Part shown: in pieces, positions 1 through 64,000 of the stretch
Numbering within the stretch: position 1 is the stretch's first letter
How the letters are laid out: every line of letters begins with the position of its first letter
Notes under the pieces: model-generated
The model's database searches: none
What the model saw: only the letters and a program-made list of their open reading frames with translations
Told to the model about the DNA's origin: nothing
Made by a program: the position numbers and the translations under genes
Assembly: GCA_019973575.1 (NCBI GenBank)
Contig: BPUI01000001.1
Location: 1,252,342 to 1,316,341 of the forward strand
DNA from: Gemmatimonadetes bacterium T265
GTDB taxonomy: Bacteria; Gemmatimonadota; Gemmatimonadetes; Gemmatimonadales; Gemmatimonadaceae
Direction: 5' to 3'
DNA: 64,000 bases

Positions 1-1370
1 ACCACCTCGCCGGTCGCGAGCGCGCGCGCCAGCGGCCACTCGTCGTTGGCGTACCGCCGCCCGGCGTGGGGGCCGTCGGGGGGGCGGTAGCCGGTATAGT
101 CGGCGCTGTAGTGGTCGACGCCCTCCGACGGCGCCGCGGTGCCCCAAATGTGCTCGATGGCGGGGTTGCTGACGAGCAGCCGCCCGCCCGGGGCCTCCGC
201 GAGGGAGACGCCGACCGGGAGCTGCTCGAGGAGCGCCGCGAGACGCCGGCGTTCGAGGTCGGCGGCGTCTCGCGCCGCTTCACTCTCGGCGAGCAGCCGC
301 TCGTGCTCGCGCGCCGCCACGCCGAGTGCCTCGGCGTCCCGCGCCGCCGCGGTCACGTCGCGCCCCTGCACGAGGATGCCCGTGACGCGGAGGCCGGTCC
401 GTCGCCGGCCGTCCCCTCCGTAGGCGGCGGCCTCGTCGGATGCGCCGCTATCACGGGCGCCCGTTGCGTCGCCGGGTTCCGTGAGGGGCTGGTAGATCAG
501 GTCGATGCGCCGCGCCTCGGCGGGGCCGCCCGGCACGGGCTGGAGCTGGATCGGTACGGCCGTGCCCGCGAACGGCTCGCCCGTGGCGTACACCCGGTCC
601 AGGAGTTCGTAAAAGCCCTGCCCCGCAAGGTCGGGGAACGCCTCGCGCACGCTCCGCCCCACGAGCGGACGGTGCCCCGCCATTTGCGCGTAAGGGCCGT
701 TGACGTACTCGTAGCGGTGCTCCGGGCCGCGCAGCACGGCCACGAAGCCCGGCGCCTGGTCGAACGCCTGGCGCAAGCGGTCCCGCTCGGCCGCGAGCGC
801 GGCCACGGCGGCACGGCGCTCCCGCTCGCCGACGACGCGCGCCGTCGTCTCCTGCGTGACGACGAGAACGCCCGCGACCCGGCCCGCGTCGTCGAACGCA
901 GGGCCGTAGCTATAGGTCCAGTACGTCTCCTCGACGGTCCCGTGGCGCGGCAGCGGCACCGCCTGGTCCTCGTGCCAGGTCGCCACGCCGGTGGCCACTA
1001 CGTGGTCGAGCTGCGGGCCGACGATGTCCCACACCGCGCCCCGCCAGCAGTCGGCCGCGCGCATGCCGAGCGCCGCCGGATGGCGCCCCGGGCCTAACGT
1101 CGGGACGTAGGCGTCGTTGTAGAGCTGCACGCGCTCGGGGCCCCAGAACAGGATCATGGGGTGGCGCGCCGCGAGCAGCATCGCGACCGTGGTGCGCAGG
1201 CTGACGGGCCAGGTCTCGACGGGGCCGAGCGGCGTGACGCTCCAGTCGAGGGCTCGGCACAGCGCCCGGAGTTCGCCCGGGCCGGCGAACAGCGCGGCCG
1301 CGCCGGCGGTCGTGTGGGGGTATGTCGAGGGGGCCTCGCGTCGTCCCCCCGGCTGTGCACTCGCCGTCAT
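1..1370 (-). CDS. Multi-PAS sensor protein, probably histidine kinase (C-terminus outside window)
   Basis: The frame is open from an ATG at 1370 leftwards to the window edge (about 456 codons), so the 3' end is missing. The N-terminal part contains the stretch LDWSVTPLGPVETWPVSL followed by a PAS domain, matching the start of the neighbouring kinase at 1532-4510. A second PAS (around residues 180-290, with motif YEYVNGPYAQMAG) and the start of a third (LEQLPVGVSLAEAPGGRLLV) follow, joined by a charged helical linker. Seen: tandem PAS domains typical of cytosolic two-component sensors. Inferred: HisKA and HATPase domains lie beyond base 1, as in the paralogue. It has the same orientation as the paralogue, 161 bp away, so the pair looks like a tandem duplication with divergence. 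Confidence 0.85.
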   Translation of the reverse strand, partial: MTASAQPGGRREAPSTYPHTTAGAAALFAGPGELRALCRALDWSVTPLGPVETWPVSLRTTVAMLLAARHPMILFWGPERVQLYNDAYVPTLGPGRHPAALGMRAADCWRGAVWDIVGPQLDHVVATGVATWHEDQAVPLPRHGTVEETYWTYSYGPAFDDAGRVAGVLVVTQETTARVVGERERRAAVAALAAERDRLRQAFDQAPGFVAVLRGPEHRYEYVNGPYAQMAGHRPLVGRSVREAFPDLAGQGFYELLDRVYATGEPFAGTAVPIQLQPVPGGPAEARRIDLIYQPLTEPGDATGARDSGASDEAAAYGGDGRRRTGLRVTGILVQGRDVTAAARDAEALGVAAREHERLLAESEAARDAADLERRRLAALLEQLPVGVSLAEAPGGRLLVSNPAIEHIWGTAAPSEGVDHYSADYTGYRPPDGPHAGRRYANDEWPLARALATGEV

Positions 1371-1531
1371 GCGTCCGTGAGGCGCCGGTCCGAGAGGAGC
1401 CTGAGGTGTGTCGCCCGTCCCGCGCCGTCACACGGCGGGCCGCGGTCGGCAATATGCGCGGCCGGAAACAACCGACGGAAGGGCGGCGCTGTCAGGCGCG
1501 CCAGACCCGCGGGACACAGGGTGAGGCGCCG

Positions 1532-4510
1532 TCAGGGGTCGTCGGACGGTCCGCGGTGCCCGTCGCCGACCGGGGGCGCCGCGCGCCGGAGCGTGACCGT
1601 GAACGCCGCCCCCTCGCCGGGCCTGCTCCGCACGCGCAGGTCGCCGCCCATCCCGCGCGCGAGGTCGCGGCTAATCGCGAGCCCGAGCCCCGTCCCCTCG
1701 GTGCCCTGCGCGTAGCCGGTCCGCACCTGGACGAAAGGCTCGAAGATGGCCGCCTGCTTCTCCCGCGGGATTCCGCGCCCGGTGTCGAGGACCCGCACGA
1801 AGACGAGGTCCCCCACGTCCGCCCGGGTGTTGAGGTCCACGACGATCCGCCCAGCCTCCTCCCCCGCCGAGCCGGCCGGTTCGGCCGGCCGGGCGTCGGT
1901 GAACTTGGTCGCGTTCGACAACAGGTTGACGAGCACCTGCCCGAGCTTGTCGCGGTCCGCCCAGACCTGGCATGGGCCGTCCGGCAGCCGGACGTCGAAC
2001 GCCAGCCCCTTCGCCGCCATCTGCGGCTCGAGGAGCGGCGCCACGTCGGTCAGCACGTCGCGGAGGTCGACGACTTGGAGGTCGTACTCGACGCGCCCGC
2101 CCTCGAGCTTGGCGTAGTTCAGCACGTCGTTGATCAGCGCGAGGAGGCGGTGCTGCGCCTTCTGCACGCGGGCGAGCGCGCCGCGTTGTTCGGGCGTGAC
2201 CGGGCCGTGGAGCCCCAGCTCGACGAGTTGCACGTGCCCGCCGATGGCGTTGAGCGGCGTGCGGAGCTCGTGGCTCATGTTGGCGAGGAACTGACTCTTG
2301 GCCTGGTTCGCCGCCTCCGCGGCGGCCCGGGCCCCATCCGCCTCCGCGCGCGCGGCCTCGCTGTCCGCCAGCAGCCGCTCGACCTCGCGCCGCGCGCGCA
2401 CCGGCTCCGTCACGTCCACGGCGACGGTGAGGACCCCGGTCACGCGCCCCGCCCCGTCGCGGACCGGCTCGAGGCGCAGGTCGAACCAGGTGTCCACGAC
2501 GCCGGTGCCGTCGCGGTCGAACCGCACCGGCGTCTCGGGCCCGACCCACGGCGCGCCGGTGGCGTACACCTCGGTGAACCGCTCGGAGAAGCCCTGGCCG
2601 GCGACCTCGGGGAACGCTTCGGAGGGCGTCAGCCCGGTCACGTCGCGCCCGCCGCCGCTGATCCGGCGGAACGCGGCGTTGACCAGCGCGAAGCGGTGCG
2701 CGGGCCCGTCGGTGAGCGCCACCGGCGCGGGCATCTGGCGAATGAGGACGCGGAGGCGCTCGCGTTCGGCCCCTAGGTCGGCGAGGAGTCGGGCGCGTTC
2801 CTGCTCGGCCCGGAACCGGGCGGTGATGTCGGTGAACGTGACCCCGAGTTCCGCGCCCGCGTCCGGGGCACCTGCGACCCCCGGGCCGTCGGTGGGCCCC
2901 GCGCCACCGATCCGCACGGCCGTGATCGCGAGGCCCGCCGCGAGGCCGTCGTGCTCGTAGAGAACCTCGCGGTAGCCGGGCTCCCCGGTCTCGAGGACCC
3001 GCACGTAATCGCCGAAGATGCCCTCGCCCCGGGTCGCCGGCCAGATGTCCAGGATCGTGCCGGCCGTGATGTCGGCGGCCGACCGCCCGACGATGCGGGC
3101 GCCCGCCGCGTTGACGTAGGGGATCGTGAAGTCCACGACCGCGCCGGCGGGGCCGTACACCGGCCGGTGCAGTCCGAACCCGTGCGGCGAGGCGTCCTGC
3201 ACGGTGCGGAACCGGGCCTCGCTGTCGCGGAGCGCCGCCAGGGCCGCCTCGGCGTCCTGCGTCCGTTCTTCGAGGTGCGCGGCCGTGGCCTGCAGCTCCT
3301 CGGCCTGCATTTCGAGTTCGGCGGCGTTGTCCTGCAGCTGCTGATTCGTGAGTTCGAGTTCGACCTGCTGCTCCTCCAGGCGCGCGTTCGCGTCGGCGAC
3401 TTCGGCGGCCGCCGCCTCGGCCTCGCGCCGCGCCCGGACCGCCGCGGTCACGTCGGTGCCGTGGGCGATCACCGCGTCGTGGGTCGGCACGCGTGGCGTT
3501 ACGCGGGGCGCCGCGCCCGCGTCGTCGGCCTCGACGAGGGGGAGGTATGTAATGTCCAGGAATCGCTCCTCGAGCACGCCCGCCGCGCGGGGCGCCCCCG
3601 GCGCGCGGTCGAGCAGCACCGGCAGGTCGCGGAACACGAGGGGCTCGCCCGTCGCGCGCACCTGACCCAGCAGGGCGTCGAACCCCTGGCCGCGCGCCTC
3701 CGGGATCGCGTCGAACAACGCCCGGCCGACCACGTCGCGCCCGCGGCCGATCAGCTGCTCGTAGGCGTCGTTGACGAACTCGAAGACGTTCTCCGGCCCG
3801 CGCAGGACGGCGAGGAACGACGGCGACTGCCGGAACACCGCCGTCAGCCGCGCCCGCTCGACGTCGAGCGCCGCGGCGAACCGGTCGCGTTCGGCCTCCG
3901 AGCGCCGCCGCTCCACCTCGCGCGTGGTCTCGACCATGTTGGCGAGGACGCCGGCGACCGCCCCCGCGTCGTCGCGGATCGGGCTGAAGCTGATCGTGAG
4001 GTACGCGTCCTCCTGGACCCACGCTCCCTCGGCGCCCCCCGCCGCCTGGCGTAGCAGCGGGTAGTACGCGTCCTCGACCGTGACCGTCTCGCCCGCGAAC
4101 ACGCGGTCGTAGATGGGCCCGTTCAGGTGCCACACCTCGGGCCACGTCTCCCGGTTGCCGCAGCCGAGGGCGGACGGGTGCTTGGCGCGGATCAGGCGCG
4201 CGTAGCCGTCGTTGTAGAGCTGGACGAGCTCCGGACCCCACAGCACGATGTTGGGCAGCCCCGCGGCGAGCACCATCTGCGCCGCGACGCGCAACGTGGC
4301 GGGCCACGTCGCGACGGGACCGAGCGGGGTCGACGCCCAGTCGAGGACGCGGCAGCGCTGGGCCATCTCGCCGCCGCCGGAGAACAGGACGTCGATGGCC
4401 GGCGAGACGGGGGCTGGACCCCCGTCTGCGTCCGCCCGAGTCCGGCCGTCGGCCGATGCCGCGGCGCCGGGTCCCGCTCCACTTCCGTTGCTGCTCCCGT
4501 CGCTGCTCAC
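1532..4510 (-). CDS. PAS-domain sensor histidine kinase
   Basis: About 992 residues from a GTG at 4510. I chose this start because upstream reading runs towards the divergent gene at 4663 and loses protein-like character; further starts are possible. Order: short S/G-rich N-terminus; PAS (about 50-180); PAS (about 185-330); a coiled coil rich in E/Q/L (about 335-400, EMQAEELQATAAHLEE); two more PAS domains (about 405-690); HisKA with SHELRTPLN (His near 747); HATPase_c with N-box NLLSNATKF, DTGRGIP and GTGLGLAIS. There is no transmembrane segment and no receiver domain, so it is a cytosolic kinase that must phosphorylate a separate regulator, none of which is encoded nearby. It is expected to autophosphorylate on the H-box histidine; the signal is unknown. 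Confidence 0.93.
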   Translation of the reverse strand: MSSDGSSNGSGAGPGAAASADGRTRADADGGPAPVSPAIDVLFSGGGEMAQRCRVLDWASTPLGPVATWPATLRVAAQMVLAAGLPNIVLWGPELVQLYNDGYARLIRAKHPSALGCGNRETWPEVWHLNGPIYDRVFAGETVTVEDAYYPLLRQAAGGAEGAWVQEDAYLTISFSPIRDDAGAVAGVLANMVETTREVERRRSEAERDRFAAALDVERARLTAVFRQSPSFLAVLRGPENVFEFVNDAYEQLIGRGRDVVGRALFDAIPEARGQGFDALLGQVRATGEPLVFRDLPVLLDRAPGAPRAAGVLEERFLDITYLPLVEADDAGAAPRVTPRVPTHDAVIAHGTDVTAAVRARREAEAAAAEVADANARLEEQQVELELTNQQLQDNAAELEMQAEELQATAAHLEERTQDAEAALAALRDSEARFRTVQDASPHGFGLHRPVYGPAGAVVDFTIPYVNAAGARIVGRSAADITAGTILDIWPATRGEGIFGDYVRVLETGEPGYREVLYEHDGLAAGLAITAVRIGGAGPTDGPGVAGAPDAGAELGVTFTDITARFRAEQERARLLADLGAERERLRVLIRQMPAPVALTDGPAHRFALVNAAFRRISGGGRDVTGLTPSEAFPEVAGQGFSERFTEVYATGAPWVGPETPVRFDRDGTGVVDTWFDLRLEPVRDGAGRVTGVLTVAVDVTEPVRARREVERLLADSEAARAEADGARAAAEAANQAKSQFLANMSHELRTPLNAIGGHVQLVELGLHGPVTPEQRGALARVQKAQHRLLALINDVLNYAKLEGGRVEYDLQVVDLRDVLTDVAPLLEPQMAAKGLAFDVRLPDGPCQVWADRDKLGQVLVNLLSNATKFTDARPAEPAGSAGEEAGRIVVDLNTRADVGDLVFVRVLDTGRGIPREKQAAIFEPFVQVRTGYAQGTEGTGLGLAISRDLARGMGGDLRVRSRPGEGAAFTVTLRRAAPPVGDGHRGPSDDP

Positions 4511-4662
4511 TCCACCGGCTCCGCGTCCCGTGCGCCCACCCGACGTTACCCGGCCGCAATATGGGCGGGCACGCGCACGCGATGCAGCGTACGGCACAGC
4601 GGCATGCGCCGCGCGCGCGGTCGGGGAACGCAGACCGCTTCGTTCCCGGCCCACTTCGAGCG

Positions 4663-4989
4663 ATGCCACCGACGCCGACCTGGCGTCCGCCGCCGGCGGA
4701 CGTCGACCGCAACCACGACCGCCGCCTCGACGCGTCCGAGCGCGACGACCTGCCCGACACCGCCTACGGCCTGCCGGCCCATCGCAAGCTCCCACTCACC
4801 GACGCCGGGCACGTGCGGGCCGCCCTCGCCCGCTTCGACCAGGTGGCCGGGGTGACCGACGCGGACCGCGATCTCGCGTTCGCGAACGTGCGCGCCGCGG
4901 CCGAGCACTTCGGCGTCGCGGTGCGCGAGACCCGGTGGCAAGACCTCGGGCGCGCGCCGCACACGCCCCACCCGGCGTCCGACCGCTGA
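4663..4989 (+). CDS. Small DUF6582-like protein
   Basis: 108 residues from ATG 4663. The core has SERDDLPDTAYGLP, then AHRKLPLTDAGHVRAALARF and an alanine-rich helix. This resembles the short DUF6582-type domain found alone or at the ends of phage and plasmid proteins, in which S-x-L/R-P-D-S/T-A-F is followed by a helix of regularly spaced residues. No signal peptide or membrane segment. It is divergent from the PAS kinase. The TGA stop at 4987 is in the same frame as the aspartyl protease remnant downstream. Function unknown; family assignment is from memory of the motif. Confidence 0.6.
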   Translation: MPPTPTWRPPPADVDRNHDRRLDASERDDLPDTAYGLPAHRKLPLTDAGHVRAALARFDQVAGVTDADRDLAFANVRAAAEHFGVAVRETRWQDLGRAPHTPHPASDR

Positions 4990-5012
4990 CGCGCCCGCTC
5001 GCCCGTCGGTCG

Positions 5013-5047
5013 ACCCGGACGTACCCGGACGTACCCGGACGTACCCG
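5013..5047. repeat. Short tandem repeat, 10-bp unit ACCCGGACGT, 3.5 copies
   Basis: Three and a half head-to-tail copies of ACCCGGACGT lie between the DUF6582-like gene and the 5'-truncated aspartyl protease. Its position at the point where the protease gene loses its N-terminal half suggests slippage or recombination there. No promoter was recognised in it. Confidence 0.85.
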
Positions 5048-5115
5048 CTGGACGTGCGGCCCGCGCGGCCACATCTTGGACGCTGGTCCGGCGGCAACCG
5101 CGCGTCGCGATCCAG

Positions 5116-5700
5116 GTGCGGGACGGCGGACGCCCGGCGGTGGCGCGCACGCTCATCGTCGACAGCGGCTCGGGCGACGCGGTCGACGACTCGCTCGTGC
5201 GCCAATCGACGACGGCGCCCCGCTACGAGGTGAGCACGAGCGGGCTCGGGGCGTCGTACCGCGTCGTCGTCGGCACGTTCGACACGGTGCGCGTCGGCCG
5301 ATTTACGCTCACCGCGGTGCCGGGCGTCGCGTCCGACATCGCCCTCATCGGGAACGCGGTCTGGGGCCGGTTCACGTGCGTGTTCGACTACCCGCACGGG
5401 CGGCTGTTCCTCGAGCCGAACGCGCGGTTCGGGGACGCGTTCGACCGCGGCCCGCGGGGCGGGCTGGAGCTGTTCGCGGCGGCGTACCACCGCATGCCGA
5501 CGGTGAGCACCGTGCACCCCGGGTCGGCGGCGGCCCGCGCCAGCTTGCAGGCGGGCGACGTGCTCCTCACCGTCGACGGGCGGGCCGCGACGGACTTCGG
5601 GGTGGAGCGCCTCACGGTGTTGCTCAATCGGCCCGGGAACGCGTACCGCCTCGGCGTCCTGCGCGGCCGGACGCGTGTCGAACGCGTCCTCCACCTGTAG
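5116..5700 (+). CDS. Aspartyl protease-like protein with PDZ domain, N-terminal half missing
   Basis: 194 residues from GTG 5116; the frame is open back to 4990 but has no better start there. The first part has a retropepsin-like strand and catalytic-type motif IVDSGSGDAVDD, then the second half of the fold (ALIGNAVWGRFTCVFDYPHGRLFLEPN). A PDZ domain follows (TVHPGSAAARASLQAGDVLLTVDGRAA). Family members of this layout are usually about 400 residues with an N-terminal signal peptide and another retropepsin half before this point. Here that half and the signal peptide are absent, and a 10-bp tandem repeat sits just upstream. Likely a decayed gene; a short cytosolic product is possible. Confidence 0.7.
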   Translation: MRDGGRPAVARTLIVDSGSGDAVDDSLVRQSTTAPRYEVSTSGLGASYRVVVGTFDTVRVGRFTLTAVPGVASDIALIGNAVWGRFTCVFDYPHGRLFLEPNARFGDAFDRGPRGGLELFAAAYHRMPTVSTVHPGSAAARASLQAGDVLLTVDGRAATDFGVERLTVLLNRPGNAYRLGVLRGRTRVERVLHL

Positions 5701-6156
5701 GCGAGCCCAGAGCAGGTCAGATGGTAGGTCTGAGGCCCATGTTCCGCCGCGTCCACCGCTTCGCGCACGTCCGGTGGTGTGTCACACGACCGCCGCTTCG
5801 GTGACGCGCTAAGCCGCAAGGTCAGCGCCGCCCGATATTGCGCCGGGCTGCCGTGCGGCGCGACACCACGGGCAGCGGCCGGACCTCGCGCACCGGACGT
5901 CGCGGGTCACGCGTGACGGAATTCCGGTCCGGAGAGGCGGTGTCTGACGGCGGCGGACCTGCGGTGTAGGAGCCGCGTTGGCTCCTCGACACGCGCCGGG
6001 TGTCCCGGCCGACGAGGGGGGCCGGCGTCCCCGGGGTGCGCGGCGCAAGATGCGCCGTGGCCGCCAACCTGCGGGGCTCGCGAGCCGGCTCCGTTTCGCC
6101 GACGCGATCTCCGGAGCCGCCCGCGGCGTCCGTTCCACACACCGCCGACCACCGCT
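5701..6156. other. Intergenic stretch, no gene recognised
   Basis: 456 bp between the protease remnant and the acetyltransferase. I see only a short hairpin (GGAGCC/GGCTCC, about 5968-5984). No reading frame here resembles a known family. Confidence 0.5.
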
Positions 6157-6600
6157 ATGCCGTACACGATCACCCTCGAACCCGACGAGTCCCGCGCCGT
6201 CCACGACGCGATCCGTCGCGGGATCCGCGGTGCCGATCCGTCCGACGTGGGCGCCCGCGACTACCAGCCCCTGTGTCTCGCGCTCCGGGCCGCGGACGGC
6301 GACATCGTCGGCGGGCTGGTCGGGGCGACGATGTGGGCGTGGCTGATGATCGACGGCCTGTGGGTCGCGGAGGCGCTGCGCGGCCGGGGACACGGGAGCG
6401 GGTTGCTCGCCCGCGGCGAGGCGGTCGCGGCCGGGCGCGGGTGTCGCGGCGCGTGGCTCGGCACGTTCGACTTCCAGGCGCGGCCGTTCTACGAAGGCCG
6501 CGGGTACGCGGTCTTCGCCGAGCTCCCCGGCTTCCCGTCGGGGCACACCCACTGCCACCTGCGGAAAGCCCTCACGCCGTCGCCACCCGCGGGCGCCTAA
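6157..6600 (+). CDS. GNAT family N-acetyltransferase
   Basis: 147 residues from ATG 6157. The order fits the GNAT fold: an N-terminal region, strand GGLVGATMWAWLMIDGLWV, the acetyl-CoA pyrophosphate loop AEALRGRGHGSGLL (R-G-x-G-x-G/S), helix ARGEAVAAGRGC, then GAWLGTFDFQARPFYEGRGYAVFAEL, with the usual FYE+GY motif near the C-terminus. It should transfer acetyl from acetyl-CoA to a small molecule or peptide amine; the substrate cannot be read from sequence. The TAA stop is inside a GCCTAAC heptamer. Convergent with the ankyrin gene. Confidence 0.9.
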   Translation: MPYTITLEPDESRAVHDAIRRGIRGADPSDVGARDYQPLCLALRAADGDIVGGLVGATMWAWLMIDGLWVAEALRGRGHGSGLLARGEAVAAGRGCRGAWLGTFDFQARPFYEGRGYAVFAELPGFPSGHTHCHLRKALTPSPPAGA

Positions 6601-6751
6601 CGCCACAGCGTCGGCCCGTCCTCGTCCGGCGCATCGGGTGCGGGCGGTCCGCGGCATGGCGCGAATGTCGTGGCCGACGGCGGCGCGAGCACCCCGGGGA
6701 GCCATCTCGCACCCCCGGGACACTCGTCGCCGCCCGCGGCGAGCCGCCTCG

Positions 6752-8087
6752 TTAGGCGCGACCGCCCCGCGCCGCGATGAGCCGCATCGCGGGCGCGCTC
6801 ACGAACACGCGGCGGTGGAACCGCTCCCCCCACGCGAGCGGCGTCACGTCCCGGTACGCCTGGAGCGTGTCGGGGCCGTAGCCCGGGTGCAGCTGCTTGC
6901 GGAGCGAGGCGCGCGCGTTCGGGTCGGCGCCGTGGTCGAGGAGCAACTGCGTGAACGGCGCGACCTGTGCCCGGCCGTCGTGACTCATCCAGAAGTTCGG
7001 CTGCGACACCACGGTGGCGAACAGCGCCGTGTGCCCGCCGAAGCCGTCGGCGTCCACGGCCGCCCGCGCGTCCACGGCCATCCCGCGGTCGAGCAGCCAG
7101 CGCGCGATCTCCGTCTCGTCGTAGTCGACGGCCATGTGCAGCAGCGTCGCCCCGGCCAGCGGCGTCCCGTGCGTCGCCAGCACCTCGTCGTGGCACCCCA
7201 GTTCAGGCGGGTAGATCTCCTCGTGCGAGAACGTGCGCGACAGGAGCCCCGGGTCGCGTTGGAGGTGCGCCGCGAGCAGGTCGAGCCGGCCGCGGTGGAC
7301 GGCCATCGGCGGCGTGTCGGGCAGGGCCACCCCGTGGCGGACGTAGGACTCGAGGATCGCGGGCTTGGCCGCCGGGTTCCGGCTGTCGGTCTCGAGCACC
7401 ACGTCGACGGGCGCGGTCCGGACGCCACTCGCGTCGCGGACCTGGGCGCCGAACTCGAAGAGGAGCGCCGTCCCCGCCGTACTGAGCGTGTAGGCCGGCC
7501 CGCCGAACGCGTCGGCCGGCGGGCGCGGCGCGCCGAGCAGCGCGTGCAGCGTGCGGGCGGTCTCGACGTGGCTCGTGAGCGTCGCGCGCGCGCGCGCGGC
7601 GTCGAGGTCGGTCGCGCCGAGGGCGTGGAGCAACGTGACGATCCGGTCGCGCCCGAGCGTCGCCGCGTAGGACAGCGGCGGCCCCCAGTTGCTGCGCTCG
7701 CCGTCCTCGCGAAAGCGTACGTCTTCCCCGAGCAGGCGGGGGTGCCGGGTGACGAGGGCGCGGACGGCACCGACGTCGTCGCGCCAGATCGCGTCGGCGA
7801 GGCGGCACGCGAGCACGAGCCGCGGCCAGGCCCGCACCGCGTCGCTGCGGGCGAGCACGAGGTGCGCGTCGGCGAGCCTCACGCCGGCGAGCCGGCTTTC
7901 GGCGGCCGGCGAGTGCGCCGCGTCGGACGGGTCGGGCGCGCGGGCGGGGGCGTACCGGGGGTGGGTGGTACGTCGCGAACTCCGCGAGGGCGACCGGGTC
8001 GCCCCGGCGGACGGCGCGGAGCAGGTCCTTGGCCTGGTGCTTCAGCTGGTCCAGGGCCGGACGGACGGGCAGACGGCGGGCGGGCAT
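6752..8087 (-). CDS. Ankyrin repeat protein, N-terminal segment out of frame (frameshift)
   Basis: The long frame (376 residues, 7882 to 6752) carries ankyrin repeats (TLLHMAVDYDETEIARWLLDRG; LLLDHGADPNARASLRKQL). Its proper N-terminus lies upstream in another frame from ATG 8087 (RPALDQLKHQAKDLLRAV, then RGDPVALAEFATYHP). If one base is removed from the run of five G at 7957-7961 (plus strand), the upstream frame continues as RYAPARAPDPSDAAHSPA into VRLADAHLVLARS, giving one protein of about 445 residues, as is usual for this family (K-H-Q-A-K-D-L-L start, then ankyrin repeats). So the gene has a single-base insertion or the assembly has an error. Function: protein-protein interaction; partner unknown. 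Confidence 0.8.
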
Positions 8088-8326
8088 GACGAGCCTCCTC
8101 GGGAGCCGCCCGGGGTCCGCGTGCGTCGGGCGCAGGAGGTTCGTGGAGACCCGTGGGGATGCTATCGACCAACCAGGTGGACTCGGTCCTGCCCGCGGAC
8201 GGGAGGCGCCCCGCACGCCGACCACCAGGATAGGCGCGTGCGCCCCGTCGTCGACCCGGTCGACCAACCCCGGTACGCCGGCGACTGTCCAACGTGCAAC
8301 TGCCTCCCTCGTCCTGCCCCGCGCCG

Positions 8327-9592
8327 ATGCGACGTCCCGCCGACCAGCCCCACGATCTGCTCGCCCGCGTTCGCCGCGCGATGTGTCAGCCACGGCTTAC
8401 CGTCGCGGCGCTCGGATCCGCGGCGGTCCTCGCCGGGCTGACGGTGCCACCGGCGGTACCACCGGCCCGCCGAGTCGCTTCGGTCATGGGCGGACAGGGT
8501 TCGGCGGCAAGCACGGACTCGGTCGCGCCCGCGGACGTCCGCGTGGACATGGGGGAGGCCGACGCCGTCCTGGCGGTCCTTGCGGCACGCCGCGCGGGCC
8601 GGCCCGTCCCCGACCGCCTCTGGGCGGCGCTCGCCGCCACCGCCGGCTACCGGCGCCTCGCCGCCCGGGAGCACGCGATGCGGCGCGCCTTCAGCGACTC
8701 CGCCTTCCGCGCGTTCCTGCACTCGGACGCGCTGCTCGCGCGCGACTCGGCGCTCGCCGCGGCCGTCGCGCGCTGGCGCACGCGCGACGTCACCGCGCCG
8801 GCCCGCCGCGCGCTCGCGTACCTGCCGCCGGGCACGCGCCTCCGCGCCACGCTCTACCCGGTGATCAAGCCGGCGCCCAACAGCTTCGTCTTCGACCTCG
8901 CGCACGACCCGGCGTTCTTCGTCTCCGTCGATCCCGCCGTCCCGGCGGCGACCCTCGAGAACACGCTCGCCCACGAACTCCATCACGTCGGGTACGCCGC
9001 GGCGTGTGGGCCCGCGGATGCGGCGCGCGACTCGACGCTCGCCCGACGCATGCGGCGGGGCGGCGTCGACTCCGTCGCGGCCGCCCGACTCGGGGACGCG
9101 CTGGAGTGGACGAGTGCCTTCGGCGAGGGGCTCGCGATGCTCGCGGCCGCGGGCGGGGCCGGCGTACATCCCCACGCCGCGAGCCCGGATTCAGACCGCG
9201 CACGGTGGGACCGCGACGTCGCCAACGTCCCCACCGACCTCCCGACCCTGGACCGGTTTTTCACGGCCATCCTCGACGGGCGTTTCGCCGACGGGGCGCC
9301 CGCCACGCCCGACGCCGTCCGTCAGGCCGGGATGGCGTTCTTCGGCGTGCAGGGGCCGTGGTACACGGTCGGCTACGTCATGGCGCGCACCATCGAGGAG
9401 ACCTACGGGCGCCGGCGCCTGCTCGCCGTGCTCTGCGACCCGCCGGCCCTCATGGCCACGTACAATCGCGCCGTGCGAGCGGCGTGGGCCGCTCATCGTC
9501 CGGGGCGTACGCCGGACCCGGCGGGTGGACGGATGCCCACGCCCCTCCCGCGCTGGCGAGACGAGACCCTCACCCGGCTGGCCGCGCGGTGA
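8327..9592 (+). CDS. DUF5700-like putative secreted zinc-dependent protease
   Basis: About 421 residues from ATG 8327 (alternatives: GTG 8294, ATG 8381). A hydrophobic segment (LTVAALGSAAVLAGLTV) near residues 22-40 looks like a signal peptide. Central motif LAHELHHVGYAA gives HELHH near residue 216, a gluzincin-type zinc site; the downstream AFGEGLAML supplies a likely third ligand/glutamate. This arrangement (HExxH, then an E-G-L motif and a C-terminal helical part with GYVMARTIEETYGR) matches the DUF5700 putative Zn-protease family. Expected to act outside the cytoplasm. Transcribed divergently from the ankyrin gene. Confidence 0.75.
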   Translation: MRRPADQPHDLLARVRRAMCQPRLTVAALGSAAVLAGLTVPPAVPPARRVASVMGGQGSAASTDSVAPADVRVDMGEADAVLAVLAARRAGRPVPDRLWAALAATAGYRRLAAREHAMRRAFSDSAFRAFLHSDALLARDSALAAAVARWRTRDVTAPARRALAYLPPGTRLRATLYPVIKPAPNSFVFDLAHDPAFFVSVDPAVPAATLENTLAHELHHVGYAAACGPADAARDSTLARRMRRGGVDSVAAARLGDALEWTSAFGEGLAMLAAAGGAGVHPHAASPDSDRARWDRDVANVPTDLPTLDRFFTAILDGRFADGAPATPDAVRQAGMAFFGVQGPWYTVGYVMARTIEETYGRRRLLAVLCDPPALMATYNRAVRAAWAAHRPGRTPDPAGGRMPTPLPRWRDETLTRLAAR

Positions 9593-9932
9593 TGACGTCG
9601 CGCTGTGCACGGCCGGCGCCGGCGCGCCACGGTGGGACGTCGCCCGCCCTCTCCGGCGGGGGGGGATGCGGCAACCCGCACCGCGGTGGCACGCGTTCAG
9701 GGCCGGCGCCTCGGAGGCGCGGACGGGCCCGGATAGAACGGGAGCGACGCCCGGGCCTGCCCGGCAGCGGGGAGCGCCGCGACCTCGGGTGATCCCGCGT
9801 GCCGCGGCGGACGCGGGGAGCGTCCATGCCGACTCTCGCGCGTGCAGGGCGGGTGGTGAGCCGGGTGGGCGCGCCGAGGGCGTCGGCGCGTCCCGCGCGA
9901 CTTCCCGGCCGCCGCCGTCACGCCCGTGCCGA
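9593..9932. other. Intergenic stretch, no gene recognised
   Basis: 340 bp between the convergent DUF5700 and TetR genes. It contains a run of eight or more G near 9658 and GC-rich dyads but no recognisable protein, RNA gene or clear terminator. Confidence 0.45.
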
Positions 9933-10587
9933 TCAGGCGCGTGGCCGCCGGATCACGCCGCGCGCGAGTTCATGGAAGGCGGCGTCCACCGCGGCCGGCG
10001 CCGCCGCTCCCGGGTGGTCCAGCCACCACCGGACGCTCTCGACGAGGGCGCCCGCGAGCATGTGCGCCAGCAGGTCGGGCCCGGCCGGCGGACGCCTCCC
10101 CCCGTCCGACACCCCCCACCGGCCCCTCGCCGGGCGCCGCCGCGGCGGCCCCCGCCGGGGCCGCCGCCAACGGGGGAGCTCCCGCGGGGCGCCCCGCCCA
10201 GCCCGCGAGCCGGCGCGCGATCATCCGGGCCGCGTGGCCGGCGAGCAGCGCCCACACGTCGTCCAGCAGCCCGTCGCGTCGGAGCGCGCCGACGAGTGCG
10301 CGCTCCTCGCCGACGTGCGCCAGGAACTCGGCGACCGGGAACAGCCGCGCGCCGGCTTCGTCCCCGGGCCGCCCGGCGCCGAGCGGCCGGTCGGCGAGCG
10401 GCTCGAGCCACGCGAACACGCCCTCGTAGCTCGAGTGGAGGACGTCCGTCTTGTTCCGGTAGTGGGCGTAGAACGCGGTCCGGCCGACGCCCGCGCGGTC
10501 GAGGATGGCCGCCGAGCGTGCGCCATGCGCCGGCGCCGACGGCCGGAGGCGGCCGAGCAGTTCCGGCTCGCCGCGGCCGCCTAACAC
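9933..10587 (-). pseudogene. TetR/AcrR family regulator, damaged at both ends
   Basis: The recognition helix region is clear (AAILDRAGVGRTAFYAHYRNKTDVL), followed by a typical ligand domain. Helix 1 and 2 of the DNA-binding domain are missing: upstream residues from GTG 10587 are low-complexity. The ligand domain runs in frame to about 10140, then the true C-terminus (PDLLAHMLAGALVESVRWW, ending GVIRRPRA at stop 9933-9935) is in another frame. Removing one base from the G run at about 10105 restores it. Two lesions make an active repressor unlikely unless they are assembly errors. It lies 59 bp downstream of the LysE gene in the same direction. Confidence 0.7.
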
Positions 10588-10646
10588 CGCAACCGCCCGG
10601 GGGCTGCCGCGACCGCCTCACAGGATGTGGTCCGGCGCTGCGGCCG

Positions 10647-11273
10647 CTACCGCCGGCCCGCGACCGCGAGCCGCACGCCGAGCCCCACGAACAGCGCGCC
10701 CGTCGCGCGCTCCATCGCCCGGGCCGCCCGCCCGCTCCGGCGCAGCCGCGCCGAGGCACGGCTCGCCCCGAGCGCCACGGCCAGGTTGACGAGCGTGCCC
10801 GTCGTGTTGAACAGCAGCCCGAGCGCGAGCACCTGCCGCGCGGGGCTCCCCCGGGCGGGGTCGACGAACTGCGGGAGGAACGCGAGGAAGAAGAGCGCCA
10901 CCTTGGGGTTGAGCACGTTCGTCACGACGCCCTGCCGGAACACCGCCCAGCGCGAGGCCGGCGCGAGGGTGCGCTCCGTGAGGCCCGACGGCCACAGGAG
11001 CGCGCGCAGCCCGAGGGAGACGAGGTACGCCGCCCCGGCGAGCCGCACGACCGTGTACGCGACCGGCACGGCGGCGAGCAGGGCGGCGAGGCCGCCGGCG
11101 ACCAGAGCGATGTGGACGAGCGTCCCGGTTGCGATGCCGAACGCGGACGCGACGCCGGCCGCGCGGCCCGCCGCCGCGCCCCGGGCGGCGACGTAGAGCA
11201 TGTCGGGCCCGGGCGTGACGTTGAGCGCGAGCCCGGCGGCGACGAACAGCAGCAGCGCGTGCAGGTCGGGCAC
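10647..11273 (-). CDS. LysE family amino-acid/threonine exporter
   Basis: 208 residues from GTG 11273, which gives the family's usual length; the longer upstream frame is low-complexity. The N-terminal signature is LNVTPGPDMLYVAARGAAAGRAAGVASAFGIATG, split here between LNVTPGPDM and GRAAGVASAFGIATG. About six TM helices, with TNVLNPKVALFFLAFLPQFV in the middle, the second family hallmark. Inner-membrane efflux of amino acids such as threonine or homoserine lactone-type compounds is expected; substrate not readable. The damaged tetR follows and could once have regulated it. Confidence 0.93.
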   Translation of the reverse strand: MPDLHALLLFVAAGLALNVTPGPDMLYVAARGAAAGRAAGVASAFGIATGTLVHIALVAGGLAALLAAVPVAYTVVRLAGAAYLVSLGLRALLWPSGLTERTLAPASRWAVFRQGVVTNVLNPKVALFFLAFLPQFVDPARGSPARQVLALGLLFNTTGTLVNLAVALGASRASARLRRSGRAARAMERATGALFVGLGVRLAVAGRR

Positions 11274-11616
11274 GGGACGGGGGCTTTGGGGGGGGGGCCG
11301 CACACGCAGGCGATACCCCGCGGCCCGGCCGCCGCTCGCGTCACCTGGGCGCGGGAGTGCGGACGGCGGACCCGCCGAACATACACCAGCCCAAGCCGTC
11401 GTCACGTATCGGGGATCGACGGTAACAACCTGTCTCAGAACCTGTTTCACCACGCGCCCTATCATGCGCCCACGCGTGCCCGCGGCCGACCGCACGCGAC
11501 CGCGCGTCCGTCGCCCACATCTCGGCGTCCCGCCCGTAAACGACGACGCCCGCGCGAGTTAGGCGCGGGCGGACGCGGTCACGTGCGGTGGGGCGCGGTC
11601 GGCGGGCGGGAACCGT
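11274..11616. other. Intergenic stretch with G10 run
   Basis: No gene recognised between lysE and the tRNA fragment. It holds a run of ten G (11288-11297) and a small direct repeat AACCTGT/AACCTGT near 11429-11447. Sequence from about 11400 to 11470 is less GC-rich than its surroundings, possibly foreign. Confidence 0.4.
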
Positions 11617-11659
11617 ACGGATTTTCAGTCCGCTGCTCTACCAACTGAGCTACCTAGCC
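11617..11659 (-). tRNA. 5' fragment of tRNA-Phe (GAA anticodon), pseudo-tRNA
   Basis: The minus strand shows acceptor 5' strand GGCTAGG, TA, D-arm GCTC-AGTTGGTA-GAGC, then a perfect anticodon arm GCGGA-CTGAAAA-TCCGT with anticodon GAA. After the anticodon stem the sequence diverges: there is no variable loop plus T-arm with a 5-bp stem and no CCTAGCC acceptor partner or CCA. So about 43 nt of the 5' half remain. A sigma70-like promoter is still present upstream (11774-11803). Not a functional tRNA as it stands. Confidence 0.7.
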
Positions 11660-11676
11660 GCGTCCGGCACGTCGCT

Positions 11677-11693
11677 GTAAGTCATGGACTTAC
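11677..11693. repeat. Perfect inverted repeat GTAAGTC-ATG-GACTTAC
   Basis: A 7-bp dyad with 3-bp spacer located just upstream of the tRNA-Phe fragment on its 5' side. It could be a processing hairpin in the leader RNA or an insertion scar. Confidence 0.7.
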
Positions 11694-11773
11694 AAACCCG
11701 CACCCGCAGAGTCCGTGAGCCTGGGCCAACACCTACCCCAACCCATGGTCGATCCGGGCGGGCGACGCCTCAC

Positions 11774-11803
11774 AGAATAGCCGAATCGGCGCGAATGCGG
11801 CAA
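11774..11803 (-). promoter_or_regulatory. Predicted sigma70-type promoter for the tRNA fragment
   Basis: On the minus strand TTGCCG (11803-11798) is followed after 18 bp by TATTCT (11779-11774). It points towards the tRNA-Phe fragment about 110 bp downstream and no other minus-strand gene lies between. Confidence 0.45.
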
Positions 11804-11866
11804 GCGGTCCCGTTCAGCGCCTGCGCCCACCGGCGACGGGGTAGACGAAGGTGACCAGCCCGCGCG

Positions 11867-12325
11867 CTACCCCGCCGTGCGCCGCCCCCGGCGTTTCCGC
11901 GGGCGCGACGCCGCGGGGGCCTTGGAGATCTTGGGCGCGACGTATCGCGTCAGCGCGCCCGGAACGTGGCCCCAGGTCTCGCCGTGCACGGCCATGCTCA
12001 CCGCCGCCACGCTCACTGGGGGCTTCGCCTCGCGCGCGAGCCGGGCGAACAGCCCCGTCCCGCGGAACGGCGACGTGAGCGCGGCGCCGGTGCGGACGTT
12101 CAGGCCGCCGGTCGCCCGCAGGCGCGCACGCGCCAGGCGGGCGGCCTCGGCCCGCCACGCGCGCACCGTCGCTTCCGTGACCTTGGCGTTGCCGTTGTTC
12201 GTTCCGGCCCGGGCGTGGCGGTCGCCGTCGCCGAGCGCGCGGCGTTGGGCACCACGTGAATTCGGCCCCGGGCGCGCGGGGGCAGCGGGCCTCTTGGCCG
12301 GGCGTGAAGTAGGCGCTTTAGGCAC
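11867..12325 (-). CDS. Hypothetical basic protein
   Basis: 152 residues from GTG 12325. The N-terminus is rich in Pro, Ala, Arg and Lys; the middle (VTEATVRAWRAEAARLARAR, TGLFARLAREAKPPVSVAAV) looks like a folded helical region; the C-terminus is again basic (KISKAPAASRPRKRRGRR). I do not recognise a family. The basic tails could bind nucleic acid, but nothing proves it. The reading frame is chosen because the opposite-strand frames are poorer in protein-like composition; coding is likely, not certain. Confidence 0.42.
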   Translation of the reverse strand: MPKAPTSRPAKRPAAPARPGPNSRGAQRRALGDGDRHARAGTNNGNAKVTEATVRAWRAEAARLARARLRATGGLNVRTGAALTSPFRGTGLFARLAREAKPPVSVAAVSMAVHGETWGHVPGALTRYVAPKISKAPAASRPRKRRGRRTAG

Positions 12326-12567
12326 TGAACGCAGAGCGGGTCATAGGGAGAGAAGACACGCGCCCGGCCGGGCGCGCGGGGCCGAACAGCGGCACGCCTA
12401 AGTTAAGCCGCCGCAGCGCGCGGCGGCGAGGCGCGCAAGGGACGCCGCGACGTTCGTGGGGCCGAGCGGGCCCACCCCGGCGAGCCCGGCCACAGATTGA
12501 CAGACCACACAGCCGTCGTAGGATCGAGCGGCCACGTCGCCGGAGTCCTCCCACCCCACGCCCCGCC

Positions 12568-13074
12568 ATGCCGCGCGCCCTCCCCCTTGCCATCGCCGTC
12601 GCCGCCCTGGCACTCACCGCGCGCGGCGCCACCTCGCCGATCGTGCGCGGCGTGACGCTCGGGGGCTCCGATCCGGCCATCGTCCTCGTCGGCACCGGCG
12701 TGCAGATTTACGGCTGCGCCGCGTCGAACGGCGCGTACGCCTGGCGCCTCAAAGCACCCGACGCCGTGCTGACCGACTCGGCCGGCCACCGCGTGGGCCG
12801 CCACTTCGCCGGCCCGAGCTGGCAGGCGGACGACGGCAGCACCGTCGTCGGGGAGCCCCTCGTCGCGAGCCCGGCTCCGCGCCCCGGCGCGATCCCGTGG
12901 CTCGTCCTCCGCGCCAAGTCGCACAGCGGGACGGGCGTGTTCGCCGGCGTGTCGTACATCGTGCGCAGCATGACCACGGGCGGCGTGGCCCCCGCCGGCG
13001 GCTGCGACGCCGCGCACGCGGACGCCGAGGCGCGGGTGGACTACACCGCGACGTACACCTTCTTCCCCGGCTGA
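12568..13074 (+). CDS. DUF3455 domain-containing secreted protein
   Basis: 168 residues from ATG 12568. A signal peptide (LPLAIAVAALALTARGA) is followed by a domain with GVQIYGCAA, WRLKAPDAVL, VGRHFAGPSWQADDGSTVVG and IPWLVLRAKSHSGTGVFAGV, and a conserved cysteine pair region (AGGCDAAHA). This is the pattern of DUF3455 proteins, which are exported and of unknown biochemical role. Length fits the family. Convergent with the SDR gene. Confidence 0.88.
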   Translation: MPRALPLAIAVAALALTARGATSPIVRGVTLGGSDPAIVLVGTGVQIYGCAASNGAYAWRLKAPDAVLTDSAGHRVGRHFAGPSWQADDGSTVVGEPLVASPAPRPGAIPWLVLRAKSHSGTGVFAGVSYIVRSMTTGGVAPAGGCDAAHADAEARVDYTATYTFFPG

Positions 13075-13105
13075 CGCGCCGTCACAGGCGCCTCTACCGC
13101 GCGTG

Positions 13106-13846
13106 TCAGAGCCGGTCGAGCCGCCCCCCGTCGACGACCAGCGTCGTCCCTTGGACGAACCGCGCCTCGTCGGAGGCGAGGAACGCGATCGCCGCCGCGA
13201 GGTCGTCGGGCGTGCCGACCATGCTCGGGTCGACCTTCTCCACCCCGCTCTTCACGTTCGGGTTGTCCCACAGCATCGGCGTGTCCACCGCGCCGGGGAG
13301 GACCGCGTTCACGCGGATCCCGCGCGGCTTGCCCTCGATCGCGGCCGAACGCGTGAGCGAGACCACCGCCGCCTTGGCCGCCGCGTACGGCGCGGCCATC
13401 GGCTCGGTCTCGACCGCGTGGATGCTCGACACGTTCACCACCGCCCCGCCGGGCTTCATGTGCAGGAACGCCTGCTTCACAAAGAAGAACGTGCCGAGCA
13501 GGTCGACGCCGAGCACGCGGCGCCAGTCGTCGGCGGTGAGGTCGGCGATCGCGGTGAAGGTCATCAGCCCGGCGTTGTTCACCACCACGTCGAGCGAGTC
13601 GAAGCGCCGCAGCGTCTCCGCCACGCACGCGACGACCGCGTCCTCGTCGGAGACGTCGCAGGCCGCGCCCCACGCGTCGGGCGCGCCGGCCGCCTTGACC
13701 GCGTCGGCCGCCGCGCCCGCGTGCTCGGCGTCGCGGTCGGCGATCACGACGCGCGCCCCCTCGCTCCCGAAGCGCTTGGCGGTGGCGAGGCCGATCCCGC
13801 TCGCGGCGCCGGTGACGACGACGGTCTTCGATTCGAAACGACTCAT
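13106..13846 (-). CDS. SDR family oxidoreductase
   Basis: 246 residues from ATG 13846, overlapping the GH1 stop region by 4 nt. Classical short-chain dehydrogenase: cofactor motif VTGAASGIGLATAKRFG near residues 11-27, acidic ADRD after strand 2 (suggesting NAD rather than NADP), VVNNAGLM, a serine in VVNVSSIHAVE, the YAAAK catalytic pair, and PGAVDTPM. Expected to interconvert a hydroxyl and a keto group using NAD(H); substrate not readable. Cotranscription with the GH1 gene suggests sugar or sugar-derived substrates (inference). Confidence 0.93.
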   Translation of the reverse strand: MSRFESKTVVVTGAASGIGLATAKRFGSEGARVVIADRDAEHAGAAADAVKAAGAPDAWGAACDVSDEDAVVACVAETLRRFDSLDVVVNNAGLMTFTAIADLTADDWRRVLGVDLLGTFFFVKQAFLHMKPGGAVVNVSSIHAVETEPMAAPYAAAKAAVVSLTRSAAIEGKPRGIRVNAVLPGAVDTPMLWDNPNVKSGVEKVDPSMVGTPDDLAAAIAFLASDEARFVQGTTLVVDGGRLDRL

Positions 13847-15216
13847 GGCGTGGGCTCCGGGGTAGGGGGGGACGCGGGCGCGGGGGACGGCGCCGCGTTC
13901 GCCAGCGCGGCGGTCACCGCGGCGTTGCGCGCCCCCGCGTAGGTGCGGATCTGCCGGACGAGCGGGTCGTTCTGGCGGCTCGGCGGGAAGGCGGGGAGGG
14001 TGAGGACCATGCTCTGCATCGGCAGCACCTCGCGCCACTCGCGGATGAGCTCCCGGTACGCGACGCCGACCGGGCGCACCCGGCGGTCGAGGTCGTAGAG
14101 GCCTAACGGGTTGACGGTGCCGTTGTCCTCGCGGAGCGCCGTGTCCCAGTCCACCTGGTCGGTGAGCGAGTACCACGTGAAGCCGAGGATCGGCACGCCG
14201 TCGTTGCGCACGCGCATGACGTTCGCCCACTCCTTGCGCAGCCAGCGCACCGCCTCGTCGCCCGCGGGCCCCTGCGCGAGGTTGGTCTCGGTGTGCATCA
14301 CCGGCAGGCCGTAGCGCGCGTAGTACTGCGACGTGATCACGTGGTACCCGAACACCTCCCCCGCGGCCTCGCTCGTGCCGTCGGCGTTCATCAGGTGCTC
14401 GTTGGTCACGTAGTAGTCGTTCCCCATCACGCAGTGCGGCTTGAGGCCCTGCCCGAAGAACCAGTGGTACTCGTCCCGCGTCATCCCGTTGTCGAGCAGG
14501 AACTCGTACATCTCCGAGCCGACGCGCCGCCCGTAGTTCAGGTCGAGCGACAGGAACCGCACCTCGTTCATCCGCTCGGCCGGCCCGACCGCCGCGGGGC
14601 TCCGCGCGTGGTAGTACTCGCTCGACTCGCTCTGCACGAAGATCGCGTCGGGCCGCACGGCGAGGATCGCGCGCATCGCGAGCACGTTGGCCCGCACGAC
14701 GTGCTTGAGCGCGGTCACGAACGGCCGCTCGCCGGCGAGTTGCTCGTTCCACCAGCCGTAGTACGCCGAGAAGAGCGCGCACACGTACATCTCGTTGACC
14801 GGCGTGTAGAACTGGACCCACGGGAACCGCTCCGCGAACGCGCGCGCGTACGCGGCGAAGCGCTCCGGGAAGTCGGGGTTCTGGAAATCCCCGAGCCAGT
14901 CGGGCACCCCGAAGTGGCAGAGGTCGACGATCGGCGTGACGTCGCGCCGCCGCAGGTCGCCGAAGGTCAGGTCCGCGAAGGTCCAGTCGCAGCGCCCGTC
15001 GCCGAGCCAGGTCGTGTGGATCGGCGGTCCGTAGCGGAGGAAGGTGGTGCCGAGATCCTCGACGAGGTCGAAGTCGGTCCGCCAGTGCGCGTAGTGGCCG
15101 CACTTGGCCATCTCGTCCACCCGCACGCGGCCGCCGTGCGCGTCCCGGATGGTCGGGTAGCTGTTCTCGATGCCGGTGGCGAACAGGAAGTGATTCCCGC
15201 TCGGGGAGCGGTGCAT
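13843..15216 (-). CDS. Glycoside hydrolase family 1 (beta-glucosidase-like)
   Basis: 457 residues from ATG 15216. Motifs along the (beta/alpha)8 barrel: DFDLVEDLGTTFLRYGPP, HFGVPDWLGDF, the acid/base region QFYTPVNEMYV (NE motif), and the putative nucleophile region PVMHTETNLAQGP. The last replaces the usual T-E-N-G by T-E-T-N, so it is a divergent member; the E is kept. No signal peptide, so it should act in the cytoplasm on small beta-glycosides. The final 30 residues are Pro/Ala-rich. The SDR gene begins within its last codons (4-nt overlap), indicating translational coupling. Confidence 0.87.
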   Translation of the reverse strand: MHRSPSGNHFLFATGIENSYPTIRDAHGGRVRVDEMAKCGHYAHWRTDFDLVEDLGTTFLRYGPPIHTTWLGDGRCDWTFADLTFGDLRRRDVTPIVDLCHFGVPDWLGDFQNPDFPERFAAYARAFAERFPWVQFYTPVNEMYVCALFSAYYGWWNEQLAGERPFVTALKHVVRANVLAMRAILAVRPDAIFVQSESSEYYHARSPAAVGPAERMNEVRFLSLDLNYGRRVGSEMYEFLLDNGMTRDEYHWFFGQGLKPHCVMGNDYYVTNEHLMNADGTSEAAGEVFGYHVITSQYYARYGLPVMHTETNLAQGPAGDEAVRWLRKEWANVMRVRNDGVPILGFTWYSLTDQVDWDTALREDNGTVNPLGLYDLDRRVRPVGVAYRELIREWREVLPMQSMVLTLPAFPPSRQNDPLVRQIRTYAGARNAAVTAALANAAPSPAPASPPTPEPTP

Positions 15217-15342
15217 GCCGGGCGGGGTGAGGGTCGTCGGCGGCCGACGCCGGACCGCGGCGGCCGGCGCGCCTCACGCAACGGCCGCGCCCGGCGTGGG
15301 ACGGCCGTCGCCGACGGCACGCGCCCGGGACGAAAACTTCTC

Positions 15343-15690
15343 TTAACGCCCGGCCGCCGGGCCGCCGCCGGGCTGACGACCACGCCCCGCGCGTCGCGGC
15401 CGGAAGAGCGCCTTGGCCACGACGAGCGTCCCGGCGAGTAGCGTGACGCCCGCGTTCGTGAGAATGACGGGCAGCTGCGCGGTGAGCAGGCCGTAGACGA
15501 GCCAGAGCGCGCCCGACACGCCCAGCAGGGTCACGAGTCCCCACGACAGGTCGTCCACGTGCCGCGTGCGGTACGCGCGGCCGACCTGCGGCACGAGCGA
15601 GAGCACGGTCAGCGCGCCGGCGGCGTAGCCGATGTAGGGCGTCAGTCGCACGCCCGCGAACCCGGCGGCGGCGCTCACCGCGGCGCTCAC
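15343..15690 (-). CDS. SemiSWEET / PQ-loop family transporter
   Basis: 115 residues from GTG 15690, overlapping the hydrolase stop codon (GTGA). Three hydrophobic helices: YIGYAAGALTVLSLVPQVGRAYRTR, GLVTLLGVSGALWLVYGLL, and VILTNAGVTLLAGTLVVAKAL. The PQ signature (LVPQVGRAYRTRHVDDLSWG) is typical of SemiSWEET sugar transporters and related PQ-loop half-proteins that dimerise in the membrane. A short basic, Gly/Pro tail follows. Last gene of a queF-hydrolase-SemiSWEET unit with 4-nt overlaps. Confidence 0.88.
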   Translation of the reverse strand: MSAAVSAAAGFAGVRLTPYIGYAAGALTVLSLVPQVGRAYRTRHVDDLSWGLVTLLGVSGALWLVYGLLTAQLPVILTNAGVTLLAGTLVVAKALFRPRRAGRGRQPGGGPAAGR

Positions 15691-16457
15691 GCGATGAACG
15701 CGCCGATCACGCGGGCGAGATCCGCGGGCGCCTCGACCGGCACGAGGTGCCCGACGTGCGGGACGTCGACCATGCGCGCGCCGGCGACGCGGTCCCGCAC
15801 CTCGCGCTCGAGCATCGCGTGCGCCATCACGGGGTCCTCCCCGCCCGCGACGACGAGCGTGGGCACGTTCACGCGCGGCGCCAGCGCCGCGAGGTCCTCG
15901 CGGCTCCCCTCCCGCATCCACGCGTCCCACGCGGGGCGCGACGTGCGCAGGCTGTCGGCGACGATCTGGTCGAACGCGGCCGGGGCGAGCGGGCGCATCG
16001 TGATCCGGCGCGCCGTCTCGACCGCGGCCGCGCGGTCGCCGTAGGTGGCGAGCGTGCGCGCCCGGCTCGCCTCGGTCATCGGCTCCGGCGTCGGGGGCGA
16101 GGGCGCGACGAGGACGAGCCCCGCGAGCCCGGCCGGCCGCCGCGCCGCGAGCGCCAGCGCGACCTTGCCGCCCATCGAGTGCCCGACGAGCACGTACGGG
16201 CCGGACGAGCCATCCAGCCCGAGCCCGAGGACTAACGCCGCGACGTCGTCGGCGGAGTCGCCGACCGTGTAGCCGGTGGGCGGCGCCGGCGAGTCGCCGA
16301 AGCCACGCAGGTCGGCGGCGACGCAGCGGTGGCGCGGCGCGAGCGCGGCGACCACCGCGTCCCAGGCGCGCGACGACCCGGCGTAGTAGTGCAGGAAGAC
16401 GAGCGCCGGACTGCCGGCCCCGGCCTCGGACCGGTGCAGCGCGACCGGCGCACTCAC
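15687..16457 (-). CDS. Alpha/beta-fold hydrolase
   Basis: 256 residues from GTG 16457, overlapping the queF stop. The oxyanion region LVFLHYYAGSSRAWD, the nucleophile elbow VLVGHSMGGKVAL (GHSMG), the acid in LVVAGGEDPVM and the histidine in DVPHVGHLVPVE are all present. Length is that of a simple esterase/epoxide-hydrolase-like member. Cytosolic, substrate unknown. Coupling to queF is conserved-looking (4-nt overlap) but the link with queuosine synthesis is not obvious. Confidence 0.92.
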   Translation of the reverse strand: MSAPVALHRSEAGAGSPALVFLHYYAGSSRAWDAVVAALAPRHRCVAADLRGFGDSPAPPTGYTVGDSADDVAALVLGLGLDGSSGPYVLVGHSMGGKVALALAARRPAGLAGLVLVAPSPPTPEPMTEASRARTLATYGDRAAAVETARRITMRPLAPAAFDQIVADSLRTSRPAWDAWMREGSREDLAALAPRVNVPTLVVAGGEDPVMAHAMLEREVRDRVAGARMVDVPHVGHLVPVEAPADLARVIGAFIA

Positions 16458-16885
16458 CGACGCGCGGTACTCGTCGGCGGCAGCACGGCGGGCAGCTCCG
16501 CCCCGACCCGCGCGGTGATGACCGACTTGATCCCGCCGCGCACGGCGAAGTCCCCCACCACCTCCATCGCCTTCGGCTCGACCGCCGCCGCGAGGTCGTC
16601 GAGGATCCGGTTCACCGCGCGCTCGTAGAACACGCCGTCGTTCCGAAAGCTCCAGAGATAGAGCTTCAACGATTTGAGTTCCACGCACTTCGCCGCCGGG
16701 ACGTAGCGGATGTGGATCGTCGCGAAGTCGGGGGCCCCGCCCTCGAGCGCGCGCAGGTCGGTGGCGTCCCCTTCGATCCCGCCGAGCGGGCAGAGCGAGG
16801 TGAACTCGGGGCACTCCATCCGGACGTCGTAGTCGCGGTCGGGGTACGGGTTGGCGAAGGTTTCGAGCAGTTCGGGCTTGGGCAT
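16454..16885 (-). CDS. queF: NADPH-dependent 7-cyano-7-deazaguanine reductase QueF
   Basis: 143 residues from ATG 16885. It reduces preQ0 to preQ1 in the queuosine tRNA pathway, in the cytosol. The catalytic cysteine lies in EFTSLCPLGG (Cys about 32), followed by DFATIHIRYVPAAKCVELKSLKLYLWSFRN, which contains the family's E-S-K-S-L-K-L-Y-L substrate motif in the form ELKSLKLYL, and HE-type region YERAVNRILDDL. It is the short, unimodular form. A longer upstream reading to 17008 would enter the CGCTGTTG repeat array and is rejected. First gene of an overlapping operon. Confidence 0.95.
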   Translation of the reverse strand: MPKPELLETFANPYPDRDYDVRMECPEFTSLCPLGGIEGDATDLRALEGGAPDFATIHIRYVPAAKCVELKSLKLYLWSFRNDGVFYERAVNRILDDLAAAVEPKAMEVVGDFAVRGGIKSVITARVGAELPAVLPPTSTARR

Positions 16886-16930
16886 GTCGGAAAACGAACG
16901 GAAGGACAGGCGAACTCGCGGCGCGGGCCG

Positions 16931-17161
16931 TTGGTGGGGCGGGTGGGACCGCGCGGTTGGTGCGGCGCTGTTGATCTGGCGCTGTTGGTGAAACGCTGTT
17001 GATACCACGCTGTTGGAACGGCGGGGTACGACCAGGGCGGCGCCGCGGCCCGGGTACTCCTCCTCTACCGCCGTCTCAACAGCGCCCTATCAACAGCGCC
17101 GCACCAACAGCATCCCACCAACCGCGCGGTATCAACCGCGCGGTCCCACCCGCCCCACCAA
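16931..17161. repeat. Inverted array of CGCTGTTG units with 29-bp perfect outer arms (locus A)
   Basis: The left half has four CGCTGTTG units at 14-15 bp spacing (16976-17020); the right half has CAACAGCG units in reverse orientation (about 17082-17112). Outer arms 16931-16959 and 17133-17161 are perfect reverse complements over 29 bp. The centre (about 17022-17080) does not pair obviously. The whole can fold into one long hairpin. It lies between the rhomboid gene stop and the queF start, both on the minus strand. A second array of the same kind lies at 45924-46117. Confidence 0.9.
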
Positions 17162-17181
17162 GAGCGCCCCGACCGCGCCCG

Positions 17182-18474
17182 CTACTGCCCCCGCAGCTTC
17201 TTCGCCGTCTCGTCGAGCAGCTGCCGCTCCTCGCCGGTGAGACTCTCGATCCCCGTCGCCGAGATCTTATCGAGCAGCCGGTCGAGCGTGTCCGCGCGCG
17301 ACCCGGCGGCCCCGACCCCCGCGACCGGCGTCGCGACCCGGCGCGGAGGCCGCGGCGGCACCGCACTTGGTGGTCCCCCCGTGGACGGTAGGGCGCCGCT
17401 CGGCCCCGGCGTACCCGGCGCCCCACCGCTCGACGTGCCGCGGGCCGGCGTTCCCGGCGGCAACACGGGCGGCGGCGCGCTCGGCGGGGCCGTGCCCGCA
17501 GGCGGGACCGCCGGCGGGACCGCGCCGCCGGTCGTCGGCGGCGCGGTCGGTGGCGTGGCGTCCGGCGGGGTGGCGGCCGGTGGCATGGCAGGCGGGCGTG
17601 GGGTCGACGGCCGGGGCGCCGGGGCCGGCGGGCGCGCGGTCAGGGCGCGACTCTGCTCCACGGCCTGGTCGGCCGCGCTCCCGCGCTCGCGCACCTGGCC
17701 GTCCCGCCCGCGGGCGTCGCGCCCGTCGCGGTCGCGCGGCGCGCCGCGCGGCACCGCGCGCGGCAGCCCGTCGACGATGTCCGGCGCGGGCGCGACGCGC
17801 TGGCGCAGCCGGTCCACGTCGGGCGCGGCGGGGCGGAACAGCCAGAGTGCCGCGAACACGAACCCGCCGAGGTGCGCGAGGTGCGCCGTCCCGCCCATCG
17901 CGGAGCCCGGCGCGACGTCGAGCACCCCCATCACGAGGTTGATCGCGGCCAGGAACGCCACGAGCCACCACACCTTCATCGGCACGACGCCGAAGAAGAG
18001 CGCCTCGTCGTCCGGCCAGCGCAGCGCGTAGGCGAGCAGGACGCCGAAGATCGCCGCCGACGCGCCGACGAGCAGCGAGGGCCCGCGCGTGAACACCGCG
18101 TGCGCCGCCGCCCCGCCGAGCCCGCACCAGACGTAGAACGCGGCGAACGCCTTCGTCCCCCACGCCCGCTCCAGCCGCGGCCCGAACACCCACAGCGTGT
18201 ACAGGTTGAGCGCCAGGTGCCAGAACCCGGCGTGCACGAACATGTACGTGAACGCCGTCCACCACGCGCCGCCCAGCGGCGCAGCCGTCGCCGCCACCGT
18301 CCCGCCCGCGAAGCCGAGCAGCTCGGGCAGGTCGCGCTGCACGGTGAGCTGCAGGAACGCGACCGCGACGTTGGCCACGACGAGCCAGAGCACGGCCGGC
18401 GGTACCGCCTGTCCGGAGCGGGGCAGGCCGGCGTCCCCGCCGGTCGGGTCGTAAGGCGTGACGTAGGACGACAT
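17182..18474 (-). CDS. Rhomboid family intramembrane serine protease with long Pro/Ala-rich tail
   Basis: 430 residues from ATG 18474. Residues about 25-210 form six TM helices with WWTAFTYMFVHAGFWHLALNLYTLWVFG, catalytic serine in LVGASAAIFG (Ser139) and histidine in TAHLAHLGG (His201). Residues 225-385 are low-complexity Pro, Ala, Gly and Thr. The last 40 residues (DRLLDKISATGIESLTGEER then LLDETAKKL) are the helical tail often labelled DUF6576 in bacterial rhomboids. It should cleave membrane protein substrates at the inner membrane. The Pro-rich linker may tether a partner (inference). Confidence 0.93.
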   Translation of the reverse strand: MSSYVTPYDPTGGDAGLPRSGQAVPPAVLWLVVANVAVAFLQLTVQRDLPELLGFAGGTVAATAAPLGGAWWTAFTYMFVHAGFWHLALNLYTLWVFGPRLERAWGTKAFAAFYVWCGLGGAAAHAVFTRGPSLLVGASAAIFGVLLAYALRWPDDEALFFGVVPMKVWWLVAFLAAINLVMGVLDVAPGSAMGGTAHLAHLGGFVFAALWLFRPAAPDVDRLRQRVAPAPDIVDGLPRAVPRGAPRDRDGRDARGRDGQVRERGSAADQAVEQSRALTARPPAPAPRPSTPRPPAMPPAATPPDATPPTAPPTTGGAVPPAVPPAGTAPPSAPPPVLPPGTPARGTSSGGAPGTPGPSGALPSTGGPPSAVPPRPPRRVATPVAGVGAAGSRADTLDRLLDKISATGIESLTGEERQLLDETAKKLRGQ

Positions 18475-18539
18475 GCGGAAACCAGGCGGCAGTGACGGCG
18501 CGGGGCGCCGCGCGTGAGGAGCGGTCGAAGGCCCCGGGT

Positions 18540-19667
18540 TCAGAAACCCCGGGCGGGGGCGGCGGTTCCGGCGGCGGGAACGCCGCCGGCGGGGGCGGCA
18601 CCAGCGGCGTGCGTCACCGCCAACCGCACGATTTCTTCACACAGCGCACCAAAATCGAGCCCCGCCGCCGCCGCCCCCTGCGGCAGCAGGCTCAGCTCGG
18701 TCATCCCCGGCAGCGTGTTCACCTCCAGGCAGTGGCCGAGCTGCGCCGCGTCCAGCCGGAAGTCTACGCGCGCGTACCCGCGCAGGCCGAGCGCGTCGAA
18801 GGCGAGCCGCGCCTGCCGCTGTAGCGCCGACGCGACCGCCGGCGGCAGGTCGGCGACGCGCTCCTCGGTCATCCCCGCCGTGTACTTGCACTCGTAGTCG
18901 TAGATCTCGTGCGAGGGAAGGATCTCGATCACCGGCAGCTCGCGGTCGCCGAGCACGCCGACCGTGAGCTCGCGGCCGGCGACGAAGCGTTCGACCATCA
19001 CCTCGTCGTCGTAGCGCGCCGCGAGGTCCACGGCCGGCCAGAGTGCGTCCGCGTCGCGCACCACGGTCAGGGCCACGCTCGACCCCTGCTTGCTCGGCTT
19101 GACGATCACCGGCAATCCCAGTGCCCCGAGCGCTTCGGCCGCGAACGCCCGCCGGCCGGCCGCGTCGGCGCCGAGCGGGGCCATGCGCCAGTCGGCCGTC
19201 TCCACACCCGCGGCGCGGAAAACGAGCTTGGAGCGGTGCTTGTCCATCGCGAGCGCGGAGCCGAGGTGGCCGCTCCCGGTATACGGGACGCCGGCCAGAT
19301 CGAGCAGCGCCTGCAGCGTACCGTCCTCCCCCTGGCCGCCGTGTAGAGCGAGCAGCAGCACGTCGGCGTCCTGCACGGCCGGCCACGTGGCGAGCGCGGG
19401 CGGGATGCCGGCGCGCTCACCCCGGCCCCGCGCGCCCTCCCCGAGCGCCGCGAGCGCGTCGAGTGACGGGGGCGCCGTGCCGACCCCGGCCGCGAGCAGC
19501 GCCTCCTCGGCGGCGCGCGACAGCACGCCCTCGGCGTCTACGGCCGCGGGGTCGACGCAGGTGACCGTGTGGCCGCGGGCGCGCAGCGCGCCCGCGATCC
19601 GCAGCCCCGAGGCGAGCGAAACGTCGCGCTCGGCGGAATAGCCGCCGAGCACCACCGCGATGTTCAT
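18540..19667 (-). CDS. ddl: D-alanine--D-alanine ligase
   Basis: 375 residues from ATG 19667. It makes D-Ala-D-Ala for peptidoglycan in the cytoplasm. Motifs: VVLGGYSAERDVSLASG at the N-terminus, LLALHGGQGEDGTLQALLDLAG, PYTGSGHLGSALAMDKH, VIVKPSKQGSS, then KYTAGMTEERV, GYARVDFRLD and the C-terminal LEVNTLPGMTELSLLPQGA. All ATP-grasp landmarks are present; the N-terminus is intact. It starts 3 nt after the cystathionine beta-synthase stop, so the two are likely cotranscribed. An Ala/Pro/Gly tail extends past the usual end. Confidence 0.95.
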   Translation of the reverse strand: MNIAVVLGGYSAERDVSLASGLRIAGALRARGHTVTCVDPAAVDAEGVLSRAAEEALLAAGVGTAPPSLDALAALGEGARGRGERAGIPPALATWPAVQDADVLLLALHGGQGEDGTLQALLDLAGVPYTGSGHLGSALAMDKHRSKLVFRAAGVETADWRMAPLGADAAGRRAFAAEALGALGLPVIVKPSKQGSSVALTVVRDADALWPAVDLAARYDDEVMVERFVAGRELTVGVLGDRELPVIEILPSHEIYDYECKYTAGMTEERVADLPPAVASALQRQARLAFDALGLRGYARVDFRLDAAQLGHCLEVNTLPGMTELSLLPQGAAAAGLDFGALCEEIVRLAVTHAAGAAPAGGVPAAGTAAPARGF

Positions 19668-19670
19668 CCG

Positions 19671-21122
19671 CTACCGGGCCATCAGGAACTGCAGCATGTC
19701 CCCGCGCGTGACGATCCCGACCACGCGCCCCCCCTCCGCGACGAGCAGCGCCGGCGTGGTCTTCGAGAGCAGCTTGGTCACCGCGTCCGCCGGCTCCTCC
19801 GCCCCGACGACCGGGAACGGCTCGTCCATCACCTCGCCCACCGTCGCGTCGAGGAAGCGCGTGCTCTCGAGCGAGCGCGTCGTCAGGAACTGCTCGGTCA
19901 CGCTGCCGACGCAGGCGTCCCCGTCCATCACCGGGAGCTGCGACACGTCGTGCAGGCGCATCAGGCCTAACGCCTGCCGCACGAGCGCGCCCGGCGCGGT
20001 CGCGACGAGCGTCGACGGCGCGGTCCCGTCGCCCTGCGCCTTGCCGGCGACGAGCGCGCCGAGCGTGACGCGGTCCGGCTCGAGGAGCTGGTTCTCGCGC
20101 ATCCACTCGTCGTTGTAGAGCTTCGAGAGGTAGCGCTCGCCCGTGTCGCAGAGGAAGGTCACGACGCACGCGTTCGGGTCGTCGAGGCGCCGCGCGAGGG
20201 CCAGCGCCGCGTGCGCGATGAGCCCGGCCGAGCCGCCGACGAAGAGCCCCTCCTCGCGCGTCAGCCGGCGGGCGGCGGCGAAGGCGTCGCGGTCGCTCAC
20301 CGTGACGTAGTCGTCGAGGACCGCGAGGTCGAGCGTCGCCGGCAGCTTGTCCTGCCCGATCCCCTCGACCTTGAACGGCGCCGGCTCCCCCGCGGGCGCG
20401 CGCGGGTCGCGGCCCTGCCGCCAGAGCGCGGCGAGGATCGACCCCACCGGGTCGGCGGCGATGATCTGGATGTCGGGGTTCCGCTCCTTCAGGTAGCGGC
20501 CCACGCCAGACAACGTGCCGCCCGTGCCCGCCGCGGCGACGAAGTGCGTGATCCGCCCGCCCGTCTGCTCCCACAGCTCGGGGCCCGTCGTCGCGTAGTG
20601 CGCGTCCGGGTTCGCCTGGTTGTCGAACTGGCCGGCCAGGATCGCGCCCGGCGTCTCCTTGGCGATCCGCTTGGCCATCATCACGTAATTGTCCGGGTGG
20701 TCCGGCGGGACCGCCGTCGGCGTGATGATGACCTCGGCGCCGAACGCCTTGAGCAGGCGCACCTTTTCCTGGCTCATCTTGTCCGGCATCGTGAAGATGC
20801 ACTTGTAGCCCCGCATCGCCGCCGCGATCGCGAGTCCGACGCCGGTGTTGCCGCTCGTCCCCTCGACGATCGTCCCGCCGGGCCGGAGCGCCCCCGCGCG
20901 CTCGGCCGCCTCGACGATCGGCAGGCCGATGCGGTCCTTCACCGACCCGCCCGGGTTGAAGAACTCCGCCTTGCCGTAGAGCGGCGTGCGGGTGCTCCGC
21001 CCGAAGCGCGCGAGCCGGATGAGGGGCGTCCAGCCGATCGTCTCGAGGACCGAAGCGTAGGGGGTGCGGTGCCGGACGTGCGGGTCCGTCAGCGTGTCGA
21101 CGGGCGAGAGCAGAGTGGCCAT
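19671..21122 (-). CDS. Cystathionine beta-synthase-type PLP enzyme with CBS domain pair
   Basis: 483 residues from ATG 21122. The N-terminal 330 residues are a type II PLP fold: NPGGSVKDR with the PLP lysine (Lys62), EGTSGNTGVGLA, FDNQANPDAHY, AAAGTGGTLSG and the GGSAGL loop. Residues about 345-480 are two CBS motifs (QLPVMDGDACVGSVTE; LLVAEGGRVVGIVTRGDML), which in the human-type enzyme bind S-adenosylmethionine. It condenses serine (or O-acetylserine) with homocysteine or sulfide; transsulfuration is the most likely role. The tail region distinguishes it from plain cysteine synthase CysK. Confidence 0.92.
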   Translation of the reverse strand: MATLLSPVDTLTDPHVRHRTPYASVLETIGWTPLIRLARFGRSTRTPLYGKAEFFNPGGSVKDRIGLPIVEAAERAGALRPGGTIVEGTSGNTGVGLAIAAAMRGYKCIFTMPDKMSQEKVRLLKAFGAEVIITPTAVPPDHPDNYVMMAKRIAKETPGAILAGQFDNQANPDAHYATTGPELWEQTGGRITHFVAAAGTGGTLSGVGRYLKERNPDIQIIAADPVGSILAALWRQGRDPRAPAGEPAPFKVEGIGQDKLPATLDLAVLDDYVTVSDRDAFAAARRLTREEGLFVGGSAGLIAHAALALARRLDDPNACVVTFLCDTGERYLSKLYNDEWMRENQLLEPDRVTLGALVAGKAQGDGTAPSTLVATAPGALVRQALGLMRLHDVSQLPVMDGDACVGSVTEQFLTTRSLESTRFLDATVGEVMDEPFPVVGAEEPADAVTKLLSKTTPALLVAEGGRVVGIVTRGDMLQFLMAR

Positions 21123-21141
21123 GGGACGGATCCTAAATGAG

Positions 21142-21681
21142 TCACCCGGGACGGAACGCCGCCGCCGGGTGACGGAAGTGCACGGGAAAGAGCAGCGGGG
21201 CGGCGACGGGGTGACCGGCGTGGCGCGCGGGCGTGAAATCCAGCCGCACGCTCCCGGCCACGGCCGCCGAATCGAGCAGACGCACGCCAGACGTTTCCGC
21301 CACGCGCGTGCTCTCGGGGCGGACGCGGCCGGACGCATCGACCCAGAGGCGGAGCGTCACGTCGCCCTGGGCCCGACGCGCGTAGAGCGCGCCGGGATAC
21401 CGGAAGGGTAGCCGGGCGTTGCGCATCCGCGGGGGCGTGTCGTCGGGCACACTCGTTGCGCCCTGGGCGGCCGCCGCCGATGATCCCGGAACGGAATCGG
21501 GGCGCGCGGGTGTTGGAGTGTCTTTCGTACGCGAGGCGGGCCCGGGCGGCGTGACGTCGCCGCGCGGCGTCGCGTCCCGGGCGGACGAATCCAATGCCGC
21601 CGGCGCGTCCGGAGGCTCGCGTCCCGCGTCGCCGCGTCCGCAGGCCCCGAGCACGATGAACGCGAGCACGGCGGCGCGCAT
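21142..21681 (-). CDS. Lipoprotein with TonB C-terminal-like domain
   Basis: 179 residues from ATG 21681. It starts with a lipoprotein-type signal (MRAAVLAFIVLGACGRG, Cys14), then a Pro/Ala/Asp-rich linker, then a TonB-like fold: RLPFRYPGALYARRAQGDVTLRLWVDASGRV, SGVRLLDSAAVAGSVRLDFTPARHAGHPV, LLFPVHFR. This matches energy-transducer TonB-family domains that lack the TM anchor. Localised to a membrane as a lipoprotein; partner receptor unknown. It is divergent from the M30 peptidase and upstream of the CBS gene. Confidence 0.8.
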   Translation of the reverse strand: MRAAVLAFIVLGACGRGDAGREPPDAPAALDSSARDATPRGDVTPPGPASRTKDTPTPARPDSVPGSSAAAAQGATSVPDDTPPRMRNARLPFRYPGALYARRAQGDVTLRLWVDASGRVRPESTRVAETSGVRLLDSAAVAGSVRLDFTPARHAGHPVAAPLLFPVHFRHPAAAFRPG

Positions 21682-21762
21682 AGGACTCGCAATCTAGCGT
21701 TCCCTTTGGTTCCGGACCCGGCGCTGCCCGCGGTCGCCGTCCCTCACTCGGTCAGCTCCTTC

Positions 21763-23787
21763 ATGTCTGCGATCCGTCTCGACCGTCCGGTCGACCGCCC
21801 CGCCGGGCGCCGCGCGCGCACCTCCTTCCTGGCCGGGGCGCTCGCCGCGCTCGCGTCGGTCGTCGCCGCCTGCAGCGACTCGACGGGGACCGGGACCACC
21901 CCGAAGGACACGACCTGCGCCAACTACAGTTGCAGCGTCACCGCGACGGCCTCGGTCGGCGACACGGTCCTCTTCAACGTGCGCGTGCCCGGCGGCGCGG
22001 CGAGCGACAACGTGGGCCCCGGCACCGGGGCCTGCGACGCGCCCAACCTCGTCAAGTCGCGCGTCGCCGCGGTCTCCAACCACGCGGTCATCGTCGTCGA
22101 CACGCGCAACCCGACGAACGGACTCACCGACGCCTACTACGCGACGATCGCGCAGTCGTTCGACACGCTCGTCTGGCCGGTCGACACGCGCCACTTCGGC
22201 ACGCCGGTCGACGTCGACAACAACGGCCGCGTCATCGCGTACTTCACGCGCGCGGTCAACGGCCTCACGCCGGCCCACTCGCAGTCGTACGTCGGCGGGT
22301 TCTTTTACAGCCGCGATCTGTTCCCGACGGTGTCCAAGACGATCGGCAACGCCTCGTTCCAGGGCTGCGCGGGGAGCAACGCGGCGGAGCTCTTCTACCT
22401 GCTCGCCCCCGACCCGACCGGCGTCGTGAACGGCAACGTGCGCGACACGGCCTTCATCCGCCGCGTCTCGGTCGGCACCATGGCGCACGAGTTCCAGCAC
22501 CTCATCAGCGCCGAACGCCGGCTGTTCGTCCTCGACGCCAACAGCTACGACGAGGAGGTGTGGCTCAACGAGGGGATGAGCCACATCGCCGAGGAGCTCA
22601 CCTTCTACCGCTCGGCCAACTACTCGCCGTCGGGCGAGCCGGGCCAGTCGCCGCGCGCCGACCTCACCGCACAGGCCATCTACGACGCGAACGCGATCAG
22701 CCCGCTGGCCGCCTTCGGGTTCCAGAACCTCGCCCGGTACAGCTACTACCTCGCCTCCACCGAGACGTATTCGCCGTACACGGAAAACGACTCGCTCGAG
22801 ACGCGCGGCGCGACCTGGAGCTTCCTGCGCTACACCTTGGACCGCGCGGGCAGCACCGACAGCGCGCTCACCTACCCGCTCGTGAACAGCCCGGACACGG
22901 GGCTCGTGAATCTCGCCACCGTGATCGCGGCCCACGGCGGCACGAGCGCGGGCGTCCCGCTCGACACGTGGTTTCGCGACTGGGCGGTCGCGAACTACGC
23001 CGACGGCCTCGTCTCGACGGCGAGCCAGTACGCGCAGCCGAGTTGGGACTTCCGGAGCGTGCTGACCGGGTTCAAGCTCACCGACGGCACGTACTTCAAC
23101 GGCGGCATCTACCCGCTCGCCACGCGCACGCTCGCCAACGGGACGGCGCAGACGCTCTCGCTCACCGGCGGCGGCGCAGCGTACTTCGTCTTCTCGGTGC
23201 CGGCGGGGAGCAGCGCGGCGGTGACCGTGACGGGCGGCGGCGCCAACGCGCTGCCGACCACCACGCGGCTCGCGCTCGTCCAGACGTCGGGCCCCAACGC
23301 GGGCGCCGTCACGACGGTCGACGGACCCGGGAACGGCGCGGGCACGGTCAGCCTCGCCAACAGCTCGGGCGCCGCGATCAACGCCGCGCTCGTCGTCTTC
23401 AACGCGGCGCAGCCCGCGACGTCGTCGCAGACGGTCATCGTCATCGGCACGAGCATCGCCGCGCCGTTGGGCAGCGTCGCCTCGTCGGGCGCCTCGGTGG
23501 CGTACACGCGGGGCCGGGTCGGCCCGACGATCGCGTCGCTCGCCGGCGCCTCCTTCTCGGCGTCGCGCGAGCCGGTGATGAGCGACGCGGCCGTGATGCG
23601 CCGCCTCCAGGCGTCGAGCCGCGTCACGCTCGCGCCGCGCGCGATGGCCGTGCGCGCGCTCTACCAACACGCGCGGCGCACGGGCGACTTCAGCGCGTGG
23701 GCGCAGCAGCGCTACGTGCCGGGCACGGTCAAGGGGCTCGTCGTGCCGGTGGGGGCGGGGACGACGGGCGGCGGCGTGGTGCACTGA
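21763..23787 (+). CDS. Secreted lipoprotein metalloprotease, peptidase M30-like
   Basis: 674 residues from ATG 21763. A basic n-region and hydrophobic stretch end in ASVVAACSDST, a lipobox-type site. The catalytic domain has VGTMAHEFQHLISAERR (HEFQH near residue 242) and EEVWLNEGMSHIAEEL, where the downstream E is the expected third ligand, as in hyicolysin/M30-type gluzincins. The C-terminal third is Gly/Ala/Thr/Ser-rich beta structure (GGGAAYFVFSVPAGSSAAVTV) typical of a secreted accessory domain. It should degrade extracellular protein. A strong hairpin terminator follows at 23815. Confidence 0.8.
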   Translation: MSAIRLDRPVDRPAGRRARTSFLAGALAALASVVAACSDSTGTGTTPKDTTCANYSCSVTATASVGDTVLFNVRVPGGAASDNVGPGTGACDAPNLVKSRVAAVSNHAVIVVDTRNPTNGLTDAYYATIAQSFDTLVWPVDTRHFGTPVDVDNNGRVIAYFTRAVNGLTPAHSQSYVGGFFYSRDLFPTVSKTIGNASFQGCAGSNAAELFYLLAPDPTGVVNGNVRDTAFIRRVSVGTMAHEFQHLISAERRLFVLDANSYDEEVWLNEGMSHIAEELTFYRSANYSPSGEPGQSPRADLTAQAIYDANAISPLAAFGFQNLARYSYYLASTETYSPYTENDSLETRGATWSFLRYTLDRAGSTDSALTYPLVNSPDTGLVNLATVIAAHGGTSAGVPLDTWFRDWAVANYADGLVSTASQYAQPSWDFRSVLTGFKLTDGTYFNGGIYPLATRTLANGTAQTLSLTGGGAAYFVFSVPAGSSAAVTVTGGGANALPTTTRLALVQTSGPNAGAVTTVDGPGNGAGTVSLANSSGAAINAALVVFNAAQPATSSQTVIVIGTSIAAPLGSVASSGASVAYTRGRVGPTIASLAGASFSASREPVMSDAAVMRRLQASSRVTLAPRAMAVRALYQHARRTGDFSAWAQQRYVPGTVKGLVVPVGAGTTGGGVVH

Positions 23788-23814
23788 GCCGGGCGGAGAC
23801 GTTCGGACGCGAGA

Positions 23815-23845
23815 AGCGGGGGCGGCCATCACGGCCGCCCCCGCT
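23815..23845 (+). terminator. Strong GC hairpin after the M30 peptidase gene
   Basis: Arms AGCGGGGGCGGCC and GGCCGCCCCCGCT pair perfectly over 13 bp around loop ATCAC. It is placed 28 bp after the stop. There is no long T tract, as is common in high-GC genomes. Confidence 0.7.
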
Positions 23846-23862
23846 GTGGCATCCTGAGCCCT

Positions 23863-23990
23863 GTCATCCTGAGCGCAGCGAAGGACCTTGCGTGCGCACT
23901 CGGGAGCGGCGTGCCGTTAGGCCGACGCCGACGCGTCCCGTACGGCTCCTCCGCGAGGAGCACGAGATCCTTCGCTGCGCTCAGGATGAC
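23863..23990. repeat. Dispersed inverted repeat of the TCATCCTGAGCG...AAGGA type
   Basis: GTCATCCTGAGCGCAGCGAA (23863-) and its near reverse complement ATCCTTCGCTGCGCTCAGGA ending near 23990 bracket about 80 bp. The arm sequence is a repeat widely seen in intergenic DNA of several bacterial phyla, often in pairs facing each other. A partial third copy (CATCCTGAG) begins at 23849. It lies between convergent M30 and glutaminyl cyclase genes. Confidence 0.75.
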
Positions 23991-24040
23991 CGCGGGCCGC
24001 GCACGCAGGGCCGGCCTCCACCCGTGTCCGATGCTCGTGA

Positions 24041-24850
24041 CTACCGCCGGTCCAGTCGCACCTCGTACAGCCGGGCGTAGTTCTTCCCGGTCACGTACAG
24101 CTTGTCCTGCGCCGCGTCGTAGGCGATCCCGTTCAGCACGTCCTCCTTGCCCGTGCGGTCGGTCGCCAGCGGGAGGGTGCTGAGGTCGATCCAGCCGGTG
24201 ACCGCGCCCGTCTTGGGGTCGATGCGGACGATCTGCTGGCTCTGCCAGATGTTGGCGAGGAGCTCGCCCTTGACCCACTCGAGTTCGTTCAGCTGCGAGA
24301 CGGGCGACGCCCCGTCGTGCACGTCGAGCGTGCGGCGCACGGCGAACGTCTTCGGGTCGAGGAAGCGGAGGCGCGCGGTGCCGTCGCTCATGATGAGCGA
24401 CTCGCCGTCGGTCGTGAGCCCCCACCCCTCGCCGTAGTACGTGAACGTCTGCGGGCGCGGCGCGAAGGTGGCGAGGTCGTAGGTGAACGCCTTGCCGTTC
24501 TTCCAGGTGAGCTCGTAGAGCACGTCGCCGAACGCGACGATCCCCTCGCCGAAGTACTTGGGGTCGAGCGGGCGCCGCAGTTCGACGGTGCCGGTGGCGA
24601 GGTCGGTGCGGCGGATGTCGCTCTTGCCTTCGAGGCCCGTCCCCTCGTAGAGCTTCCCGTCCTTGATGAACAGCCCCTCGGTGAACGCCGCGGGGTCGTG
24701 CGGGTAGCTGCGCACGACGGTGGCGACGTAGTTGGCGGGGCCGGTGGGAGTCGCGGAGGCGGTTGCGCTGTCGGCGGGCGGGGCGGCGTCGTTGCCGCGG
24801 CAGGACATCGCGAGCAGGGCGGTGAGGGCGATCGCGAGCGGACGTATCAC
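24041..24850 (-). CDS. Glutaminyl-peptide cyclotransferase (bacterial/plant type)
   Basis: 269 residues from GTG 24850, overlapping the mutS TGA by 3 nt (GTGA). A lipoprotein signal (LAIALTALLAMSCRG) precedes a five-bladed propeller domain: SYPHDPAAFTEGLFI, YEGTGLEGKSDIRR, YFGEGIVAF, LTWKNGKAFTYD, YYGEGWGLTTDG, LNELEWVKGELLANIW, VLNGIAYDAAQDKLYVTGK. These are the signature repeats of plant-type glutaminyl cyclase, which forms N-terminal pyroglutamate on exported proteins. Location: periplasm or membrane. Cotranscribed with mutS. Confidence 0.92.
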   Translation of the reverse strand: MIRPLAIALTALLAMSCRGNDAAPPADSATASATPTGPANYVATVVRSYPHDPAAFTEGLFIKDGKLYEGTGLEGKSDIRRTDLATGTVELRRPLDPKYFGEGIVAFGDVLYELTWKNGKAFTYDLATFAPRPQTFTYYGEGWGLTTDGESLIMSDGTARLRFLDPKTFAVRRTLDVHDGASPVSQLNELEWVKGELLANIWQSQQIVRIDPKTGAVTGWIDLSTLPLATDRTGKEDVLNGIAYDAAQDKLYVTGKNYARLYEVRLDRR

Positions 24851-27624
24851 GGAGGAGTGGCCTGAGCCTGCGCGGCGAGCCGGGCGAGGAGTTCGAGCGC
24901 CTGCATCGGCGTGAGGTGGTTCGGGTCGACCGCGCGGAGCGCCTCGAGCGCCGGGTGCGGGGCCGGCGGCGGGGCGAATAGCGGGAGTTGATCCGCGGGC
25001 GCGACCGGTGATACCCGTCGCGCGCGGCGACGGCCGTCGCCCGCCGGTCCCTCCGTCGCCGGCCCGTCCGCCGCCGGCGGGTGCTGCTGCGCCTCCAACG
25101 TCGCGAGCACCGCCTTCGCCCGCGCGATCACCGGCGCGGGGAGCCCCGCCAGTCGGCCGACCTCGATCCCGTACGAGCGGTCCGCGCCGCCCGGGACGAG
25201 CCGGTGCAGAAAGAGCACGCGGTCCTCGGTCTCGCGCACGAGCACCGTCATGTTGCGCGCCGCCGCGAGGTCGTCGGCGAGCGCGACGAGCTCGTGGTAG
25301 TGCGTCGCGAACACCGTCTTGCACCCCACCGCGTCGTGCAGGTGCTCGCTCACGCTCCAGGCGATCGAGACGCCGTCGTAGGTGCTCGTGCCGCGCCCGA
25401 TCTCGTCCAGCAGCACGAGCGAGCGGCGCGTCGCGGCGGCGAGGATCGCCGCCGTCTCGGTCATCTCGACCATGAACGTCGACTGCCCGCGCACGAGGTT
25501 GTCGCTTGCCCCGACGCGCGTGAACAGCCGGTCGACGACGCCGACCCGCGCGCGCGACGCGGGGACGAAGCTCCCCACCTGCGCCATCAGCACGATGAGC
25601 CCCGTCTGCCGGAGCACCGTGCTCTTGCCGGCCATGTTCGGCCCGGTGAGCACGACGAGGCGCGCGTCGTCGGTCAGCTGCAGGTCGTTGGGGATGAAGC
25701 GCTCGCGCGGCATCATCCGCTCGACCACCGGGTGGCGGCCCCCGACGACGTCGAGGTCGAAGCCGTCGGTGACCTCGGGGCGCACGTAGCCCTCGCGCTC
25801 CGCGACGTCGGCGAGCGCGGCCAGGACGTCGAGCTCCGCGAGCCGCGCCGCCGCGCGCTGCAGCGGCTCGATCTCGGCCCCCACCCGCGCGCGGAGCGCG
25901 TCGCACACCGCGCGCTCGCGCGCCTCGATCGTTTCGGCCGCGCCCAACACGGCCGCCTCGTGCTCCTTGAGCGCGGGCGTGACGTAGCGCTCCGCGCCGG
26001 CGAGCGTCTGCCGGCGCTGGAAGTCGGCGGGCACGAGGTGGCGGTGCGCGTTGGTCACCTCGAGGAAGTAGCCGAAGACGCGGTTGAAGCCGACCTTGAG
26101 CGACGGGATCCCGGTGCGCGCCCGCTCGTGCTGCTGGATCGCGGCGATCGCGTCCCGGCCGCCGTCGCGGAGCGCGCGCGCCCGGTCGAGCGCCGCGTCG
26201 ACCCCGCCGGCCACGGTCGGCTCGTCGCCGCCGAGTTGGAGCGGGGGGCGGGCGACGAGCGCGGCGGCGAGCGCGCCGGCGAGCGCGCCGACGCCCGCGG
26301 CCATTTCGTCCCACTCCGCGCCGATCGCGGCCAGCCGCCCGCCCGCGGTCACCTCCGCGCTCACGTCGTCGAGCACGCGCGCGAGCGCGGCGCGCCCGTC
26401 GGGGAGCCGCGCGAGCGAGTCGCCTAACAGCCGCAGCTCGCGCGGCGTCGCGCGGTTGGCGGCCGCCTTGCCGGCGAGGCGCTCCACGTCGCGCACGCCG
26501 TCGAGCGCCTCGCGCAGCGCGCCGCGCGCGAGCGGGGCGGCGGCGAACGCGGCCACCGCGCCGAGCCGCGCGTCGATCGCGGCGACGTCGACGAGCGGGG
26601 CGAGCAGCCAGCGCCGCAGCAGCCGCGCGCCCATCGGCGTCGCCGTCCGGTCGAGCACCGCGACGAGCGTCCCCGCCTCGCCGCCGTCCTCGCCCGCGCC
26701 GGGCCGGAGCGACTCGACGAGCTCGAGGTTGCGCCGCGTCATCTCGTCGAGCGGCATCGCGCCGCCCGCGCGCTCGACCGTCGGCCGCGCGAGGTGCGGC
26801 AGCCCCGCGGGCTGCAGCTCGCGCAGGTAGCGGAGCAGCGCGCCCGCGGCGCCGAGCAGCAATTCGTCTCCCGACGCGACCAAGCCGAGGGCGTCGGGGC
26901 CGAGGGCGTACTGGCGGCGGAGCTCGTCGGCGCCGAGGGCGGGGTCGAACTCCCACGCGTCGCGCGCGGTGAGGAGCGGGGCGCCGCCGGACGCAGAGTC
27001 GGGCGGCGCACCCGCGCCGGAGGACGCGGCGCCGGGGAGCGCGGCGGCGCCGCGCTCGGTCAACAGCTCGCGCGCGGCGTAGCGGGCGAGCAGCGCGTCG
27101 GCGTCGGCGAGGGGCGCGGTCGCGAGGCGGAACTCGCCGGTCGACAGGTCGGCCGCGGCGAGCGCGACCCGGCCGGCGTCGGCGCGGGCGGCCGCGACGA
27201 AGGTGTTGCGCGACGCGTCGAGCAGCTCGTCGGCGAACGCGGCGCCGGGCGTGACGGTCTCGACCACCTCGCGGCGCACGACGCCCTTGGCCTGCTTCGG
27301 GTCCTCGACCTGCTCGCAGATCGTCACGCGGAAGCCGCGGCTCACGAGGCGGCGCACGTACTCCGCGCACGCGCGCACCGGCACGCCGGCGAGCGGCACG
27401 TCGGCCGCGCCGCCGTTGTTGCGCGCCGTCAGCGTGAGGCCTAACACGCGCGCGGCGACCTCGGCGTCGCCGTAGAACATCTCATAGAAGTCGCCACAGC
27501 GATACAGAAGGATGCTGTCTGGATGGGCGCGCTTGTGCGCCTCCCAATCCAGCATCATCGGTGTTGCTGCGGCTTCGGTCGCACGTTCGGGTGCGTCGGG
27601 TCGAGAAGTGACGCTCGTGCTCAC
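24847..27624 (-). CDS. mutS: DNA mismatch repair protein MutS, 5' end supplied by an inserted element
   Basis: 925 residues from GTG 27624. It recognises mismatches and hands on to MutL. Domain I holds the mismatch-binding motif in LLYRCGDFYEMF; the ATPase has Walker A GPNMAGKST near residue 661, LVLLDEIGRGTSTYDG and a late ATHYHEL. Bases 27496-27624, coding for about the first 43 residues, have visibly lower G+C and come from the element; the rest is host mutS. The displaced host start survives at 32885-33044. The usual RMGDFYE reads RCGDFYE here. Expression must now depend on a promoter inside the element. The C-terminal tail (QALELLARLAAQ) is normal. Confidence 0.96.
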   Translation of the reverse strand: MSTSVTSRPDAPERATEAAATPMMLDWEAHKRAHPDSILLYRCGDFYEMFYGDAEVAARVLGLTLTARNNGGAADVPLAGVPVRACAEYVRRLVSRGFRVTICEQVEDPKQAKGVVRREVVETVTPGAAFADELLDASRNTFVAAARADAGRVALAAADLSTGEFRLATAPLADADALLARYAARELLTERGAAALPGAASSGAGAPPDSASGGAPLLTARDAWEFDPALGADELRRQYALGPDALGLVASGDELLLGAAGALLRYLRELQPAGLPHLARPTVERAGGAMPLDEMTRRNLELVESLRPGAGEDGGEAGTLVAVLDRTATPMGARLLRRWLLAPLVDVAAIDARLGAVAAFAAAPLARGALREALDGVRDVERLAGKAAANRATPRELRLLGDSLARLPDGRAALARVLDDVSAEVTAGGRLAAIGAEWDEMAAGVGALAGALAAALVARPPLQLGGDEPTVAGGVDAALDRARALRDGGRDAIAAIQQHERARTGIPSLKVGFNRVFGYFLEVTNAHRHLVPADFQRRQTLAGAERYVTPALKEHEAAVLGAAETIEARERAVCDALRARVGAEIEPLQRAAARLAELDVLAALADVAEREGYVRPEVTDGFDLDVVGGRHPVVERMMPRERFIPNDLQLTDDARLVVLTGPNMAGKSTVLRQTGLIVLMAQVGSFVPASRARVGVVDRLFTRVGASDNLVRGQSTFMVEMTETAAILAAATRRSLVLLDEIGRGTSTYDGVSIAWSVSEHLHDAVGCKTVFATHYHELVALADDLAAARNMTVLVRETEDRVLFLHRLVPGGADRSYGIEVGRLAGLPAPVIARAKAVLATLEAQQHPPAADGPATEGPAGDGRRRARRVSPVAPADQLPLFAPPPAPHPALEALRAVDPNHLTPMQALELLARLAAQAQATPP
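27485..27495. repeat. Left attachment core TAGAAGTCGCC
   Basis: Eleven bases identical to 32892-32902. On the coding (minus) strand they read GGC GAC TTC TA, that is Gly-Asp-Phe-Tyr of the MutS F-x-E mismatch-binding loop. Confidence 0.85.
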
Positions 27625-28613
27625 CAGCGGTTTGACCGAATTACCAGTACGTTACGGACTTACTTACGTCGTCCGTGTCCAAGAGGGGAATGCTTTGTGC
27701 CTTAGCGGAGACGGCGAGCGCGATCATCGATGTGCGAAGTTAACAGCGCGTCCAGGGCACCGTAGCAGCGTGCGGTCAGGCGGACTTGCGTGCTTACGCA
27801 AGCTGATCTGGCCGGAAGTAGAGGCAAGCGCTACGTCCGAGGGCGGAGTCTAGCAGTCCGCCCGCCCGCACGACTTGGAGCGGGATGCGGCGCCAATCCG
27901 GACGTGGGTAGGTGCAACTGGTGTGGTCTAGCCAGTAACGTGCTCGGCCGCGCTCGGGCCCGGAGTAGAGCTGGCGAGCTACTGTTTAGTGTCCCCACTC
28001 ATTGAGGTCGGCGCCGAAGGCCCGCAGCCGAAACAATCGGGTGCGTGAGGCGCAAAAAGTGCCACACAGCTCACGGTCAGGCCTTGACGAAGTTCGTCAA
28101 GCGATGATTTTCGGTGCATCACATGTGTCGCATGAGTGCCTCGCGTGAGAAAGCCGTCATGAAACCTTTCATGAGGGAGAACGCTGGGCGTAACACGTCA
28201 TGCCCGACCTGCGAAATGCTGTGCCGAATGCTTGCCTCAGGCGTCCCGTGGTAGCGAAAGTGACGCGTGGTACCGCTTAACACCTGTTGAGGCCTTGCGT
28301 CAACCTGTTGCGGGTGCGATAGTAGCGGCCGCAAGCTCTCGTCTCACCCGAGCGATACGAACGTTTCGGTCGGCTGGTTTTGAACGGCACACGCCCTGCA
28401 CGGCCCTGACCAAGCCTCATGCCCATCAAAAGTAAGAAGACCTTACTTGGCTTGCGGGGTATGAGGGGTTCTCAGGATAACTCACCATTCACCGGAATCG
28501 GAGTCAAGTATGCGCCTCATTCGAGCGACACTTGTCTGGGCGACCGAGGCCGGGTACACAGCGTCAGCCGACATCCGGCCCGACGAACCCACCATCATGT
28601 GGAGGAAGACGAC
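27625..28613. other. Element non-coding region upstream of mutS and of the GNF peptide
   Basis: Nearly 1 kb without a convincing gene. It must contain the promoter of the rebuilt mutS (minus strand) and of the peptide gene (plus strand). Visible structure: dyad CTTGACGA-AGT-TCGTCAAG (28083-28101), dyad CATGAAA-CC-TTTCATG (28158-28173). Possible small RNA or regulatory region; I cannot assign one. Confidence 0.5.
28083..28173. repeat. Two short perfect dyads
   Basis: CTTGACGA/TCGTCAAG with a 3-bp spacer (28083-28101) and CATGAAA/TTTCATG with a 2-bp spacer (28158-28173), 56 bp apart. Either could be a repressor site or an RNA hairpin. Confidence 0.6.
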
Positions 28614-28679
28614 ATGAAGCACCCAGTGAAGATCACCGTCACGGGCAACTTCGGCGGGAACTTCGGCGGGAACTTCTGA
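28614..28679 (+). CDS. 21-residue peptide with C-terminal GNF repeat
   Basis: The peptide reads MKHPVKITVTG followed by NFGGNFGGNF. A strong ribosome-binding site GGAGG sits 8 bp before ATG 28614. The stop is followed by a small hairpin and then a perfect 36-bp palindrome, so this looks like a compact, separately terminated transcription unit. The front is basic and beta-prone, the tail is three tandem (G)GNF units. It could be a precursor peptide, a leader peptide or a small membrane-active peptide. No modification enzyme is recognised next to it. A longer in-frame reading from ATG 28419 exists but lacks a comparable ribosome-binding site. Confidence 0.55.
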   Translation: MKHPVKITVTGNFGGNFGGNF

Positions 28680-28697
28680 AGTCCGTAGTTGCTCGCT

Positions 28698-28754
28698 GTA
28701 CCATGTAATGTGGTACCGCTGAAGGGCCTGTCTCCGCGGAGACAGGCCCTTCAG
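28698..28754. terminator. Small hairpin plus perfect 36-bp palindrome between convergent genes
   Basis: GTACCA (28698-28703) pairs with TGGTAC (28711-28716). Directly after, 28719-28736 and 28737-28754 are perfect reverse complements over 18 bp with no spacer (CTGAAGGGCCTGTCTCCG and its complement). Located between the GNF peptide and the convergent three-TM gene, it fits a bidirectional terminator. Confidence 0.75.
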
Positions 28755-28782
28755 CGTTGGTAACTAGGGCGGCTTTACCTCT

Positions 28783-30054
28783 TCAGGACGTGGCAGGGGA
28801 CGCCGCAAGAGTGCCTGTAGTCGTGGGACTGGCGGGTGGGACGACCGTAGCTCCGGCAGGCGGTGTCCCCGGAGAGGACGGAGGCGAGGGTTGCGGTAGC
28901 CACTTGGTGACGACTTCGAAACCCTGCCACGGGAGCAGCCCGATCGGGAACTCCCATGTCCGGCCGGCCACCCGATTCACAATGCGCTCCTGATCCGGGT
29001 GCATCGCGGAGACGTCGAACTCGACATCCTGCACCGTCGTCGCGTCAATGGTTATCATCGCGTCCGTGGTGCAGATGCTCGTGGTCCAGCAGAACGTGTC
29101 GGGAACGCGGATCGCTTCCTCAAGGATCATGGTCACGATGACAGGAGCAACGTCGATGTCGGCTGTGGTCTTGAACAGCGTCCCTTCTGGATTAAGTTTC
29201 TTGGTGAGATTAATACCTTTATACGACTCCATGCCGACCTCCACGGATTTAATCTGCGGGAGTACCGTCCCGTTCGTGCACTGCACGCGGCGATCGCTGT
29301 CGATACCAAGCTTGATAGGTTCGCCGCGCACCACACTCCCGGTGAGGCTGCGGAGCTGGTAGCGGAGGATGGTGGTGGCGAACAGTAGGTTTTTGTCGAC
29401 CTGCGTGAGTGCATCTTCGCGGCGCACGTTGATCTCGACGGCCCAATTCTCCTTGACGACCTTGGCGCTCAAGACGTGAACGCGAACTTGGTCGAACACT
29501 GCTGCTGGGATCAGGCGCTTGAACGCCGCCTCGATGACGCCCGAGCGGATCTCGCCTTGGAGACGACTCCTCGCGTACTGTTCTAGAATGAGCGAGAGCA
29601 CGACGGCAAGGCAGAGCGCCATCCCAATGTCCCGCCACACGAGATCGGGAAATGTCTCGGGCTGGATGTGGCCCTCCCAGTCAGTGAGGGTCTTCCGTAT
29701 CGCACTCTGTTGCGTCGCGAGAAGGCCGGGCACGATATGTCCGATCTCCACCAGAACGCTGTCACCAATGTGTTCTTCGGTGACGTGCCGGTGCGCGCCT
29801 GCGTAACCCACGCAGCAGAGACCGAACACTCCGACGGCCGCGAGAATAAAGTTGTACCGGACTTTGGCCGGCTCCATCTCACTGGATTCTCCCGGTGAAA
29901 TAGCGCCATACGCGCCGGTGGTGTGCTTGGCCTTCGCAAGCTGTCTCAGGTACCACCGTCGAGCCCACCAGATCAACACGCCCGCGACGACCGTCACAGC
30001 TAGGATGGTGGCCAGAACAGTTCGGTCCACATGGATGACGATGTCGTTGCCCAA
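28783..30054 (-). CDS. Unknown membrane protein with three TM helices and soluble C-terminal domain
   Basis: 423 residues from TTG 30054, chosen because GGAG lies 10 nt upstream and the first TM follows directly. TM1 about residues 13-30 (LATILAVTVVAGVLIWW), TM2 about 69-86 (FILAAVGVFGLCCVGYAG), TM3 about 143-160 (MALCLAVVLSLILEQ). Residues 165-385 are a soluble mixed alpha/beta domain (VRVHVLSAKVVKENWAVEIN, WTTSICTTDAMITIDATTVQDVEF), then a Pro/Ser/Thr tail. I recognise no family. Base composition is lower in G+C than host genes. It is convergent with the GNF peptide gene. Confidence 0.75.
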   Translation of the reverse strand: MGNDIVIHVDRTVLATILAVTVVAGVLIWWARRWYLRQLAKAKHTTGAYGAISPGESSEMEPAKVRYNFILAAVGVFGLCCVGYAGAHRHVTEEHIGDSVLVEIGHIVPGLLATQQSAIRKTLTDWEGHIQPETFPDLVWRDIGMALCLAVVLSLILEQYARSRLQGEIRSGVIEAAFKRLIPAAVFDQVRVHVLSAKVVKENWAVEINVRREDALTQVDKNLLFATTILRYQLRSLTGSVVRGEPIKLGIDSDRRVQCTNGTVLPQIKSVEVGMESYKGINLTKKLNPEGTLFKTTADIDVAPVIVTMILEEAIRVPDTFCWTTSICTTDAMITIDATTVQDVEFDVSAMHPDQERIVNRVAGRTWEFPIGLLPWQGFEVVTKWLPQPSPPSSPGTPPAGATVVPPASPTTTGTLAASPATS

Positions 30055-30367
30055 GCGGGGAACTCCGTATCGGGTGAGGATGATCGAGAAGACGGCCGGC
30101 AGTGCTGATGCCTACGTCATCCCGCAGCAATGTTGACGCGGCCTAACCTTGTGACGAAAACCAAGTTCTGCAACCCTCGCCGGGGCTGCCTTGACGAACC
30201 CCTGCCCGGCCTGCGGGCGTAGGGGCCGCTGATTCTGCGCCCGTGGCAAGCCGGAGAGCTGGCGCGACCGCTACCGGTTCTAGGTAGCCGGTCAGTCGAA
30301 TCACGCAGCGATCTCGGCGAGTCTCCAGACATGATCCGTCAGCCCGGCCGCCATCGCCGGGGTCGTC

Positions 30368-31090
30368 TTAATCGCGCCGCCTTCGTGAGCGTCGCGTGGG
30401 GCAGCAGTAGTTGTAGAACATGCAGTAGAGGCTGACCGCGTGCGCGTGGTTCTCGGCCTTCTTGCTGAAGCCGTTCGTGAGCCGCGTGAACCGGCGCATC
30501 TGCGTCCGCATGGTCAGGTTCGCGCGCTCGACGTAGGACGTAGACACGAGGTCGTCGTCGGGCGCCCCTGGCACGCGCTCTTTCGTCGCCCCGGTGCAGA
30601 CCATCGGGCTGTAGCGGCGCTGCGACCCGACTTCGGCCGCCTGTCCGTACGGCTTCACGATCATCGCGTAGTCGACGCCGTGGTAGCCGAAGGCACCCTC
30701 GACGGCCGTGAGGTACATGTGGTGGCCGTCCGTCGTGAGCTGGACGCGGTTGGCGAGCCGCCCGGCCACGTCCTGCATGAAGGCGTAGGCGTTCTGCGGG
30801 GTGCGCTCCCCGACGAGCCACGACAGCATGAGCTTGGAGTCCGCGTCGATGTCCGTAAACGTCCAGATGTCGCCCTGGCCGGCGTGCGTGGCGTTCCGCT
30901 GCTTCGCGCCGACGAACGCCCAGATCTCGTCCGCCTCCACGCGCTGCGTCGTGAGGTGGCGCAGCGCGTGGTCCTGGTAGACCGAACAGGACTCGCCCAC
31001 ATCTACCAAAAGCCGCGGGACTGTGTTCTTGCTTACCCCAGTCACGCGGGCGACGGCACGGATGGACTGACCTTCAACCAGTCCCTTCAC
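30368..31090 (-). CDS. IS1 family transposase, 3' end frameshifted
   Basis: 240 residues from GTG 31090; the frame is open upstream to 31120 without a better start. N-terminal HTH (GQSIRAVARVTGVSKNTVPRLL), DDE core (RVEADEIWAFVGAKQ; VQLTTDGHHMYL), and the hallmark SYVERANLTMRTQMRRFTRL followed by GFSKKAENHAHAVSLY. The normal C-terminus then appears in two other frames: HATLTKAA, then KTTPAMAAGLTDHVWRLAEI ending at 30301. Two one-base deletions would explain this, so the enzyme is probably inactive unless they are sequencing errors. I could not define terminal inverted repeats. It sits inside the mutS element and may have replaced part of it. Confidence 0.88.
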   Translation of the reverse strand: MKGLVEGQSIRAVARVTGVSKNTVPRLLVDVGESCSVYQDHALRHLTTQRVEADEIWAFVGAKQRNATHAGQGDIWTFTDIDADSKLMLSWLVGERTPQNAYAFMQDVAGRLANRVQLTTDGHHMYLTAVEGAFGYHGVDYAMIVKPYGQAAEVGSQRRYSPMVCTGATKERVPGAPDDDLVSTSYVERANLTMRTQMRRFTRLTNGFSKKAENHAHAVSLYCMFYNYCCPTRRSRRRRD

Positions 31091-31126
31091 GATCGCCGCG
31101 TCGCACGAGATATTGCGTGTTCATGT

Positions 31127-31177
31127 TTGACAACATGCGTAACGCTACGCATATTGTCAATGCGTAGCGTTACGCAT
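31127..31177. promoter_or_regulatory. Divergent promoter overlapped by a large palindromic operator
   Basis: Plus strand: TTGACA (31127-31132), 17 bp, CATATT (31150-31155), leading to the P63C gene. Minus strand: TTGACA (31160-31155), 17 bp, CATGTT, leading to the transposase. Two 18-bp arms, ATGCGTAACGCTACGCAT (31135-31152) and its exact reverse complement (31160-31177), lie over these promoters with a 7-bp spacer. Each arm is itself nearly palindromic. This is what a dimer- or tetramer-bound repressor site looks like. Confidence 0.75.
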
Positions 31178-31202
31178 AACCCCCCTGTGCCCCGGACGGG
31201 CC

Positions 31203-32336
31203 ATGTCTGAAGAGGCGAAAAAACTCGGAGCGTTAGGCGGGAAGAGGCGCGCGGCGAATCTGACGAAGGCGCAGCGGAGCGACGCGGCTCGAAAGGCAGC
31301 GATGGCCCGGTGGGGCGGCGAGCTCCCGGTCGCCGCCCACTCGGGGACGCTGGTAATCGGGGACTTGCCGATCCCGTGTTCCGTGTTGGCCGATGGGACG
31401 CGCGTAGTGTCGGAAGCGGGCTTCACGAAGGCGCTCGGGCGAGCTCGAAGCGGCACGGCTTGGATGCGCGGTAACGACCCGGGAGCTCGGATGCCACACT
31501 ACGCCCCTCCGAAGAACCTTATCGAGTTCATTGGCAACGACTTAGCCAATGAGCTCATGCAGCCGATCAAGTATGTCTCGGTCAGCGGCGGGAAGGTCGG
31601 TTACGGGGTCAAGGCTGCGTTGATCCCGCAGATTTGCGAGGCGTGGTTGCGCGCTCGCGATGCCGGCAAGCTCAACCGGCAACAACAGCGGACCGCCGCC
31701 CAAGCCGAGGTACTGATGCGCGCCCTCGCGCATGTCGGCATCATCGCGCTAGTCGATGAGGCGACCGGGTATCAGGAAGTACGTCAGAAAAACGCGCTCG
31801 CGGAGATTCTTGAAAAGTTCATCTCCAAGGAGCTCCGGAAGTGGGTGCGACGTTTCCCGTTCGCGTACTACGAGCACATCTTCCGGTTGAAGCGCTGGGA
31901 CACATCGGAGCTGACTCCGAACTCTCCGAAGCCGCTAGAGGTCGGGCGCATAACCGACGACCTGATCTATCGGCGACTGGCCCCTGGTGTCCGAGCTGAG
32001 TTGAGGCGTCTCACGCCGCGCAACGAGAAGGGATATCTGTCCAGCAAGCTTCACCAAAGGCTCACGGACGACATCGGGAATCCGAAGCTTGAGAAGCACA
32101 TCGCAATCACGATGGCGCTCATGGAGATTTCTCCGGACTGGCCGACCTTTATGGGCCACGTAAACCGAGTCCTTCCGCCGTTCAACAAGAACTACGAGCT
32201 ACCGCTCGGCGACGCGAGAGATTCGTCTACGCGCCTACACGTCACCTCCCGCGCTCTGTCGGCGGGAGCTCCAGCGATGCGAGAGGCGGACGAGGTTGAC
32301 GAGGCGGAGTTTGAGATTCTTCCGTCTGCCGGATGA
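31203..32336 (+). CDS. P63C domain-containing protein
   Basis: 377 residues from ATG 31203. The N-terminus (AKKLGALGGKRRAANLTKAQ, AARKAAMARWGG) is a lysine/arginine/alanine region usual in this family. The centre and C-terminal half (GYQEVRQKNALAEILEKFIS, LRKWVRRFPFAYYEHIFRLK) is the P63C domain, known from phage and genomic-island proteins of unknown role. A leucine-glycine pair near the start uses TTAGGC. Driven by the palindromic promoter at 31127. It could be a regulator or an anti-host factor; nothing in sequence decides. G+C lower than host genes. Confidence 0.87.
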   Translation: MSEEAKKLGALGGKRRAANLTKAQRSDAARKAAMARWGGELPVAAHSGTLVIGDLPIPCSVLADGTRVVSEAGFTKALGRARSGTAWMRGNDPGARMPHYAPPKNLIEFIGNDLANELMQPIKYVSVSGGKVGYGVKAALIPQICEAWLRARDAGKLNRQQQRTAAQAEVLMRALAHVGIIALVDEATGYQEVRQKNALAEILEKFISKELRKWVRRFPFAYYEHIFRLKRWDTSELTPNSPKPLEVGRITDDLIYRRLAPGVRAELRRLTPRNEKGYLSSKLHQRLTDDIGNPKLEKHIAITMALMEISPDWPTFMGHVNRVLPPFNKNYELPLGDARDSSTRLHVTSRALSAGAPAMREADEVDEAEFEILPSAG

Positions 32337-32418
32337 CACGCTGAACAACTCGGAAGGCCGACTCGATCACGTCTTCGAGGGCCGCCCACGTCTTGGACGG
32401 TTTCTTCTGTTTTGCCAT
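32242..32418 (-). CDS. Possible 58-residue small protein, antisense to the P63C 3' end
   Basis: ATG 32418 to TGA 32242. It reads MAKQKKPSKTWAALEDVIES then a helical stretch and a Pro-rich tail. The lysine-rich start is plausible for a real small protein, but there is no clear ribosome-binding site and 95 bp overlap the P63C gene on the other strand. Confidence 0.3.
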   Translation of the reverse strand: MAKQKKPSKTWAALEDVIESAFRVVQRVIRQTEESQTPPRQPRPPLASLELPPTERGR

Positions 32419-32456
32419 CTAGGGAGCCTACCCTCGGTCGGCCGGTCCGCCCACTC

Positions 32457-32747
32457 TGTCACGGCGCAAACTGACCCACGACCGCACGGCGCGCGCAGGC
32501 GGGCGCTCACGTCCTCGCGGCAGGCGGCGAGCCGCAGGCTGTTGGACGTCGGGCGGAAGAACGTGGCACGCGTGAGGGGCAGCGGGACGGACATGGCCAG
32601 AGTCTGCAGCCTAACGCAGAGTAATCGTCCACCCAGATGGTCCGGACGCGGCCCAGACTGGTGCCGGTGGCCAGTCGAGGCGGTCAGCCGTACCGCCGCG
32701 CTCGCGCCATTTCCCCAGTCCCCTGCTTTGTCACGGCGAAACTGACC
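32457..32747. repeat. Two near-identical 19/20-bp direct repeats, IS21-end-like
   Basis: TGTCACGGCGCAAACTGACC (32457-32476) and TGTCACGGCGAAACTGACC (32729-32747), 272 bp apart, same orientation, differing by one inserted C. The form TGT...AAACTGACC resembles the multiple terminal repeats of IS21-family elements. No istA or istB gene is present. The rest of 32419-32884 shows no recognisable gene. Confidence 0.45.
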
Positions 32748-32884
32748 GACTACCGGCCGGACCCCTCGCGACACGCCCATTTTGGCTCTAACATCACGGC
32801 ATCACGTCCGTTGACGCCCGAGCCCCCTCTACGCGGGCTCGGGCGCTTCGTACGCCCGTACCTCGGCGTCTGCTGTGGGGACTT

Positions 32885-33044
32885 CTATTCGTAGAAGTCG
32901 CCCATGCGGAAGAACAGGATCGCGTCGGGGTGACGCGCCTTGATCTCCAGGTACTGCTGCATGGCCGGCGTCGCGGGCGCCTCCGGGACCGACGCGCCAT
33001 TCGCCGACGGGCCGCGGGCCGGCGGGGCGACGGACGCGGTCACC
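32885..33044 (-). pseudogene. mutS: Orphan 5' end of the host mutS gene, with right attachment core
   Basis: GTG 33044 starts a 52-codon frame ending MQQYLEIKARHPDAILFFRM-GDFYE-stop. This is the canonical MutS N-terminus up to the mismatch-binding motif; the stop comes right after the 11-bp core (32892-32902). The fragment lies 33 bp after the SPOR gene and keeps host base composition, so the original order was SPOR gene, mutS, glutaminyl cyclase. Aligned to the element-supplied start of the intact mutS, the two agree in H-P-D-x-I-L and G-D-F-Y but differ elsewhere. Confidence 0.9.
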
Positions 33045-33077
33045 GGCCCCTCGCGGCGGGCCGCCGAACGCGCCGCC

Positions 33078-34490
33078 TCACGGGCGCTGCGGCGCGGCGG
33101 ACGGCCCGTCGCCGGCGTCGGTGACGAAGCCGGCGAGCCCCTGCCCCGCGAACGTCGCGCGCGCCGCCGCCGCGGCCGTGCGCGACGTGTAGCGGCCGAT
33201 CTTGACGCGGAACGGGGCCATGCTCCCCGTCGCCCGGGCGTCGAACCCGCGCGCCCGCAGGTGCGCGGCGAGCGACTCGGCCCCGTCGCGCTGGGCGTAG
33301 GCGGCGACCTGCACGGCGAAGCCGCCGGCGGCCGGCGTGGCGGCCGCGGGCGCGGTGGCAGACGGCGTGGCGGCCGTCGGCGGTGGCGTGGCTGGCGTGG
33401 CGGCCGGCGCGGCCTTCGCCTTCGCCGTCGACGTCCAGACAGTCGATGGCCCCGGCGCGGGTGCGCCCGGCACAGGTGCGCTCGATGCGAGTGCGCCCGA
33501 TACGGATGCGACGGTCGTCGTTGCACTCGACGACGTCGGGCGCGACGCCGTCGGTGCCGGCGTGGTCGGTGCCGCTGTAGCCGCTGCGGACGACCGCGCC
33601 GGGGTCGTAGCCGAGCCCGACGTCGGCCGCGTGGAGGTCGCCGCGGCCGTGGTGATGGTCGCCGGCGTGGCCGTCGCGGGTGGCGTGATCGGCGTGGGCC
33701 GCGCGGCCGGCGGAGCCGCGGCGGGGGTGGGAGCCCGCGTCTCGTCGTCAGACGCGTGCGACGCGGGCGCGGCCGTTTGCGTCGCCGGGTGCGGCGGGGC
33801 GGGCGTGCCGGGCGGCACCACCGCGACCACCGACGCCGGGTCGCACGCGGGCAGCCGCTGCCAGAGTTCGAGCACCTGCTGCCGCGTGAACGTCTCGCTG
33901 CTCCGCGCCGCGGCCGACGCGTCGGCGAGGGCGAGGCACGCGCCGCGCGTGTCGCCGAGTTCGAGCCGCGCGCGCGCGAGCCAGTAGTCGGCCTGCGCGT
34001 GCGCCGGGTCGTCGGGCCGTTCGCGCACGAGACGCGCGAGCGCGGGCGCGGCGACGTCGGGGCGGTCGCGCGAGATGTCGAGCTGGGCGAGCCGGACGAT
34101 CGCGTCGCCCACGCGCGGCGAGGTCGAGAATTCGTCCGCGATGCGCCGCAAATCCTGCTCCGCCCGCGCCCCGTCCGCGCTCAGCGTCGCGCGCCACCAG
34201 AGCGCCTCGGCCAGCGCCGGCGAGCCCGCGGGCGAAGCCGCGACGAGCGAGTCGGCGACCGCGCGGCCGAGCGCGCCTTGCCCCTGTTCGACGAGGCGGC
34301 GCGCCCGCTCGTACGGCCCGACGGCGGAGCCGGTGGTGAGCGACGGCGGCACTCGCTGCGCGCCGGCCGCGCGCGCGGCGAGCGGGCCGACGGCGCAGAC
34401 GGCGACCGCGCACGCGAGGAGGACGCGGGCGTTCCGGGCGGGGCGAGCGGTCCGGAGCGTCACGGCTCGACTCGGGGCAGGTTGGCGCAT
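33078..34490 (-). CDS. SPOR-domain protein with TPR-like region
   Basis: 470 residues from ATG 34490. Signal peptide (VLLACAVAVCAVGPLAARAAGAQ), then TPR-like helices (YERARRLVEQGQGALGRAVAD, AEALWWRATLSADGARAEQDL, ADYWLARARLELGDTRGACL) to about residue 215. A long Ala/Pro/Thr linker leads to a C-terminal SPOR domain (AVQVAAYAQRDGAESLAAHL, RGFDARATGSMAPFRVKIGR). SPOR binds denuded peptidoglycan at the septum, so it should be an envelope protein of division or cell-wall maintenance. Originally upstream of mutS in the same operon. Confidence 0.88.
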   Translation of the reverse strand: MRQPAPSRAVTLRTARPARNARVLLACAVAVCAVGPLAARAAGAQRVPPSLTTGSAVGPYERARRLVEQGQGALGRAVADSLVAASPAGSPALAEALWWRATLSADGARAEQDLRRIADEFSTSPRVGDAIVRLAQLDISRDRPDVAAPALARLVRERPDDPAHAQADYWLARARLELGDTRGACLALADASAAARSSETFTRQQVLELWQRLPACDPASVVAVVPPGTPAPPHPATQTAAPASHASDDETRAPTPAAAPPAARPTPITPPATATPATITTAAATSTRPTSGSATTPARSSAAATAAPTTPAPTASRPTSSSATTTVASVSGALASSAPVPGAPAPGPSTVWTSTAKAKAAPAATPATPPPTAATPSATAPAAATPAAGGFAVQVAAYAQRDGAESLAAHLRARGFDARATGSMAPFRVKIGRYTSRTAAAAARATFAGQGLAGFVTDAGDGPSAAPQRP

Positions 34491-34581
34491 GGAACGGAGG
34501 ACGGCGCGCAGCACGCCGGGAAGATACGCCGTCCCCGCCGTTCGCCAGCGGTGTCGGCGGCAGCAGTGCCGCCGACGGCGG

Positions 34582-35709
34582 TCAGCGCCGCGTGGCGCCT
34601 GCGGCGGCGGGGCGCTCCTGCGGCAGCGCGCAGAGGGCGAGGACCAGTGTGGTGAGGAGCTGGGCGTCGGAGGACACGCCGGTCTCCTTGAGCGCGACGT
34701 CGGCCTGGAGCAGCAACTCGAGCGCGCGGTCGAGCGCGGGCGCGGTCCACCGATCGACCGCGCCGGTCCACGCCCGCACGGCCTCACCCCACGGGCGGCC
34801 GGTGTAGGCGTTCCCGAGCTCCTTGAGCAGGGTCATGTACGCGTCGGGCCCGTTGCCGCCGAGTGCGGAGACGCTCACGCCGCGGGTGCGGCGGGCCTGC
34901 CCCCAGGCGAGGGCGAGGGTCTGCGTGGCGAGCGCCATCACGGCCGTCACCGCGCTGCTCTTCGGGAGCGAGAGCACGTGCGGGACGAGGGCGCCCGCGG
35001 TGCGCGCGTCCTGCCGGGCGACGGCGTCGAGCAGGTCGGCGAGGGTCTCGCCGCGGCGCACGCCGACCACGGCGGTCACGGCCGCCTCGTCGATCGCGAG
35101 CGCGTCGCCCGACCGGCCCTGCGCGTAGCTCGCGAGCTTGTCGAGCTCCGCGGCGAGCTGCGGCAGGTCGTTGCCGACGGCCTCCTGCAGTAGGCGGGCG
35201 GCCTCGGGGGTGATGCGGGCGCCGAGGACCGTGCTGGCGTGGTGCGTGATCCAGCGGAGAAGGCGGTCCTCGCGGAGCGGGGCGAACTCGAACGCGCCCG
35301 CGCCGGCGCGGGTCAGGAGGGCGCGATCGACCTTGCCGCCGGCCGGGGCGACGAGCAGGAGGACGGTGTCGGGGGCGGCACGCTCGAGGTAGCGGTCGAG
35401 GGCGGCGCGGGCGTCCTTTTTCAGCGCCGCGGGGTCCCGCAGCACGACGGCGCGTCGCTCGGCCATCATTGGCGGCGTGTCGAGCAGGGAGCCGAGCGCC
35501 CCCGCCTCGGCCTCGGCGCCGCGGACCGTTTCGAGGTTGAAGTCGCGCGTGGCGGGATCGACGGCGGCCGCGAGGAGTTGGCGGACGGCGTCGTCCTTCT
35601 GGTAGTCGTCGTCGCCGTAGAAGTAGTAGAGCGGGGCGAAGGCGCCGGCGGCGAGCGCGGTGTTGAGGGCTTTGTGCGCGGTGGCGGGGGGCGCGACGGC
35701 GGCAGGCAT
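34582..35709 (-). CDS. holA: DNA polymerase III subunit delta
   Basis: 375 residues from ATG 35709. Clamp-loader delta subunit: opens the beta clamp. N-terminal ALAAGAFAPLYYFYGDDDYQKDDAVRQLL in pieces, FNLETVRGAEAEAGALGSLLDTPPMMAERR, VVLRDPAALKK, then the helical lid and collar (ITPEAARLLQEAVGNDLPQL, ELDKLASYA) and a C-terminal collar domain. Length and order fit HolA. It starts 39 bp after the thioredoxin-NHL gene and precedes the SPOR gene; all on the minus strand. Confidence 0.92.
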   Translation of the reverse strand: MPAAVAPPATAHKALNTALAAGAFAPLYYFYGDDDYQKDDAVRQLLAAAVDPATRDFNLETVRGAEAEAGALGSLLDTPPMMAERRAVVLRDPAALKKDARAALDRYLERAAPDTVLLLVAPAGGKVDRALLTRAGAGAFEFAPLREDRLLRWITHHASTVLGARITPEAARLLQEAVGNDLPQLAAELDKLASYAQGRSGDALAIDEAAVTAVVGVRRGETLADLLDAVARQDARTAGALVPHVLSLPKSSAVTAVMALATQTLALAWGQARRTRGVSVSALGGNGPDAYMTLLKELGNAYTGRPWGEAVRAWTGAVDRWTAPALDRALELLLQADVALKETGVSSDAQLLTTLVLALCALPQERPAAAGATRR

Positions 35710-35748
35710 CGCGTCAAGATAGACGACCGGCGGGATGGGACCGCCCCG

Positions 35749-37329
35749 CTACGCCCCGGACATCTCGATCTCGACCTCCCACGATTCGTCCCCGTCGACC
35801 CCGACGATCCGGTGCGCGTTCGTGTCGGCGACGTACACCACCCGCCCGGCGACCGCGAGCGCGCCCGGTTCGGCGAACCCCGTCTTCCACGTGGACACGG
35901 TGCGCGTGGCCGGGTCGAGCCACTTGAGCGCGTCGTTGTACGCGTCTGCGACGACGAGTCGCCCGTCGAGCCACGCCAACCCTTGCGGGTGCTGCAGCCG
36001 GACCTCGTCGCCCACGCCGTCGCGGTTGCCGAAGTCGAAGAGGCCCGTGCCGACGAGCGTGCGCGTCCCGTCGTCGTCCCGGCCGTCGAGCGCCGCGGCG
36101 GTCGTCTCGCGCACCGCGCTCGCCTCCGCGTCGGCCCACCACACGCGATGCCCATCGGAGGCGAGCGCCACGGGTTGCGCGAGGAGCGCGTCGCGGGCGG
36201 GCGTGCCGGGCGGCGCGTCGACGAGCCCCTCGCCGCGGCCGCCCGCGACGGGGCGCGCGGAGGCCGGGTCGCCGCGCGGGTCGACGCGCCAGAGCTCGTG
36301 CGTGCCGGCCATCGCGACGAGGAGCGTGCCGTCGGGGGCGGGGAGCAGCGCCCACGGCGACGCGATCGCGCCCGCGGCGCGGTCGGCGGCGGTGCGCACG
36401 CGGACGCCCGTGCCGGCGAGCACGCGCGTCGCACCGGTCGCGAGGTCGACGGCGCGCACGCGGTGCGTGCCCGTGTCGGCGACGTAGAGCGTCGCGGGAG
36501 CGCCGTCGCCCGGGGCGCCGTCGGCGTCGACCGCGGCGTCGAAGGCCAGCCCCTGCGGCCGCGCGAACGGGTCGCCGCCGCCGTCGAGGACGCGCTCGAC
36601 GACGAGCCGGCGCCCGCGCTCCGTTAGGCGTCCGACGAGCAGGCGCGCGCCGGGGCGCCCGCCGCCGTTGCTCGCCACCGCGAGGCGCCGCACGCCCGCG
36701 GCGTCCGGCGCGGAGGCCGCGAGGCCGCCGGGGTAGCGGAGCGCGGGCGGGGGCGGGTCTAACGCCTCCTCCGCCTGCCACGGGCGCGGCGCGCGATCGA
36801 GCGTGCCCGCCGCGTCCGCGGCCGCGACCACACTCGCGACGACGCCGGCGAGGGCGGCGAGGCGGGGCTCGCCCGCCTGCTGCCAGACCACGTAGCCGCG
36901 CGGGTCGACGACCGCGAGCGTCGGCCAGCCGCGCGCGGCCCACGCGCGCCAGACGCGGAACTGGCGGTCGTTGACGACCGGGTGCCCGGCCGCGCCGAGC
37001 CGGCGCGCCGCGTGCGCGATGCGGCGCGTGTCGCGTTCGGCGATGAACTTGCCGCTGTGCACGCCGACGACGACGAGTTCGCGCGGGAAGCGCGCTTCGA
37101 GCGCGGCGAGCGTCGCGAGCGCGTGCTGGCAGTTGATGCAGCCGTACGTCCAGAGGTCGACGACGACGACCTTGCCGCGCAGGTCGGCGAGGGCGAGCGC
37201 GCTGGGCGCGTCGGCGTTGGGCGCGGCATTGGGCGCGGCATTGGGCGCGGCGCCCGCGAGGAACAGCCAGTCGAGCCCGGGCGGGAAGTCGGGCGCGCGG
37301 ACGACGGCGGGCGGCGGCGGTTCGGTCAT
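35749..37329 (-). CDS. Thioredoxin-like domain protein with NHL repeats (NHLRC2-like)
   Basis: 526 residues from ATG 37329. The N-terminal 150 residues are a thioredoxin fold with redox motif WTYGCINCQHAL (Cys64 and Cys67) and GWPTLAVVDPRGYVVWQQAGE. The rest is a beta-propeller of NHL type (ATLYVADTGTHRVRAVDLAT, RLVVADAYNDALKWLDPA, RVVYVADTNAHRIVGVD). No signal peptide. Same layout as human NHLRC2 and bacterial homologues of unclear role. A short APN-A repeat (residues 28-39) comes from tandem copies of a GC-rich 12-mer. Upstream of holA, likely one transcript. Confidence 0.9.
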   Translation of the reverse strand: MTEPPPPAVVRAPDFPPGLDWLFLAGAAPNAAPNAAPNADAPSALALADLRGKVVVVDLWTYGCINCQHALATLAALEARFPRELVVVGVHSGKFIAERDTRRIAHAARRLGAAGHPVVNDRQFRVWRAWAARGWPTLAVVDPRGYVVWQQAGEPRLAALAGVVASVVAAADAAGTLDRAPRPWQAEEALDPPPPALRYPGGLAASAPDAAGVRRLAVASNGGGRPGARLLVGRLTERGRRLVVERVLDGGGDPFARPQGLAFDAAVDADGAPGDGAPATLYVADTGTHRVRAVDLATGATRVLAGTGVRVRTAADRAAGAIASPWALLPAPDGTLLVAMAGTHELWRVDPRGDPASARPVAGGRGEGLVDAPPGTPARDALLAQPVALASDGHRVWWADAEASAVRETTAAALDGRDDDGTRTLVGTGLFDFGNRDGVGDEVRLQHPQGLAWLDGRLVVADAYNDALKWLDPATRTVSTWKTGFAEPGALAVAGRVVYVADTNAHRIVGVDGDESWEVEIEMSGA

Positions 37330-37412
37330 GGGTCGAGAGGCGGCGGGAGCGACGGGCGTGCGACGCGGCCGGCGCCGGCGCGCGTGGCCGCCGCGGGACG
37401 CTGGAGGATACC

Positions 37413-38483
<1,071 letters not shown>

Positions 38484-38672
38484 GCGGCGCGCGGCGCGAA
38501 ACCCGGGACGTCTAACAATCGTCTAACGGGCGTCCGGGCGCGCGCGGGGCCGAGATTTCCGCCGGTCCCGGACGAAAATCGCGGAATTTCTCGCGCGTTG
38601 GGCGTTAGGACGGCGCGTTGCGCCCGATTCTTGCGTAAGGCGCGGGCACACCTCCCACCAGGAGACCATCAC

Positions 38673-39152
38673 ATGGCGACTCGTTCCAAGACTTCGGGCG
38701 ACACCACGTCGGGTTCGCGCGCGCGGAGCAGCTCGGGCAAGGACGGCACGTCGAAGGGTGGCGCCTCGGGTTCGGCGTCGAAGGGCAGCAAGTCGGGCGC
38801 GAAGCCGGCCGCGCGCAGCGGCGCGGCGGCGAGCAAGAAGCGCGGCGCGTCCTCGAGCGCGAGCGCGGCGAAGGCCGGCGCCAAGGGCACCACGGCGACC
38901 AGGCCGAAGACCGCGGCGAAGAAGAAGAGCGCGCCGGCGAAGCGGGCGACCGCCAAGCGGGCCACGGCGAAGCGGGCGACCGCGACCCGGTCCGCCCCCA
39001 AGCGCGCGGCGGCGAAGTCGGCGCCGAAGTCGGCGTCGAGCAAGTCGGCCGCGAACAAATCGACGTCGGCGCCGAAGCGCGCCGCCAAGCGCGCGCCTGC
39101 CCGGCGCGCCGCGGCCACGACGAGCAAGCCGTCGGGCAACTCGGCGTCGTGA
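38673..39152 (+). CDS. Histone H1-like Lys/Ala/Ser-rich DNA-binding protein
   Basis: 159 residues from ATG 38673, with ribosome-binding site AGGAG 9 bp upstream. Entirely low-complexity: Ser/Gly/Lys-rich at first, then KKR, AKKKSAPAKRATAKRATAKR and AAKRAPARRAAATT, the short KRATA repeats being imperfect copies. Such proteins resemble the C-terminal tails of eukaryotic H1 and bacterial HctB/AlgP types; they coat DNA nonspecifically. No globular domain. A hairpin follows the stop. An upstream in-frame start (38598) is possible but lacks such a good ribosome-binding site. Confidence 0.82.
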   Translation: MATRSKTSGDTTSGSRARSSSGKDGTSKGGASGSASKGSKSGAKPAARSGAAASKKRGASSSASAAKAGAKGTTATRPKTAAKKKSAPAKRATAKRATAKRATATRSAPKRAAAKSAPKSASSKSAANKSTSAPKRAAKRAPARRAAATTSKPSGNSAS

Positions 39153-39160
39153 CCCGCGGT

Positions 39161-39234
39161 CCGGCCCGGGCCTAACCGGGCCGGGCTTCCCGCGGCGCGG
39201 GCGGCGGCCGGACGTTCCGGCGGCCGCCCGCGCG
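39161..39234 (+). terminator. Two GC hairpins downstream of the histone-like gene
   Basis: CCGGCCCGG-GCCTAA-CCGGGCCGG (39161-39184) is perfect over 9 bp; a larger hairpin (about 39194-39234) pairs GCGCGGGCGG-type arms with one mismatch. Either can end transcription. The first loop is a GCCTAAC heptamer copy. Confidence 0.6.
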
Positions 39235-39542
39235 CGCGTCCGCCCCCGCCCTCCGCGCGGCGGGCCGCCCACCGCCGCGCCGGCCACGGCACCATGTCGT
39301 ACGCCGGGCCGTGGTCTAACCAGCGACCTGCCGCGCCGGCACGAACTCCGGCCGCAGGCGGACGCGAGACGGCGCGACGTGGACTGCCGGGAACGCGCCC
39401 GCCGCGATGCGAGCGCCCCTCGCCGCGCGGCCGGGCCGCGCGCGCGCTAAATCTCGTTGGTGCGCTCCCGACGACGAGCGGCCGCCCGACCTCGGCGGCG
39501 CGGCGCCGCCGGCCTAACTAGCAGGAGCCCCGAGGAGGACTG
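39235..39542. other. Intergenic stretch before vapB
   Basis: About 300 bp with no recognised gene. It should contain the vapBC promoter, but I cannot pick boxes with confidence. A GCCTAAC heptamer lies at 39512. Confidence 0.4.
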
Positions 39543-39782
39543 GTGCCGATCGTCATCGACCCCACGACCGAACGCCTCGTCCGAGAACTGGCGGACGCGA
39601 CGGGGACCATGCTCGACGCGGTGGTGCGCGACGCCGTGCGCGCGCGGCTGGCCGACGTCGGCCGACGGCCGGCGCCGGGCGCCAGCATCGCGGACGTCCA
39701 GGCGTACATCAAGTCGCTGCCCGTCATCGACCCCCGGCCCGGAGACGAGATCCTGTACGACGAGTTCGGGCTGCCGAAGTGA
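39543..39782 (+). CDS. vapB: VapB-type antitoxin
   Basis: 79 residues from GTG 39543 with ribosome-binding site GAGGAGG. The N-terminal ribbon-helix/AbrB-like part (VIDPTTERLVRELADATGTM, LDAVVRDAVRARLADV) is like the Rv0623/PSK family of VapB antitoxins; the C-terminal part (GDEILYDEFGLPK) is the usual toxin-wrapping tail. It should neutralise the PIN toxin downstream and autoregulate. The toxin is truncated, so this may now be an orphan. Confidence 0.85.
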   Translation: MPIVIDPTTERLVRELADATGTMLDAVVRDAVRARLADVGRRPAPGASIADVQAYIKSLPVIDPRPGDEILYDEFGLPK

Positions 39783-39844
39783 CCGGCTGGCACCGGGTTT
39801 TCCCGTGCTGACCTCCGGCCCGCGCGTCCCCGACCGTCCGCCGC

Positions 39845-40075
39845 ATGCTGATTGATACGTCCGCGCTGATCGCGATGCTCTTCGGCGAAATGGCGCCCGA
39901 GGCCGCGCGCGAGGCGCAGCGGGCCTACGCCCGCTACGGCAAGGGCGCCGGCGACCCGGGCGTGCTCAACTTCGGCGACTGCCTCGCGTACGGGATCGCG
40001 AAGACGATGCGCGAGCCGCTGCTCTTCAAGGGCAACGACTTCGCGGCCACCGACGTCGAGGCCGCGCCCTACTGA
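39845..40075 (+). CDS. VapC-type PIN toxin with internal deletion
   Basis: 76 residues from ATG 39845. Start MLIDTSALIAMLFGE has the first catalytic Asp, and the C-terminal part (GVLNFGDCLAYGIAKTMREP, LLFKGNDFAATDVEA) has the later acidic residues. The middle of the domain, about 50 residues with the conserved Glu region, is missing: normal relatives are about 130 residues. The frame stays open across the junction, so the deletion is in frame. A functional ribonuclease is unlikely. It follows vapB by 62 bp. Confidence 0.8.
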   Translation: MLIDTSALIAMLFGEMAPEAAREAQRAYARYGKGAGDPGVLNFGDCLAYGIAKTMREPLLFKGNDFAATDVEAAPY

Positions 40076-41308
40076 CGCCCGCCGCCGCGGCCGTCTTCGG
40101 CCTCGCCGCGCGCGGCGCGCGCCGCGCCGCGGCCGAGCGCGGGGATCTGGCGCTCCTCTGGCTCCTCCTCGCGGCCGCCCTCGGCGCCGGCGCGGCGCGC
40201 GTGCCGGCCGGCGACGGGCGCGCCCTCGACCGGTGGGCCGCGGCGGCGCTCGCGCTCCTGCTCGTCGTCCCGGCGGCGGTGCCTAACGCAAGCCCGCTCG
40301 ACGCGCTCCGCGTGCGGCTGCTCCCCGCGCCCGCGGCGCCGGGCCAGGCGCGCCCGCGTGGGGCGCGGGCGGGTGGGGCGCGGGCGCGGCGCTCGCCGGG
40401 TGGACGGCGGCGGCGGTCGCGGCGGGCGCGACGCTCGACCTCGTGTGGGCGCGGCCGGGGTGGCGCGCGGGCGCCCTGCGGGGCGTCGCGTGGGCGCTGC
40501 TGGCGTGGGCCGCGGGCGCGGCGCTCCCGGACACCCTCCGCCCGCCGCGGCTGCCCGGCCTTCCTCCCCTCCTCTCGCCCGCGTTAGGCGGGGCGCGGGC
40601 CGGTGGGCGTCCGCCACCGCGGCGCGCGAGATCGCCGTCCTCGCGCGCCACGGGTTCGGGCCCGGCGCGCTCCTCGCGACGGCGGGCGTCGCCTTCGTCG
40701 CGGGCTACGGCCGCGTCCCCGGCCTCGCCGCGGGCGTCCTGCTGGTCTGGCTCGCGCCGCTCGCCAACGCCCTCGGCCCCGACGTCCCGATGGGCGGCAC
40801 GACGCGGCACCACCTCCTGCCGTTAGGCGTGCGCGTGGTGCGCGACCGGCGGCTCGCGGCGTGGGGGGCCGCGGCGGTCGGGGCCGTGCTGGCGGGGACG
40901 ACCCTCGCGCTCGCCCTCCCCCCGCCCGACGGCGCGACGCACCCCGCGGGCGGCGCGCTCGCCGCGCCGTCGCTCGCCCTCTACGCGGCCGCGGTGCTGC
41001 CGCACGCGGGACGCGCGCAGTGGTGGTTCGCCGCGCGCTACGCACAGCCGGTCCGCGCGCGGTACGCGGCGGCCGCGACGTTGGGCGCGCGCGCGGGCCA
41101 CGCGGCACCGGCCGCACCATTCCGGGCCCAACTCGCCCTCCTCGTCCGGGCCCAACTCGCCCTCCTCGCCGCGACGGTGGGTGCCGCCGCCGCGTTGGTC
41201 CCGGGAGGGGCCGGCCCGGCAGGGGCGGGGGTCGCGTGGTATGCGGGCGTCGCACTCGCCGCGGGGGCCGCCGTCGCGCTGTTCGCCCTCACGCGCGCGC
41301 GCCCGTGA
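40072..41308 (+). pseudogene. Putative ABC transporter membrane subunit, spread over three frames
   Basis: Three consecutive blocks in different frames look like one membrane protein: block 1 (about 40072-40345) LALLWLLLAAALGAG, WAAAALALLLVVPAAVP; block 2 (about 40345-40600) GWTAAAVAAGATLDLVW, GVAWALLAWAAGAALP; block 3 (about 40600-41308) GALLATAGVAFVAGYGRVPG, LAAGVLLVWLAPLANALG, LAAWGAAAVGAVLAG and further hydrophobic stretches. Changes of frame fall in GC-only tracts near 40340 and 40595. The 3' end overlaps the ATPase start by 4 nt (GTGA). It is the expected partner of that ATPase. A 24-bp tandem duplication lies at 41122-41169. No exact family recognised. Confidence 0.6.
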
Positions 41309-42087
41309 GGGTCGCGGACGGGCACGCGCCGCTCGCCTGCGACGGGGTCGTCGTCGGCTTCCCCGGCGCGCCGCGCCCCGCGCTCGCCGGCGTCACGCTC
41401 GTGGTCCGTGCGGGCACGGTGTGCGGCCTCGTCGGCCGGAACGGCGCCGGGAAGAGCACCCTCATCCGCACTGCCGCGGGTCTCGTCGTCCCCGACGCGG
41501 GTACGGTGCGCGTCTTCGGCCGCGATCCGGCGCGCGAACGGGTGGCGACGATGTGCGTCGCCGGGTTCTTGCTCGCCGACCCCGCGCTGTTCGCATATCT
41601 CACCGCGGCCGAGACGCTCGCCTTCGTCGCGGAATGTCACGGCACGTCGCGCGCGGCGGCGCGCGCGCGGGCGGCAGCGCTGATCGACCGGCTCGACCTA
41701 CACGACGTGGCGGACGGCCGCGCGGCCGAGTACTCGACGGGCACGGCGAAGCGCCTCGCGGTCGCCGCGGCGCTCGCGCACGACCCCGGGCTGCTCGTGC
41801 TCGACGAGCCGTTCGAGGCGCTCGACCCGCTCGCGGTGCGTGCGCTCCGCGCCGAGTTGCGCGCGCGGGCGGACGCCGGCACGGCCGTGCTCGTCAGCTC
41901 GCACCTGCTCGCCGCGGTGGAGTCGCTGTGCGACGACGTCGTGCTGCTGGAGCGCGGGCGCGTGCTCGCGGGGGGCACGGTGGCCGCGGTCGTCGCCGCG
42001 CTCGCGCCGGCCGCGGAGCGGACGCTCGAAGGCGCGTACGTTAGGCTCGTGGGGTTCGGCGGCGGGGCCGGCACGCCCGGTGCCTGA
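41305..42087 (+). CDS. ABC transporter ATP-binding protein
   Basis: 260 residues from GTG 41305. Walker A GRNGAGKST, Q-loop region, signature-like YSTGTAKRLAVAAAL (in place of LSGGQ), Walker B LLVLDEPFEALD, and H-loop in LVSSHLLAAVESL. The divergent signature S-T-G-T-A-K-R is typical of ABC-2-type drug or export ATPases. It should power the membrane protein encoded immediately upstream. Its 3' end overlaps a possible GTG start (42080) of the kinase-phosphatase gene. Confidence 0.92.
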   Translation: MRVADGHAPLACDGVVVGFPGAPRPALAGVTLVVRAGTVCGLVGRNGAGKSTLIRTAAGLVVPDAGTVRVFGRDPARERVATMCVAGFLLADPALFAYLTAAETLAFVAECHGTSRAAARARAAALIDRLDLHDVADGRAAEYSTGTAKRLAVAAALAHDPGLLVLDEPFEALDPLAVRALRAELRARADAGTAVLVSSHLLAAVESLCDDVVLLERGRVLAGGTVAAVVAALAPAAERTLEGAYVRLVGFGGGAGTPGA

Positions 42088-42103
42088 CGGCCCGCCGGAT
42101 CTC

Positions 42104-43393
42104 ATGCGCCCGCCCCCGCTCTCCCTCCCCTCGCCCTCGCTGGTCCTCCTCGTCGGGACCTCCGGCAGCGGCAAGAGCACCTTCGCCCGCGCCCACTTCG
42201 GCCCCTACGAGACGGTGTCGTCGGACGAGTGCCGCGGCGTGGTGTCGAACGATCCCAACGACCAGGCGTGCACGCCCGACGCCTTCGCGCTGCTGCACCA
42301 CGTCGTCGGCCTGCGGCTCGGGCGCGGGCTGCTCACCGTCGTCGACGCGACCAACGTGCAGGCCGAGGCGCGCCGCCCCCTGCTCGCGCTCGCGCGGCAG
42401 CACCACTTGCCGGCCGTCGCGGTCGTGCTCGACCTCCCCGAGTCCGTGTGTCAGGCGCGCAACCGCGCGCGCGCGGACCGCGTGCTCGACCCGCGCGCGA
42501 TCCACAAGCAGCACGGATTCCTTCGCCGGTCGCTTCCTGCGCTCGCGCGCGAGGGGTTCGGCGCGGTACACGTGCTCCGGTCGGAAGCAGAGATCGCGGG
42601 CGCCGTGATCTCGCGCGAGCCGCTCCCGCCCGACCGGCGCGGCGACCACGGACCGTTCGACGTCGTCGGCGACGTGCACGGCTGCGCCGACGAGCTCGAA
42701 GCGCTGCTCGCGCTGCTCGGCTACGCGCCGGACGGCGACGCGGACGCGGACGGCGTGCGCGCGTGGCGCCACCCGGCGGGCCGACGCGTCAGCTTCCTCG
42801 GCGACCTCGTCGACCGCGGCCCACGCACGCCCGACGTGCTGCGGATCGCGATCGGGATGGTCGCCGCGGGGACGGCGCTTGCGGTGCCGGGCAACCACGA
42901 CGCGAAGCTGCTCCGCGCCTTACGCGGGCACCTCGTACACCGCACGCACGGGCTGGAGCAGTCGCTGGAGCAGCTCGACGCGGCGACGCCCGGGCTGCGC
43001 GCGCGGACGGCCGCGTTCCTCGACGGGCTCCCGAGCCACTACGTGCTCGACGGCGGGCGGCTGGTCGTCGCACACGCCGGGATGCCGGCCGAGCTGCAGG
43101 GGCGCGATGCAGGGGCGGTGCGCGCGTTCGCGCTCTACGGCGGGGCCACGGGGGCGACCGACGAGTTGGGGCTGCCGGTGCGCGGGGCGTGGGCCGCGGC
43201 CTACCGCGGGCGCGCGGCGGTGGTCTACGGACACACGCCGGTGGCGGAGCCCGCGTGGGTGCACGACACGATCGACGTCGACACCGGGTGCGTGTTCGGC
43301 GGGCGGCTCACGGCGCTGCGCTGGCCGGAGCGCGGGCTGGTGTCGGTGCCCGCGCTCCGCCAGTACGCCGAACCGCGGCGCCCCTTCCGGTGA
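42104..43393 (+). CDS. Polynucleotide kinase-phosphatase-like protein without ligase domain
   Basis: 429 residues from ATG 42104 (GTG 42080 overlaps the ABC gene by 8 nt and is possible). Residues 12-180 are a P-loop kinase (LLVGTSGSGKSTFARAHFG, DATNVQAEARRPLL, NRARADRVLDPRAIHKQH). Residues 185-420 are a calcineurin-type phosphatase: FDVVGDVHGCADELEALL, FLGDLVDRGPRTPDVL, AVPGNHDAKLLRAL, YGHTPVAEPAW, DTGCVFGGRLTALRWPE. This is the order of bacterial Pnkp (5'-kinase, 2',3'-phosphatase of RNA repair), which normally continues with an adenylyltransferase/ligase domain to about 850 residues. Here the protein ends directly after the phosphatase. No Hen1 partner nearby. Confidence 0.87.
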   Translation: MRPPPLSLPSPSLVLLVGTSGSGKSTFARAHFGPYETVSSDECRGVVSNDPNDQACTPDAFALLHHVVGLRLGRGLLTVVDATNVQAEARRPLLALARQHHLPAVAVVLDLPESVCQARNRARADRVLDPRAIHKQHGFLRRSLPALAREGFGAVHVLRSEAEIAGAVISREPLPPDRRGDHGPFDVVGDVHGCADELEALLALLGYAPDGDADADGVRAWRHPAGRRVSFLGDLVDRGPRTPDVLRIAIGMVAAGTALAVPGNHDAKLLRALRGHLVHRTHGLEQSLEQLDAATPGLRARTAAFLDGLPSHYVLDGGRLVVAHAGMPAELQGRDAGAVRAFALYGGATGATDELGLPVRGAWAAAYRGRAAVVYGHTPVAEPAWVHDTIDVDTGCVFGGRLTALRWPERGLVSVPALRQYAEPRRPFR

Positions 43394-43420
43394 CGCCGCG
43401 GCCGGCCTAACGACCGTTCG

Positions 43421-44227
43421 TTACTTCGACGCCGACCCCGGCTCGGCCATCTTGCGGTGCTGCTCCGCCTTCAGCGGCTCGGGGACGATTTCGGCCAGGA
43501 CGCCCTGGATCTTCGTCTTGAGCGACTCCGCGATGACGTGGTCCTTGCCGGCCATCATCGCCTCGAAGCCCATGCGCGCCACCTCGGCCGCGTCGTCCTT
43601 CTTCGACGCGCCGACCTTCGTGTCGTCCATGTCGGCGCGGTGGAAGAAGTTCGTTTCGGTCGCGCCCGGCTGGAGCGCGGTCACGGTCACGCCCGTGTCC
43701 TTGAGCTCGTTGCGGATCGCCTCGGAGAAGCTGTGCACGAACGCCTTCGACGCGTTGTAGACCGCTTGGAAGGTGCCGGGCATGAGCGCGGCGATCGACG
43801 ACGTGAAGAGCACGCGGCCCTGCCCGCGCGCGACCAGCCCCGGGATGAGGCGGTAGGCGAGGTGCACGGTCGACTTCACGTTGAGGTCGATCAGGTTGTC
43901 GATGCGGGCGAGGTCCTGGTCGAGGAACGCGCCGCCGAGCCCGACGCCGGCGTTGAGGGCGATCGCGTCGAGGGCGCGGCGGTCGTCGGCGAAGCGGGCG
44001 GCGAGGCGCTCGACGCCGTCGTCGGTCGCGAGGTCGACCTGGACCGGCTCGACCGTCGCGCCGGCGGCGCGCAACTCGGTCGCGGCCTGCTCGATGCCGG
44101 CGTCCTCGGCGGCGATCACGAGGTCGTAGCCGTGCTGGACGAACTGCCGGGCGAGTTCGAGCCCGATGCCGCTCGACGCGCCGGTGACGAGGGCGAGGGG
44201 ACGGGTGGAAGATGTGGTGTCGGCCAT
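43421..44227 (-). CDS. SDR family NAD(P)-dependent oxidoreductase
   Basis: 268 residues from ATG 44227 with ribosome-binding site AGGAG 7 bp upstream. Motifs: LVTGASSGIGLELARQFV, DAIALNAGVGLGGAF (NAG), FTSSIAALMPGTFQAVYNASK with catalytic Ser, Tyr and Lys, and LQPGATETNFFHRADMDD. The Y-N-A-S-K form and the loop after strand 6 are as in SadH/DltE-type SDRs. The long C-terminal part (DAAEVARMGFEAMMAGKDHV) is normal. Cytosolic; substrate unknown. Divergent from the CtaG gene. Confidence 0.92.
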   Translation of the reverse strand: MADTTSSTRPLALVTGASSGIGLELARQFVQHGYDLVIAAEDAGIEQAATELRAAGATVEPVQVDLATDDGVERLAARFADDRRALDAIALNAGVGLGGAFLDQDLARIDNLIDLNVKSTVHLAYRLIPGLVARGQGRVLFTSSIAALMPGTFQAVYNASKAFVHSFSEAIRNELKDTGVTVTALQPGATETNFFHRADMDDTKVGASKKDDAAEVARMGFEAMMAGKDHVIAESLKTKIQGVLAEIVPEPLKAEQHRKMAEPGSASK

Positions 44228-44295
44228 TGGAAGCTCCTGGGATTCGAGAAGACGAGCCTTGGGGGGCGGCGGGTCTATGGCAAACGCGGCGCCGC

Positions 44296-44335
44296 GGGTT
44301 CCGCCGCCCCCCGAATCCGGGGGGCGGCGGAACCC
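44296..44335. repeat. Perfect 18-bp hairpin with 4-nt loop
   Basis: GGGTTCCGCCGCCCCCCG (44296-44313) and its exact reverse complement (44318-44335) around AATC. It lies between the divergent starts of the SDR and CtaG genes, so it is not a terminator for either; it may be a mobile palindromic unit or a regulatory cruciform. Confidence 0.8.
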
Positions 44336-44504
44336 GTGATTCCGTACCAAGTTCCGGCGCCGCGGGCGCGTACGGCGGGGCCGCGGGAACCGGGTTAGTC
44401 TTTCGGGCGCTCCGTGTTCGCGTTCCGCCCGACGACCTTCGGCCCGACGAGTGCCGCGTCCGCCCCGTGCTTCCAGACGATCCCGGTTCGACGGCGGGCC
44501 GGCG

Positions 44505-45881
44505 GTGACACGCGCGCCCGGCCGGAGCAACGGTGCGAGCCCTCGCCCCGCGGCGGTCCTCGCCGCGGCGCTGGCCGCCACTGCGTGCGCCCTCGCGGCG
44601 TTGCCGTCGGTCGCGCACGCGCACCCGGGGCTCGCGCCCGCGCCGCACGACCTCTGGCGGGCATGGCCGGCGAGCCCCGGCGTGGTCGCCGGGCTCGCGC
44701 TCGCGGGCGCCTGGTACGCGCTCGGCGTCCGCCGCGCGTGGCGGCGCGCTGGCGCCGGGCGCGGCGTGGCGCGGTGGCGCGCCTGGGCCTACGCCGCGGG
44801 GCTCGCGGCGATCGCCGTCGCACTCCTCACGCCGCTCGACGCCGTGTCCGACGCGCTCTTCACGGCGCACATGGGGCAGCACCTCCTGCTGATCCTCGTC
44901 GCGGCCCCGCTGCTCGCGGCGGGCGTGCCCGCGCTCGGGATGCTCTGGGCGCTCCCCGAGCGCGCGCGCCGGCGCGCGGGGCGGGCCTGGGCGGCGCGGC
45001 CGCGGCTGCGGGCCGGGCTCGCCCTGCTCGTCGCGCCCGGCGTCGCCGCCTCGCTGCACGTGGGGAGCGTGCTCGTCTGGCACCTGCCGGCCCCCTATGA
45101 CTGGGCGCTCCGCCGGCCCGCGGTGCACGCGCTCGAGCACGTCACCTTGTTAGGCGCGGCGGCGCTCTTCTGGTGGCCGGTCGTCCGCCCCGCGCCGCGG
45201 CGTGGCGCGCGCCGCTTCGGCGACGGCGCGCAGCTCCTCTATGTGGCCGCTGCCGGCGTGCCGATGGGACTCCTCGGCGCGGCGCTCACCTTCGCCGCGC
45301 GCCCGTGGTACGCGGGGCACTACGGCACGACCGCCGCGTGGGGGCTCACGCCGCTCGAGGACCAGCAGCTCGCGGGCGTGGTGATGTGGGTACCGGCGGG
45401 GCTCGTCTACCTCGGCGCGGCGAGCGCGCTGTTCGTGCGCTGGCTGCGCGGCGCCGAGCGCGGGGCGGACGACGCCCGCGCGGCGCGCCGGGGGGCGGCG
45501 GCGGCCTGGTCGCTCGCGGCCGTGTGCGTCGCCGCGGCGTGCGCCGCCTCGGTCACCGCGTGCGACGACACCGGCGGCGCGCCGTTCCGTGCGGTCGACG
45601 GCGGCGACCCGGGGCGCGGCGCGCGCGCCCTCGGCGCCTACGGCTGCGGGGCCTGTCACGAGATCCCCGGCGTCGCCGGGGCGTACGGGGCTGCCGGGCC
45701 GCCGCTCACCGCGTTCGGGCGGCGGACCTCGGTCGCCGGGGTGCTGCCGAACACCGCCGACGACCTCGTGCGCTGGATCGAACGGCCGCAGCGCGTGTTG
45801 CCCGGCAACGCGATGCCGGACCTCGGCGTAACCGACCGCGAGGCGCGGGATATGGCGGCGTATCTCTATACTCTGCACTAG
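44505..45881 (+). CDS. CtaG-type cytochrome oxidase assembly protein fused to cytochrome c
   Basis: 458 residues from GTG 44505. A signal-like segment, then about seven TM helices of the caa3_CtaG family (DALFTAHMGQHLLLILVAAP, HVGSVLVWHLPAPYDWAL, HALEHVTLLGAAALFWWPVV, GLTPLEDQQLAGVVMWVP). After the last TM a C-terminal cytochrome c domain has haem motif CGACH near residue 380 and distal Met in NAMPDLGV. CtaG proteins deliver copper to the oxidase; the fused haem domain may pass electrons. First gene of a set with Rieske and cytochrome b; no oxidase subunit is seen here. Confidence 0.9.
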   Translation: MTRAPGRSNGASPRPAAVLAAALAATACALAALPSVAHAHPGLAPAPHDLWRAWPASPGVVAGLALAGAWYALGVRRAWRRAGAGRGVARWRAWAYAAGLAAIAVALLTPLDAVSDALFTAHMGQHLLLILVAAPLLAAGVPALGMLWALPERARRRAGRAWAARPRLRAGLALLVAPGVAASLHVGSVLVWHLPAPYDWALRRPAVHALEHVTLLGAAALFWWPVVRPAPRRGARRFGDGAQLLYVAAAGVPMGLLGAALTFAARPWYAGHYGTTAAWGLTPLEDQQLAGVVMWVPAGLVYLGAASALFVRWLRGAERGADDARAARRGAAAAWSLAAVCVAAACAASVTACDDTGGAPFRAVDGGDPGRGARALGAYGCGACHEIPGVAGAYGAAGPPLTAFGRRTSVAGVLPNTADDLVRWIERPQRVLPGNAMPDLGVTDREARDMAAYLYTLH

Positions 45882-45923
45882 GGCAAGGGGGGGGGGGCGG
45901 GTTGGGAGAAGACGGGGGAACGA

Positions 45924-46117
45924 CGCTGTTGGTCGGGCGCTGTTGATGCGACGCTGCTGACGCGGCGCTGTTGGTGAAACGCTGTTGGAACGGCGGGTTG
46001 ACGGACCCGAGCCGTAGCGCCCGGATCTTGGTGCCCCTGCCCTTCCGCCATTTCAACAGCGCCGTTCCAACAGCGTTTTACCAACAGCGCCTGACCAACA
46101 GCGCCCGACCAACAGCG
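45924..46117. repeat. Inverted array of CGCTGTTG units (locus B)
   Basis: Left half: CGCTGTTG (once CGCTGCTG) repeated five times at 14-15 bp spacing (45924-45993). Right half: CAACAGCG five times in reverse orientation (about 46052-46117). Outer arms 45924-45945 and 46096-46117 are perfect reverse complements over 22 bp. It is the same architecture and unit as 16931-17161, in the gap between the CtaG and Rieske genes. Confidence 0.9.
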
Positions 46118-46189
46118 CCGTCCTCCACGCCCCACCAACCGCGCCTCGCCACCTTATCCCGTAGCGCCCTCCACCCCGCTCACCCCGAC

Positions 46190-46729
46190 GTGTCCACCCC
46201 CCTCCCGGCCGCCCCGCCGCTCGCGGTACCCCGCGAGCCCGCCCCGACGCCCGAACGCCGGCGCTTCCTCGCCCGCGTCACCGCCGCGCTGGCCGGCCTC
46301 GCCGCGGCGGCGGTCGCCGTGCCCGCGGTGGGTTTTCTGCTCGCCCCCCTCGTCGGCCGGCCGACGCGCGCGTGGCGCGTGGTCGGCCGGGTCGACGACT
46401 TCGCGGTCGGCGAGACCGTGCGCGTCGCCTTCGACGACCCGGCGCCGCTCGCGTGGAGCGGCGCGGTCGGGCGGAGCGCGGCGTGGCTGCGGCGTACCGG
46501 CGCGGCGGAGTTCTCCGCGTTCGCCGTCGAGTGCACGCACCTCGGCTGCCCGGTGCGCTGGGTCGCGGGCGCGAAGCTCTTCATGTGCCCGTGCCACGGC
46601 GGCGTGTACTACGAGGACGGCGCCGTGGCCGCGGGCCCGCCGCCGCGGGCGCTGACGCGCTATCCGGTGCGCGTCGAGGGCGGGCGCGTGCTCGTCGGCG
46701 CGGGGCCGCTCCCGCTCACCCGCGCCTAA
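46190..46729 (+). CDS. Rieske 2Fe-2S protein
   Basis: 179 residues from GTG 46190; longer upstream readings enter the repeat array and are rejected. A single N-terminal TM anchor ([20 protein letters not shown]) after a Pro-rich start, then the Rieske fold with cluster ligands CTHLGC (Cys about 115, His 117) and CPCHGG (Cys about 133, His 136). It is the high-potential iron-sulfur subunit of a bc-type quinol oxidising complex. The cytochrome b gene follows 8 bp later. TAA stop inside a GCCTAAC heptamer. Confidence 0.94.
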
Positions 46730-46737
46730 CGCATCGC

Positions 46738-48186
46738 GTGACGCGCCGGGTGAGCGTCTGGGCGCGGGCGGCCGCGTGGGTCGAGGAGCGGAGCGGGCTG
46801 CCGTCCGCGGTCGGACGGCTGCTGCGCCACCCCGTGCCGCCGCGCACCGGGTGGCGCTACGTGTTCGGGAGCGCCACGCTCGTCGCGTTCGCGCTGCAGG
46901 TCGTCACGGGCACCGTGCTCGCCACGGTGTACGCCCCCTCCGCCGCGCAGGCCTACCCGAGCCTGCAGTGGATCACGCACGCCGCGGCGTTCGGGCGGGT
47001 GCTGCGCGGGCTGCACTACTTCGGCGCGTCGGCGATGGTGGTCCTCGTCGCGGCCCACATGGCGCGCGTCTTCCTCACCGCCTCCTACAAGTACCCGCGC
47101 GAGATCGCCTGGCTGACCGGCGTGGGGCTGCTCTTCGCGACGCTCGCGATGGCCTTCACCGGGCAGCTCCTCCGCTGGGACCAGGACGCGATCTGGTCGG
47201 CGGTCGTCGCGGCGGAGCAGGCGGCGCGCGTCCCGCTCGTCGGACCGTGGCTCGTGCACCTCATTCTCGGCGGCTCCACGCTCGGCGCGCCGACACTCAC
47301 GCGCGCGTTCGCGACGCACGTCTTCGCGCTCCCGGCCGCGATCTTCGCGCTCGTCGGCGTGCACCTCTGGCTCGTGCTCCGCAACGGCATCTCCGAGCCG
47401 CCCGAGATCAGCGCGCCCGCGGAGCCGGGCTACAGCGCGTGGTACCGCGCCCTCCTCGCGCGCGAGGGGCGCCCGTTCTGGCCCGACGTCGCCTGGCGCG
47501 ACGCGGCGTTCGGCGCGCTCGTCGTCGCCGCGGTGCTCGGCCTCGCGCTCGCCGTCGGCCCGGTCCCGTTAGGCCGCCCACCCGACCCGACGCTCGTCGA
47601 CGCGTCGCCGCGGCCGGACTGGTACTTCCTCTGGTACTTCGCGGCGCTCGCCGAGCTGCCGCGGCGGCTCGAGACGCCGGTGATGGTCCTCGGGCCGCTC
47701 GCCGCGGCCGCGGCGCTCCTCGCCCTGCCGTTCGTCGGGGGGAGGGGGAGCCGGCACCTGCGCGCGCGGCGGTGGGCCCCGGTCGCGGTCGGCCTCGCCG
47801 TCGCCGGCCTGGCGTGGCTCACCGTGCTCGGCGACCGCGAGCCGTGGTCGCCCCGCTTCGCCGTGCGCCCGGTCGCGGCGCCCGCGGGCGCCACGCCGGT
47901 CGTCGCGCAGGGCGCGCGACTCTTCCACGACCGCGGGTGCGAGTACTGCCACGCCGTCGGCGGGCAGGGCGGAATTCGCGGCCCCGACCTCACGCACGTC
48001 GCCGAGCGGCTGAATCACGCCCAGATCGTCGCGCGCATTCTCGGAGGGGCGGGAAACATGCCCGCCTACCCTGATCTCGCCCCGGGCGAGCTCGAGGCGA
48101 TCGTCGCGTACCTCACCACGCGCGAGACGGAGCGTGCGGGACGGGGAGGGCGACGGGTGGTGCGGGGCGGGCAGAGCGACGGGTAG
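46738..48186 (+). CDS. Cytochrome b fused to a C-terminal cytochrome c domain
   Basis: 482 residues from GTG 46738. Cytochrome b core: GWRYVFGSATLVAFALQVVTG, RGLHYFGASAMVVLVAAHMARV, GQLLRWDQDAIW, ATHVFALPAAIFALVGVHLW; histidines for two haems b are present. The subunit-IV-like part (PDWYFLWYFAALAELP) follows. After TM segments near residues 325-365 a cytochrome c domain has CEYCH near residue 401 and Met in AGNMPAYPDL. So b, IV and c functions are in one chain. With the Rieske gene it forms a compact inner-membrane menaquinol:cytochrome c reductase. Confidence 0.93.
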   Translation: MTRRVSVWARAAAWVEERSGLPSAVGRLLRHPVPPRTGWRYVFGSATLVAFALQVVTGTVLATVYAPSAAQAYPSLQWITHAAAFGRVLRGLHYFGASAMVVLVAAHMARVFLTASYKYPREIAWLTGVGLLFATLAMAFTGQLLRWDQDAIWSAVVAAEQAARVPLVGPWLVHLILGGSTLGAPTLTRAFATHVFALPAAIFALVGVHLWLVLRNGISEPPEISAPAEPGYSAWYRALLAREGRPFWPDVAWRDAAFGALVVAAVLGLALAVGPVPLGRPPDPTLVDASPRPDWYFLWYFAALAELPRRLETPVMVLGPLAAAAALLALPFVGGRGSRHLRARRWAPVAVGLAVAGLAWLTVLGDREPWSPRFAVRPVAAPAGATPVVAQGARLFHDRGCEYCHAVGGQGGIRGPDLTHVAERLNHAQIVARILGGAGNMPAYPDLAPGELEAIVAYLTTRETERAGRGGRRVVRGGQSDG

Positions 48187-48418
48187 GGCGTGGGTGGGCG
48201 GGCGCGCCAGATGGGCGCTTGCGGGCAGGTCGTTGGGGCGGTACCGGACCGGGCGGGGCAGAGCGACCGGGGCAAACGCACGGGGCGGGTACCGCGGCTG
48301 ACTGGACGACAGAAGTAGGGCCGGTCCCCGGCCATGCCCGACCCGGCCGCCGTTCCCGCTCCGTGCTGCCGCCTCGCGTCCTCCGCCCCGCCCGACCCGT
48401 CGCCCTCCCCGTCCCGCC

Positions 48419-49816
48419 CTACGCCCTCCCGCTTCTTACCTCCCCGTCTTGCACCTCCAAAATCCCCTGCTCGACATAAATCGGCCGTACGTACTCCGCC
48501 AGCCCCTTCCGCTCCGTCGCGAACCATATCCCCGCGAGCAGGCATCCGACTGCCCCCGCGCAGATCGTCCACGGCGTCCCGATGCGCGCCGCGAGCGTCC
48601 CGGCGAGCAGCGAGCCGATCGGCGCGGTGCCGAGGAAGGCCACGGTGTAGAGCGCCATCACCCGCCCGCGGAGCGCCTCGGGGAGGATCGTCTGCAGGAT
48701 CGTGTTGCACGCCGCCGTCGTCATCATGAACGTGCCGCCGACGACGGTGAGCAGCGCGAGCGCGAGCCAGGCCGTGCGCGCGAAGGAGAACGCGACGAGC
48801 GCGAGGCCCACCGCGACGCCGCCCGCGGCGATCACGCGCCCGAGCCCGACGACGGTCGTCCGCCCCGCGAGGTAGACCGCCCCGCCTAACGCGCCGACGC
48901 CGCCGGCGGTCATCAGCCAGCCCAGCAGGTGCGGGCCGCCGTGCAACACCCTGGACGCGACCTCGGGCATGAGCGTCGTGTAGGGCATGCCGAACACGCC
49001 GAGCAGCCCGACGAGGACGAGCAGGCTGCGCACCGGCGGGAAGCCGGCCGCGTAGCGCACGCCCTCGCGCAGCTCGGCGAGCACCGCGCCGAGGCCGCGG
49101 GTGGGCGGCGCGCCGGCGCGCGCGGGGAGGTGCATCAGGAAGAGCGACGCGATCACCGCGACGTAGCTCACGGCGTCGAGCGCGAAGCACCAGCCCGCGC
49201 CCGCGGCCGCGAGCAGCGCGCCGCCGACCGCGGGGCCGACCACGCGCGTGCCGTTGAACATCGACGAGTTGAGCGCGATCGCGTTGGGCAGGTCGGCGCG
49301 GTCGTCGACCATCTCCACCACGAACGCCTGCCGCGCGGGGGTGTCGAGCGCGTTCACGAGCCCCTGCACGAGCTGCAGCCAGAGGATGTGCGCGACCGTG
49401 ACCGTGTGCGTGAAGGCGAGCGCGGCGAGCGCCGCCGACTGCAGCAGCGACAGCGCCTGCGTCACGAGGAGGACGCGGTGCCGGTCCCACCGGTCGACGA
49501 GCACGCCCGCCACGGGCGCGACGACGAGCGTCGGCAGCAGCCCGACGAAGCCGACGACGCCGAGCCACCACGCGGAGCCGGTGAGCTGGTAGACGAGCCA
49601 GCTCGTCGCGATGCGCGTGACCCAGGTGCCGACGAGCGAGATGCTCTGCCCGGTGAAGAACAGGCGGTAGTTGCGCGAGCGAAGCGAGCGGAGCGCGCGG
49701 AGCGCGCGCAGGCGCGACGGCGGCCCGGCGTTCGGGGGAGCCGGTCGTGGGGTGATCTCCGCAGCCGGTTGCGGGGTTGTTTCCGGGGGCGGTGGAATGG
49801 AAGGCGCAGCGGACAC
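48419..49816 (-). CDS. MFS transporter, EntS/DUF894-like exporter
   Basis: 465 residues from GTG 49816. After a Pro-rich N-terminus comes NYRLFFTGQSISLVGTWVTR, the family start, then about 12 TM helices with DRWDRHRVLLVTQ (motif A-like) and LVNALDTPARQAFVVEMV, seen in enterobactin-exporter-like and MFS_3 proteins. C-terminal half ends in EYVRPIYVEQGILEVQDGEV. Should export a small molecule; the substrate is unknown. 232 bp separate it from the convergent cytochrome b gene; nothing recognised there. Confidence 0.9.
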   Translation of the reverse strand: MSAAPSIPPPPETTPQPAAEITPRPAPPNAGPPSRLRALRALRSLRSRNYRLFFTGQSISLVGTWVTRIATSWLVYQLTGSAWWLGVVGFVGLLPTLVVAPVAGVLVDRWDRHRVLLVTQALSLLQSAALAALAFTHTVTVAHILWLQLVQGLVNALDTPARQAFVVEMVDDRADLPNAIALNSSMFNGTRVVGPAVGGALLAAAGAGWCFALDAVSYVAVIASLFLMHLPARAGAPPTRGLGAVLAELREGVRYAAGFPPVRSLLVLVGLLGVFGMPYTTLMPEVASRVLHGGPHLLGWLMTAGGVGALGGAVYLAGRTTVVGLGRVIAAGGVAVGLALVAFSFARTAWLALALLTVVGGTFMMTTAACNTILQTILPEALRGRVMALYTVAFLGTAPIGSLLAGTLAARIGTPWTICAGAVGCLLAGIWFATERKGLAEYVRPIYVEQGILEVQDGEVRSGRA

Positions 49817-50023
49817 ACGCCCACCGCCAGCACGGATGGTGCCGTGCGCGGCCTTTCTCCTCACTCCGCCTCCGCGCCGTCCGGCCCGACACCGCGAACA
49901 GCGCCTCCAACGACGGCGCTCCCGGCAACGCTGCCCCGCCGCTCGAGTTCTTCCAGGCCGCGCACAAGAAGTTCGCCGCCCTTGTGGCGACGGCGGCACC
50001 GCGCACGCCCCATGACTGACGAC

Positions 50024-50629
50024 TCAGCGTCCCACGCGCGTGTACACCCAGAGACCCCCGTTTCGCGCGTTAAGGCGCAGGGTGTCGGCGGTCGCGCCCA
50101 CGCGGTAATCGAGAGTCGTCGTGGGGCTGGACTCACTCCCAGGGAACGTGGTGTGTACCGTCCTGCTACCCGCGCTTAGCGTCGACCGGCCGACGTAGGT
50201 TTCCGTGTCGACCACCGCGGCGCTCCCCTCCAGGCCGCCGGCGGACCGGTCGGTCACCGTACTATCCGCCGCGAAGGTGAGCGAGTCGGAGATGAGCGTG
50301 CCCGGCGCCCCGAAGACTACCGGGAGCGCGTGGCCGTCCACGGTGACGAGCGCGTACGAGCCGATGACGGCGCCCGGAGTGAGCGGCGGGAGCGGACTGA
50401 CGGGGTCGCGGCTCCCACCACAACCTACCGCGACCGCCCCGCATAGCACGCCAGCCCATCCGACGGCGCGCGATTGCCGCCGTTGCAGTCGCGTCGACGA
50501 GAGGCGCGTTCTCAAAGGGTTTCTCGCGTGGCTGACGCCCTTCGTGCGCTCGGCGCTCGGGGCCGTGGTCGCTCCCGCGGCGCTCACGGGAGTGGTCTGC
50601 GGGTAGATGTAGGGGTTGATCGAGGTCAC
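50024..50629 (-). CDS. Hypothetical lipoprotein
   Basis: Up to 201 residues from GTG 50629; the true start is probably later, since a lipoprotein-type signal (GWAGVLCGAVAVGCGGSRDP) begins only at about residue 57. The mature part (GSYALVTVDGHALPVVFGAP, LTFAADSTVTDRSAG, DTLRLNARNGGLWVYTRVGR) looks like a small beta-barrel of a type common in this phylum, where a default value is tested against a written string. No family name recognised. Exported and lipid-anchored (inference). Confidence 0.6.
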   Translation of the reverse strand: MTSINPYIYPQTTPVSAAGATTAPSAERTKGVSHARNPLRTRLSSTRLQRRQSRAVGWAGVLCGAVAVGCGGSRDPVSPLPPLTPGAVIGSYALVTVDGHALPVVFGAPGTLISDSLTFAADSTVTDRSAGGLEGSAAVVDTETYVGRSTLSAGSRTVHTTFPGSESSPTTTLDYRVGATADTLRLNARNGGLWVYTRVGR

Positions 50630-50729
50630 GTTCTGCCCCGCCGTGTACGGGCACCAACGGTGGGCACAAGCACCCCCGTCGATGCACTGCTACCACTCCC
50701 ACCGGTAGTAAGTATGAGACCGGCACCGC

Positions 50730-51013
50730 GGGGGTAACGGTCACCCTCTGCGGCCTCGACGGGGTGCGCGTAGCACGGCCCGAGGACGTGGCCGGCGCGT
50801 GGCAGCGCGCGTTCGCCGCGGACCGGCCGTTCGTGATCCACGCACGCGGTGGTCGACCCGGACGTGCCCACGCTGCCGCCCAAGTTCGATCCGGAGCAGG
50901 AAGACAAGCTCGCCGGGGCGCTCCTCGGAGGCGACGGCGCGCCGCTGGACGACCGTACGGCCGGCGTGCTGGAGCAGCTCCAACGGCAGGAAGTCCGTCA
51001 GGCCGCGGGGTGA
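50730..51013 (+). pseudogene. 3' remnant of a thiamine-diphosphate-dependent enzyme
   Basis: The fragment reads VRVARPEDVAGAWQRAFAAD, RPFVIHAR, then after a one-base frame change VDPDVPTLPPKFDPEQEDKL, ending VLEQLQRQEVRQAAG and TGA at 51011-51013. This is the C-terminal end of TPP-requiring enzymes of the acetolactate synthase/pyruvate oxidase type. Everything upstream of about 50730 is missing, and the join to the preceding sequence is abrupt. Overlaps 16 bp with the minus-strand gene at 50998. Confidence 0.7.
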
Positions 51014-51327
51014 GGCGGGACGGCGGGCGGCGGGGGCGTCGGATGCGGCGCGGCGACGTCCCCGTGCGCCGCCGCGAACTGGTGCCGCTGTTCGGCGCGC
51101 ACGGCCCACTCGACCGCCCGCGCCCGGCGGAGCTCCTCGTCCACGGGCGAGTCGTCGGTGTGCGCCCGCGCGGCGAGCAGCGTGTCGAGCTCCTCGACGA
51201 CGGCCTCGGGGAGAGCCACGGCGTCGGCGGGCGCGGGCGGGGTGGGCGCGGGCGGGGTGGGCGCGGGCGGGGTGGGCGCGGGCGGCGGGGCGTCGTAGCG
51301 CGGCGGGTCGTACCAGGGTTCCAGCAT
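50998..51327 (-). CDS. Hypothetical protein with PAPTP repeats
   Basis: 109 residues from ATG 51327. N-terminus WYDPPRYDAPPPAPTP, then four tandem PAPTP copies made by a 15-bp DNA repeat, then a helical segment (LPEAVVEELDTLLAARAHTD, ELRRARAVEWAVRAEQRHQF). No family recognised; composition and codon pattern are host-like. No signal peptide. Confidence 0.5.
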   Translation of the reverse strand: MLEPWYDPPRYDAPPPAPTPPAPTPPAPTPPAPADAVALPEAVVEELDTLLAARAHTDDSPVDEELRRARAVEWAVRAEQRHQFAAAHGDVAAPHPTPPPPAVPPHPAA

Positions 51328-51523
51328 GTCCGCCCTCGCTGCGCAACGTGGGCCGCGCCGCCCCGCCGCGCGTCTCCGACGTGTCGCGGTTGCGTCACGT
51401 CGCGCCGGATCCCGCCGTAACGGCCGCGCAGACCACCGCCGGCCCCGTTCGTGATACGGACGAGTGCGGCGCCCGAGCGTCGACCCATCATCATTCCACG
51501 CCCCACGCCGGAGACCGACCCGC

Positions 51524-52708
51524 ATGCCTTCCATCACCGCCCGCACGCGCCGCGGCGCCACAGTTCGCACTGTGGCGGCGGGAACCGCGGCGGCCGGAGG
51601 CGCGGCGCTCGGGTGGCGCGTCGTGCGCGCGTTCGGCGGCACGCCGTCCGGGGCGCGGCTCGAGCGCGTGCGCCGCTCGCCGCACTACGCCGACGGCCGG
51701 TTTCACAACGCGCTGCCGTCGGTGATGAAGACGACGCCGCGCCTCGTCGCCGAGTGGTTCTTCGGCACGACCCCGCGCCGGCCGACGGCGCCGGTGCCGG
51801 TCGACTCGCTCACCCCCGACGCGCTCGCGGTCGCGTCGGACGACCTGCGGCTCACGTGGCTCGGCCACGCGACCGTCCTCATCGAACTGGAGGGGCGCCG
51901 CTTCCTCACCGACCCCGTCCTGCTCGACGACCACGCCGGCCCGGGGCCGCTCGGGATGCGCCGCTTCTTTCCGGCCCCGGTCGCGCCCGCCGCGCTCCCG
52001 CCGCTCGACGCGGTGCTCGTCACACACGACCACTACGACCACCTCGGCGAATCCACCGTGCGCGCGCTCGCCGCGTTAGGCAGAACGCCGCGCTGGGTCG
52101 CCCCGCTCGGCGTCGGCGCGCGGCTCGAGAGCTGGGGCGTGCCGCCCGACGCGATCACGGAGCTGGACTGGTGGGAGGAGACCGCGGTGGCGGGCGTGCG
52201 GCTCGTCTGTACGCCGGCGCGGCACTTCTCCGGGCGCGCACTCGGGGACCGCGACCGCACGCTCTGGGGCGGGTTCGCCGTCGCCGGCGCGCGGCGGCGC
52301 CTGTACGTCGCCGGCGACTCCGGCCTAACGCCAGAGTTCGTCGAGGTCGGCGCGCGGCTCGGCCCGTTCGACGCGACGCTGATCGAGATCGGCGCGTACG
52401 GGCAGGGGTGGCCCGACATCCACCTCGGCCCCGAGCAGGCGGTCGCGGCGCACCAGGCGGCGCGCGGCGGGCTGATGCTGCCCGTGCACTGGGCCACGTT
52501 CAACCTCGCCCTCCACGGGTGGACCGAGCCGGCCGAGCGGGTGATCGTCGCGGCCGAACGCGCCGGCGTGCCGCTCGCGCTGCCGCGCCCCGGGCAGGCG
52601 GTGGACGTGGCCGCGCCGCCACCCGTGGCGCGCTGGTGGCCGGCGCTGCCCTGGCAGACGGCGGAAGAGGCGCCGATCGTCTCGTCGGGGATGCCCGCGG
52701 GCGGCTGA
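51524..52708 (+). CDS. MBL-fold metal-dependent hydrolase, second copy
   Basis: 394 residues from ATG 51524. A TAT-like/hydrophobic start (TVRTVAAGTAAAGGAALGWR) suggests membrane anchoring or export. Then GRFHNALPSVMKTTPRLVAE, LTWLGHATVLIELEGRRFLT, VLVTHDHYDHLGESTV, PARHFSGRALGDRDRTLWGG, YVAGDSGLTPEFVEVG and LMLPVHWATFNLALHGWTEP. The pattern is the NAPE-PLD-like family and shares several blocks with 37413-38483 (HFSGR-LGDRDRTLW, AGDSGL). Lipid phosphodiester or similar substrates are possible. Confidence 0.9.
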   Translation: MPSITARTRRGATVRTVAAGTAAAGGAALGWRVVRAFGGTPSGARLERVRRSPHYADGRFHNALPSVMKTTPRLVAEWFFGTTPRRPTAPVPVDSLTPDALAVASDDLRLTWLGHATVLIELEGRRFLTDPVLLDDHAGPGPLGMRRFFPAPVAPAALPPLDAVLVTHDHYDHLGESTVRALAALGRTPRWVAPLGVGARLESWGVPPDAITELDWWEETAVAGVRLVCTPARHFSGRALGDRDRTLWGGFAVAGARRRLYVAGDSGLTPEFVEVGARLGPFDATLIEIGAYGQGWPDIHLGPEQAVAAHQAARGGLMLPVHWATFNLALHGWTEPAERVIVAAERAGVPLALPRPGQAVDVAAPPPVARWWPALPWQTAEEAPIVSSGMPAGG

Positions 52709-52754
52709 CGCGGGCGCTTGCCAGCCGCCACCGGCCGCTGTTCGATACGGCACG

Positions 52755-53795
52755 ATGCCGCCTGCCTCCCCCGCCCCGCCCCTCCCGCCCGAGCTCGACC
52801 GTCGGCTCCGCGAGATGCCCAAGGTCGAGCTGCACGTACACCTCGAGGGCGCGATGGACGCCGACGCGGTGTGGGCGATGGCCGAGCGCAACGGCACGCC
52901 GCTGCCGGCCGCCTCGATCGACGAGTGGCGGTCGTTCTACGCGTTCCGCGACTTCGACCACTTCATCACGGTCTACACGGCCGCCGCGCGCGCGATGCGC
53001 ACGCCCGAGGACTGGGCGTTCATGGCAGAGCGGTTCTGCGCGGGGCAGGCGGCACAGCACGTCGTCTACACGGAGGCGTTCCTCAGCGCGTCGCTGATGC
53101 TGCAGACGCTGCCGCCCGCGGTGCTCGTCGACGCGCTCGCGGCGGGCGTGGCGGCGGGCGAGGCGCGCCACGGGGTGCGCGTCCGCTTCATCCCCGACAT
53201 CGCGCGGCACGTGCCCGACACGCAGCGCGCGGTCCTCGATTTCGTCTCACTGGGCCACGAACGCGGCCTGTTCCTCGGCCTCGGGCTCGGCGGGCCGGAG
53301 GTGGGGTTCCCGCCGGAGCTGTTCCGCGAGACGTACGCGGAGGCGCGGCGGCGCGGGCTGCGGGTGGTCGCGCACGCGGGCGAGACCGTGGGGGCGGCGG
53401 GCGTGCGCGGCGCGCTCGAGGCGTTAGGCGCCGAACGCATCGGGCACGGCGTGCGGGTGCTCGAGGACCCGGCCCTCGTGGAGCTGGCGCGGGCGCGCGG
53501 CGTGCCGTTCGAGGTCTGCCCGACGAGCAACTACCGGCTGAAGGTGGTGCCCGAGGGCGCGCCGCACCCGATCCGCGCGATGGTCGACGCGGGGCTCCTG
53601 TGCACGGTGAACTCGGACGACCCGCCGATGTTCGGCACGACGCTCGTCGACGAGTACCGGCGGCTCGCGCGGCAGGGGTTCGCGTGGGACGAGCTGTGGG
53701 CGCTCAACGCGAACGCGCTCGGCGCCGCGTTCCTCGGTGACGCGGAGCGCGCCGCGTACCGCGCCCGGTTCGACGCGTGGCGCGCGACGGCCTAA
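52755..53795 (+). CDS. Adenosine/adenine deaminase
   Basis: 346 residues from ATG 52755. Metal site HVHLEGAM (His27, His29) at the start, then GLGLGGPEVGFPPELF, VVAHAGETVGAAGVRGAL (HAGE), RIGHGVRVLEDP, VCPTSNYRLKV and VNSDDPPMFGTTL. All conserved residues for zinc and substrate are in place. It removes the amino group from adenosine or adenine in purine salvage; the two cannot be separated by eye. Leu-Gly in ALGAERI uses TTAGGC. Its end overlaps the next gene by 19 nt. Confidence 0.94.
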   Translation: MPPASPAPPLPPELDRRLREMPKVELHVHLEGAMDADAVWAMAERNGTPLPAASIDEWRSFYAFRDFDHFITVYTAAARAMRTPEDWAFMAERFCAGQAAQHVVYTEAFLSASLMLQTLPPAVLVDALAAGVAAGEARHGVRVRFIPDIARHVPDTQRAVLDFVSLGHERGLFLGLGLGGPEVGFPPELFRETYAEARRRGLRVVAHAGETVGAAGVRGALEALGAERIGHGVRVLEDPALVELARARGVPFEVCPTSNYRLKVVPEGAPHPIRAMVDAGLLCTVNSDDPPMFGTTLVDEYRRLARQGFAWDELWALNANALGAAFLGDAERAAYRARFDAWRATA

Positions 53796-54901
53796 CGATT
53801 GCGCGTCCGACGGCGGCGCATCTGACGGCGGCGCGCGTGACGGCGGCGCGCCTGCGCGCGCACGTCGTCCGCCGCTCGCTGTTCGCCCCGACGACGCTCG
53901 CCGCGGCGGTCGCGCGCCTCGGGTTCGTACAGGCCGACCCGATCCGCGCGCCGGCGCGGGCGCAGGACCTGATCCTCCGCCACCGCGTCGCGGGCTACCG
54001 GGCGGGCGACCTGGAGCGCGCCTACCCCGCGCTCGGCCTCGACGAGGACGTGCTCTACGCGTACGGCTTCGTCACCCCGGAGGTGCGGGCGCTGCTGCAC
54101 CCGGGCGCCGCCCAACCGCCGGGCGGGCTCGCGGGCGCGGTGCTGGCGTACGTGCAGGCGGCCGGCCCCGTGCACCCGGCCGACGTCGCGGCGCGCTTCG
54201 CGGCCGGCGCGGAGCGGAACGCGTGGGGCGGCCTCTCGCGCGCCAGCACCCGGGCGCTCGAGCACCTACACGTGCTCGGCCTCGTGCGCGTGGCGCGGCG
54301 CGACCAGGGCGTGCGCGTGTACGAGGCGGCCGCGACGCCGGCGGTGGTCCTGTCGCCGGCGGAGCGGCTGCGCGGGCTCGTCCTCTGGCTCGCCGACCTG
54401 TTCGCGCCGCTGCCGGAGGCGGCGCTGCGGCGCGTGCTGCGCTACGTGCCGTTCGTGCGGCGCGAGGTGCCCGCGCCGGCGATGCGGGCGGCAGTGGGCG
54501 AGCTGCTGCGCACTGGCGCCCTGGAGGCCGGCGTGGTGGACGGCGCGACGTGGGTGTGGCCCGCGGCCGTGCGCCCGCACGAACCGGTCGCGGCGCCGCG
54601 GGCGGTGCGCTTCCTCGCGCCGTTCGACCCCGTGGTGTGGGACCGGGCGCGCTTCGAGCAGCTGTGGGGGTGGGCCTACCGGTTCGAGGCGTACACGCCG
54701 GCGGCGCGACGCGAGCGGGGGTACTACGCACTCCCCGTGCTCTGGGGCGACCGGGTCGTCGGGTGGGCGAACGTCGCGCGGCGCGCGGGGCGGGTCGACG
54801 TGGCGCTGGGGTTCGTCGGGACGCGGCCGCGCGGGGCGGCGTTCGGGCGCGCGCTCGACGCGGAGGTGGCGCGGGTGGAGGCGTTCCTCGCACCGCGGTG
54901 A
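53777..54901 (+). CDS. Winged-helix DNA glycosylase-like protein (AlkZ/YcaQ family)
   Basis: 374 residues from GTG 53777 (overlap of 19 nt with the deaminase; a later start near LTIARPT is possible). Hallmarks: LGFVQADPIRAPARAQDLIL with Q-A-D, HRVAGYRAGDLERAYPA, EDVLYAYGFV, a central wHTH tandem (HPADVAARFA; LSRASTRALEHLHVLGLV) and late RFLAPFDPVVWDRARFEQLW and GYYALPVLWGDRVVGWANV. AlkZ-type glycosylases open interstrand crosslinks; Q-x-D is the catalytic motif. The 3' end is duplicated at 55795-55845. Confidence 0.9.
   Translation: MARDGLTIARPTAAHLTAARVTAARLRAHVVRRSLFAPTTLAAAVARLGFVQADPIRAPARAQDLILRHRVAGYRAGDLERAYPALGLDEDVLYAYGFVTPEVRALLHPGAAQPPGGLAGAVLAYVQAAGPVHPADVAARFAAGAERNAWGGLSRASTRALEHLHVLGLVRVARRDQGVRVYEAAATPAVVLSPAERLRGLVLWLADLFAPLPEAALRRVLRYVPFVRREVPAPAMRAAVGELLRTGALEAGVVDGATWVWPAAVRPHEPVAAPRAVRFLAPFDPVVWDRARFEQLWGWAYRFEAYTPAARRERGYYALPVLWGDRVVGWANVARRAGRVDVALGFVGTRPRGAAFGRALDAEVARVEAFLAPR
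54851..54901 (+). repeat. Direct repeat copy 1 (3' end of the AlkZ-like gene)
   Basis: 51 bp ending at the TGA. 48 of 51 bases match 55795-55845. The copies bracket the HigBA-like module. Confidence 0.9.
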
Positions 54902-54924
54902 CGTGGGGCCGGTGCGTGCGGCGC

Positions 54925-55368
54925 CTAACGTGTCGCGCGCCGGTCCGCGGCCGGCTTGGTGCTCGCCTTGTGGCGGATCAGGCGCTGGAAGGCCTGCGGC
55001 CGCGCCGCCAGCACCTCGAGCACGCGCGCCGCAGGCCCGTTCGGCACGCGGGTGCCGAGTTCCCACGCCTGCTCCAGCTTCGGGCTCACGCCTACCAGGC
55101 GGGCGAAGACGCCCTGCGAGACGCGGAGCCTCGCGCGGAGCGCCTGCACGTCCGCCCTGGTGAACGCGGGCGGCGGTGCGACGGTCGTGTCGCGCTCCGT
55201 GCGCTCGCGCGTGGTGGTGCGCGCCGGGGCCGCCGCGCCGCGCGCGATCGCGGCCGCCTCCCCGGCGCTCGCGAGCAGCAGCGCCTCGAAATTCTCGCTC
55301 GTGACCGTCACCGCCTCGCACACGTCCGCCCCGTTCACCGTCGTGATGCGTCCCGTAGTCCCCGCCAT
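54925..55368 (-). CDS. HigA/NadS-like antitoxin (XRE HTH)
   Basis: 147 residues from ATG 55368, two bases after the toxin stop. The N-terminal part is unusual (MAGTTGRITTVNGADVCEAV); residues 80-130 form an XRE-type HTH: FTRADVQALRARLRVSQGVF, ARLVGVSPKLEQAWELGTRV, PNGPAARVLEVLAARP. These are the features of HigA-type antitoxins that follow their toxin gene. It should bind the palindromes at 55693-55719 and silence the operon. The gene is intact while the toxin is frameshifted. Confidence 0.87.
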   Translation of the reverse strand: MAGTTGRITTVNGADVCEAVTVTSENFEALLLASAGEAAAIARGAAAPARTTTRERTERDTTVAPPPAFTRADVQALRARLRVSQGVFARLVGVSPKLEQAWELGTRVPNGPAARVLEVLAARPQAFQRLIRHKASTKPAADRRATR

Positions 55369-55370
55369 GC

Positions 55371-55695
55371 TCACTCCTCTTGGATCATCCGCACGTGCGC
55401 CGCGAGCGCCTTCCGCCCGGCGTCGCTGATGCTGTCTGCGACGTTCTTGGGATAGGCGAGCAGGAGATAGACCCGCGCGCGCCGCCGCGTACACGTAGAG
55501 GACGCGCGCGCCGCCCGACTTGCCGCCGCCTGGCAGCGCGACGCGCAGCTTGCGCGCGCCGCCCGTCCCACGAACCACGGCGCCGGCCTGCGGATCGTCA
55601 AGGAGTGCATCCTGCATCGCGCGCAGTTCCGCGTCGGACAACACGCCCTTCGCCGTACTGGCGAAGAGCGGCGTTTCGACGAATGTCAGGCGCAC
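55371..55695 (-). pseudogene. HigB/RelE-type toxin, frameshifted in a CG tract
   Basis: GTG 55695 starts LTFVETPLFASTAKGVLSDA, ELRAMQDALLDDPQAGAVVR, GTGGARKLRVALPGGGKSGG, ARVLYVYAAARA. The proper continuation (RVYLLLAYPKNVADSISDAG, KALAAHVRMIQEE, stop 55371) is in another frame. The shift lies in the GCGGCGGCGCGCGCGG tract near 55477-55487. A RelE/HigB mRNA interferase of about 108 residues is expected when joined. As it stands the catalytic C-terminus is lost; a slippage switch in the CG run or an assembly error are both possible. Confidence 0.8.
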
Positions 55696-55719
55696 TGCGC
55701 AGTGTACTACGGAGTAGTA
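55693..55719. promoter_or_regulatory. Twin palindromes at the higBA start
   Basis: CACTGCGCAGTG (55693-55704), a perfect 12-bp palindrome over the toxin start, is followed by TACTAC-GGA-GTAGTA (55705-55719). Adjacent dyads at a toxin-antitoxin start are typical sites for antitoxin autorepression. Confidence 0.65.
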
Positions 55720-55794
55720 GGACATGCGAGTGCGTCACAACGGGGATTGTGGCACGTCTCCCTTCTCGCGACTCGCGGATCCGAGGTGGTCCCG

Positions 55795-55845
55795 GCGCTC
55801 GACGCGGAGGTGGCGCGGGCGGAGGCGTTCCTTGCGCCGCGGTGA
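55795..55845 (+). repeat. Direct repeat copy 2 (duplicate of the AlkZ-like 3' end)
   Basis: Matches 54851-54901 in 48 of 51 positions, ending in the same TGA. Differences: T to C, C to T, A to G. No upstream gene reads into it. Confidence 0.9.
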
Positions 55846-55903
55846 GGAGCCCACCGCGGTGTGATGCTCAAGTCGACGGAGGCCCCCCGCGCCGCTCAGC
55901 GCT

Positions 55904-56200
55904 TCACTTGCATTCGACCCGGCCCAGCGGATCGGGCGCGTCCATCAACGCGGCACACGCGGCGGGCCAGGTGGGGCCTTCGGGGTAGAGCGCGGTGCGC
56001 AAGTAGGCCCAGGTCAGCCGCGCGACCACCTCCACCCGCTCGGGGCTCTCTCGTCGGTCGTCTCGGCCGCGTCGTAGCCGGAGATCCCGCCGAAGATGTG
56101 CTCGGCGCCGAATAGCGTCAGCAGGCACTTGGGGCCCGGGCATTCGATCACGTGCCCGTCGGACCGAGTGACGTGAGGTGCGACGGACCGGTCAGGCCGC
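55904..56200 (-). pseudogene. 3' remnant of an alpha/beta hydrolase (dienelactone hydrolase/chlorophyllase type)
   Basis: From about 56200: SVAPHVTRSDGHVIECPGPK, CLLTLFGAEHIFGGISGYDA, AETTDE, then a one-base frame change and ESPERVEVVARLTWAYLRTA, LYPEGPTWPAACAALMDAPD, PLGRVECK and stop at 55904. The histidine loop of the catalytic triad (GAEHIFGG) is present, the rest of the enzyme (nucleophile elbow) is gone. A decayed gene end. Confidence 0.65.
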
Positions 56201-56340
56201 CGCCCACTCGGCAGTTTGTCACCGTCGGGGCGCCTCTCGAGTGGGCGCTACTGCATGGCGGATTCTCGTGCGTTGACGTGTAACGCGAAGCGCCCCACGC
56301 GGACTACGCTACAGGAAGCGGAACACGCGTCCGGACGTAA

Positions 56341-56802
56341 GCGGAACTCGGCACGGTCTACCCCCACTTTCCGCAGCGCTCCGGACTCGTCGCGGCGGTG
56401 TTCCGGCGCGAGGTCGACGCGTGTGCCGCCGCTGCCCCCGCCCTCGCGGCCGAGTACGCGCCAGGGGACGCGCTCGCCCGGTGGCTGCGGCGGGACACGG
56501 AGTTCATCGCCGCGAAGCGGGGCCTCGCCGGGGCGCTGCACTCGGGCGATCCCGCGTTCGCAGCCCTGCCCGCGTACTTCCAGCAATACCTCGACCCCGC
56601 CCTCGACGCGCCCCTCGCGGCCGCCGCCGGTGCGGTTCGCGGCGACGTCGACACGACCGACCTGCTGCGCGCGGTCGCGACTCTCTGCCTGGCCGCCGAC
56701 GCGCTCGACACCGGTGACGTGCGGCGCATGGTTGCCTTACTCATCGACGGCCTACGCTATAGCGGAACTGCGCCTGCGGCGACCGTGCGACCGCAACCGT
56801 GA
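56341..56802 (+). pseudogene. TetR-type regulator lacking its DNA-binding helices
   Basis: The frame opens directly after a TAA at 56338 with AELGTVYPHFPQRSGLVAAV, the end of a TetR HTH (T-V-Y-x-H-F-P), then a ligand domain: DALARWLRRDTEFIAAKRGL, LPAYFQQYLDPALDAPLAAA, DLLRAVATLCLAADALDTGD, VRRMVALLIDGLRY. This C-terminal type is found in SbtR-like TetR proteins. The first 30-40 residues are absent, so no DNA binding is expected. A start at GTG 56398 would give only the ligand domain. Confidence 0.72.
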
Positions 56803-56967
56803 TTCGACGTGGTGCGTGATCGATCGAGGCCGCACGCGTGCGAAGTGCACCGCGCCAACCGTCACACCGCGCTCACATTTCAGATATTGTGTTTTGTAAC
56901 TAGTCGCGTATTCTTGGAGCTGTTCGCACTTCACAGGAAACCCTCAGCACGACACAAGGAGCACCTC

Positions 56968-57861
56968 ATGACTGAAGCCACGCTCGGCGGCCAGTTCACG
57001 TTCCCCGGCACCTCGTCGACGGTCCACCGGATCGGCTACGGCGCGATGCAGTTGGCCGGCCCCGGCGTCTACGGGCCGCCCAAGGACCCGGACGGGGCCG
57101 TCGCCGTCCTGCGCGCGGCCGTCGCGGCCGGCGTGAATCACATCGACACCAGCGACTTCTACGGCCCGCACGTCACCAACCAGATCATCCGGCAGGCGCT
57201 GCACCCCTACCCGTCGGACCTGGTGATCGTCACCAAGGTCGGGGCCCGCCGCCCGGCCGACAAATCGTGGCAGCCCGCCCAGTCGCCCACAGAGCTGACG
57301 CAGGCCGTCCACGACAACCTGCGCAACCTCGGGCTGGACGCGCTCGACATCGTCAACTACCGGGCGATGGGGATGGGCGCCGGCCACGGGCCCGGCGAGG
57401 GGTCGATCGCCGAACAGGTGACGGCGCTGGCCGACCTGCAGCGCCAGGGGCTGATCCGACACATCGGCCTGAGCAACGTCACGGCCGCCCAGGTCGCCGA
57501 GGCGCAGACGATCGCCCCGGTGGTATGCGTGCAGAACCAGTACAACCTGGTCCACCGTGAGGACGACGCCCTCGTCGACAATCTGGCCCGGCAGGGTATC
57601 GCGTACGTGCCGTTCTTCCCACTCGGCGGGTTCAATCCGCTGCAGTCGTCGACGCTGTCGGACGTCGCGGGGCGGCTCGGGGCGACGCCGATGCAGGTCG
57701 CGCTCGCGTGGCTGCTCCAGCGGTCGCCCAACATCCTGCTGATCCCCGGCACCTCGTCGGTCGCCCACCTCCAGGAGAACTTGGCCGCAGCGCAGGTGAC
57801 GCTGTCGCCCGAGACTCTGGCGGAATTGGACGGGATCGGCGCGGCTGCGGTGCAGCACTGA
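56968..57861 (+). CDS. Aldo/keto reductase
   Basis: 297 residues from ATG 56968, ribosome-binding site AAGGAG 6 bp upstream. AKR barrel: RIGYGAMQLAGPGVYGPP, AAGVNHIDTSDFYGPHVTNQ with catalytic Asp and Tyr, DLVIVTKVGARRP with Lys, DIVNYRAMGMGAGHG, QGLIRHIGLSNVTAAQVAEA, CVQNQYNLVHREDDALVDNL, PIPGT-like LLIPGTSSVAHLQENLAAAQ. NADPH-dependent carbonyl reduction is expected. About 85 bp upstream are strikingly A/T-rich (56878-56935), a likely promoter. Flanked by a broken TetR gene and an intact one. Confidence 0.94.
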   Translation: MTEATLGGQFTFPGTSSTVHRIGYGAMQLAGPGVYGPPKDPDGAVAVLRAAVAAGVNHIDTSDFYGPHVTNQIIRQALHPYPSDLVIVTKVGARRPADKSWQPAQSPTELTQAVHDNLRNLGLDALDIVNYRAMGMGAGHGPGEGSIAEQVTALADLQRQGLIRHIGLSNVTAAQVAEAQTIAPVVCVQNQYNLVHREDDALVDNLARQGIAYVPFFPLGGFNPLQSSTLSDVAGRLGATPMQVALAWLLQRSPNILLIPGTSSVAHLQENLAAAQVTLSPETLAELDGIGAAAVQH

Positions 57862-57930
57862 CGGTGGCACGCACTCCGGTGCTCGCTCCCGGCGTACCGC
57901 GGGCGGGCGCCGGGGCGGCGCGAGGATCTC

Positions 57931-58533
57931 ATGCCCCCCGCTGACGCCCCGCTCACCCGCGACCGGATCCTCACCACGGCCGAGGAGGTGATTCGCCGCT
58001 TCGGCCCGGCCAAGGCGACGGTCGTGGACGTGGCGCGGGCGCTTGGCGTGAGCCACGCGGCGGTTTACCGGCACGTCGCGAGCAAGGCCGAGCTGCGGGA
58101 CCTGGTCGTCGGTCGCTGGGTGGAGGCGATCATGCCGCCGCTGCGGGCCATCGCCGAGGGGCCGGGGCCGGCGCCGGAGCGATTACGTCGACTGCTCGAC
58201 GCGCTCGTCGCGGTCAAGCGCCGCCGGGCCGCCGAGGACCCGGAGCTGTTCGCCGCCTATCGCACGCTGGTCGCCGACGCCCGGTCCGTTGCCGCCGCCC
58301 ACGTCGACGAGATGGTCGAGCTGGCCGCGACGATCATCCGCGCCGGGGTGGAGGAGGGCACGTTCCGCCCCGTGGACCCGACCGCCGCTGGCCGAGCGGT
58401 GCTGGTTGCCACCGCCCGCTACCATCACCCCGTTCACGCCGCCGAGTGGGGCGACGCCGCCGTCGACGCGGCGTACGAGGACGTGTGGGAGCTGCTGATG
58501 AACGGGCTCTGCGCCGCGACGCCCGCCCGTTAG
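57931..58533 (+). CDS. TetR/AcrR family transcriptional regulator
   Basis: 200 residues from ATG 57931. DNA-binding domain residues 8-55: TRDRILTTAEEVIRRFGPAK, TVVDVARALGVSHAAVYRHV, ASKAELRDLVV. Ligand domain of TetR_C type (LLDALVAVKRRRAAEDPELF, HVDEMVELAATIIRAGVEEG). It follows the aldo/keto reductase by 69 bp on the same strand and probably controls it. Intact, unlike the TetR fragments at 9933 and 56341. Confidence 0.93.
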   Translation: MPPADAPLTRDRILTTAEEVIRRFGPAKATVVDVARALGVSHAAVYRHVASKAELRDLVVGRWVEAIMPPLRAIAEGPGPAPERLRRLLDALVAVKRRRAAEDPELFAAYRTLVADARSVAAAHVDEMVELAATIIRAGVEEGTFRPVDPTAAGRAVLVATARYHHPVHAAEWGDAAVDAAYEDVWELLMNGLCAATPAR

Positions 58534-58565
58534 TGCGCACCCGGTCGTGCGCACCCGGTCGTGCG
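58533..58565. repeat. 14-bp tandem repeat GTGCGCACCCGGTC, two copies plus
   Basis: Two perfect copies (58533-58546, 58547-58560) and the start of a third, immediately after the TetR stop. GTGCGCAC is itself palindromic. Confidence 0.85.
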
Positions 58566-58865
58566 GGGTGTCGGCCGCCACGTCGTCGCCGCCAATCTTA
58601 GTGCCGCGACGTCTTAACGTCGTGCGCGTGCCCCACTCGTCCGCACGCGCGGACGGCCGGGCGTCCCGCCGCGGGGACGGCGACCGACGCCGCGTTAGGC
58701 GCGACGGCGAGCGGCCCGGCGCAAGCCCATGGAAAACAATGACTTACACCCCAGACCCACGATTCGACCGCGGGGTTCGGGGCGGCATCGGCGATGCTTG
58801 ATCTCCGGCTCGAGCGCCCGGCCGTCCGCCGCGACGCGTTGGATCTCGAGCCGAGGAACCCTCGC

Positions 58866-59828
58866 ATGCGCACGCTATCGCACCGCCAACCAATCGTTCG
58901 CTCCCTGTTCACCGCCGGCGCCGCGCTCGCGACCGCCGCGCTGCTCACGACGCCGGTCGCCGCGCAGGGCCGCTGGGGCCGGGACGGCTACGGGTACGGC
59001 AATGGGAGCGGGGGCTACGACCAGGACGGCTACGGCCGCTCGACCGACGGCGCGCGCCCGCTCTTTTCGTGGAGCGGCCGCGTGGACCACGAGGCGTACA
59101 TCGTCATGCAGAACGGCGACGTGCGCACGCGGATCGACAGCCACGCCAACGGCGCCGGCGGGCAGGTCCGGGTCGCGTCGGCCCTGCCCCAGGCGGACGG
59201 GATGATCGACGTGCGCCTCGAAGAGGGGCGCGGGCGCGTGGACGTGGTCGAGCAGCCCTCGAGCCGCAACGGGTACCGGGCCGTGGTGCGCGTGCGCGAC
59301 GACGACGCGGGCGCGGGCTACTACCGCTTCGTGACAACGTGGCGGCCGAACGGCGGCTACGCCGGCGGGTCGGATCGGCGTGGGGGGTGGGACCGGGACG
59401 GGCGGGACCGGGACGGCGCCGGCCGCGACGGCGGGCAGGACCGCCGCGGGCGCGACGGCAACGGGGAGTACGGCGGCAGCGCCAGCAACGGGGGCTATGG
59501 CAACGGGGGCTATGACAACGGCACGTACGCGGGGTCGGGCACGCTGCACTGGCGCGGTCGGGTGGACGACGTCGAGGAGATCCGGCTGCAGGGGAACCGC
59601 GTCGACGTGCGGACGGTGAGCGGCGCGGGGGCGTCGGGGGTGCGGAGCCAGCTCTCGGGCGGGGCGCTGCCGGCGCGCGACGTCACGGTGCGCGTGAACG
59701 GCCGCGAGGGGCGCGGCCGGGTCACGGTGGTCCAGCAGCCGCACGCGTGGAACGGCTACACCACCGTCGTGCGGGTCGAGGACCGCGACGCCGGCCCGGG
59801 GTGGTACGACTTCGACGTCAGCTGGTGA
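58866..59828 (+). CDS. Secreted protein with two copies of an unknown domain and a Gly/Asp/Arg linker
   Basis: 320 residues from ATG 58866. Signal peptide (LFTAGAALATAALLTTPVAAQ), a Gly/Tyr/Asp stretch, then domain copy 1 (about 62-155: LFSWSGRVDHEAYIVMQNGD, GRGRVDVVEQPSSRNGYRAV, VRVRDDDAGAGYYRF), a linker full of RDGRDRDGAGRDGG and NGGYGNGGYDN, and domain copy 2 (about 220-320: LHWRGRVDDVEEIRLQGNRV, GRGRVTVVQQPHAWNGYTTV, VRVEDRDAGPGWYDF). The two copies clearly arose by duplication. Family unknown; extracellular. Confidence 0.8.
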   Translation: MRTLSHRQPIVRSLFTAGAALATAALLTTPVAAQGRWGRDGYGYGNGSGGYDQDGYGRSTDGARPLFSWSGRVDHEAYIVMQNGDVRTRIDSHANGAGGQVRVASALPQADGMIDVRLEEGRGRVDVVEQPSSRNGYRAVVRVRDDDAGAGYYRFVTTWRPNGGYAGGSDRRGGWDRDGRDRDGAGRDGGQDRRGRDGNGEYGGSASNGGYGNGGYDNGTYAGSGTLHWRGRVDDVEEIRLQGNRVDVRTVSGAGASGVRSQLSGGALPARDVTVRVNGREGRGRVTVVQQPHAWNGYTTVVRVEDRDAGPGWYDFDVSW

Positions 59829-59832
59829 TTGC

Positions 59833-61794
59833 TCAGCTGACCGCCGCGGCGGGGGCCTCGACGACCGGCGCGTCGAGGTCCTCGTCGCGTTCCAGCACGT
59901 CGCGGAGCCGCCCCGCGTGGCCCAGCAGGTACGGCACGCTCGTCACGACGACGTTCGGCCGGAAGAGGAACGCGGTGCGGATGTAGAGCGCGGTCTTGTT
60001 GTGCAGCAGGTGCTCCCACCAGCGGTGCGGCACCACCTCGGGGACGACGACGGTGATGAGGTCCGTCTGCCCCGCCTGCAGGAGCCCGTTCACGTAGTCG
60101 ACGAGCGGGCGGAGGACGGAGCGGAACGGCGAGGGGAGCACGACGAGGTCGACGCCGATGTCCCACGTCGCCCACAGCTCGCGGAAGCGCTCGGTGGCGT
60201 CGGGGTCGACCTCGATGTAGGCGGCGCGCACGTCCTCGGAAATGGCGGTGGCGTAGACGAAGGCGCCCGCGGAGGCCTTGGTGATCGCGCCGACGGGGAC
60301 GACGACCGTGTGGTGCAGGAACATGATCGGCGCCTGCCCCGTGAAGGCGACCTCGCGCGAGAAGGTCTCGTAGTGCCGGTGGATGCCGACGAGCATCCAG
60401 ATGATGAGCGGGACGAGGACGACGACGATCCACCCGCCGGCCTCGAACTTGGTGACGACCTGGATGACGGTGACGACCCCCGTCGCGGCGGCGCCGACCC
60501 CGTTGAGGGCGGCGCGCCACCGCCAGCCGGGCTCCTTCGTCGTGCGCCAGTGCACGACCATGCCCGCCTGCGAGAGCGTGAAGCAGAGGAACACGCCTAA
60601 CGCGTAGAGGGGGACGAGCGCGTTCGTGTTGCCCTTGAAGAGCCAGACGAGCAGCGCGGCGATCGCGGCGAGGGTGACGATGCCGTTGGAGAAGGCGAGG
60701 CGGTCGCCGCGGGCGGCGAGCTGGCGCGGCAGGTAGCGGTCGTGCGCGAGGATGGAGCCGAGGCGCGGGAAGTCGGCGAACGCGGTGTTGGCCGCGAGCA
60801 CGAGGACGGCGAAGGTGCTGTACTGCAGCAGGTAGTAGAGCGGCCCGCCGCCGAAGACGTGGCGGCCGAGGATCGAGAGCACCGTCTCGTCGGTGGTGGG
60901 CATCACGGCGTAGTGCCGCGCGAGGAAGCTGACGCCCAAGAAGAACGCGGCGAGGATGGCGACCATCCACGAGAGGGTGACCGAGGCGTTCTTCTGGGCG
61001 GGGTGCTTGAACGCCATCACGCCGTTCGAGATCGCCTCCGTCCCGGTCATCGCCGCGCACCCCTCGGCGAACCCGCGCAGCAGCAGGTAGCCCAGCGCGA
61101 GGCCGGTGACGGGGCTGAGCGTGTGGCGCGCGGTCGTCGGGTCGACCTTGAGCGGCGCGGCGAGCGGGGCGAGCTCGTGCCCCGTCGCGAGGCGGTACAG
61201 CCCGGTGCCGATGAGCAGGCACATCGCCGCGATGAACACGTAGGTCGGCACCGAGAACGCCGCGCCGCTCTCGCGCACGCCGCGCAGGTTGACGACGCCT
61301 AACAGCAGGATGCTCGCGAGGCAGATGCCGACGGTGTGCGGCAGCAGCGCGGGGTACGCGGAGGTGATTGCCGCGACGCCGCCGGAGATGCTCACGGCGA
61401 CGGTGAGGATGTAGTCGGTGAGGAGCGCGGCCGCGGCGACGAGGCCGGCGCCGGTGCCGAGGTTCTCCTTGGCGACCGTGTACGAGCCGCCGCCGCCGGG
61501 ATAGGCGAACACCGTCTGCCGGTACGAGAGCCCGACGAGGACGAGCAGGCCGACGATGACGGCCGAGATCGGGACGACGTAGGCGACGGCGGCCGCACCG
61601 ATCGCGCCGCCCAACACGAAGAGGATCTGGTCGGTGGCGTAGGCAACCGAGGAGATCGCGTCGGACGAGAGGACGGCGAGCGCGGTGCGCTTGTTCAGCC
61701 GCTCGTGCTCCAGCCGGTCACTCGGCAGCGGGCGGCCGAAGACGAGGTGTTTGGCGCGGGTGAACGCGGTAGGCATGGGGAACGGGATGGGCAA
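59833..61794 (-). CDS. APC superfamily transporter (KimA-like)
   Basis: 653 residues from ATG 61794. Cytosolic start with RTALAVLSSDAISSVAYATD, then 11-12 TM helices including FAYPGGGGSYTVAKENLGTG, LTDYILTVAVSISGGVAAIT, NLRGVRESGAAFSVPTYVFI and GFAEGCAAMTGTEAISNG. The long cytosolic C-terminus (VVVPVGAITKASAGAFVYAT, DIGVDLVVLPSPFRSVLRPL) is like the tail of the KimA/YdaO potassium importers and their relatives. Potassium or amino acid uptake; tail could bind a regulator nucleotide (inference). Stop lies 5 bp from the convergent secreted protein gene's stop. Confidence 0.88.
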   Translation of the reverse strand: MPIPFPMPTAFTRAKHLVFGRPLPSDRLEHERLNKRTALAVLSSDAISSVAYATDQILFVLGGAIGAAAVAYVVPISAVIVGLLVLVGLSYRQTVFAYPGGGGSYTVAKENLGTGAGLVAAAALLTDYILTVAVSISGGVAAITSAYPALLPHTVGICLASILLLGVVNLRGVRESGAAFSVPTYVFIAAMCLLIGTGLYRLATGHELAPLAAPLKVDPTTARHTLSPVTGLALGYLLLRGFAEGCAAMTGTEAISNGVMAFKHPAQKNASVTLSWMVAILAAFFLGVSFLARHYAVMPTTDETVLSILGRHVFGGGPLYYLLQYSTFAVLVLAANTAFADFPRLGSILAHDRYLPRQLAARGDRLAFSNGIVTLAAIAALLVWLFKGNTNALVPLYALGVFLCFTLSQAGMVVHWRTTKEPGWRWRAALNGVGAAATGVVTVIQVVTKFEAGGWIVVVLVPLIIWMLVGIHRHYETFSREVAFTGQAPIMFLHHTVVVPVGAITKASAGAFVYATAISEDVRAAYIEVDPDATERFRELWATWDIGVDLVVLPSPFRSVLRPLVDYVNGLLQAGQTDLITVVVPEVVPHRWWEHLLHNKTALYIRTAFLFRPNVVVTSVPYLLGHAGRLRDVLERDEDLDAPVVEAPAAAVS

Positions 61795-61875
61795 TCGGCG
61801 CGCCGGGTGGCGGGCCGATCTGCTCCTTCATGCACGCTTAGTGTGCGGCGCCCGCGCCGCGCGTGGCGGTCCGGG

Positions 61876-62856
61876 CTATGACGCCCCGGCGACGGCCCGC
61901 TGCAGGTCCTTCCACCGCACGAGCACGACGCCGTTGTCCTTGAGCGCCTGCCGGAACTCGGGACTCCGCAGGACGTCGTCGTCGCGCTGGCGCCACGCGG
62001 CGCCCCACGACGGGTGGTGCACCGTGATGGCCTGCAGTTCGGCGTCGTCGCGGCCGAGGTGGACGATCATCTCGGTGAGGCCCGGCTTCAGATTGCGGAT
62101 CGCGTCGAGGTAGAACGCCTTCCACCGCTCGGGCGGCAACTCGGCGTCAGCGGTAACCACCGTGTCGAGCACCACGTCGCGGTCCGGGTGCACGTCGGGG
62201 GGCAGACTCCGGGCGACGCCCCGTGCGGTGAGGAAGGGCAGGTGGTAGGCGCGCGCGACGCGGACCAGGGTGGCGAAGAGCGCGGGCGTGGTAAAGAGGG
62301 CGCCCATGTGGCTGTCGAGGTGCGTCGGGCGGAGGCCGAGGGCGAGGGCGCGCTCGACCTGGGCGCGCAGCTCGCGCTCGACCTGGTCGGGCGCGGCGTG
62401 TTGGGACACGGGCGGCGTGTCGCGCGCGAGGGTGCCGGTCGAGTCGAGCAGGGTGGGTACCGCGGCCGCCGGGGCGAGCGGGCCCCAGCGGTACGACTCC
62501 CACTCGCTCGTCAGGGTGAGGTGGAGGCCGAGGTCGTGGTCCGGGTGCGCGCGCGCCCACGCGGCGACCTCGGTCACCCACGGCGTAGGCATCATCACGC
62601 TCGCCGACGAGAGGACGCCGCGCTCGAGCGCGTCGAGGCTCGCCGTGTCGACGGCGTGCGCGACGCCGAGATCGTCGCCGTGGAGGATGAGGAGCTTGGC
62701 GTCGGCGGGGTAGCCGAGGCGCGCGGCGAGGGTGGGCGCGGGCGGCGGCGTCGCACCCGCCGCGGGGCGTGGGGCCGTCTGGGCGGAGAGCGTGCCTCCG
62801 GCCAGGAGGGCGTACAAGGTGGCCGTTGCGAGCGTGGACAGAGCGGGCAACCGCAT
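61876..62856 (-). CDS. YdjC/ChbG family carbohydrate deacetylase, secreted
   Basis: 326 residues from ATG 62856. Signal peptide (LATATLYALLAGGTLSAQ), then the YdjC fold: KLLILHGDDLGVAHAVDTAS (D-D metal site), SASVMMPTPWVTEVAAWARA, HDLGLHLTLTSEWESYRWGP (H-L-T), RPTHLDSHMGALFTTPALFA (D-S-H) and GLTEMIVHLGRDD. The metal-binding Asp/His set of this family is present. It should remove acetyl groups from chito-type sugars outside the cytoplasm. Confidence 0.9.
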   Translation of the reverse strand: MRLPALSTLATATLYALLAGGTLSAQTAPRPAAGATPPPAPTLAARLGYPADAKLLILHGDDLGVAHAVDTASLDALERGVLSSASVMMPTPWVTEVAAWARAHPDHDLGLHLTLTSEWESYRWGPLAPAAAVPTLLDSTGTLARDTPPVSQHAAPDQVERELRAQVERALALGLRPTHLDSHMGALFTTPALFATLVRVARAYHLPFLTARGVARSLPPDVHPDRDVVLDTVVTADAELPPERWKAFYLDAIRNLKPGLTEMIVHLGRDDAELQAITVHHPSWGAAWRQRDDDVLRSPEFRQALKDNGVVLVRWKDLQRAVAGAS

Positions 62857-62996
62857 GCGGGGCTCCAGGGTGGGAGGACGCTCGGGGGCACAGCGGGCCG
62901 GGCGGCGGGTGCCCGCGTGTTTCGCCCGTAGTATTCACCCCGTCCACGGCGCGCGCCACGCGAGCACGGCGTCGACCGTTGGCGGGCCGTCGCGGG

Positions 62997-64000
62997 TCAG
63001 ATCGGCATGCAGAGTAGGTCGTCGACGCTGGTGAGGGAGAGCGAGAACGCGCCCGCGACGACGAGCACCCGCGCTGCGACGTCCGCGACGCCGGCGAGCG
63101 CGCGGCGAGCGGCGCCGGGCCGCGCGGGGCAGGCAGGTTCGCCGGCGTCGACCGGGGCCGGCGGCACCGCGTCGGCGGGTATGACCGACGCGAGCGATGG
63201 CTCGAGCGGCCTGCGGGGCGCGGGTCCGGAGCGCTCCGGGCCGCGGGTGGCACAGGCGGCGGTAAAGCGGGCCAGCACGTACGCGAGGCCGCCGGCGGCG
63301 CGCACGGCGCCCGCGCCATGGCCGGTGTAGCGCTTGAGCGCGTTGCGCAGGCCGGTGGTCGAGTCGAACTCGAGCTGGTGGGCGATGCTCTCGACGGTGC
63401 GGCCGGGTTCCTCAAGTAGCCGACTCGCGACGAAGAGCCGGCACCAGGTGCGGAGGACGCGCGGCGGCGGACAGCCGGCCGCGGCGAGGCGGTTCACGAG
63501 CGTCTTGCGGTGCACGCCGAGCAGTTCGGCGGCCTCGGCGACCGACGGCGGCACGCCGTCGGCGCGGAGGTAGAGCGCGACGAGCGGGGCGACGGCGGGA
63601 GGCAGCTGGTCTCGGATGCGATCGAAGACGAGCGCGGCCGTGCAGCGCTGTTCGGCGCCGCGGAGGGCGGCGCGGAACGCGTGGCGCTCGTCGTCCACGC
63701 CGCGCACGACGAGGGCGTGGGCGCCCGCGCCGACGAGGGCGAGGATGTCGTCCGAGCTCCCCGTGCCGCCGGCGCAGTAGGCGACGACGGTGACGCCCGG
63801 GTGGTCGCGGCGGACGTCGCCGACGAGGGGAGCCGCGGGGCGCGCGCACGCGTCGCGCGGTCCGACGACGAGCACGCGCACGTCGCCGCCCGCGAGCCGG
63901 GCGCGGACGTCGCGGACCTGGGCGATGCACTCGGCAGGGGCGGACCACCCCTTGAGCGCGTCGGCAAGGCGGAGCCGCAGGGCGACGTCGGTCAGCAGCG
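62997..64000 (-). CDS. AraC-type HTH regulator, N-terminus beyond the window
   Basis: The frame is open to base 64000, starting LLTDVALRLRLADALKGW, so the 5' end is cut off. An N-terminal receiver-like or PAS-like part contains VRVLVVGPRDACARPAAPLV; then HTH 1 (PPSVAEAAELLGVHRKTLVN) and HTH 2 (RTVESIAHQLEFDSTTGLRN, ALKRYTG), the AraC/XylS layout. A long Ala/Pro/Arg tail of about 90 residues follows the DNA-binding part, unusual for this family. Target genes unknown. Confidence 0.78.
   Translation of the reverse strand, partial: LLTDVALRLRLADALKGWSAPAECIAQVRDVRARLAGGDVRVLVVGPRDACARPAAPLVGDVRRDHPGVTVVAYCAGGTGSSDDILALVGAGAHALVVRGVDDERHAFRAALRGAEQRCTAALVFDRIRDQLPPAVAPLVALYLRADGVPPSVAEAAELLGVHRKTLVNRLAAAGCPPPRVLRTWCRLFVASRLLEEPGRTVESIAHQLEFDSTTGLRNALKRYTGHGAGAVRAAGGLAYVLARFTAACATRGPERSGPAPRRPLEPSLASVIPADAVPPAPVDAGEPACPARPGAARRALAGVADVAARVLVVAGAFSLSLTSVDDLLCMPI

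Follow-up and report, generated by a model that had tools for sequence, protein, structure and literature searches.

The palindromic array at positions 16931–17161 of the window (the whole 64,000-nt stretch of DNA that was analysed) belongs to a dispersed family in the genome of the soil Gemmatimonadaceae bacterium T265, with a homologous family in a second genus, Gemmatirosa. With a probability of roughly one half, we regard it as a clade-specific, REP-like family of interspersed palindromes in which arrays of an 8-bp motif are read by a putative trans-acting factor. A related genus possesses its own version of the element with a different motif, which hints at a cellular reader of the motif. 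What is new here is that two genera share paired, near-fixed arrays built from a short motif, with a changed motif, an unchanged pitch, and without the known transposase. No description of the family was found in the partly covered literature on Gemmatimonadota repeats and long palindromes that was searched.

RAYT transposases and hairpin folding are the customary explanation for palindromic repeats in bacteria. The present family, without a Y1 transposase, keeps its motif and the exact spacing, not the pairing of the remaining bases. The two genera, in which the spacing is kept and the motifs are different, constitute a natural experiment on what sustains such elements, and Gemmatirosa kalamazoonensis, as a cultured species, offers a testable host for the family.

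Element A, the entire paired array plus its outer stem (16931–17161), ends in two 29-nt outer arms at 16931–16959 (+) and 17133–17161 (−), which are perfectly complementary to each other. The left arm (16952–17021, +) consists of five 14-bp units with 8-mers at 16952, 16966, 16980, 16994, and 17008, and the right arm (17077–17140, −) of five inverted units with 8-mers at 17077, 17091, 17105, 17119, and 17133. The units are of the CGCTGTTG type; the left-arm unit starting at 16952 is CGCGGTTG, and the left-arm hexamers are, in order, GTGCGG, ATCTGG, GTGAAA, ATACCA, and GAACGG. From innermost 8-mer to innermost 8-mer the apex (17016–17076) measures 61 nt, longer than the canonical apex, which is 37 nt in each of 10 other loci. 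The full arms of 94 nt are 82% complementary with a gap of 43 nt between them, and the palindrome score is 89.5, whereas the highest score among 2210 shuffled segments was 29.5. In the first-pass annotation, locus A had been described as units on one side and inverted units on the other, bracketed by perfect 29-bp arms, which was confirmed in each respect. The period was given there as 14–15 bp, but the pitch is exactly 14 bp.

Since the stop codon of a Rhomboid-family gene (17182–18474, −) lies 41 bp from the right edge of the array, A is situated at the 3' end of that gene; a QueF-like gene (16454–16885, −) starts 66 bp past the array. Element B (45924–46117) likewise has five plus five units, with its apex at 45988–46053. 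It follows the stop codon of a CtaG/cytochrome c gene (44505–45881, +) by 42 bp and precedes the start of a Rieske Fe-S gene (46190–46729, +) by 72 bp. Fifteen of the 16 occurrences of CGCTGTTG in the window were inside these two loci, and window shuffles contained 2.0 ± 1.5 occurrences (maximum 6). The only Rfam match in the window was a tRNA (11591–11659, strand −, 33.5 bits), for which ARAGORN gave no call.

Throughout the T265 genome, a two-unit pattern with at most one mismatch matched 139 times, and its reversed control not at all. All 79 matches of a three-unit pattern were on contig C1, and inspection of these places revealed 19 full elements as well as several half or split ones. A covariance model built from the 81-nt core of the element added four loci (C1:643941, C1:1039751, C1:2429219, and C3:220731). 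Pattern searches and covariance model together gave a total of about 28 loci, as expected for the dispersed palindromic family that had been proposed earlier; because so many exist, the idea that only the two loci of the window exist, which would have spoken against that proposal, fails in the genome search.

The number of units is nearly fixed and has a sharp edge. Counted outward from the innermost unit without requiring a match, 8-mer identity by frame was 7.8, 7.7, 7.4, 6.5, and 6.1, then 3.6 and 2.8 of 8 in T265, and 7.8, 7.8, 7.3, and 6.4, then 3.0 of 8 in Gemmatirosa. These sharp drops after frame five and frame four therefore define 5+5 and 4+4 units, respectively. Including the innermost 8-mers, the core was exactly 53 nt long in 10 of 19 T265 loci despite diverged sequence, and longer in loci A (77 nt) and B (82 nt). 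In Gemmatirosa, 11 of 20 loci had an element length of 114 bp. Overall, the elements range from 114 to 235 bp with 8–10 units, and many T265 copies carry an outer stem of the form GGTGGGGCGGG-N-GG-N-ACGG plus its complement.

The covariance model found 26 matches in genome G080, that of Gemmatirosa kalamazoonensis (plasmid NZ_CP007130.1 identical). Here, the unit consists of CGGCGCTG and six bases, repeated at a 14-bp pitch in two facing arms; the pitch is thus common to both genera, whereas the motif differs. The pattern GGCGCTG-N7-GGCGCTG had 179 matches in Gemmatirosa versus 3 for the control, and 35 versus 3 in T265. An unbiased 1.2-Mb sample of Gemmatirosa contained about 13 paired arrays, and therefore about 57 would be expected on the 5.3-Mb chromosome.

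Outside T265, the two-unit pattern yielded 0 to 3 matches in each of 394 other genomes of the phylum, about equal to the controls. For GGCGCTG-N7-GGCGCTG, almost every genome of the class apart from T265 and Gemmatirosa was at background; a few had up to 13 matches, which were, among the places listed, mostly one-strand runs of identical units. For the three-unit pattern, 37 stretches were obtained from the 84,980 species in genome_contigs, all of them one-strand tandem repeats without an inverted arm, and viral contigs gave no match. Neither the GCTGTTG repeats of genus g14, which have a 7-bp period, nor a tandem repeat in genome G294 are paired arrays. A genome of another genus in the same family (G393) contains small hairpins of the form GCTGTTGGAAC(T)GCG...GTTCCAACAGC followed by TTTT, which resemble the inner stem of the element. 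At L211:2435-2476 and L210:2068-2143, small hairpins of this genome have the form GCTGTTGGAACTGCGC...GCGCAGTTCCAACAGC followed by TTTT, and are a possible ancestor of the element.

In-register comparison between loci gave an agreement of 90% for the 8-mers and of 48% for the hexamers, close to the 46% of random hexamer pairs. Within a canonical locus, agreement between the two arms was no better (8-mers 92%, hexamers 49%), and in Gemmatirosa the hexamers of the arms agreed at 55% compared to 50% across loci (P = 0.09). As the loci were found via the motif, the apparent conservation of the 8-mers is inflated, but the sharp edges in unit number are not explained in this way. All 19 deviations within the 8-mers of Gemmatirosa were one-sided, as were 25 of 30 in T265. 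Mismatches showed no G-U bias on the transcribed strand (69 versus 59 in T265, 17 versus 14 in Gemmatirosa), and selection on an RNA fold was rejected on the basis of this test, which was negative in both genera. Conserved 8-mers, nearly free hexamers, mostly uncompensated changes, and the missing G-U bias together suggest that the motif is read rather than the fold, with conservation apparently acting on the motif sequence more than on the pairing of the hairpin. In T265, five 8-mer deviations were identical on both arms (0.96 expected). These, and the hexamers shared between arms that are described below, imply that arm pairing or arm copying also contributes there.

Most arrays start directly behind a stop codon, at a distance of 13–60 bp in T265 and mostly of 2–15 bp in Gemmatirosa. 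With both genera pooled, convergent gaps were enriched (14 of 50 arrays versus 97 of 834 baseline gaps, P = 0.003) and divergent gaps depleted (P = 0.013), and in 13 of 14 tandem cases in T265 the array abutted the upstream stop. As the genes were called by a purpose-made script based on codon usage, single cases of placement may be wrong. The stop codon TAG was frequent next to arrays (11 of 23 T265 gene ends versus 206 of 893 overall). One half-array of four units (L078:9176-9225) is intragenic: it is read in frame as part of an ABC-transporter gene, where it falls in the linker that joins the two ATPase domains; in relatives without the insert this linker is shorter or different, and is itself variable.

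For the family as a whole, the putative trans-acting factor would recognize the array in a sequence-specific manner. It could be a transposase-like enzyme responsible for the spread of the element, a DNA- or RNA-binding protein acting at gene ends, or both. If its preference shifted between the two genera, all copies in a genome would come to carry the same version. Where it lies at the 3' end of a single gene or of two, the element might also serve as a two-way boundary, protecting transcript ends or acting as a road-block to read-through; we give this part less weight. Such a 3'-boundary role is plausible, and the placement behind stop codons is equally expected from harmless insertion. In a more elaborate form, the arrays would be platforms on which a putative protein binds 8–10 motifs cooperatively at 14-bp spacing, forming the two-way boundary at gene ends, and a change in specificity would rewrite every site of a genome, so that the motif turns over and the spacing is conserved. 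We consider this form possible but doubtful.

If the element were a transcription terminator, or a hairpin at the 3' end of mRNAs, acting as an RNA fold and selected for base pairing, its position directly behind stop codons and its enrichment between convergent genes would be accounted for. Such a role would also suit the predicted fold energies of −118 to −245 kcal/mol and the resemblance of the inner stem to the TTTT-followed hairpins of G393. Against it, no intrinsic terminator (a GC stem followed by a T-run) was found in the window at 16700–17400, which leaves locus A without a T-run or terminator-like site. Moreover, hexamer pairing in canonical loci is at chance level, 8-mer changes are mostly uncompensated, mismatches lack the G-U bias, and only about 1% of genes carry the element. 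We therefore rate this explanation as rather unlikely.

The array could also have grown in place, with slippage multiplying the 14-bp units and template switching copying one arm into the other. Both processes had been suggested in the first-pass annotation. In any register, the arms of one locus shared 16 exact hexamers compared to 4.3 expected (P < 1/5000, the two commonest hexamers excluded). In a few T265 loci the arms are long and perfect or nearly so; those at C1:1080456 and 1676985 are near-perfect, with shared unusual units. Furthermore, between deviating loci with 9+6 (C1:1443634), 3+5, and 6+2 units the differences are multiples of 14. Neighbouring units, however, were no more alike than shuffled ones (lag 1, P = 0.77). 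Similarity was weak at lag 2 (P = 0.04), accompanied by an alternation of G and A at the first hexamer base (78 of 137 versus 64, P = 0.001). From the hexamer excess and the lack of extra likeness between neighbours, arm copying appears to occur in the T265 genome, and single-unit slippage appears not to be the general rule. The proposed copying of one arm thus holds at some loci; slippage may have added units at single loci such as the one with 9+6, but the near-fixed unit numbers speak against it as a general mechanism. As an explanation of the family, local growth is improbable, given that about 28 dispersed loci and another genus share one architecture.

Alternatively, the arrays might be MITEs of a conventional DNA transposase that is now inactive, with the units as its end-binding sites. 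The scatter of palindromic copies that share a core, and the insertion in the ABC-transporter linker, would fit this origin. The ends of Tn7- and Mu-like elements carry arrays of inverted binding sites, which offers a precedent. An autonomous copy, with a transposase enclosed by two arms, was not found, and the sole transposase in such a position belongs to an IS256/Mutator-family element (L070:12566-14105). It has inserted into an array's apex, has the 8-bp repeat TCCCGGCC on both sides, and is a visitor, not the driver of the family. Duplications flanking the arrays were not recognized either, and a MITE origin seems hardly likely.

A function of the arrays as sites for chromosome organization or segregation is very improbable: 27 of the 28 loci are on one contig (C1), which accounts for 53% of the assembly (P = 5e-7), but their distribution within it fits a uniform one (KS P = 0.16), and the Gemmatirosa elements are found all around the chromosome, with one on a 1.04-Mb plasmid. 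Clustering at the terminus was dismissed as well. Cumulative GC skew over 38 sampled stretches peaked near 1.75 Mb on C1, but dnaA is located at C1:1341436, a search for parS with up to two mismatches found none, and the distribution of the loci on C1 fits a uniform one.

The T265 genome also contains other very long imperfect palindromes of 270–395 bp, with a G-rich left and a C-rich right arm and without the units described here (L136:13006-13400, L128:13256-13578, L146:4684-5000, L130:17601-17901, L147:16868-17136, and L146:19069-19343). All of them sit between convergent genes. In the window, the convergent gap at 48187–48418 has a deep fold and a sequence resembling the family of the L128 palindrome. 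A second, mostly intergenic repeat family of the form GTCATCCTGAGCGCAGCGAAGGATC...GATCCTTCGCTGCGCTCAGGATGAC occurs at 23863–23990 of the window and at L145:5589-5703, L123:9278-9346, and L134:15772-15897.

Among known systems, these elements stand beside REPs and REPINs as extragenic palindromes in many copies. REPs lie close behind the 3' ends of ORFs, mostly between convergent or unidirectional genes (PMC3733652), and the arrays of T265 and Gemmatirosa resemble them in their position at 3' ends, enriched in convergent and depleted in divergent gaps. Occasional in-frame insertion into genes and doublets in inverted order are further features in common with REP, BIME, and REPIN sequences (PMC3733652, PMC3116915), as is the insertion of an IS into the palindrome, REP-targeting IS elements being known. 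In contrast, the units of those systems measure 20–40 bp, whereas elements of 114–235 bp with 8–10 units are found here, and conserved 8-mers recur at a fixed 14-bp pitch without a Y1/RAYT transposase. The search for a RAYT-type transposase suggested in the first-pass annotation was run with PF01797 and found none in the T265 and Gemmatirosa genomes, while control genomes were positive. A GTAG/CGTC tag at the foot of the stem was not seen by eye in the aligned copies. Without a Y1 transposase and a tag, and with a 14-bp instead of a 20–40-bp unit, membership in the RAYT/REPIN system was rejected, and the earlier statement that the array is not a usual REP was borne out. The exclusion of CRISPR proved equally sound, as the arrays have an 8-bp motif, 6-bp gaps, and inverted arms, versus repeats of about 21–40 bp, unique spacers of similar size, and cas genes.

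Long imperfect hairpins directly behind genes are also a feature of integron attC sites. The arrays differ from these in being single, scattered across megabases, and built of 8–10 repeated units, and RYYYAAC/GTTRRRY boxes are unrecognizable in them; an attC cassette cluster was rejected in view of 28 single loci over 2.6 Mb. According to IntegronFinder 2.0, the megareplicon of Gemmatirosa kalamazoonensis carries one of the largest non-chromosomal integron-like elements (PMC9024848). Rickettsial palindromic elements (named in PMC3733652) likewise include palindromic inserts in frame within protein genes; here, one of about 28 copies, a half-array, is intragenic. Pneumococcal BOX elements (PMC3049150) are similar in being dispersed composite repeats whose two ends enclose a tandem module, and in their predicted hairpins, but their boxB module number varies between elements and strains and is not mirrored in two arms. 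With MITEs, finally, the arrays have terminal inverted repeats in common, the whole element being an inverted repeat in this case.

Follow-up and report, generated by a model that had tools for sequence, protein, structure and literature searches.

A 21-residue open reading frame with a C-terminal tail of Gly-Asn-Phe (GNF) units lies in a low-GC island that splits the mutS gene of Gemmatimonadetes bacterium T265. The frame is probably a lineage-specific cargo micro-ORF or a young ORF, and we give about even chances to a fuller reading in which it belongs to a coupled cargo micro-operon and encodes a lineage-specific or young peptide that falls outside any conserved family of effectors, toxins or RiPPs. 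Orphan small frames in mobile islands are already a known kind; the split of mutS with replacement of its N-terminus is the more interesting observation.

The small frame and its translation signals

The small-frame features in the window (the whole 64,000-nucleotide stretch of DNA that was analysed) are as follows.

28614–28679, + strand: 21-residue frame MKHPVKITVTGNFGGNFGGNF, from the ATG at 28614 to the TGA at 28679; single copy in its own genome
28601–28605, + strand: Shine–Dalgarno-like (SD) GGAGG, detected by script, 8 nt 5′ of the ATG at 28614
28642–28676, + strand: 12-nt tandem repeat, 2.8 copies, encoding the GNFG units
28510–28617, + strand: 35-residue frame MRLIRATLVWATEAGYTASADIRPDEPTIMWRKTT, with GGAG at 28500–28503, 6 nt before its ATG, and a stop that overlaps the 21-residue start as ATGA

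The initial annotation proposed a 21-residue frame with a strong ribosome-binding site, and both are confirmed at 28614–28679, with GGAGG 8 nt upstream. It gave the product as MKHPVKITVTG plus three GNF units; three units are indeed present, but the glycine that ends ITVTG is the first residue of the first unit, and the peptide is parsed as MKHPVKITVT followed by GNF G GNF G GNF. At the DNA level the tail is one 12-nt tandem unit and would have grown by in-frame duplication of that unit. If the frame is translated, it represents a small gene that is invisible to homology-based annotation and whose repeat tail arose when a 12-nt unit was duplicated without a change of frame. The start region (28575–28640) is weakly structured and accessible (fold z +0.65). 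No sigma-70-like promoter was found in 27600–30400.

The foremost alternative is a fortuitous open frame, that is, non-coding DNA to which a 12-nt duplication and a chance GGAGG give the look of a gene, while the nearby hairpin serves only the gene of the convergent 423-residue protein. We take this possibility seriously but think it less likely than not. In its favour, the combination of an SD sequence and a short ATG frame can be produced by chance: frames of 20–60 residues with GGAGG 5–10 nt upstream arise in 238 of 4000 dinucleotide shuffles (∼6%) of the 1158-nt gap that separates mutS from the 423-residue gene, and frames of 18–40 residues with an SD sequence arise in 13% of shuffles of the longer stretch 27625–30370. 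Because such frames appear in ∼6% of the gap shuffles, an SD sequence with a short frame is weak as sole evidence. Within the island the 12-nt repeat outscores the two other tandem rows, and many of the rows displayed for the whole window score equally high, which also agrees with a fortuitous frame.

The third-position GC bias is a stronger signal than the SD sequence and short frame. G or C occupies 20 of the 21 third positions (GC 0.43/0.38/0.95 at positions 1, 2 and 3) in DNA that is ∼59% GC, and an SD sequence together with a third-position bias of at least 0.45 occurs in 0 of 4000 shuffles of the 1158-nt gap, a result that is graded as moderate because the real sequence, unlike the shuffles, counts the same codons several times through the repeat. 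The ten codons that precede the repeat have G or C in the third position in nine cases, which argues against a fortuitous origin, as do the SD spacing and the ATGA overlap with a second SD-bearing frame. Two other frames of the same gap, out of the 25 longest-start ones (ATG, GTG or TTG; at least 20 codons), show a third-position GC excess of 0.28–0.29; the 21-residue frame has no row of its own among these 25, since it is counted inside its 86-residue extension. This in-frame upstream extension, which begins at 28419, was rejected as a coding frame, the added part showing no third-position bias (0.60/0.49/0.60). The 21-residue frame carries both the translation signals and the codon-position bias of a coding gene, and the suggestion of a real tiny gene gains moderate support from the SD sequence, the third-position GC, the accessible start and the ATGA overlap with a GGAG-led preceding frame.

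The overlap with the GGAG-led 35-residue frame makes a two-frame micro-operon plausible. The 21-residue frame would be the second frame of a small transcription unit (35 residues and then 21, coupled through ATGA), and some of its peptide would probably be made, both from the GGAGG site and through coupling to the 35-residue frame. The 35-residue frame has a GC3 of 0.77; a search for its homologs among 99 genomes gave, besides itself, two weak matches (E 0.06 and 0.10), neither of them convincing. A stable hairpin at 28403–28470 (AGTAAG/CTTACT within CCTCATGCCC/GGGGTATGAGG) lies just 5′ of the 35-residue frame, in a 121-nt segment (28400–28520) with a fold z of −2.5.

The palindrome between the convergent genes

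28717–28756, no strand: perfect 2 × 20-nt palindrome (40 nt), a probable bidirectional terminator common to the convergent transcripts
28783–30054, − strand: 423-residue orphan protein, convergent with the micro-ORFs

The small frame had been described as closed by a strong palindrome. The palindrome is real, perfect and very stable (z −8.2 for a 75-nt fold, 28696–28770, and −5.9 for a 176-nt fold), but it is not specific to the small frame. It starts 37 nt past the 21-residue stop, with 26 nt between it and the end of the convergent 423-residue gene, carries no T-run and is not listed by the scan that also sought promoters; for reasons of position and of the missing T-run, it is not to be claimed for the 21-residue frame alone. 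The hairpin could be explained by the 423-residue gene by itself, in keeping with a fortuitous small frame.

A private terminator of the 21-residue frame was rejected, since comparable hairpins lie between apparently convergent frames in the relative G357 and between convergent frames in the T265 genome itself. With the whole gap sequence as query, 148 family genomes gave a single match outside the T265 genome, namely the G357 copy (84% over 44 nt). This copy is placed just after a + strand frame and before opposite-strand frames, an apparently convergent arrangement as read from the sequence. The pattern AAGGGC…GCCCTT is not enriched in the T265 genome, with ten places against 12 for the reversed control. 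The hairpins examined were that of the window and five others with good stems out of the ten places; two of the five (L051 and L054) lie between convergent frames, one (L049) lies just past a frame end and two (L047 and L053) have no assignment. From these few cases, the palindrome is best read as a host-type terminator able to serve both strands, and the + strand transcript would end at this bidirectional hairpin, common to the convergent 423-residue gene.

By eye, the 423-residue protein seems to contain membrane segments, and its tail is rich in Pro, Ser and Thr. Two partial matches besides itself were obtained among the 148 family genomes (E about 0.01), giving no convincing relative, and none was found in phages, plasmids or viral contigs.

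Relatives and possible functions

In all of the collections searched, the 21-residue frame is found in a single genome, its own, which is consistent with a fortuitous frame as well as with a lineage-specific or young one. A whole-peptide search of 59 genomes returned its own genome and two weak matches inside long frames (E 0.16 and 0.75), which are taken as chance. The tail pattern (GNFGGNF with a stop-like end) and the N-terminal pattern MKxPVK[IV]TVTG each occur in one of 395 phylum genomes, again its own. The tail pattern matched 28 stretches in the species-genome contig collection, none of them a similar small frame: 11 have no terminal stop (the pattern TRR admits TGG) and the remaining 17 are unlike the peptide upstream of the tail. 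No match was found in phages and plasmids (tblastn, E up to 10) or in viral contigs (two patterns). The genome searches sampled evenly from larger groups and were not exhaustive, and near records may be missing from the collections.

Another reading makes the + strand transcript itself the functional product, a structured small RNA (hairpins at 28403–28470 and 28698–28756) in which the frames are incidental. The folds of the two regions (z −2.5 for 28400–28520 and −8.2 for 28696–28770) would suit such an RNA, but no Rfam match above chance was found in the stretch, and sequence relatives for covariation are limited to the hairpin, which matches in one relative. We regard this reading as very unlikely. 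A known RNA identity for the 21-residue region was likewise rejected, the Rfam matches lying far below gathering scores and none above chance.

Three functions had been suggested for the peptide, namely a modified peptide core, a self-assembling peptide and a small toxin, and none has gained positive evidence. The first two correspond to a functional GNF peptide, either a self-associating peptide of aromatic residues, Gly and Asn or a modified core whose enzyme is encoded elsewhere. In favour of this reading, Phe recurs at every fourth position of the regular (GNFG)n tail, and the frame is likely translated. Self-assembly derives from composition only. The searches gave no homolog of the peptide, and nothing in the neighbouring proteins scanned could be recognised as a modifying enzyme, a transporter or an immunity-like gene. 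No RiPP-type modifying enzyme was recognised among the neighbouring proteins and leftover frames scanned at this locus, no leader-like conserved region is seen and none of the 28 contig tail matches is a similar small frame. We regard a functional GNF peptide as very unlikely.

Type I toxins are short hydrophobic membrane-spanning peptides. A further reading, which we consider highly unlikely, is the toxin of a toxin–antitoxin pair, partnered by the 35-residue frame or by an antisense RNA: two overlapping tiny frames do occur in a mobile island, but the peptide runs from Lys, His and Thr to Gly, Asn and Phe with no hydrophobic span, neither small frame has homologs and PADLOC gave no convincing match for the four island proteins scanned.

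Unannotated SD-led small frames are a general kind in bacterial mobile elements. The 21-residue frame resembles them in being short, SD-led, overlapping with a neighbour and confined to one genome, and differs from them in its GNF tandem tail. RiPP precursors are encoded by very short frames with a repetitive C-terminal tail beside a modifying enzyme, and have a conserved leader and a variable core. The 21-residue frame shares the very short length and the repetitive tail, but no nearby maturation enzyme or transporter is recognised, and the searches turned up neither a conserved leader nor relatives.

The island within mutS

27484–27500, − strand: terminal repeat at the left end of the island, GCTGTGGCGACTTCTAT when read outward
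32872–32888, + strand: terminal repeat at the right end of the island, GCTGTGGGGACTTCTAT when read outward, 16/17 identical to the left repeat in inverted orientation
24847–27624, − strand: running mutS, with an N-terminus that differs from the native one up to GDFYE
27481–27624, − strand: 48-codon replacement of the mutS 5′ end, as far as GDFYE; its apparent source is the island
32885–32974, − strand: displaced native MutS N-terminus, cut at GDFYE and followed by TAG, at the far end of the island
30368–31090, − strand: IS1-family-like transposase (Pfam PF03400, E 1.3e-9; NCBIfam IS1, E 5.6e-17, below its cut-off)
31203–32336, + strand: P63C-domain protein (phrog_2384)

The setting is more informative than the peptide, in that an island splitting mutS at its conserved GDFYE motif gives the gene a new N-terminus and a new upstream region. 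The island spans ∼5.4 kb (27484–32888) and is low in GC, with about 60% against about 78% (roughly 27.5–32.9 kb). Its ends are inverted 17-nt copies of GCTGTGGsGACTTCTAT in 16/17 agreement. As in an integrative element, a displaced host segment is found at the far end and the host neighbours are otherwise adjacent: the MutS N-terminus resembles the displaced piece more than the running N-terminus in 28 of 29 mutS loci of relatives, the other being a tie (G037, 16 to 16), and a homolog of the SPOR-domain protein at 33078–34787 adjoins mutS in 25 of the 29. The stretch given for the native N-terminus beyond the far end of the island is 32885–33040 on the − strand.

We infer that the island entered mutS at the GDFYE codons by site-specific recombination and supplied the gene with a new start and new upstream DNA. 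Expression of mismatch repair could change as a result. The island frames scanned gave no family match to an integrase or other site-specific recombinase of its own; the recombinase would thus have acted in trans or have been lost. Inside the island, the IS1-like transposase belongs to another class of enzyme than a site-specific recombinase and may be a later passenger. The two-frame unit would be cargo of this ∼5.4-kb low-GC island, read away from the new mutS start. A bolder proposal, in which an integrase-less island hijacks mutS by replacing its upstream region and N-terminus and expresses the coupled 35- and 21-residue pair divergently from the new start, with the GNF peptide as self-associating or regulatory cargo, seems very unlikely to us.

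A search of 395 phylum genomes (E up to 1e-9) for a donor of the new MutS N-terminus gave no other match. Four genomes with a differing N-terminus or differing neighbours were taken, and no second mutS-inserted island was found in them. G037 has no copy of a displaced N-terminus in the 6.8 kb upstream of mutS, the stretch taken from G002 contains neither a SPOR nor a holA homolog, and G017 and G015 have a SPOR homolog upstream of mutS. In G037, a same-order relative (L083/L089), the MutS N-terminus is unlike that of most other loci and no SPOR homolog was found beside mutS. A frame in the 3486–7532 region of a viral-collection contig (L087), which we take to be tyrosine-recombinase-like, lies just upstream of an intact mutS and suggests that other elements sit next to this gene.

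In the published account of the SpyCI islands of Streptococcus pyogenes, these lie in the mismatch-repair operon between mutS and mutL and interrupt their co-transcription (PMC8115907). The present island is likewise a mobile island integrated at mutS/mutL genes, but unlike SpyCI as described there it interrupts mutS itself within the coding sequence, provides the protein with a new N-terminus and has neither a recognised integrase nor a recognised gene for phage structure. Strand-biased circularizing integrative elements, as described in PMC9345347, have 19-bp imperfect inverted end repeats and include the tyrosine recombinases intA and intB among four shared genes. The present island is similarly small with imperfect inverted ends (17 bp), but differs from the elements described there in that intA and intB are not recognised in the island frames scanned.

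Directly 5′ of the P63C gene and beside a TTGACA, a perfect 18-nt inverted repeat ATGCGTAACGCTACGCAT with a 7-nt gap (31135–31177) is probably an operator/promoter. Elsewhere in the window, arrays of 14/28-nt repeats with CAACAGCG motifs are present at 16948–17153 and 45921–46146, in both orientations.

Follow-up and report, generated by a model that had tools for sequence, protein, structure and literature searches.

The last codons of a DNA glycosylase gene are found twice in Gemmatimonadetes bacterium T265, once at the end of the gene and once on the far side of a toxin-antitoxin-like module. This raises the question of how the module came to lie between the two copies, and it touches an older one, namely how chromosomal toxin-antitoxin (TA) modules without visible mobility genes spread. 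We analyzed the locus in its 64,000-bp stretch of the T265 genome (the window) and compared it with relatives in the family.

The duplicated end of the AlkZ-like gene

The AlkZ-like DNA glycosylase gene lies on the plus strand at 53813-54901 (ORF 53777-54901; PF06224, E=1.3e-40). Its final 16 codons and stop codon (copy 1, 54851-54901) recur as an isolated duplicate on the same strand (copy 2, 55795-55845). The two copies are in direct orientation, offset by 944 bp and identical at 48 of 51 bases. The preliminary description was exact in these coordinates, the identity and the spacing, and its "last 17 codons" is right if the stop is counted. The similarity ends abruptly on both sides, at the right edge exactly with the TGA stop codon. 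With the gene tail as query against the whole 5.6-Mb genome, copy 2 was found with E=3e-16; there was no third copy, and the next best match reached only 82% over 45 bp. The 51-bp repeat was absent from all 178 other family genomes when up to 3 mismatches were allowed. In 1.26 Mb of the T265 genome we counted only 15 direct repeats of similar strength (35 bp or more, 85% identity or more, 150-8000 bp apart). Judged by sequence and position and not by annotation, nearly all of them seem to be paralogous coding sequence or coding sequence with internal repeats, and apart from tandem paralogues the same 1.26 Mb contained no other isolated gene-end copy.

The copies differ at three sites, two of which are silent. 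At the two informative sites copy 1 agrees with the AlkZ-like tails of relatives and copy 2 does not, the third site being uninformative; copy 2 therefore looks like a drifted, unselected copy. Such drift is expected for a tail displaced by an insertion, or for any duplicate freed from selection. The divergence had been taken as a hint of either age or origin in a related genome; age fits, and a foreign origin is not required. An inverted repeat of the att type was not detected above chance in the 51-mer. The tail had no exact match in viral contigs, and we rejected a phage origin for it. The palindrome CACCGCGGTG terminates copy 1 (54891-54900) and reappears just past copy 2 (55852-55861).

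AlkZ-like genes are sporadic in the family. The best relative shares 63% protein identity, and each of these genes is followed by different genes from those in the window; downstream of the two closest relatives we read a probable inositol-monophosphatase-like gene from the translation. A duplicated tail was found at none of 92 alkZ loci (319 kb of downstream DNA inspected), and alkZ as a common attachment gene was rejected. A higBA module was near alkZ at only 1 of the 92 loci and was arranged differently; in G008, the only relative in which the two genes are close to each other, they are more than 2 kb apart and in the other orientation. The preliminary description had suggested looking in relatives for an AlkZ-like gene whose end abuts the sequence that follows 55845, and had named a higBA module lying there without the second copy as evidence against its reading. 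Neither arrangement was found: no relative has the empty site (T265 is the sole genome of its genus), and in none does higBA immediately follow alkZ. Thus duplication and insertion are not separable at the alkZ locus alone.

A frameshifted higBA-type module and its surroundings

The interval of 893 bp between copy 1 and copy 2 contains only a minus-strand higBA-type module and operator-like palindromes. The antitoxin gene, higA-like, is open (54925-55368, minus strand) and encodes a 147-residue helix-turn-helix (HTH) protein which resembles NadS; the NCBIfam NadS match (E=2.1e-12) falls below the curated cut-off. Relatives of the antitoxin are present in 13 other genomes. The toxin gene, higB-like and of the RelE type (55371-55695, minus strand), is split by a frameshift near 55481 into an N-terminal piece (55480-55695) and a C-terminal piece (55371-55481) in different reading frames, and its PF06296 match is weak and below cut-off (E=0.003). 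By tblastn both pieces align, in order, to the intact higB genes of G040 (62% and 42%) and G006, and higA adjoins these intact genes. The HigBA label thus stands on a sub-cut-off NadS match and a weak RelE match, supported by these alignments to intact pairs. By its sequence we assign the module to the higBA type, with a RelE-like toxin gene upstream of an HTH antitoxin gene. The intact toxin ORF of a type II TA system is missing here, so the module is filed as a decayed relative of higBA; the frameshift may be genuine decay, or it may be an indel error in the sequencing of GC-rich DNA. The earlier assignment to a HigBA-like module holds for gene order and homology to intact pairs, but it overlooked the frameshift. 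The open antitoxin gene may persist as a leftover orphan regulator or antidote.

Two perfect palindromes, read directly from the sequence, lie over and before the higB start (55693-55719): CACTGCGCAGTG at 55693-55704 and TACTACGGAGTAGTA at 55705-55719. They look like a putative autoregulatory operator. Toxin gene first, HTH antitoxin gene second and palindromic operator-like DNA before the toxin are features shared with HigBA/NadS-type type II systems; the window module differs from them in its frameshifted toxin and in family scores under the curated cut-offs.

Beyond copy 2 the DNA is decayed. What is left of an alpha/beta hydrolase gene there, its C-terminal part (55896-56141, minus strand), is 89% identical over 246 bp to a copy elsewhere in the genome, where the intact paralogue lies in the G000:C1:2109570 region. 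It is followed by a TetR-type regulator gene without most of its DNA-binding domain (56348-56802, plus strand; TetR_C_43, E=4e-14, C-terminal part). Intact divergent hydrolase/TetR pairs are found at another place in the T265 genome, near 2108100-2109800 of G000:C1, and in Streptomyces. Judged by comparison with these pairs, 55896-56802 is the deletion-scarred, fused remains of such a pair. Real decay of the toxin gene fits these decayed surroundings.

No integrase domain (PF00589) was detected in or near the window. The locus accordingly does not have the form of a phage, ICE or island integrated with a tyrosine integrase gene beside its att site.

Bracketed toxin-antitoxin loci in the family

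We surveyed RelE-type (PF06296) loci with their flanks in 179 genomes. Together with loci already in hand this gave 47 loci, nearly all from Gemmatimonadaceae. A locus was called bracketed if it lay between direct repeats that were 30 bp or longer, 80% or more identical and separated by 2.5 kb at most. Thirteen of the 47 RelE/HigB-type loci were bracketed, a count that is not fully independent of the starting observation, as it includes the window and the G006 case which prompted the survey. Among control random intervals, 2.2% were bracketed in the T265 genome and 0.7% at alkZ loci; elsewhere within the surveyed TA loci bracketing was also raised, at 8.7%. The brackets are of several kinds: attC-like sites at L289 and L303, REP-like palindromes at L277 and L302, and coding-sequence similarity or unclear repeats at L274, L275 and in the counted repeat of L268. 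Outside the family, attC-like arrays were present at 2 of 15 loci and tandem tRNA 3' fragments beside 1 of 15. Integron cassette arrays with attC-like sites in the phylum contain RelE-type modules (L289, L303, L316 and L328).

Other modules with duplicated 3' gene ends, which the preliminary description had proposed to look for, do occur in the family, at tRNA-Pro, tRNA-Gln and kamA-like genes. In G113 two tRNA-Pro 3' ends, complete with terminators, flank a 933-bp higBA unit; the same tRNA gene also hosts an 8.5-kb element with an integrase, and the higBA unit lies distal to that element. The most extensive case is in G133 (L269, G133:C150:55617-64168), where six tandem modules of 0.9-1.7 kb lie behind tRNA-Gln and every one ends in a 39-90-bp copy of the tRNA-Gln 3' end. 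Two of them carry higBA (about 0.9 kb each) and the others carry HepT-like, short-chain dehydrogenase (SDR) and HTH-Fic genes and one module of unknown function; the 91.7-kb contig has no integrase. In G106 tRNA-Pro is followed directly by higBA and, farther on, by a 22-bp remnant of the tRNA 3' end (91%), and in G107 a tRNA-Pro 3' fragment lies on one flank of higB. The higBA pairs bracketed by tRNA ends belong to a PF06296 subgroup with a stronger match than the window's pair.

Ends of protein-coding genes form the bracket in two further genomes. In G006 (L147:5323-8108) a kamA-like gene is followed by higBA, an ORF and a second kamA 3' end with terminator; the two 3' copies are 92% identical over 588 bp and share a long near-identical core. 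In G166 (L299:4480-6608) an ORF and higA lie in tandem, with a 54-bp, 94% identical repeat at both 3' ends; from its translation we read the ORF as probably HipA-like. In the window and in these relatives alike, lone TA modules are enclosed by repeated tRNA or protein gene ends, which suggests that tiny mobile units can enter behind genes and leave them intact.

Insertion, duplication or exchange

We postulate that 54902-55845 is an old, decaying, att-bracketed and integrase-less unit, similar to a CIME, which inserted at the 3' end of the AlkZ-like gene and restored it; we give this reading about an even chance of being correct. Its sole cargo would be the higBA-type TA module. The unit would have arrived as a circle whose own AlkZ-tail copy recombined with the tail of the resident gene, that 3' end serving as the attachment site and the ORF being restored through its stop codon, so that two tails remained as attL- and attR-like repeats. 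Recombination might have been carried out by a tyrosine recombinase acting in trans, or the unit might be what is left of a larger element after loss of the integrase gene. Later the toxin gene would have been frameshifted and copy 2 would have drifted. What is directly observed is the repeat with its place and its uniqueness, the cargo, the frameshift and the parallel units in relatives; the circle, the recombinase and the order in which things happened are what we infer.

The insertion is favored because of the likeness to the higBA units bracketed by tRNA ends: the window unit is of about their length (interior of 893 bp vs. about 0.9 kb), carries a TA module and nothing else, has no integrase and is bracketed by copies of a gene 3' end that leave the gene whole. 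In its support, the repeat lies at the 3' end of a gene with its right edge exactly at the stop codon, and the interior holds higBA and palindromes only. Close parallels in the same family (G113, G133, G106 and G006) and the 13 of 47 bracketed loci vs. 0.7-2.2% in controls also argue for it. Counting against it, the window has no integrase, the relatives show neither an empty site nor a use of the alkZ end, and the 51-mer has no att-type inverted repeat above chance. The higBA pairs with tRNA brackets also fall into a PF06296 subgroup that matches more strongly than the window's pair, several of the 13 brackets belong to other types, and bracketing is at 8.7% elsewhere in the same TA loci. Of the two routes offered by the preliminary description, entry at the gene end with restoration of the gene gains from the lone higBA units at 3' ends of tRNA and protein genes but lacks an empty site in relatives, while tandem duplication is less economical, since it needs an extra deletion step.

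That duplication belongs to a broader and rather unlikely explanation, in which higBA already lay behind alkZ, template switching, or a tandem duplication plus deletion, gave rise to an ectopic copy of the 51-bp tail, and the 944-bp unit never moved. The lack of both an integrase and an att-type inverted repeat is in its favor, as are the drifted look of copy 2 and the deletion-scarred neighborhood with its truncated and fused hydrolase/TetR pair. However, the copying must have ended exactly at the stop codon and landed just past the higB promoter region, the tandem version requires the additional deletion, 1.26 Mb of the T265 genome yields no second isolated gene-end copy, and comparable brackets recur around higBA in relatives. 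Homologous recombination with DNA of a relative, in which higBA followed an AlkZ-like end, would be another way to place the module: a single crossover of a circle or concatemer within the tail would leave both versions of it. Recombination of the RecA type has a minimum length near 51 bp, the three differences between the copies include two silent ones, and the long gene-end bracket of G006 with its near-identical core is as expected from exchange or gene conversion. No donor with such an arrangement was found; the two genes in G008 are more than 2 kb apart and in the other orientation. We regard this explanation as improbable. Still more so, to the point of being negligible, is the idea that copy 2 is all that remains of another complete AlkZ paralogue, or that the similarity arose by chance. 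GC-rich codon patterns do give weak look-alikes (at most 82% over 45 bp genome-wide), but nothing alkZ-like lies upstream of copy 2, there is no further copy and the match has E=3e-16. The full paralogue, which had been named as a finding that would overturn the preliminary reading, is refuted for practical purposes.

The proposed inserted unit can be compared with known systems. CIMEs are elements that keep attL and attR and have lost their integration and transfer genes (PMC5704250). The window unit resembles them in its gene-3'-end direct repeats, in the restored gene and in the lack of integrase and transfer genes, and tandem accretion at tRNA genes is seen in the relatives G133 and G113. 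It differs in being only about 0.9 kb long with TA cargo alone, and a larger ancestor, a helper integrase and excision would all have to be assumed. In the tRNA-associated flexible islands fGI-2 of Methylophilaceae, repeated tRNA 3' ends bound additive modules (PMC10872708); there too the recurring last bases of the tRNA delimit modules, down to a few hundred bp, whereas the window has a single unit at the 3' end of a protein gene. TA-bearing integron gene cassettes are likewise single-module units of about 0.9 kb, and RelE loci bracketed by attC occur at L289, L303, L316 and L328. The window repeat, in contrast, is coding sequence without the attC cores (RYYYAAC/GTTRRRY), and an integron gene cassette was rejected. 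The literature search on gene-cassette TA systems in this bacterial group returned nothing directly on point.

If lone higBA units regularly lie between copies of gene 3' ends, in tandem behind tRNA genes, a borrowed site-specific recombinase could move them, and the repeats allow direct tests for empty sites, excised circles and helper integrases. The window unit would then show such behavior at a protein-coding gene, together with its subsequent decay. More tentatively, the family might host minimal integrase-less cassettes of about 0.9-1.7 kb with TA or other single-function cargo, which spread in trans through tRNA and protein 3' ends, restore the gene and can pile up in tandem; to this doubtful class the alkZ unit would belong as a decayed example.

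A separate feature of this DNA is GTTAGGC/GCCTAAC, which is enriched in the window beyond any other 7-mer (34 vs. 2.7 expected; for example at 54923-54929 and 53790-53796). Across 1.26 Mb of the genome its count exceeds expectation about 17-fold (707 vs. about 40), and it is found on both strands, inside and outside coding sequence. G021 likewise shows an approximately 29-fold enrichment in 31 kb, while the remaining family genomes that were sampled have it near the expected frequency or not at all. An uptake-like, a HIP1-like or a modification motif are possibilities.
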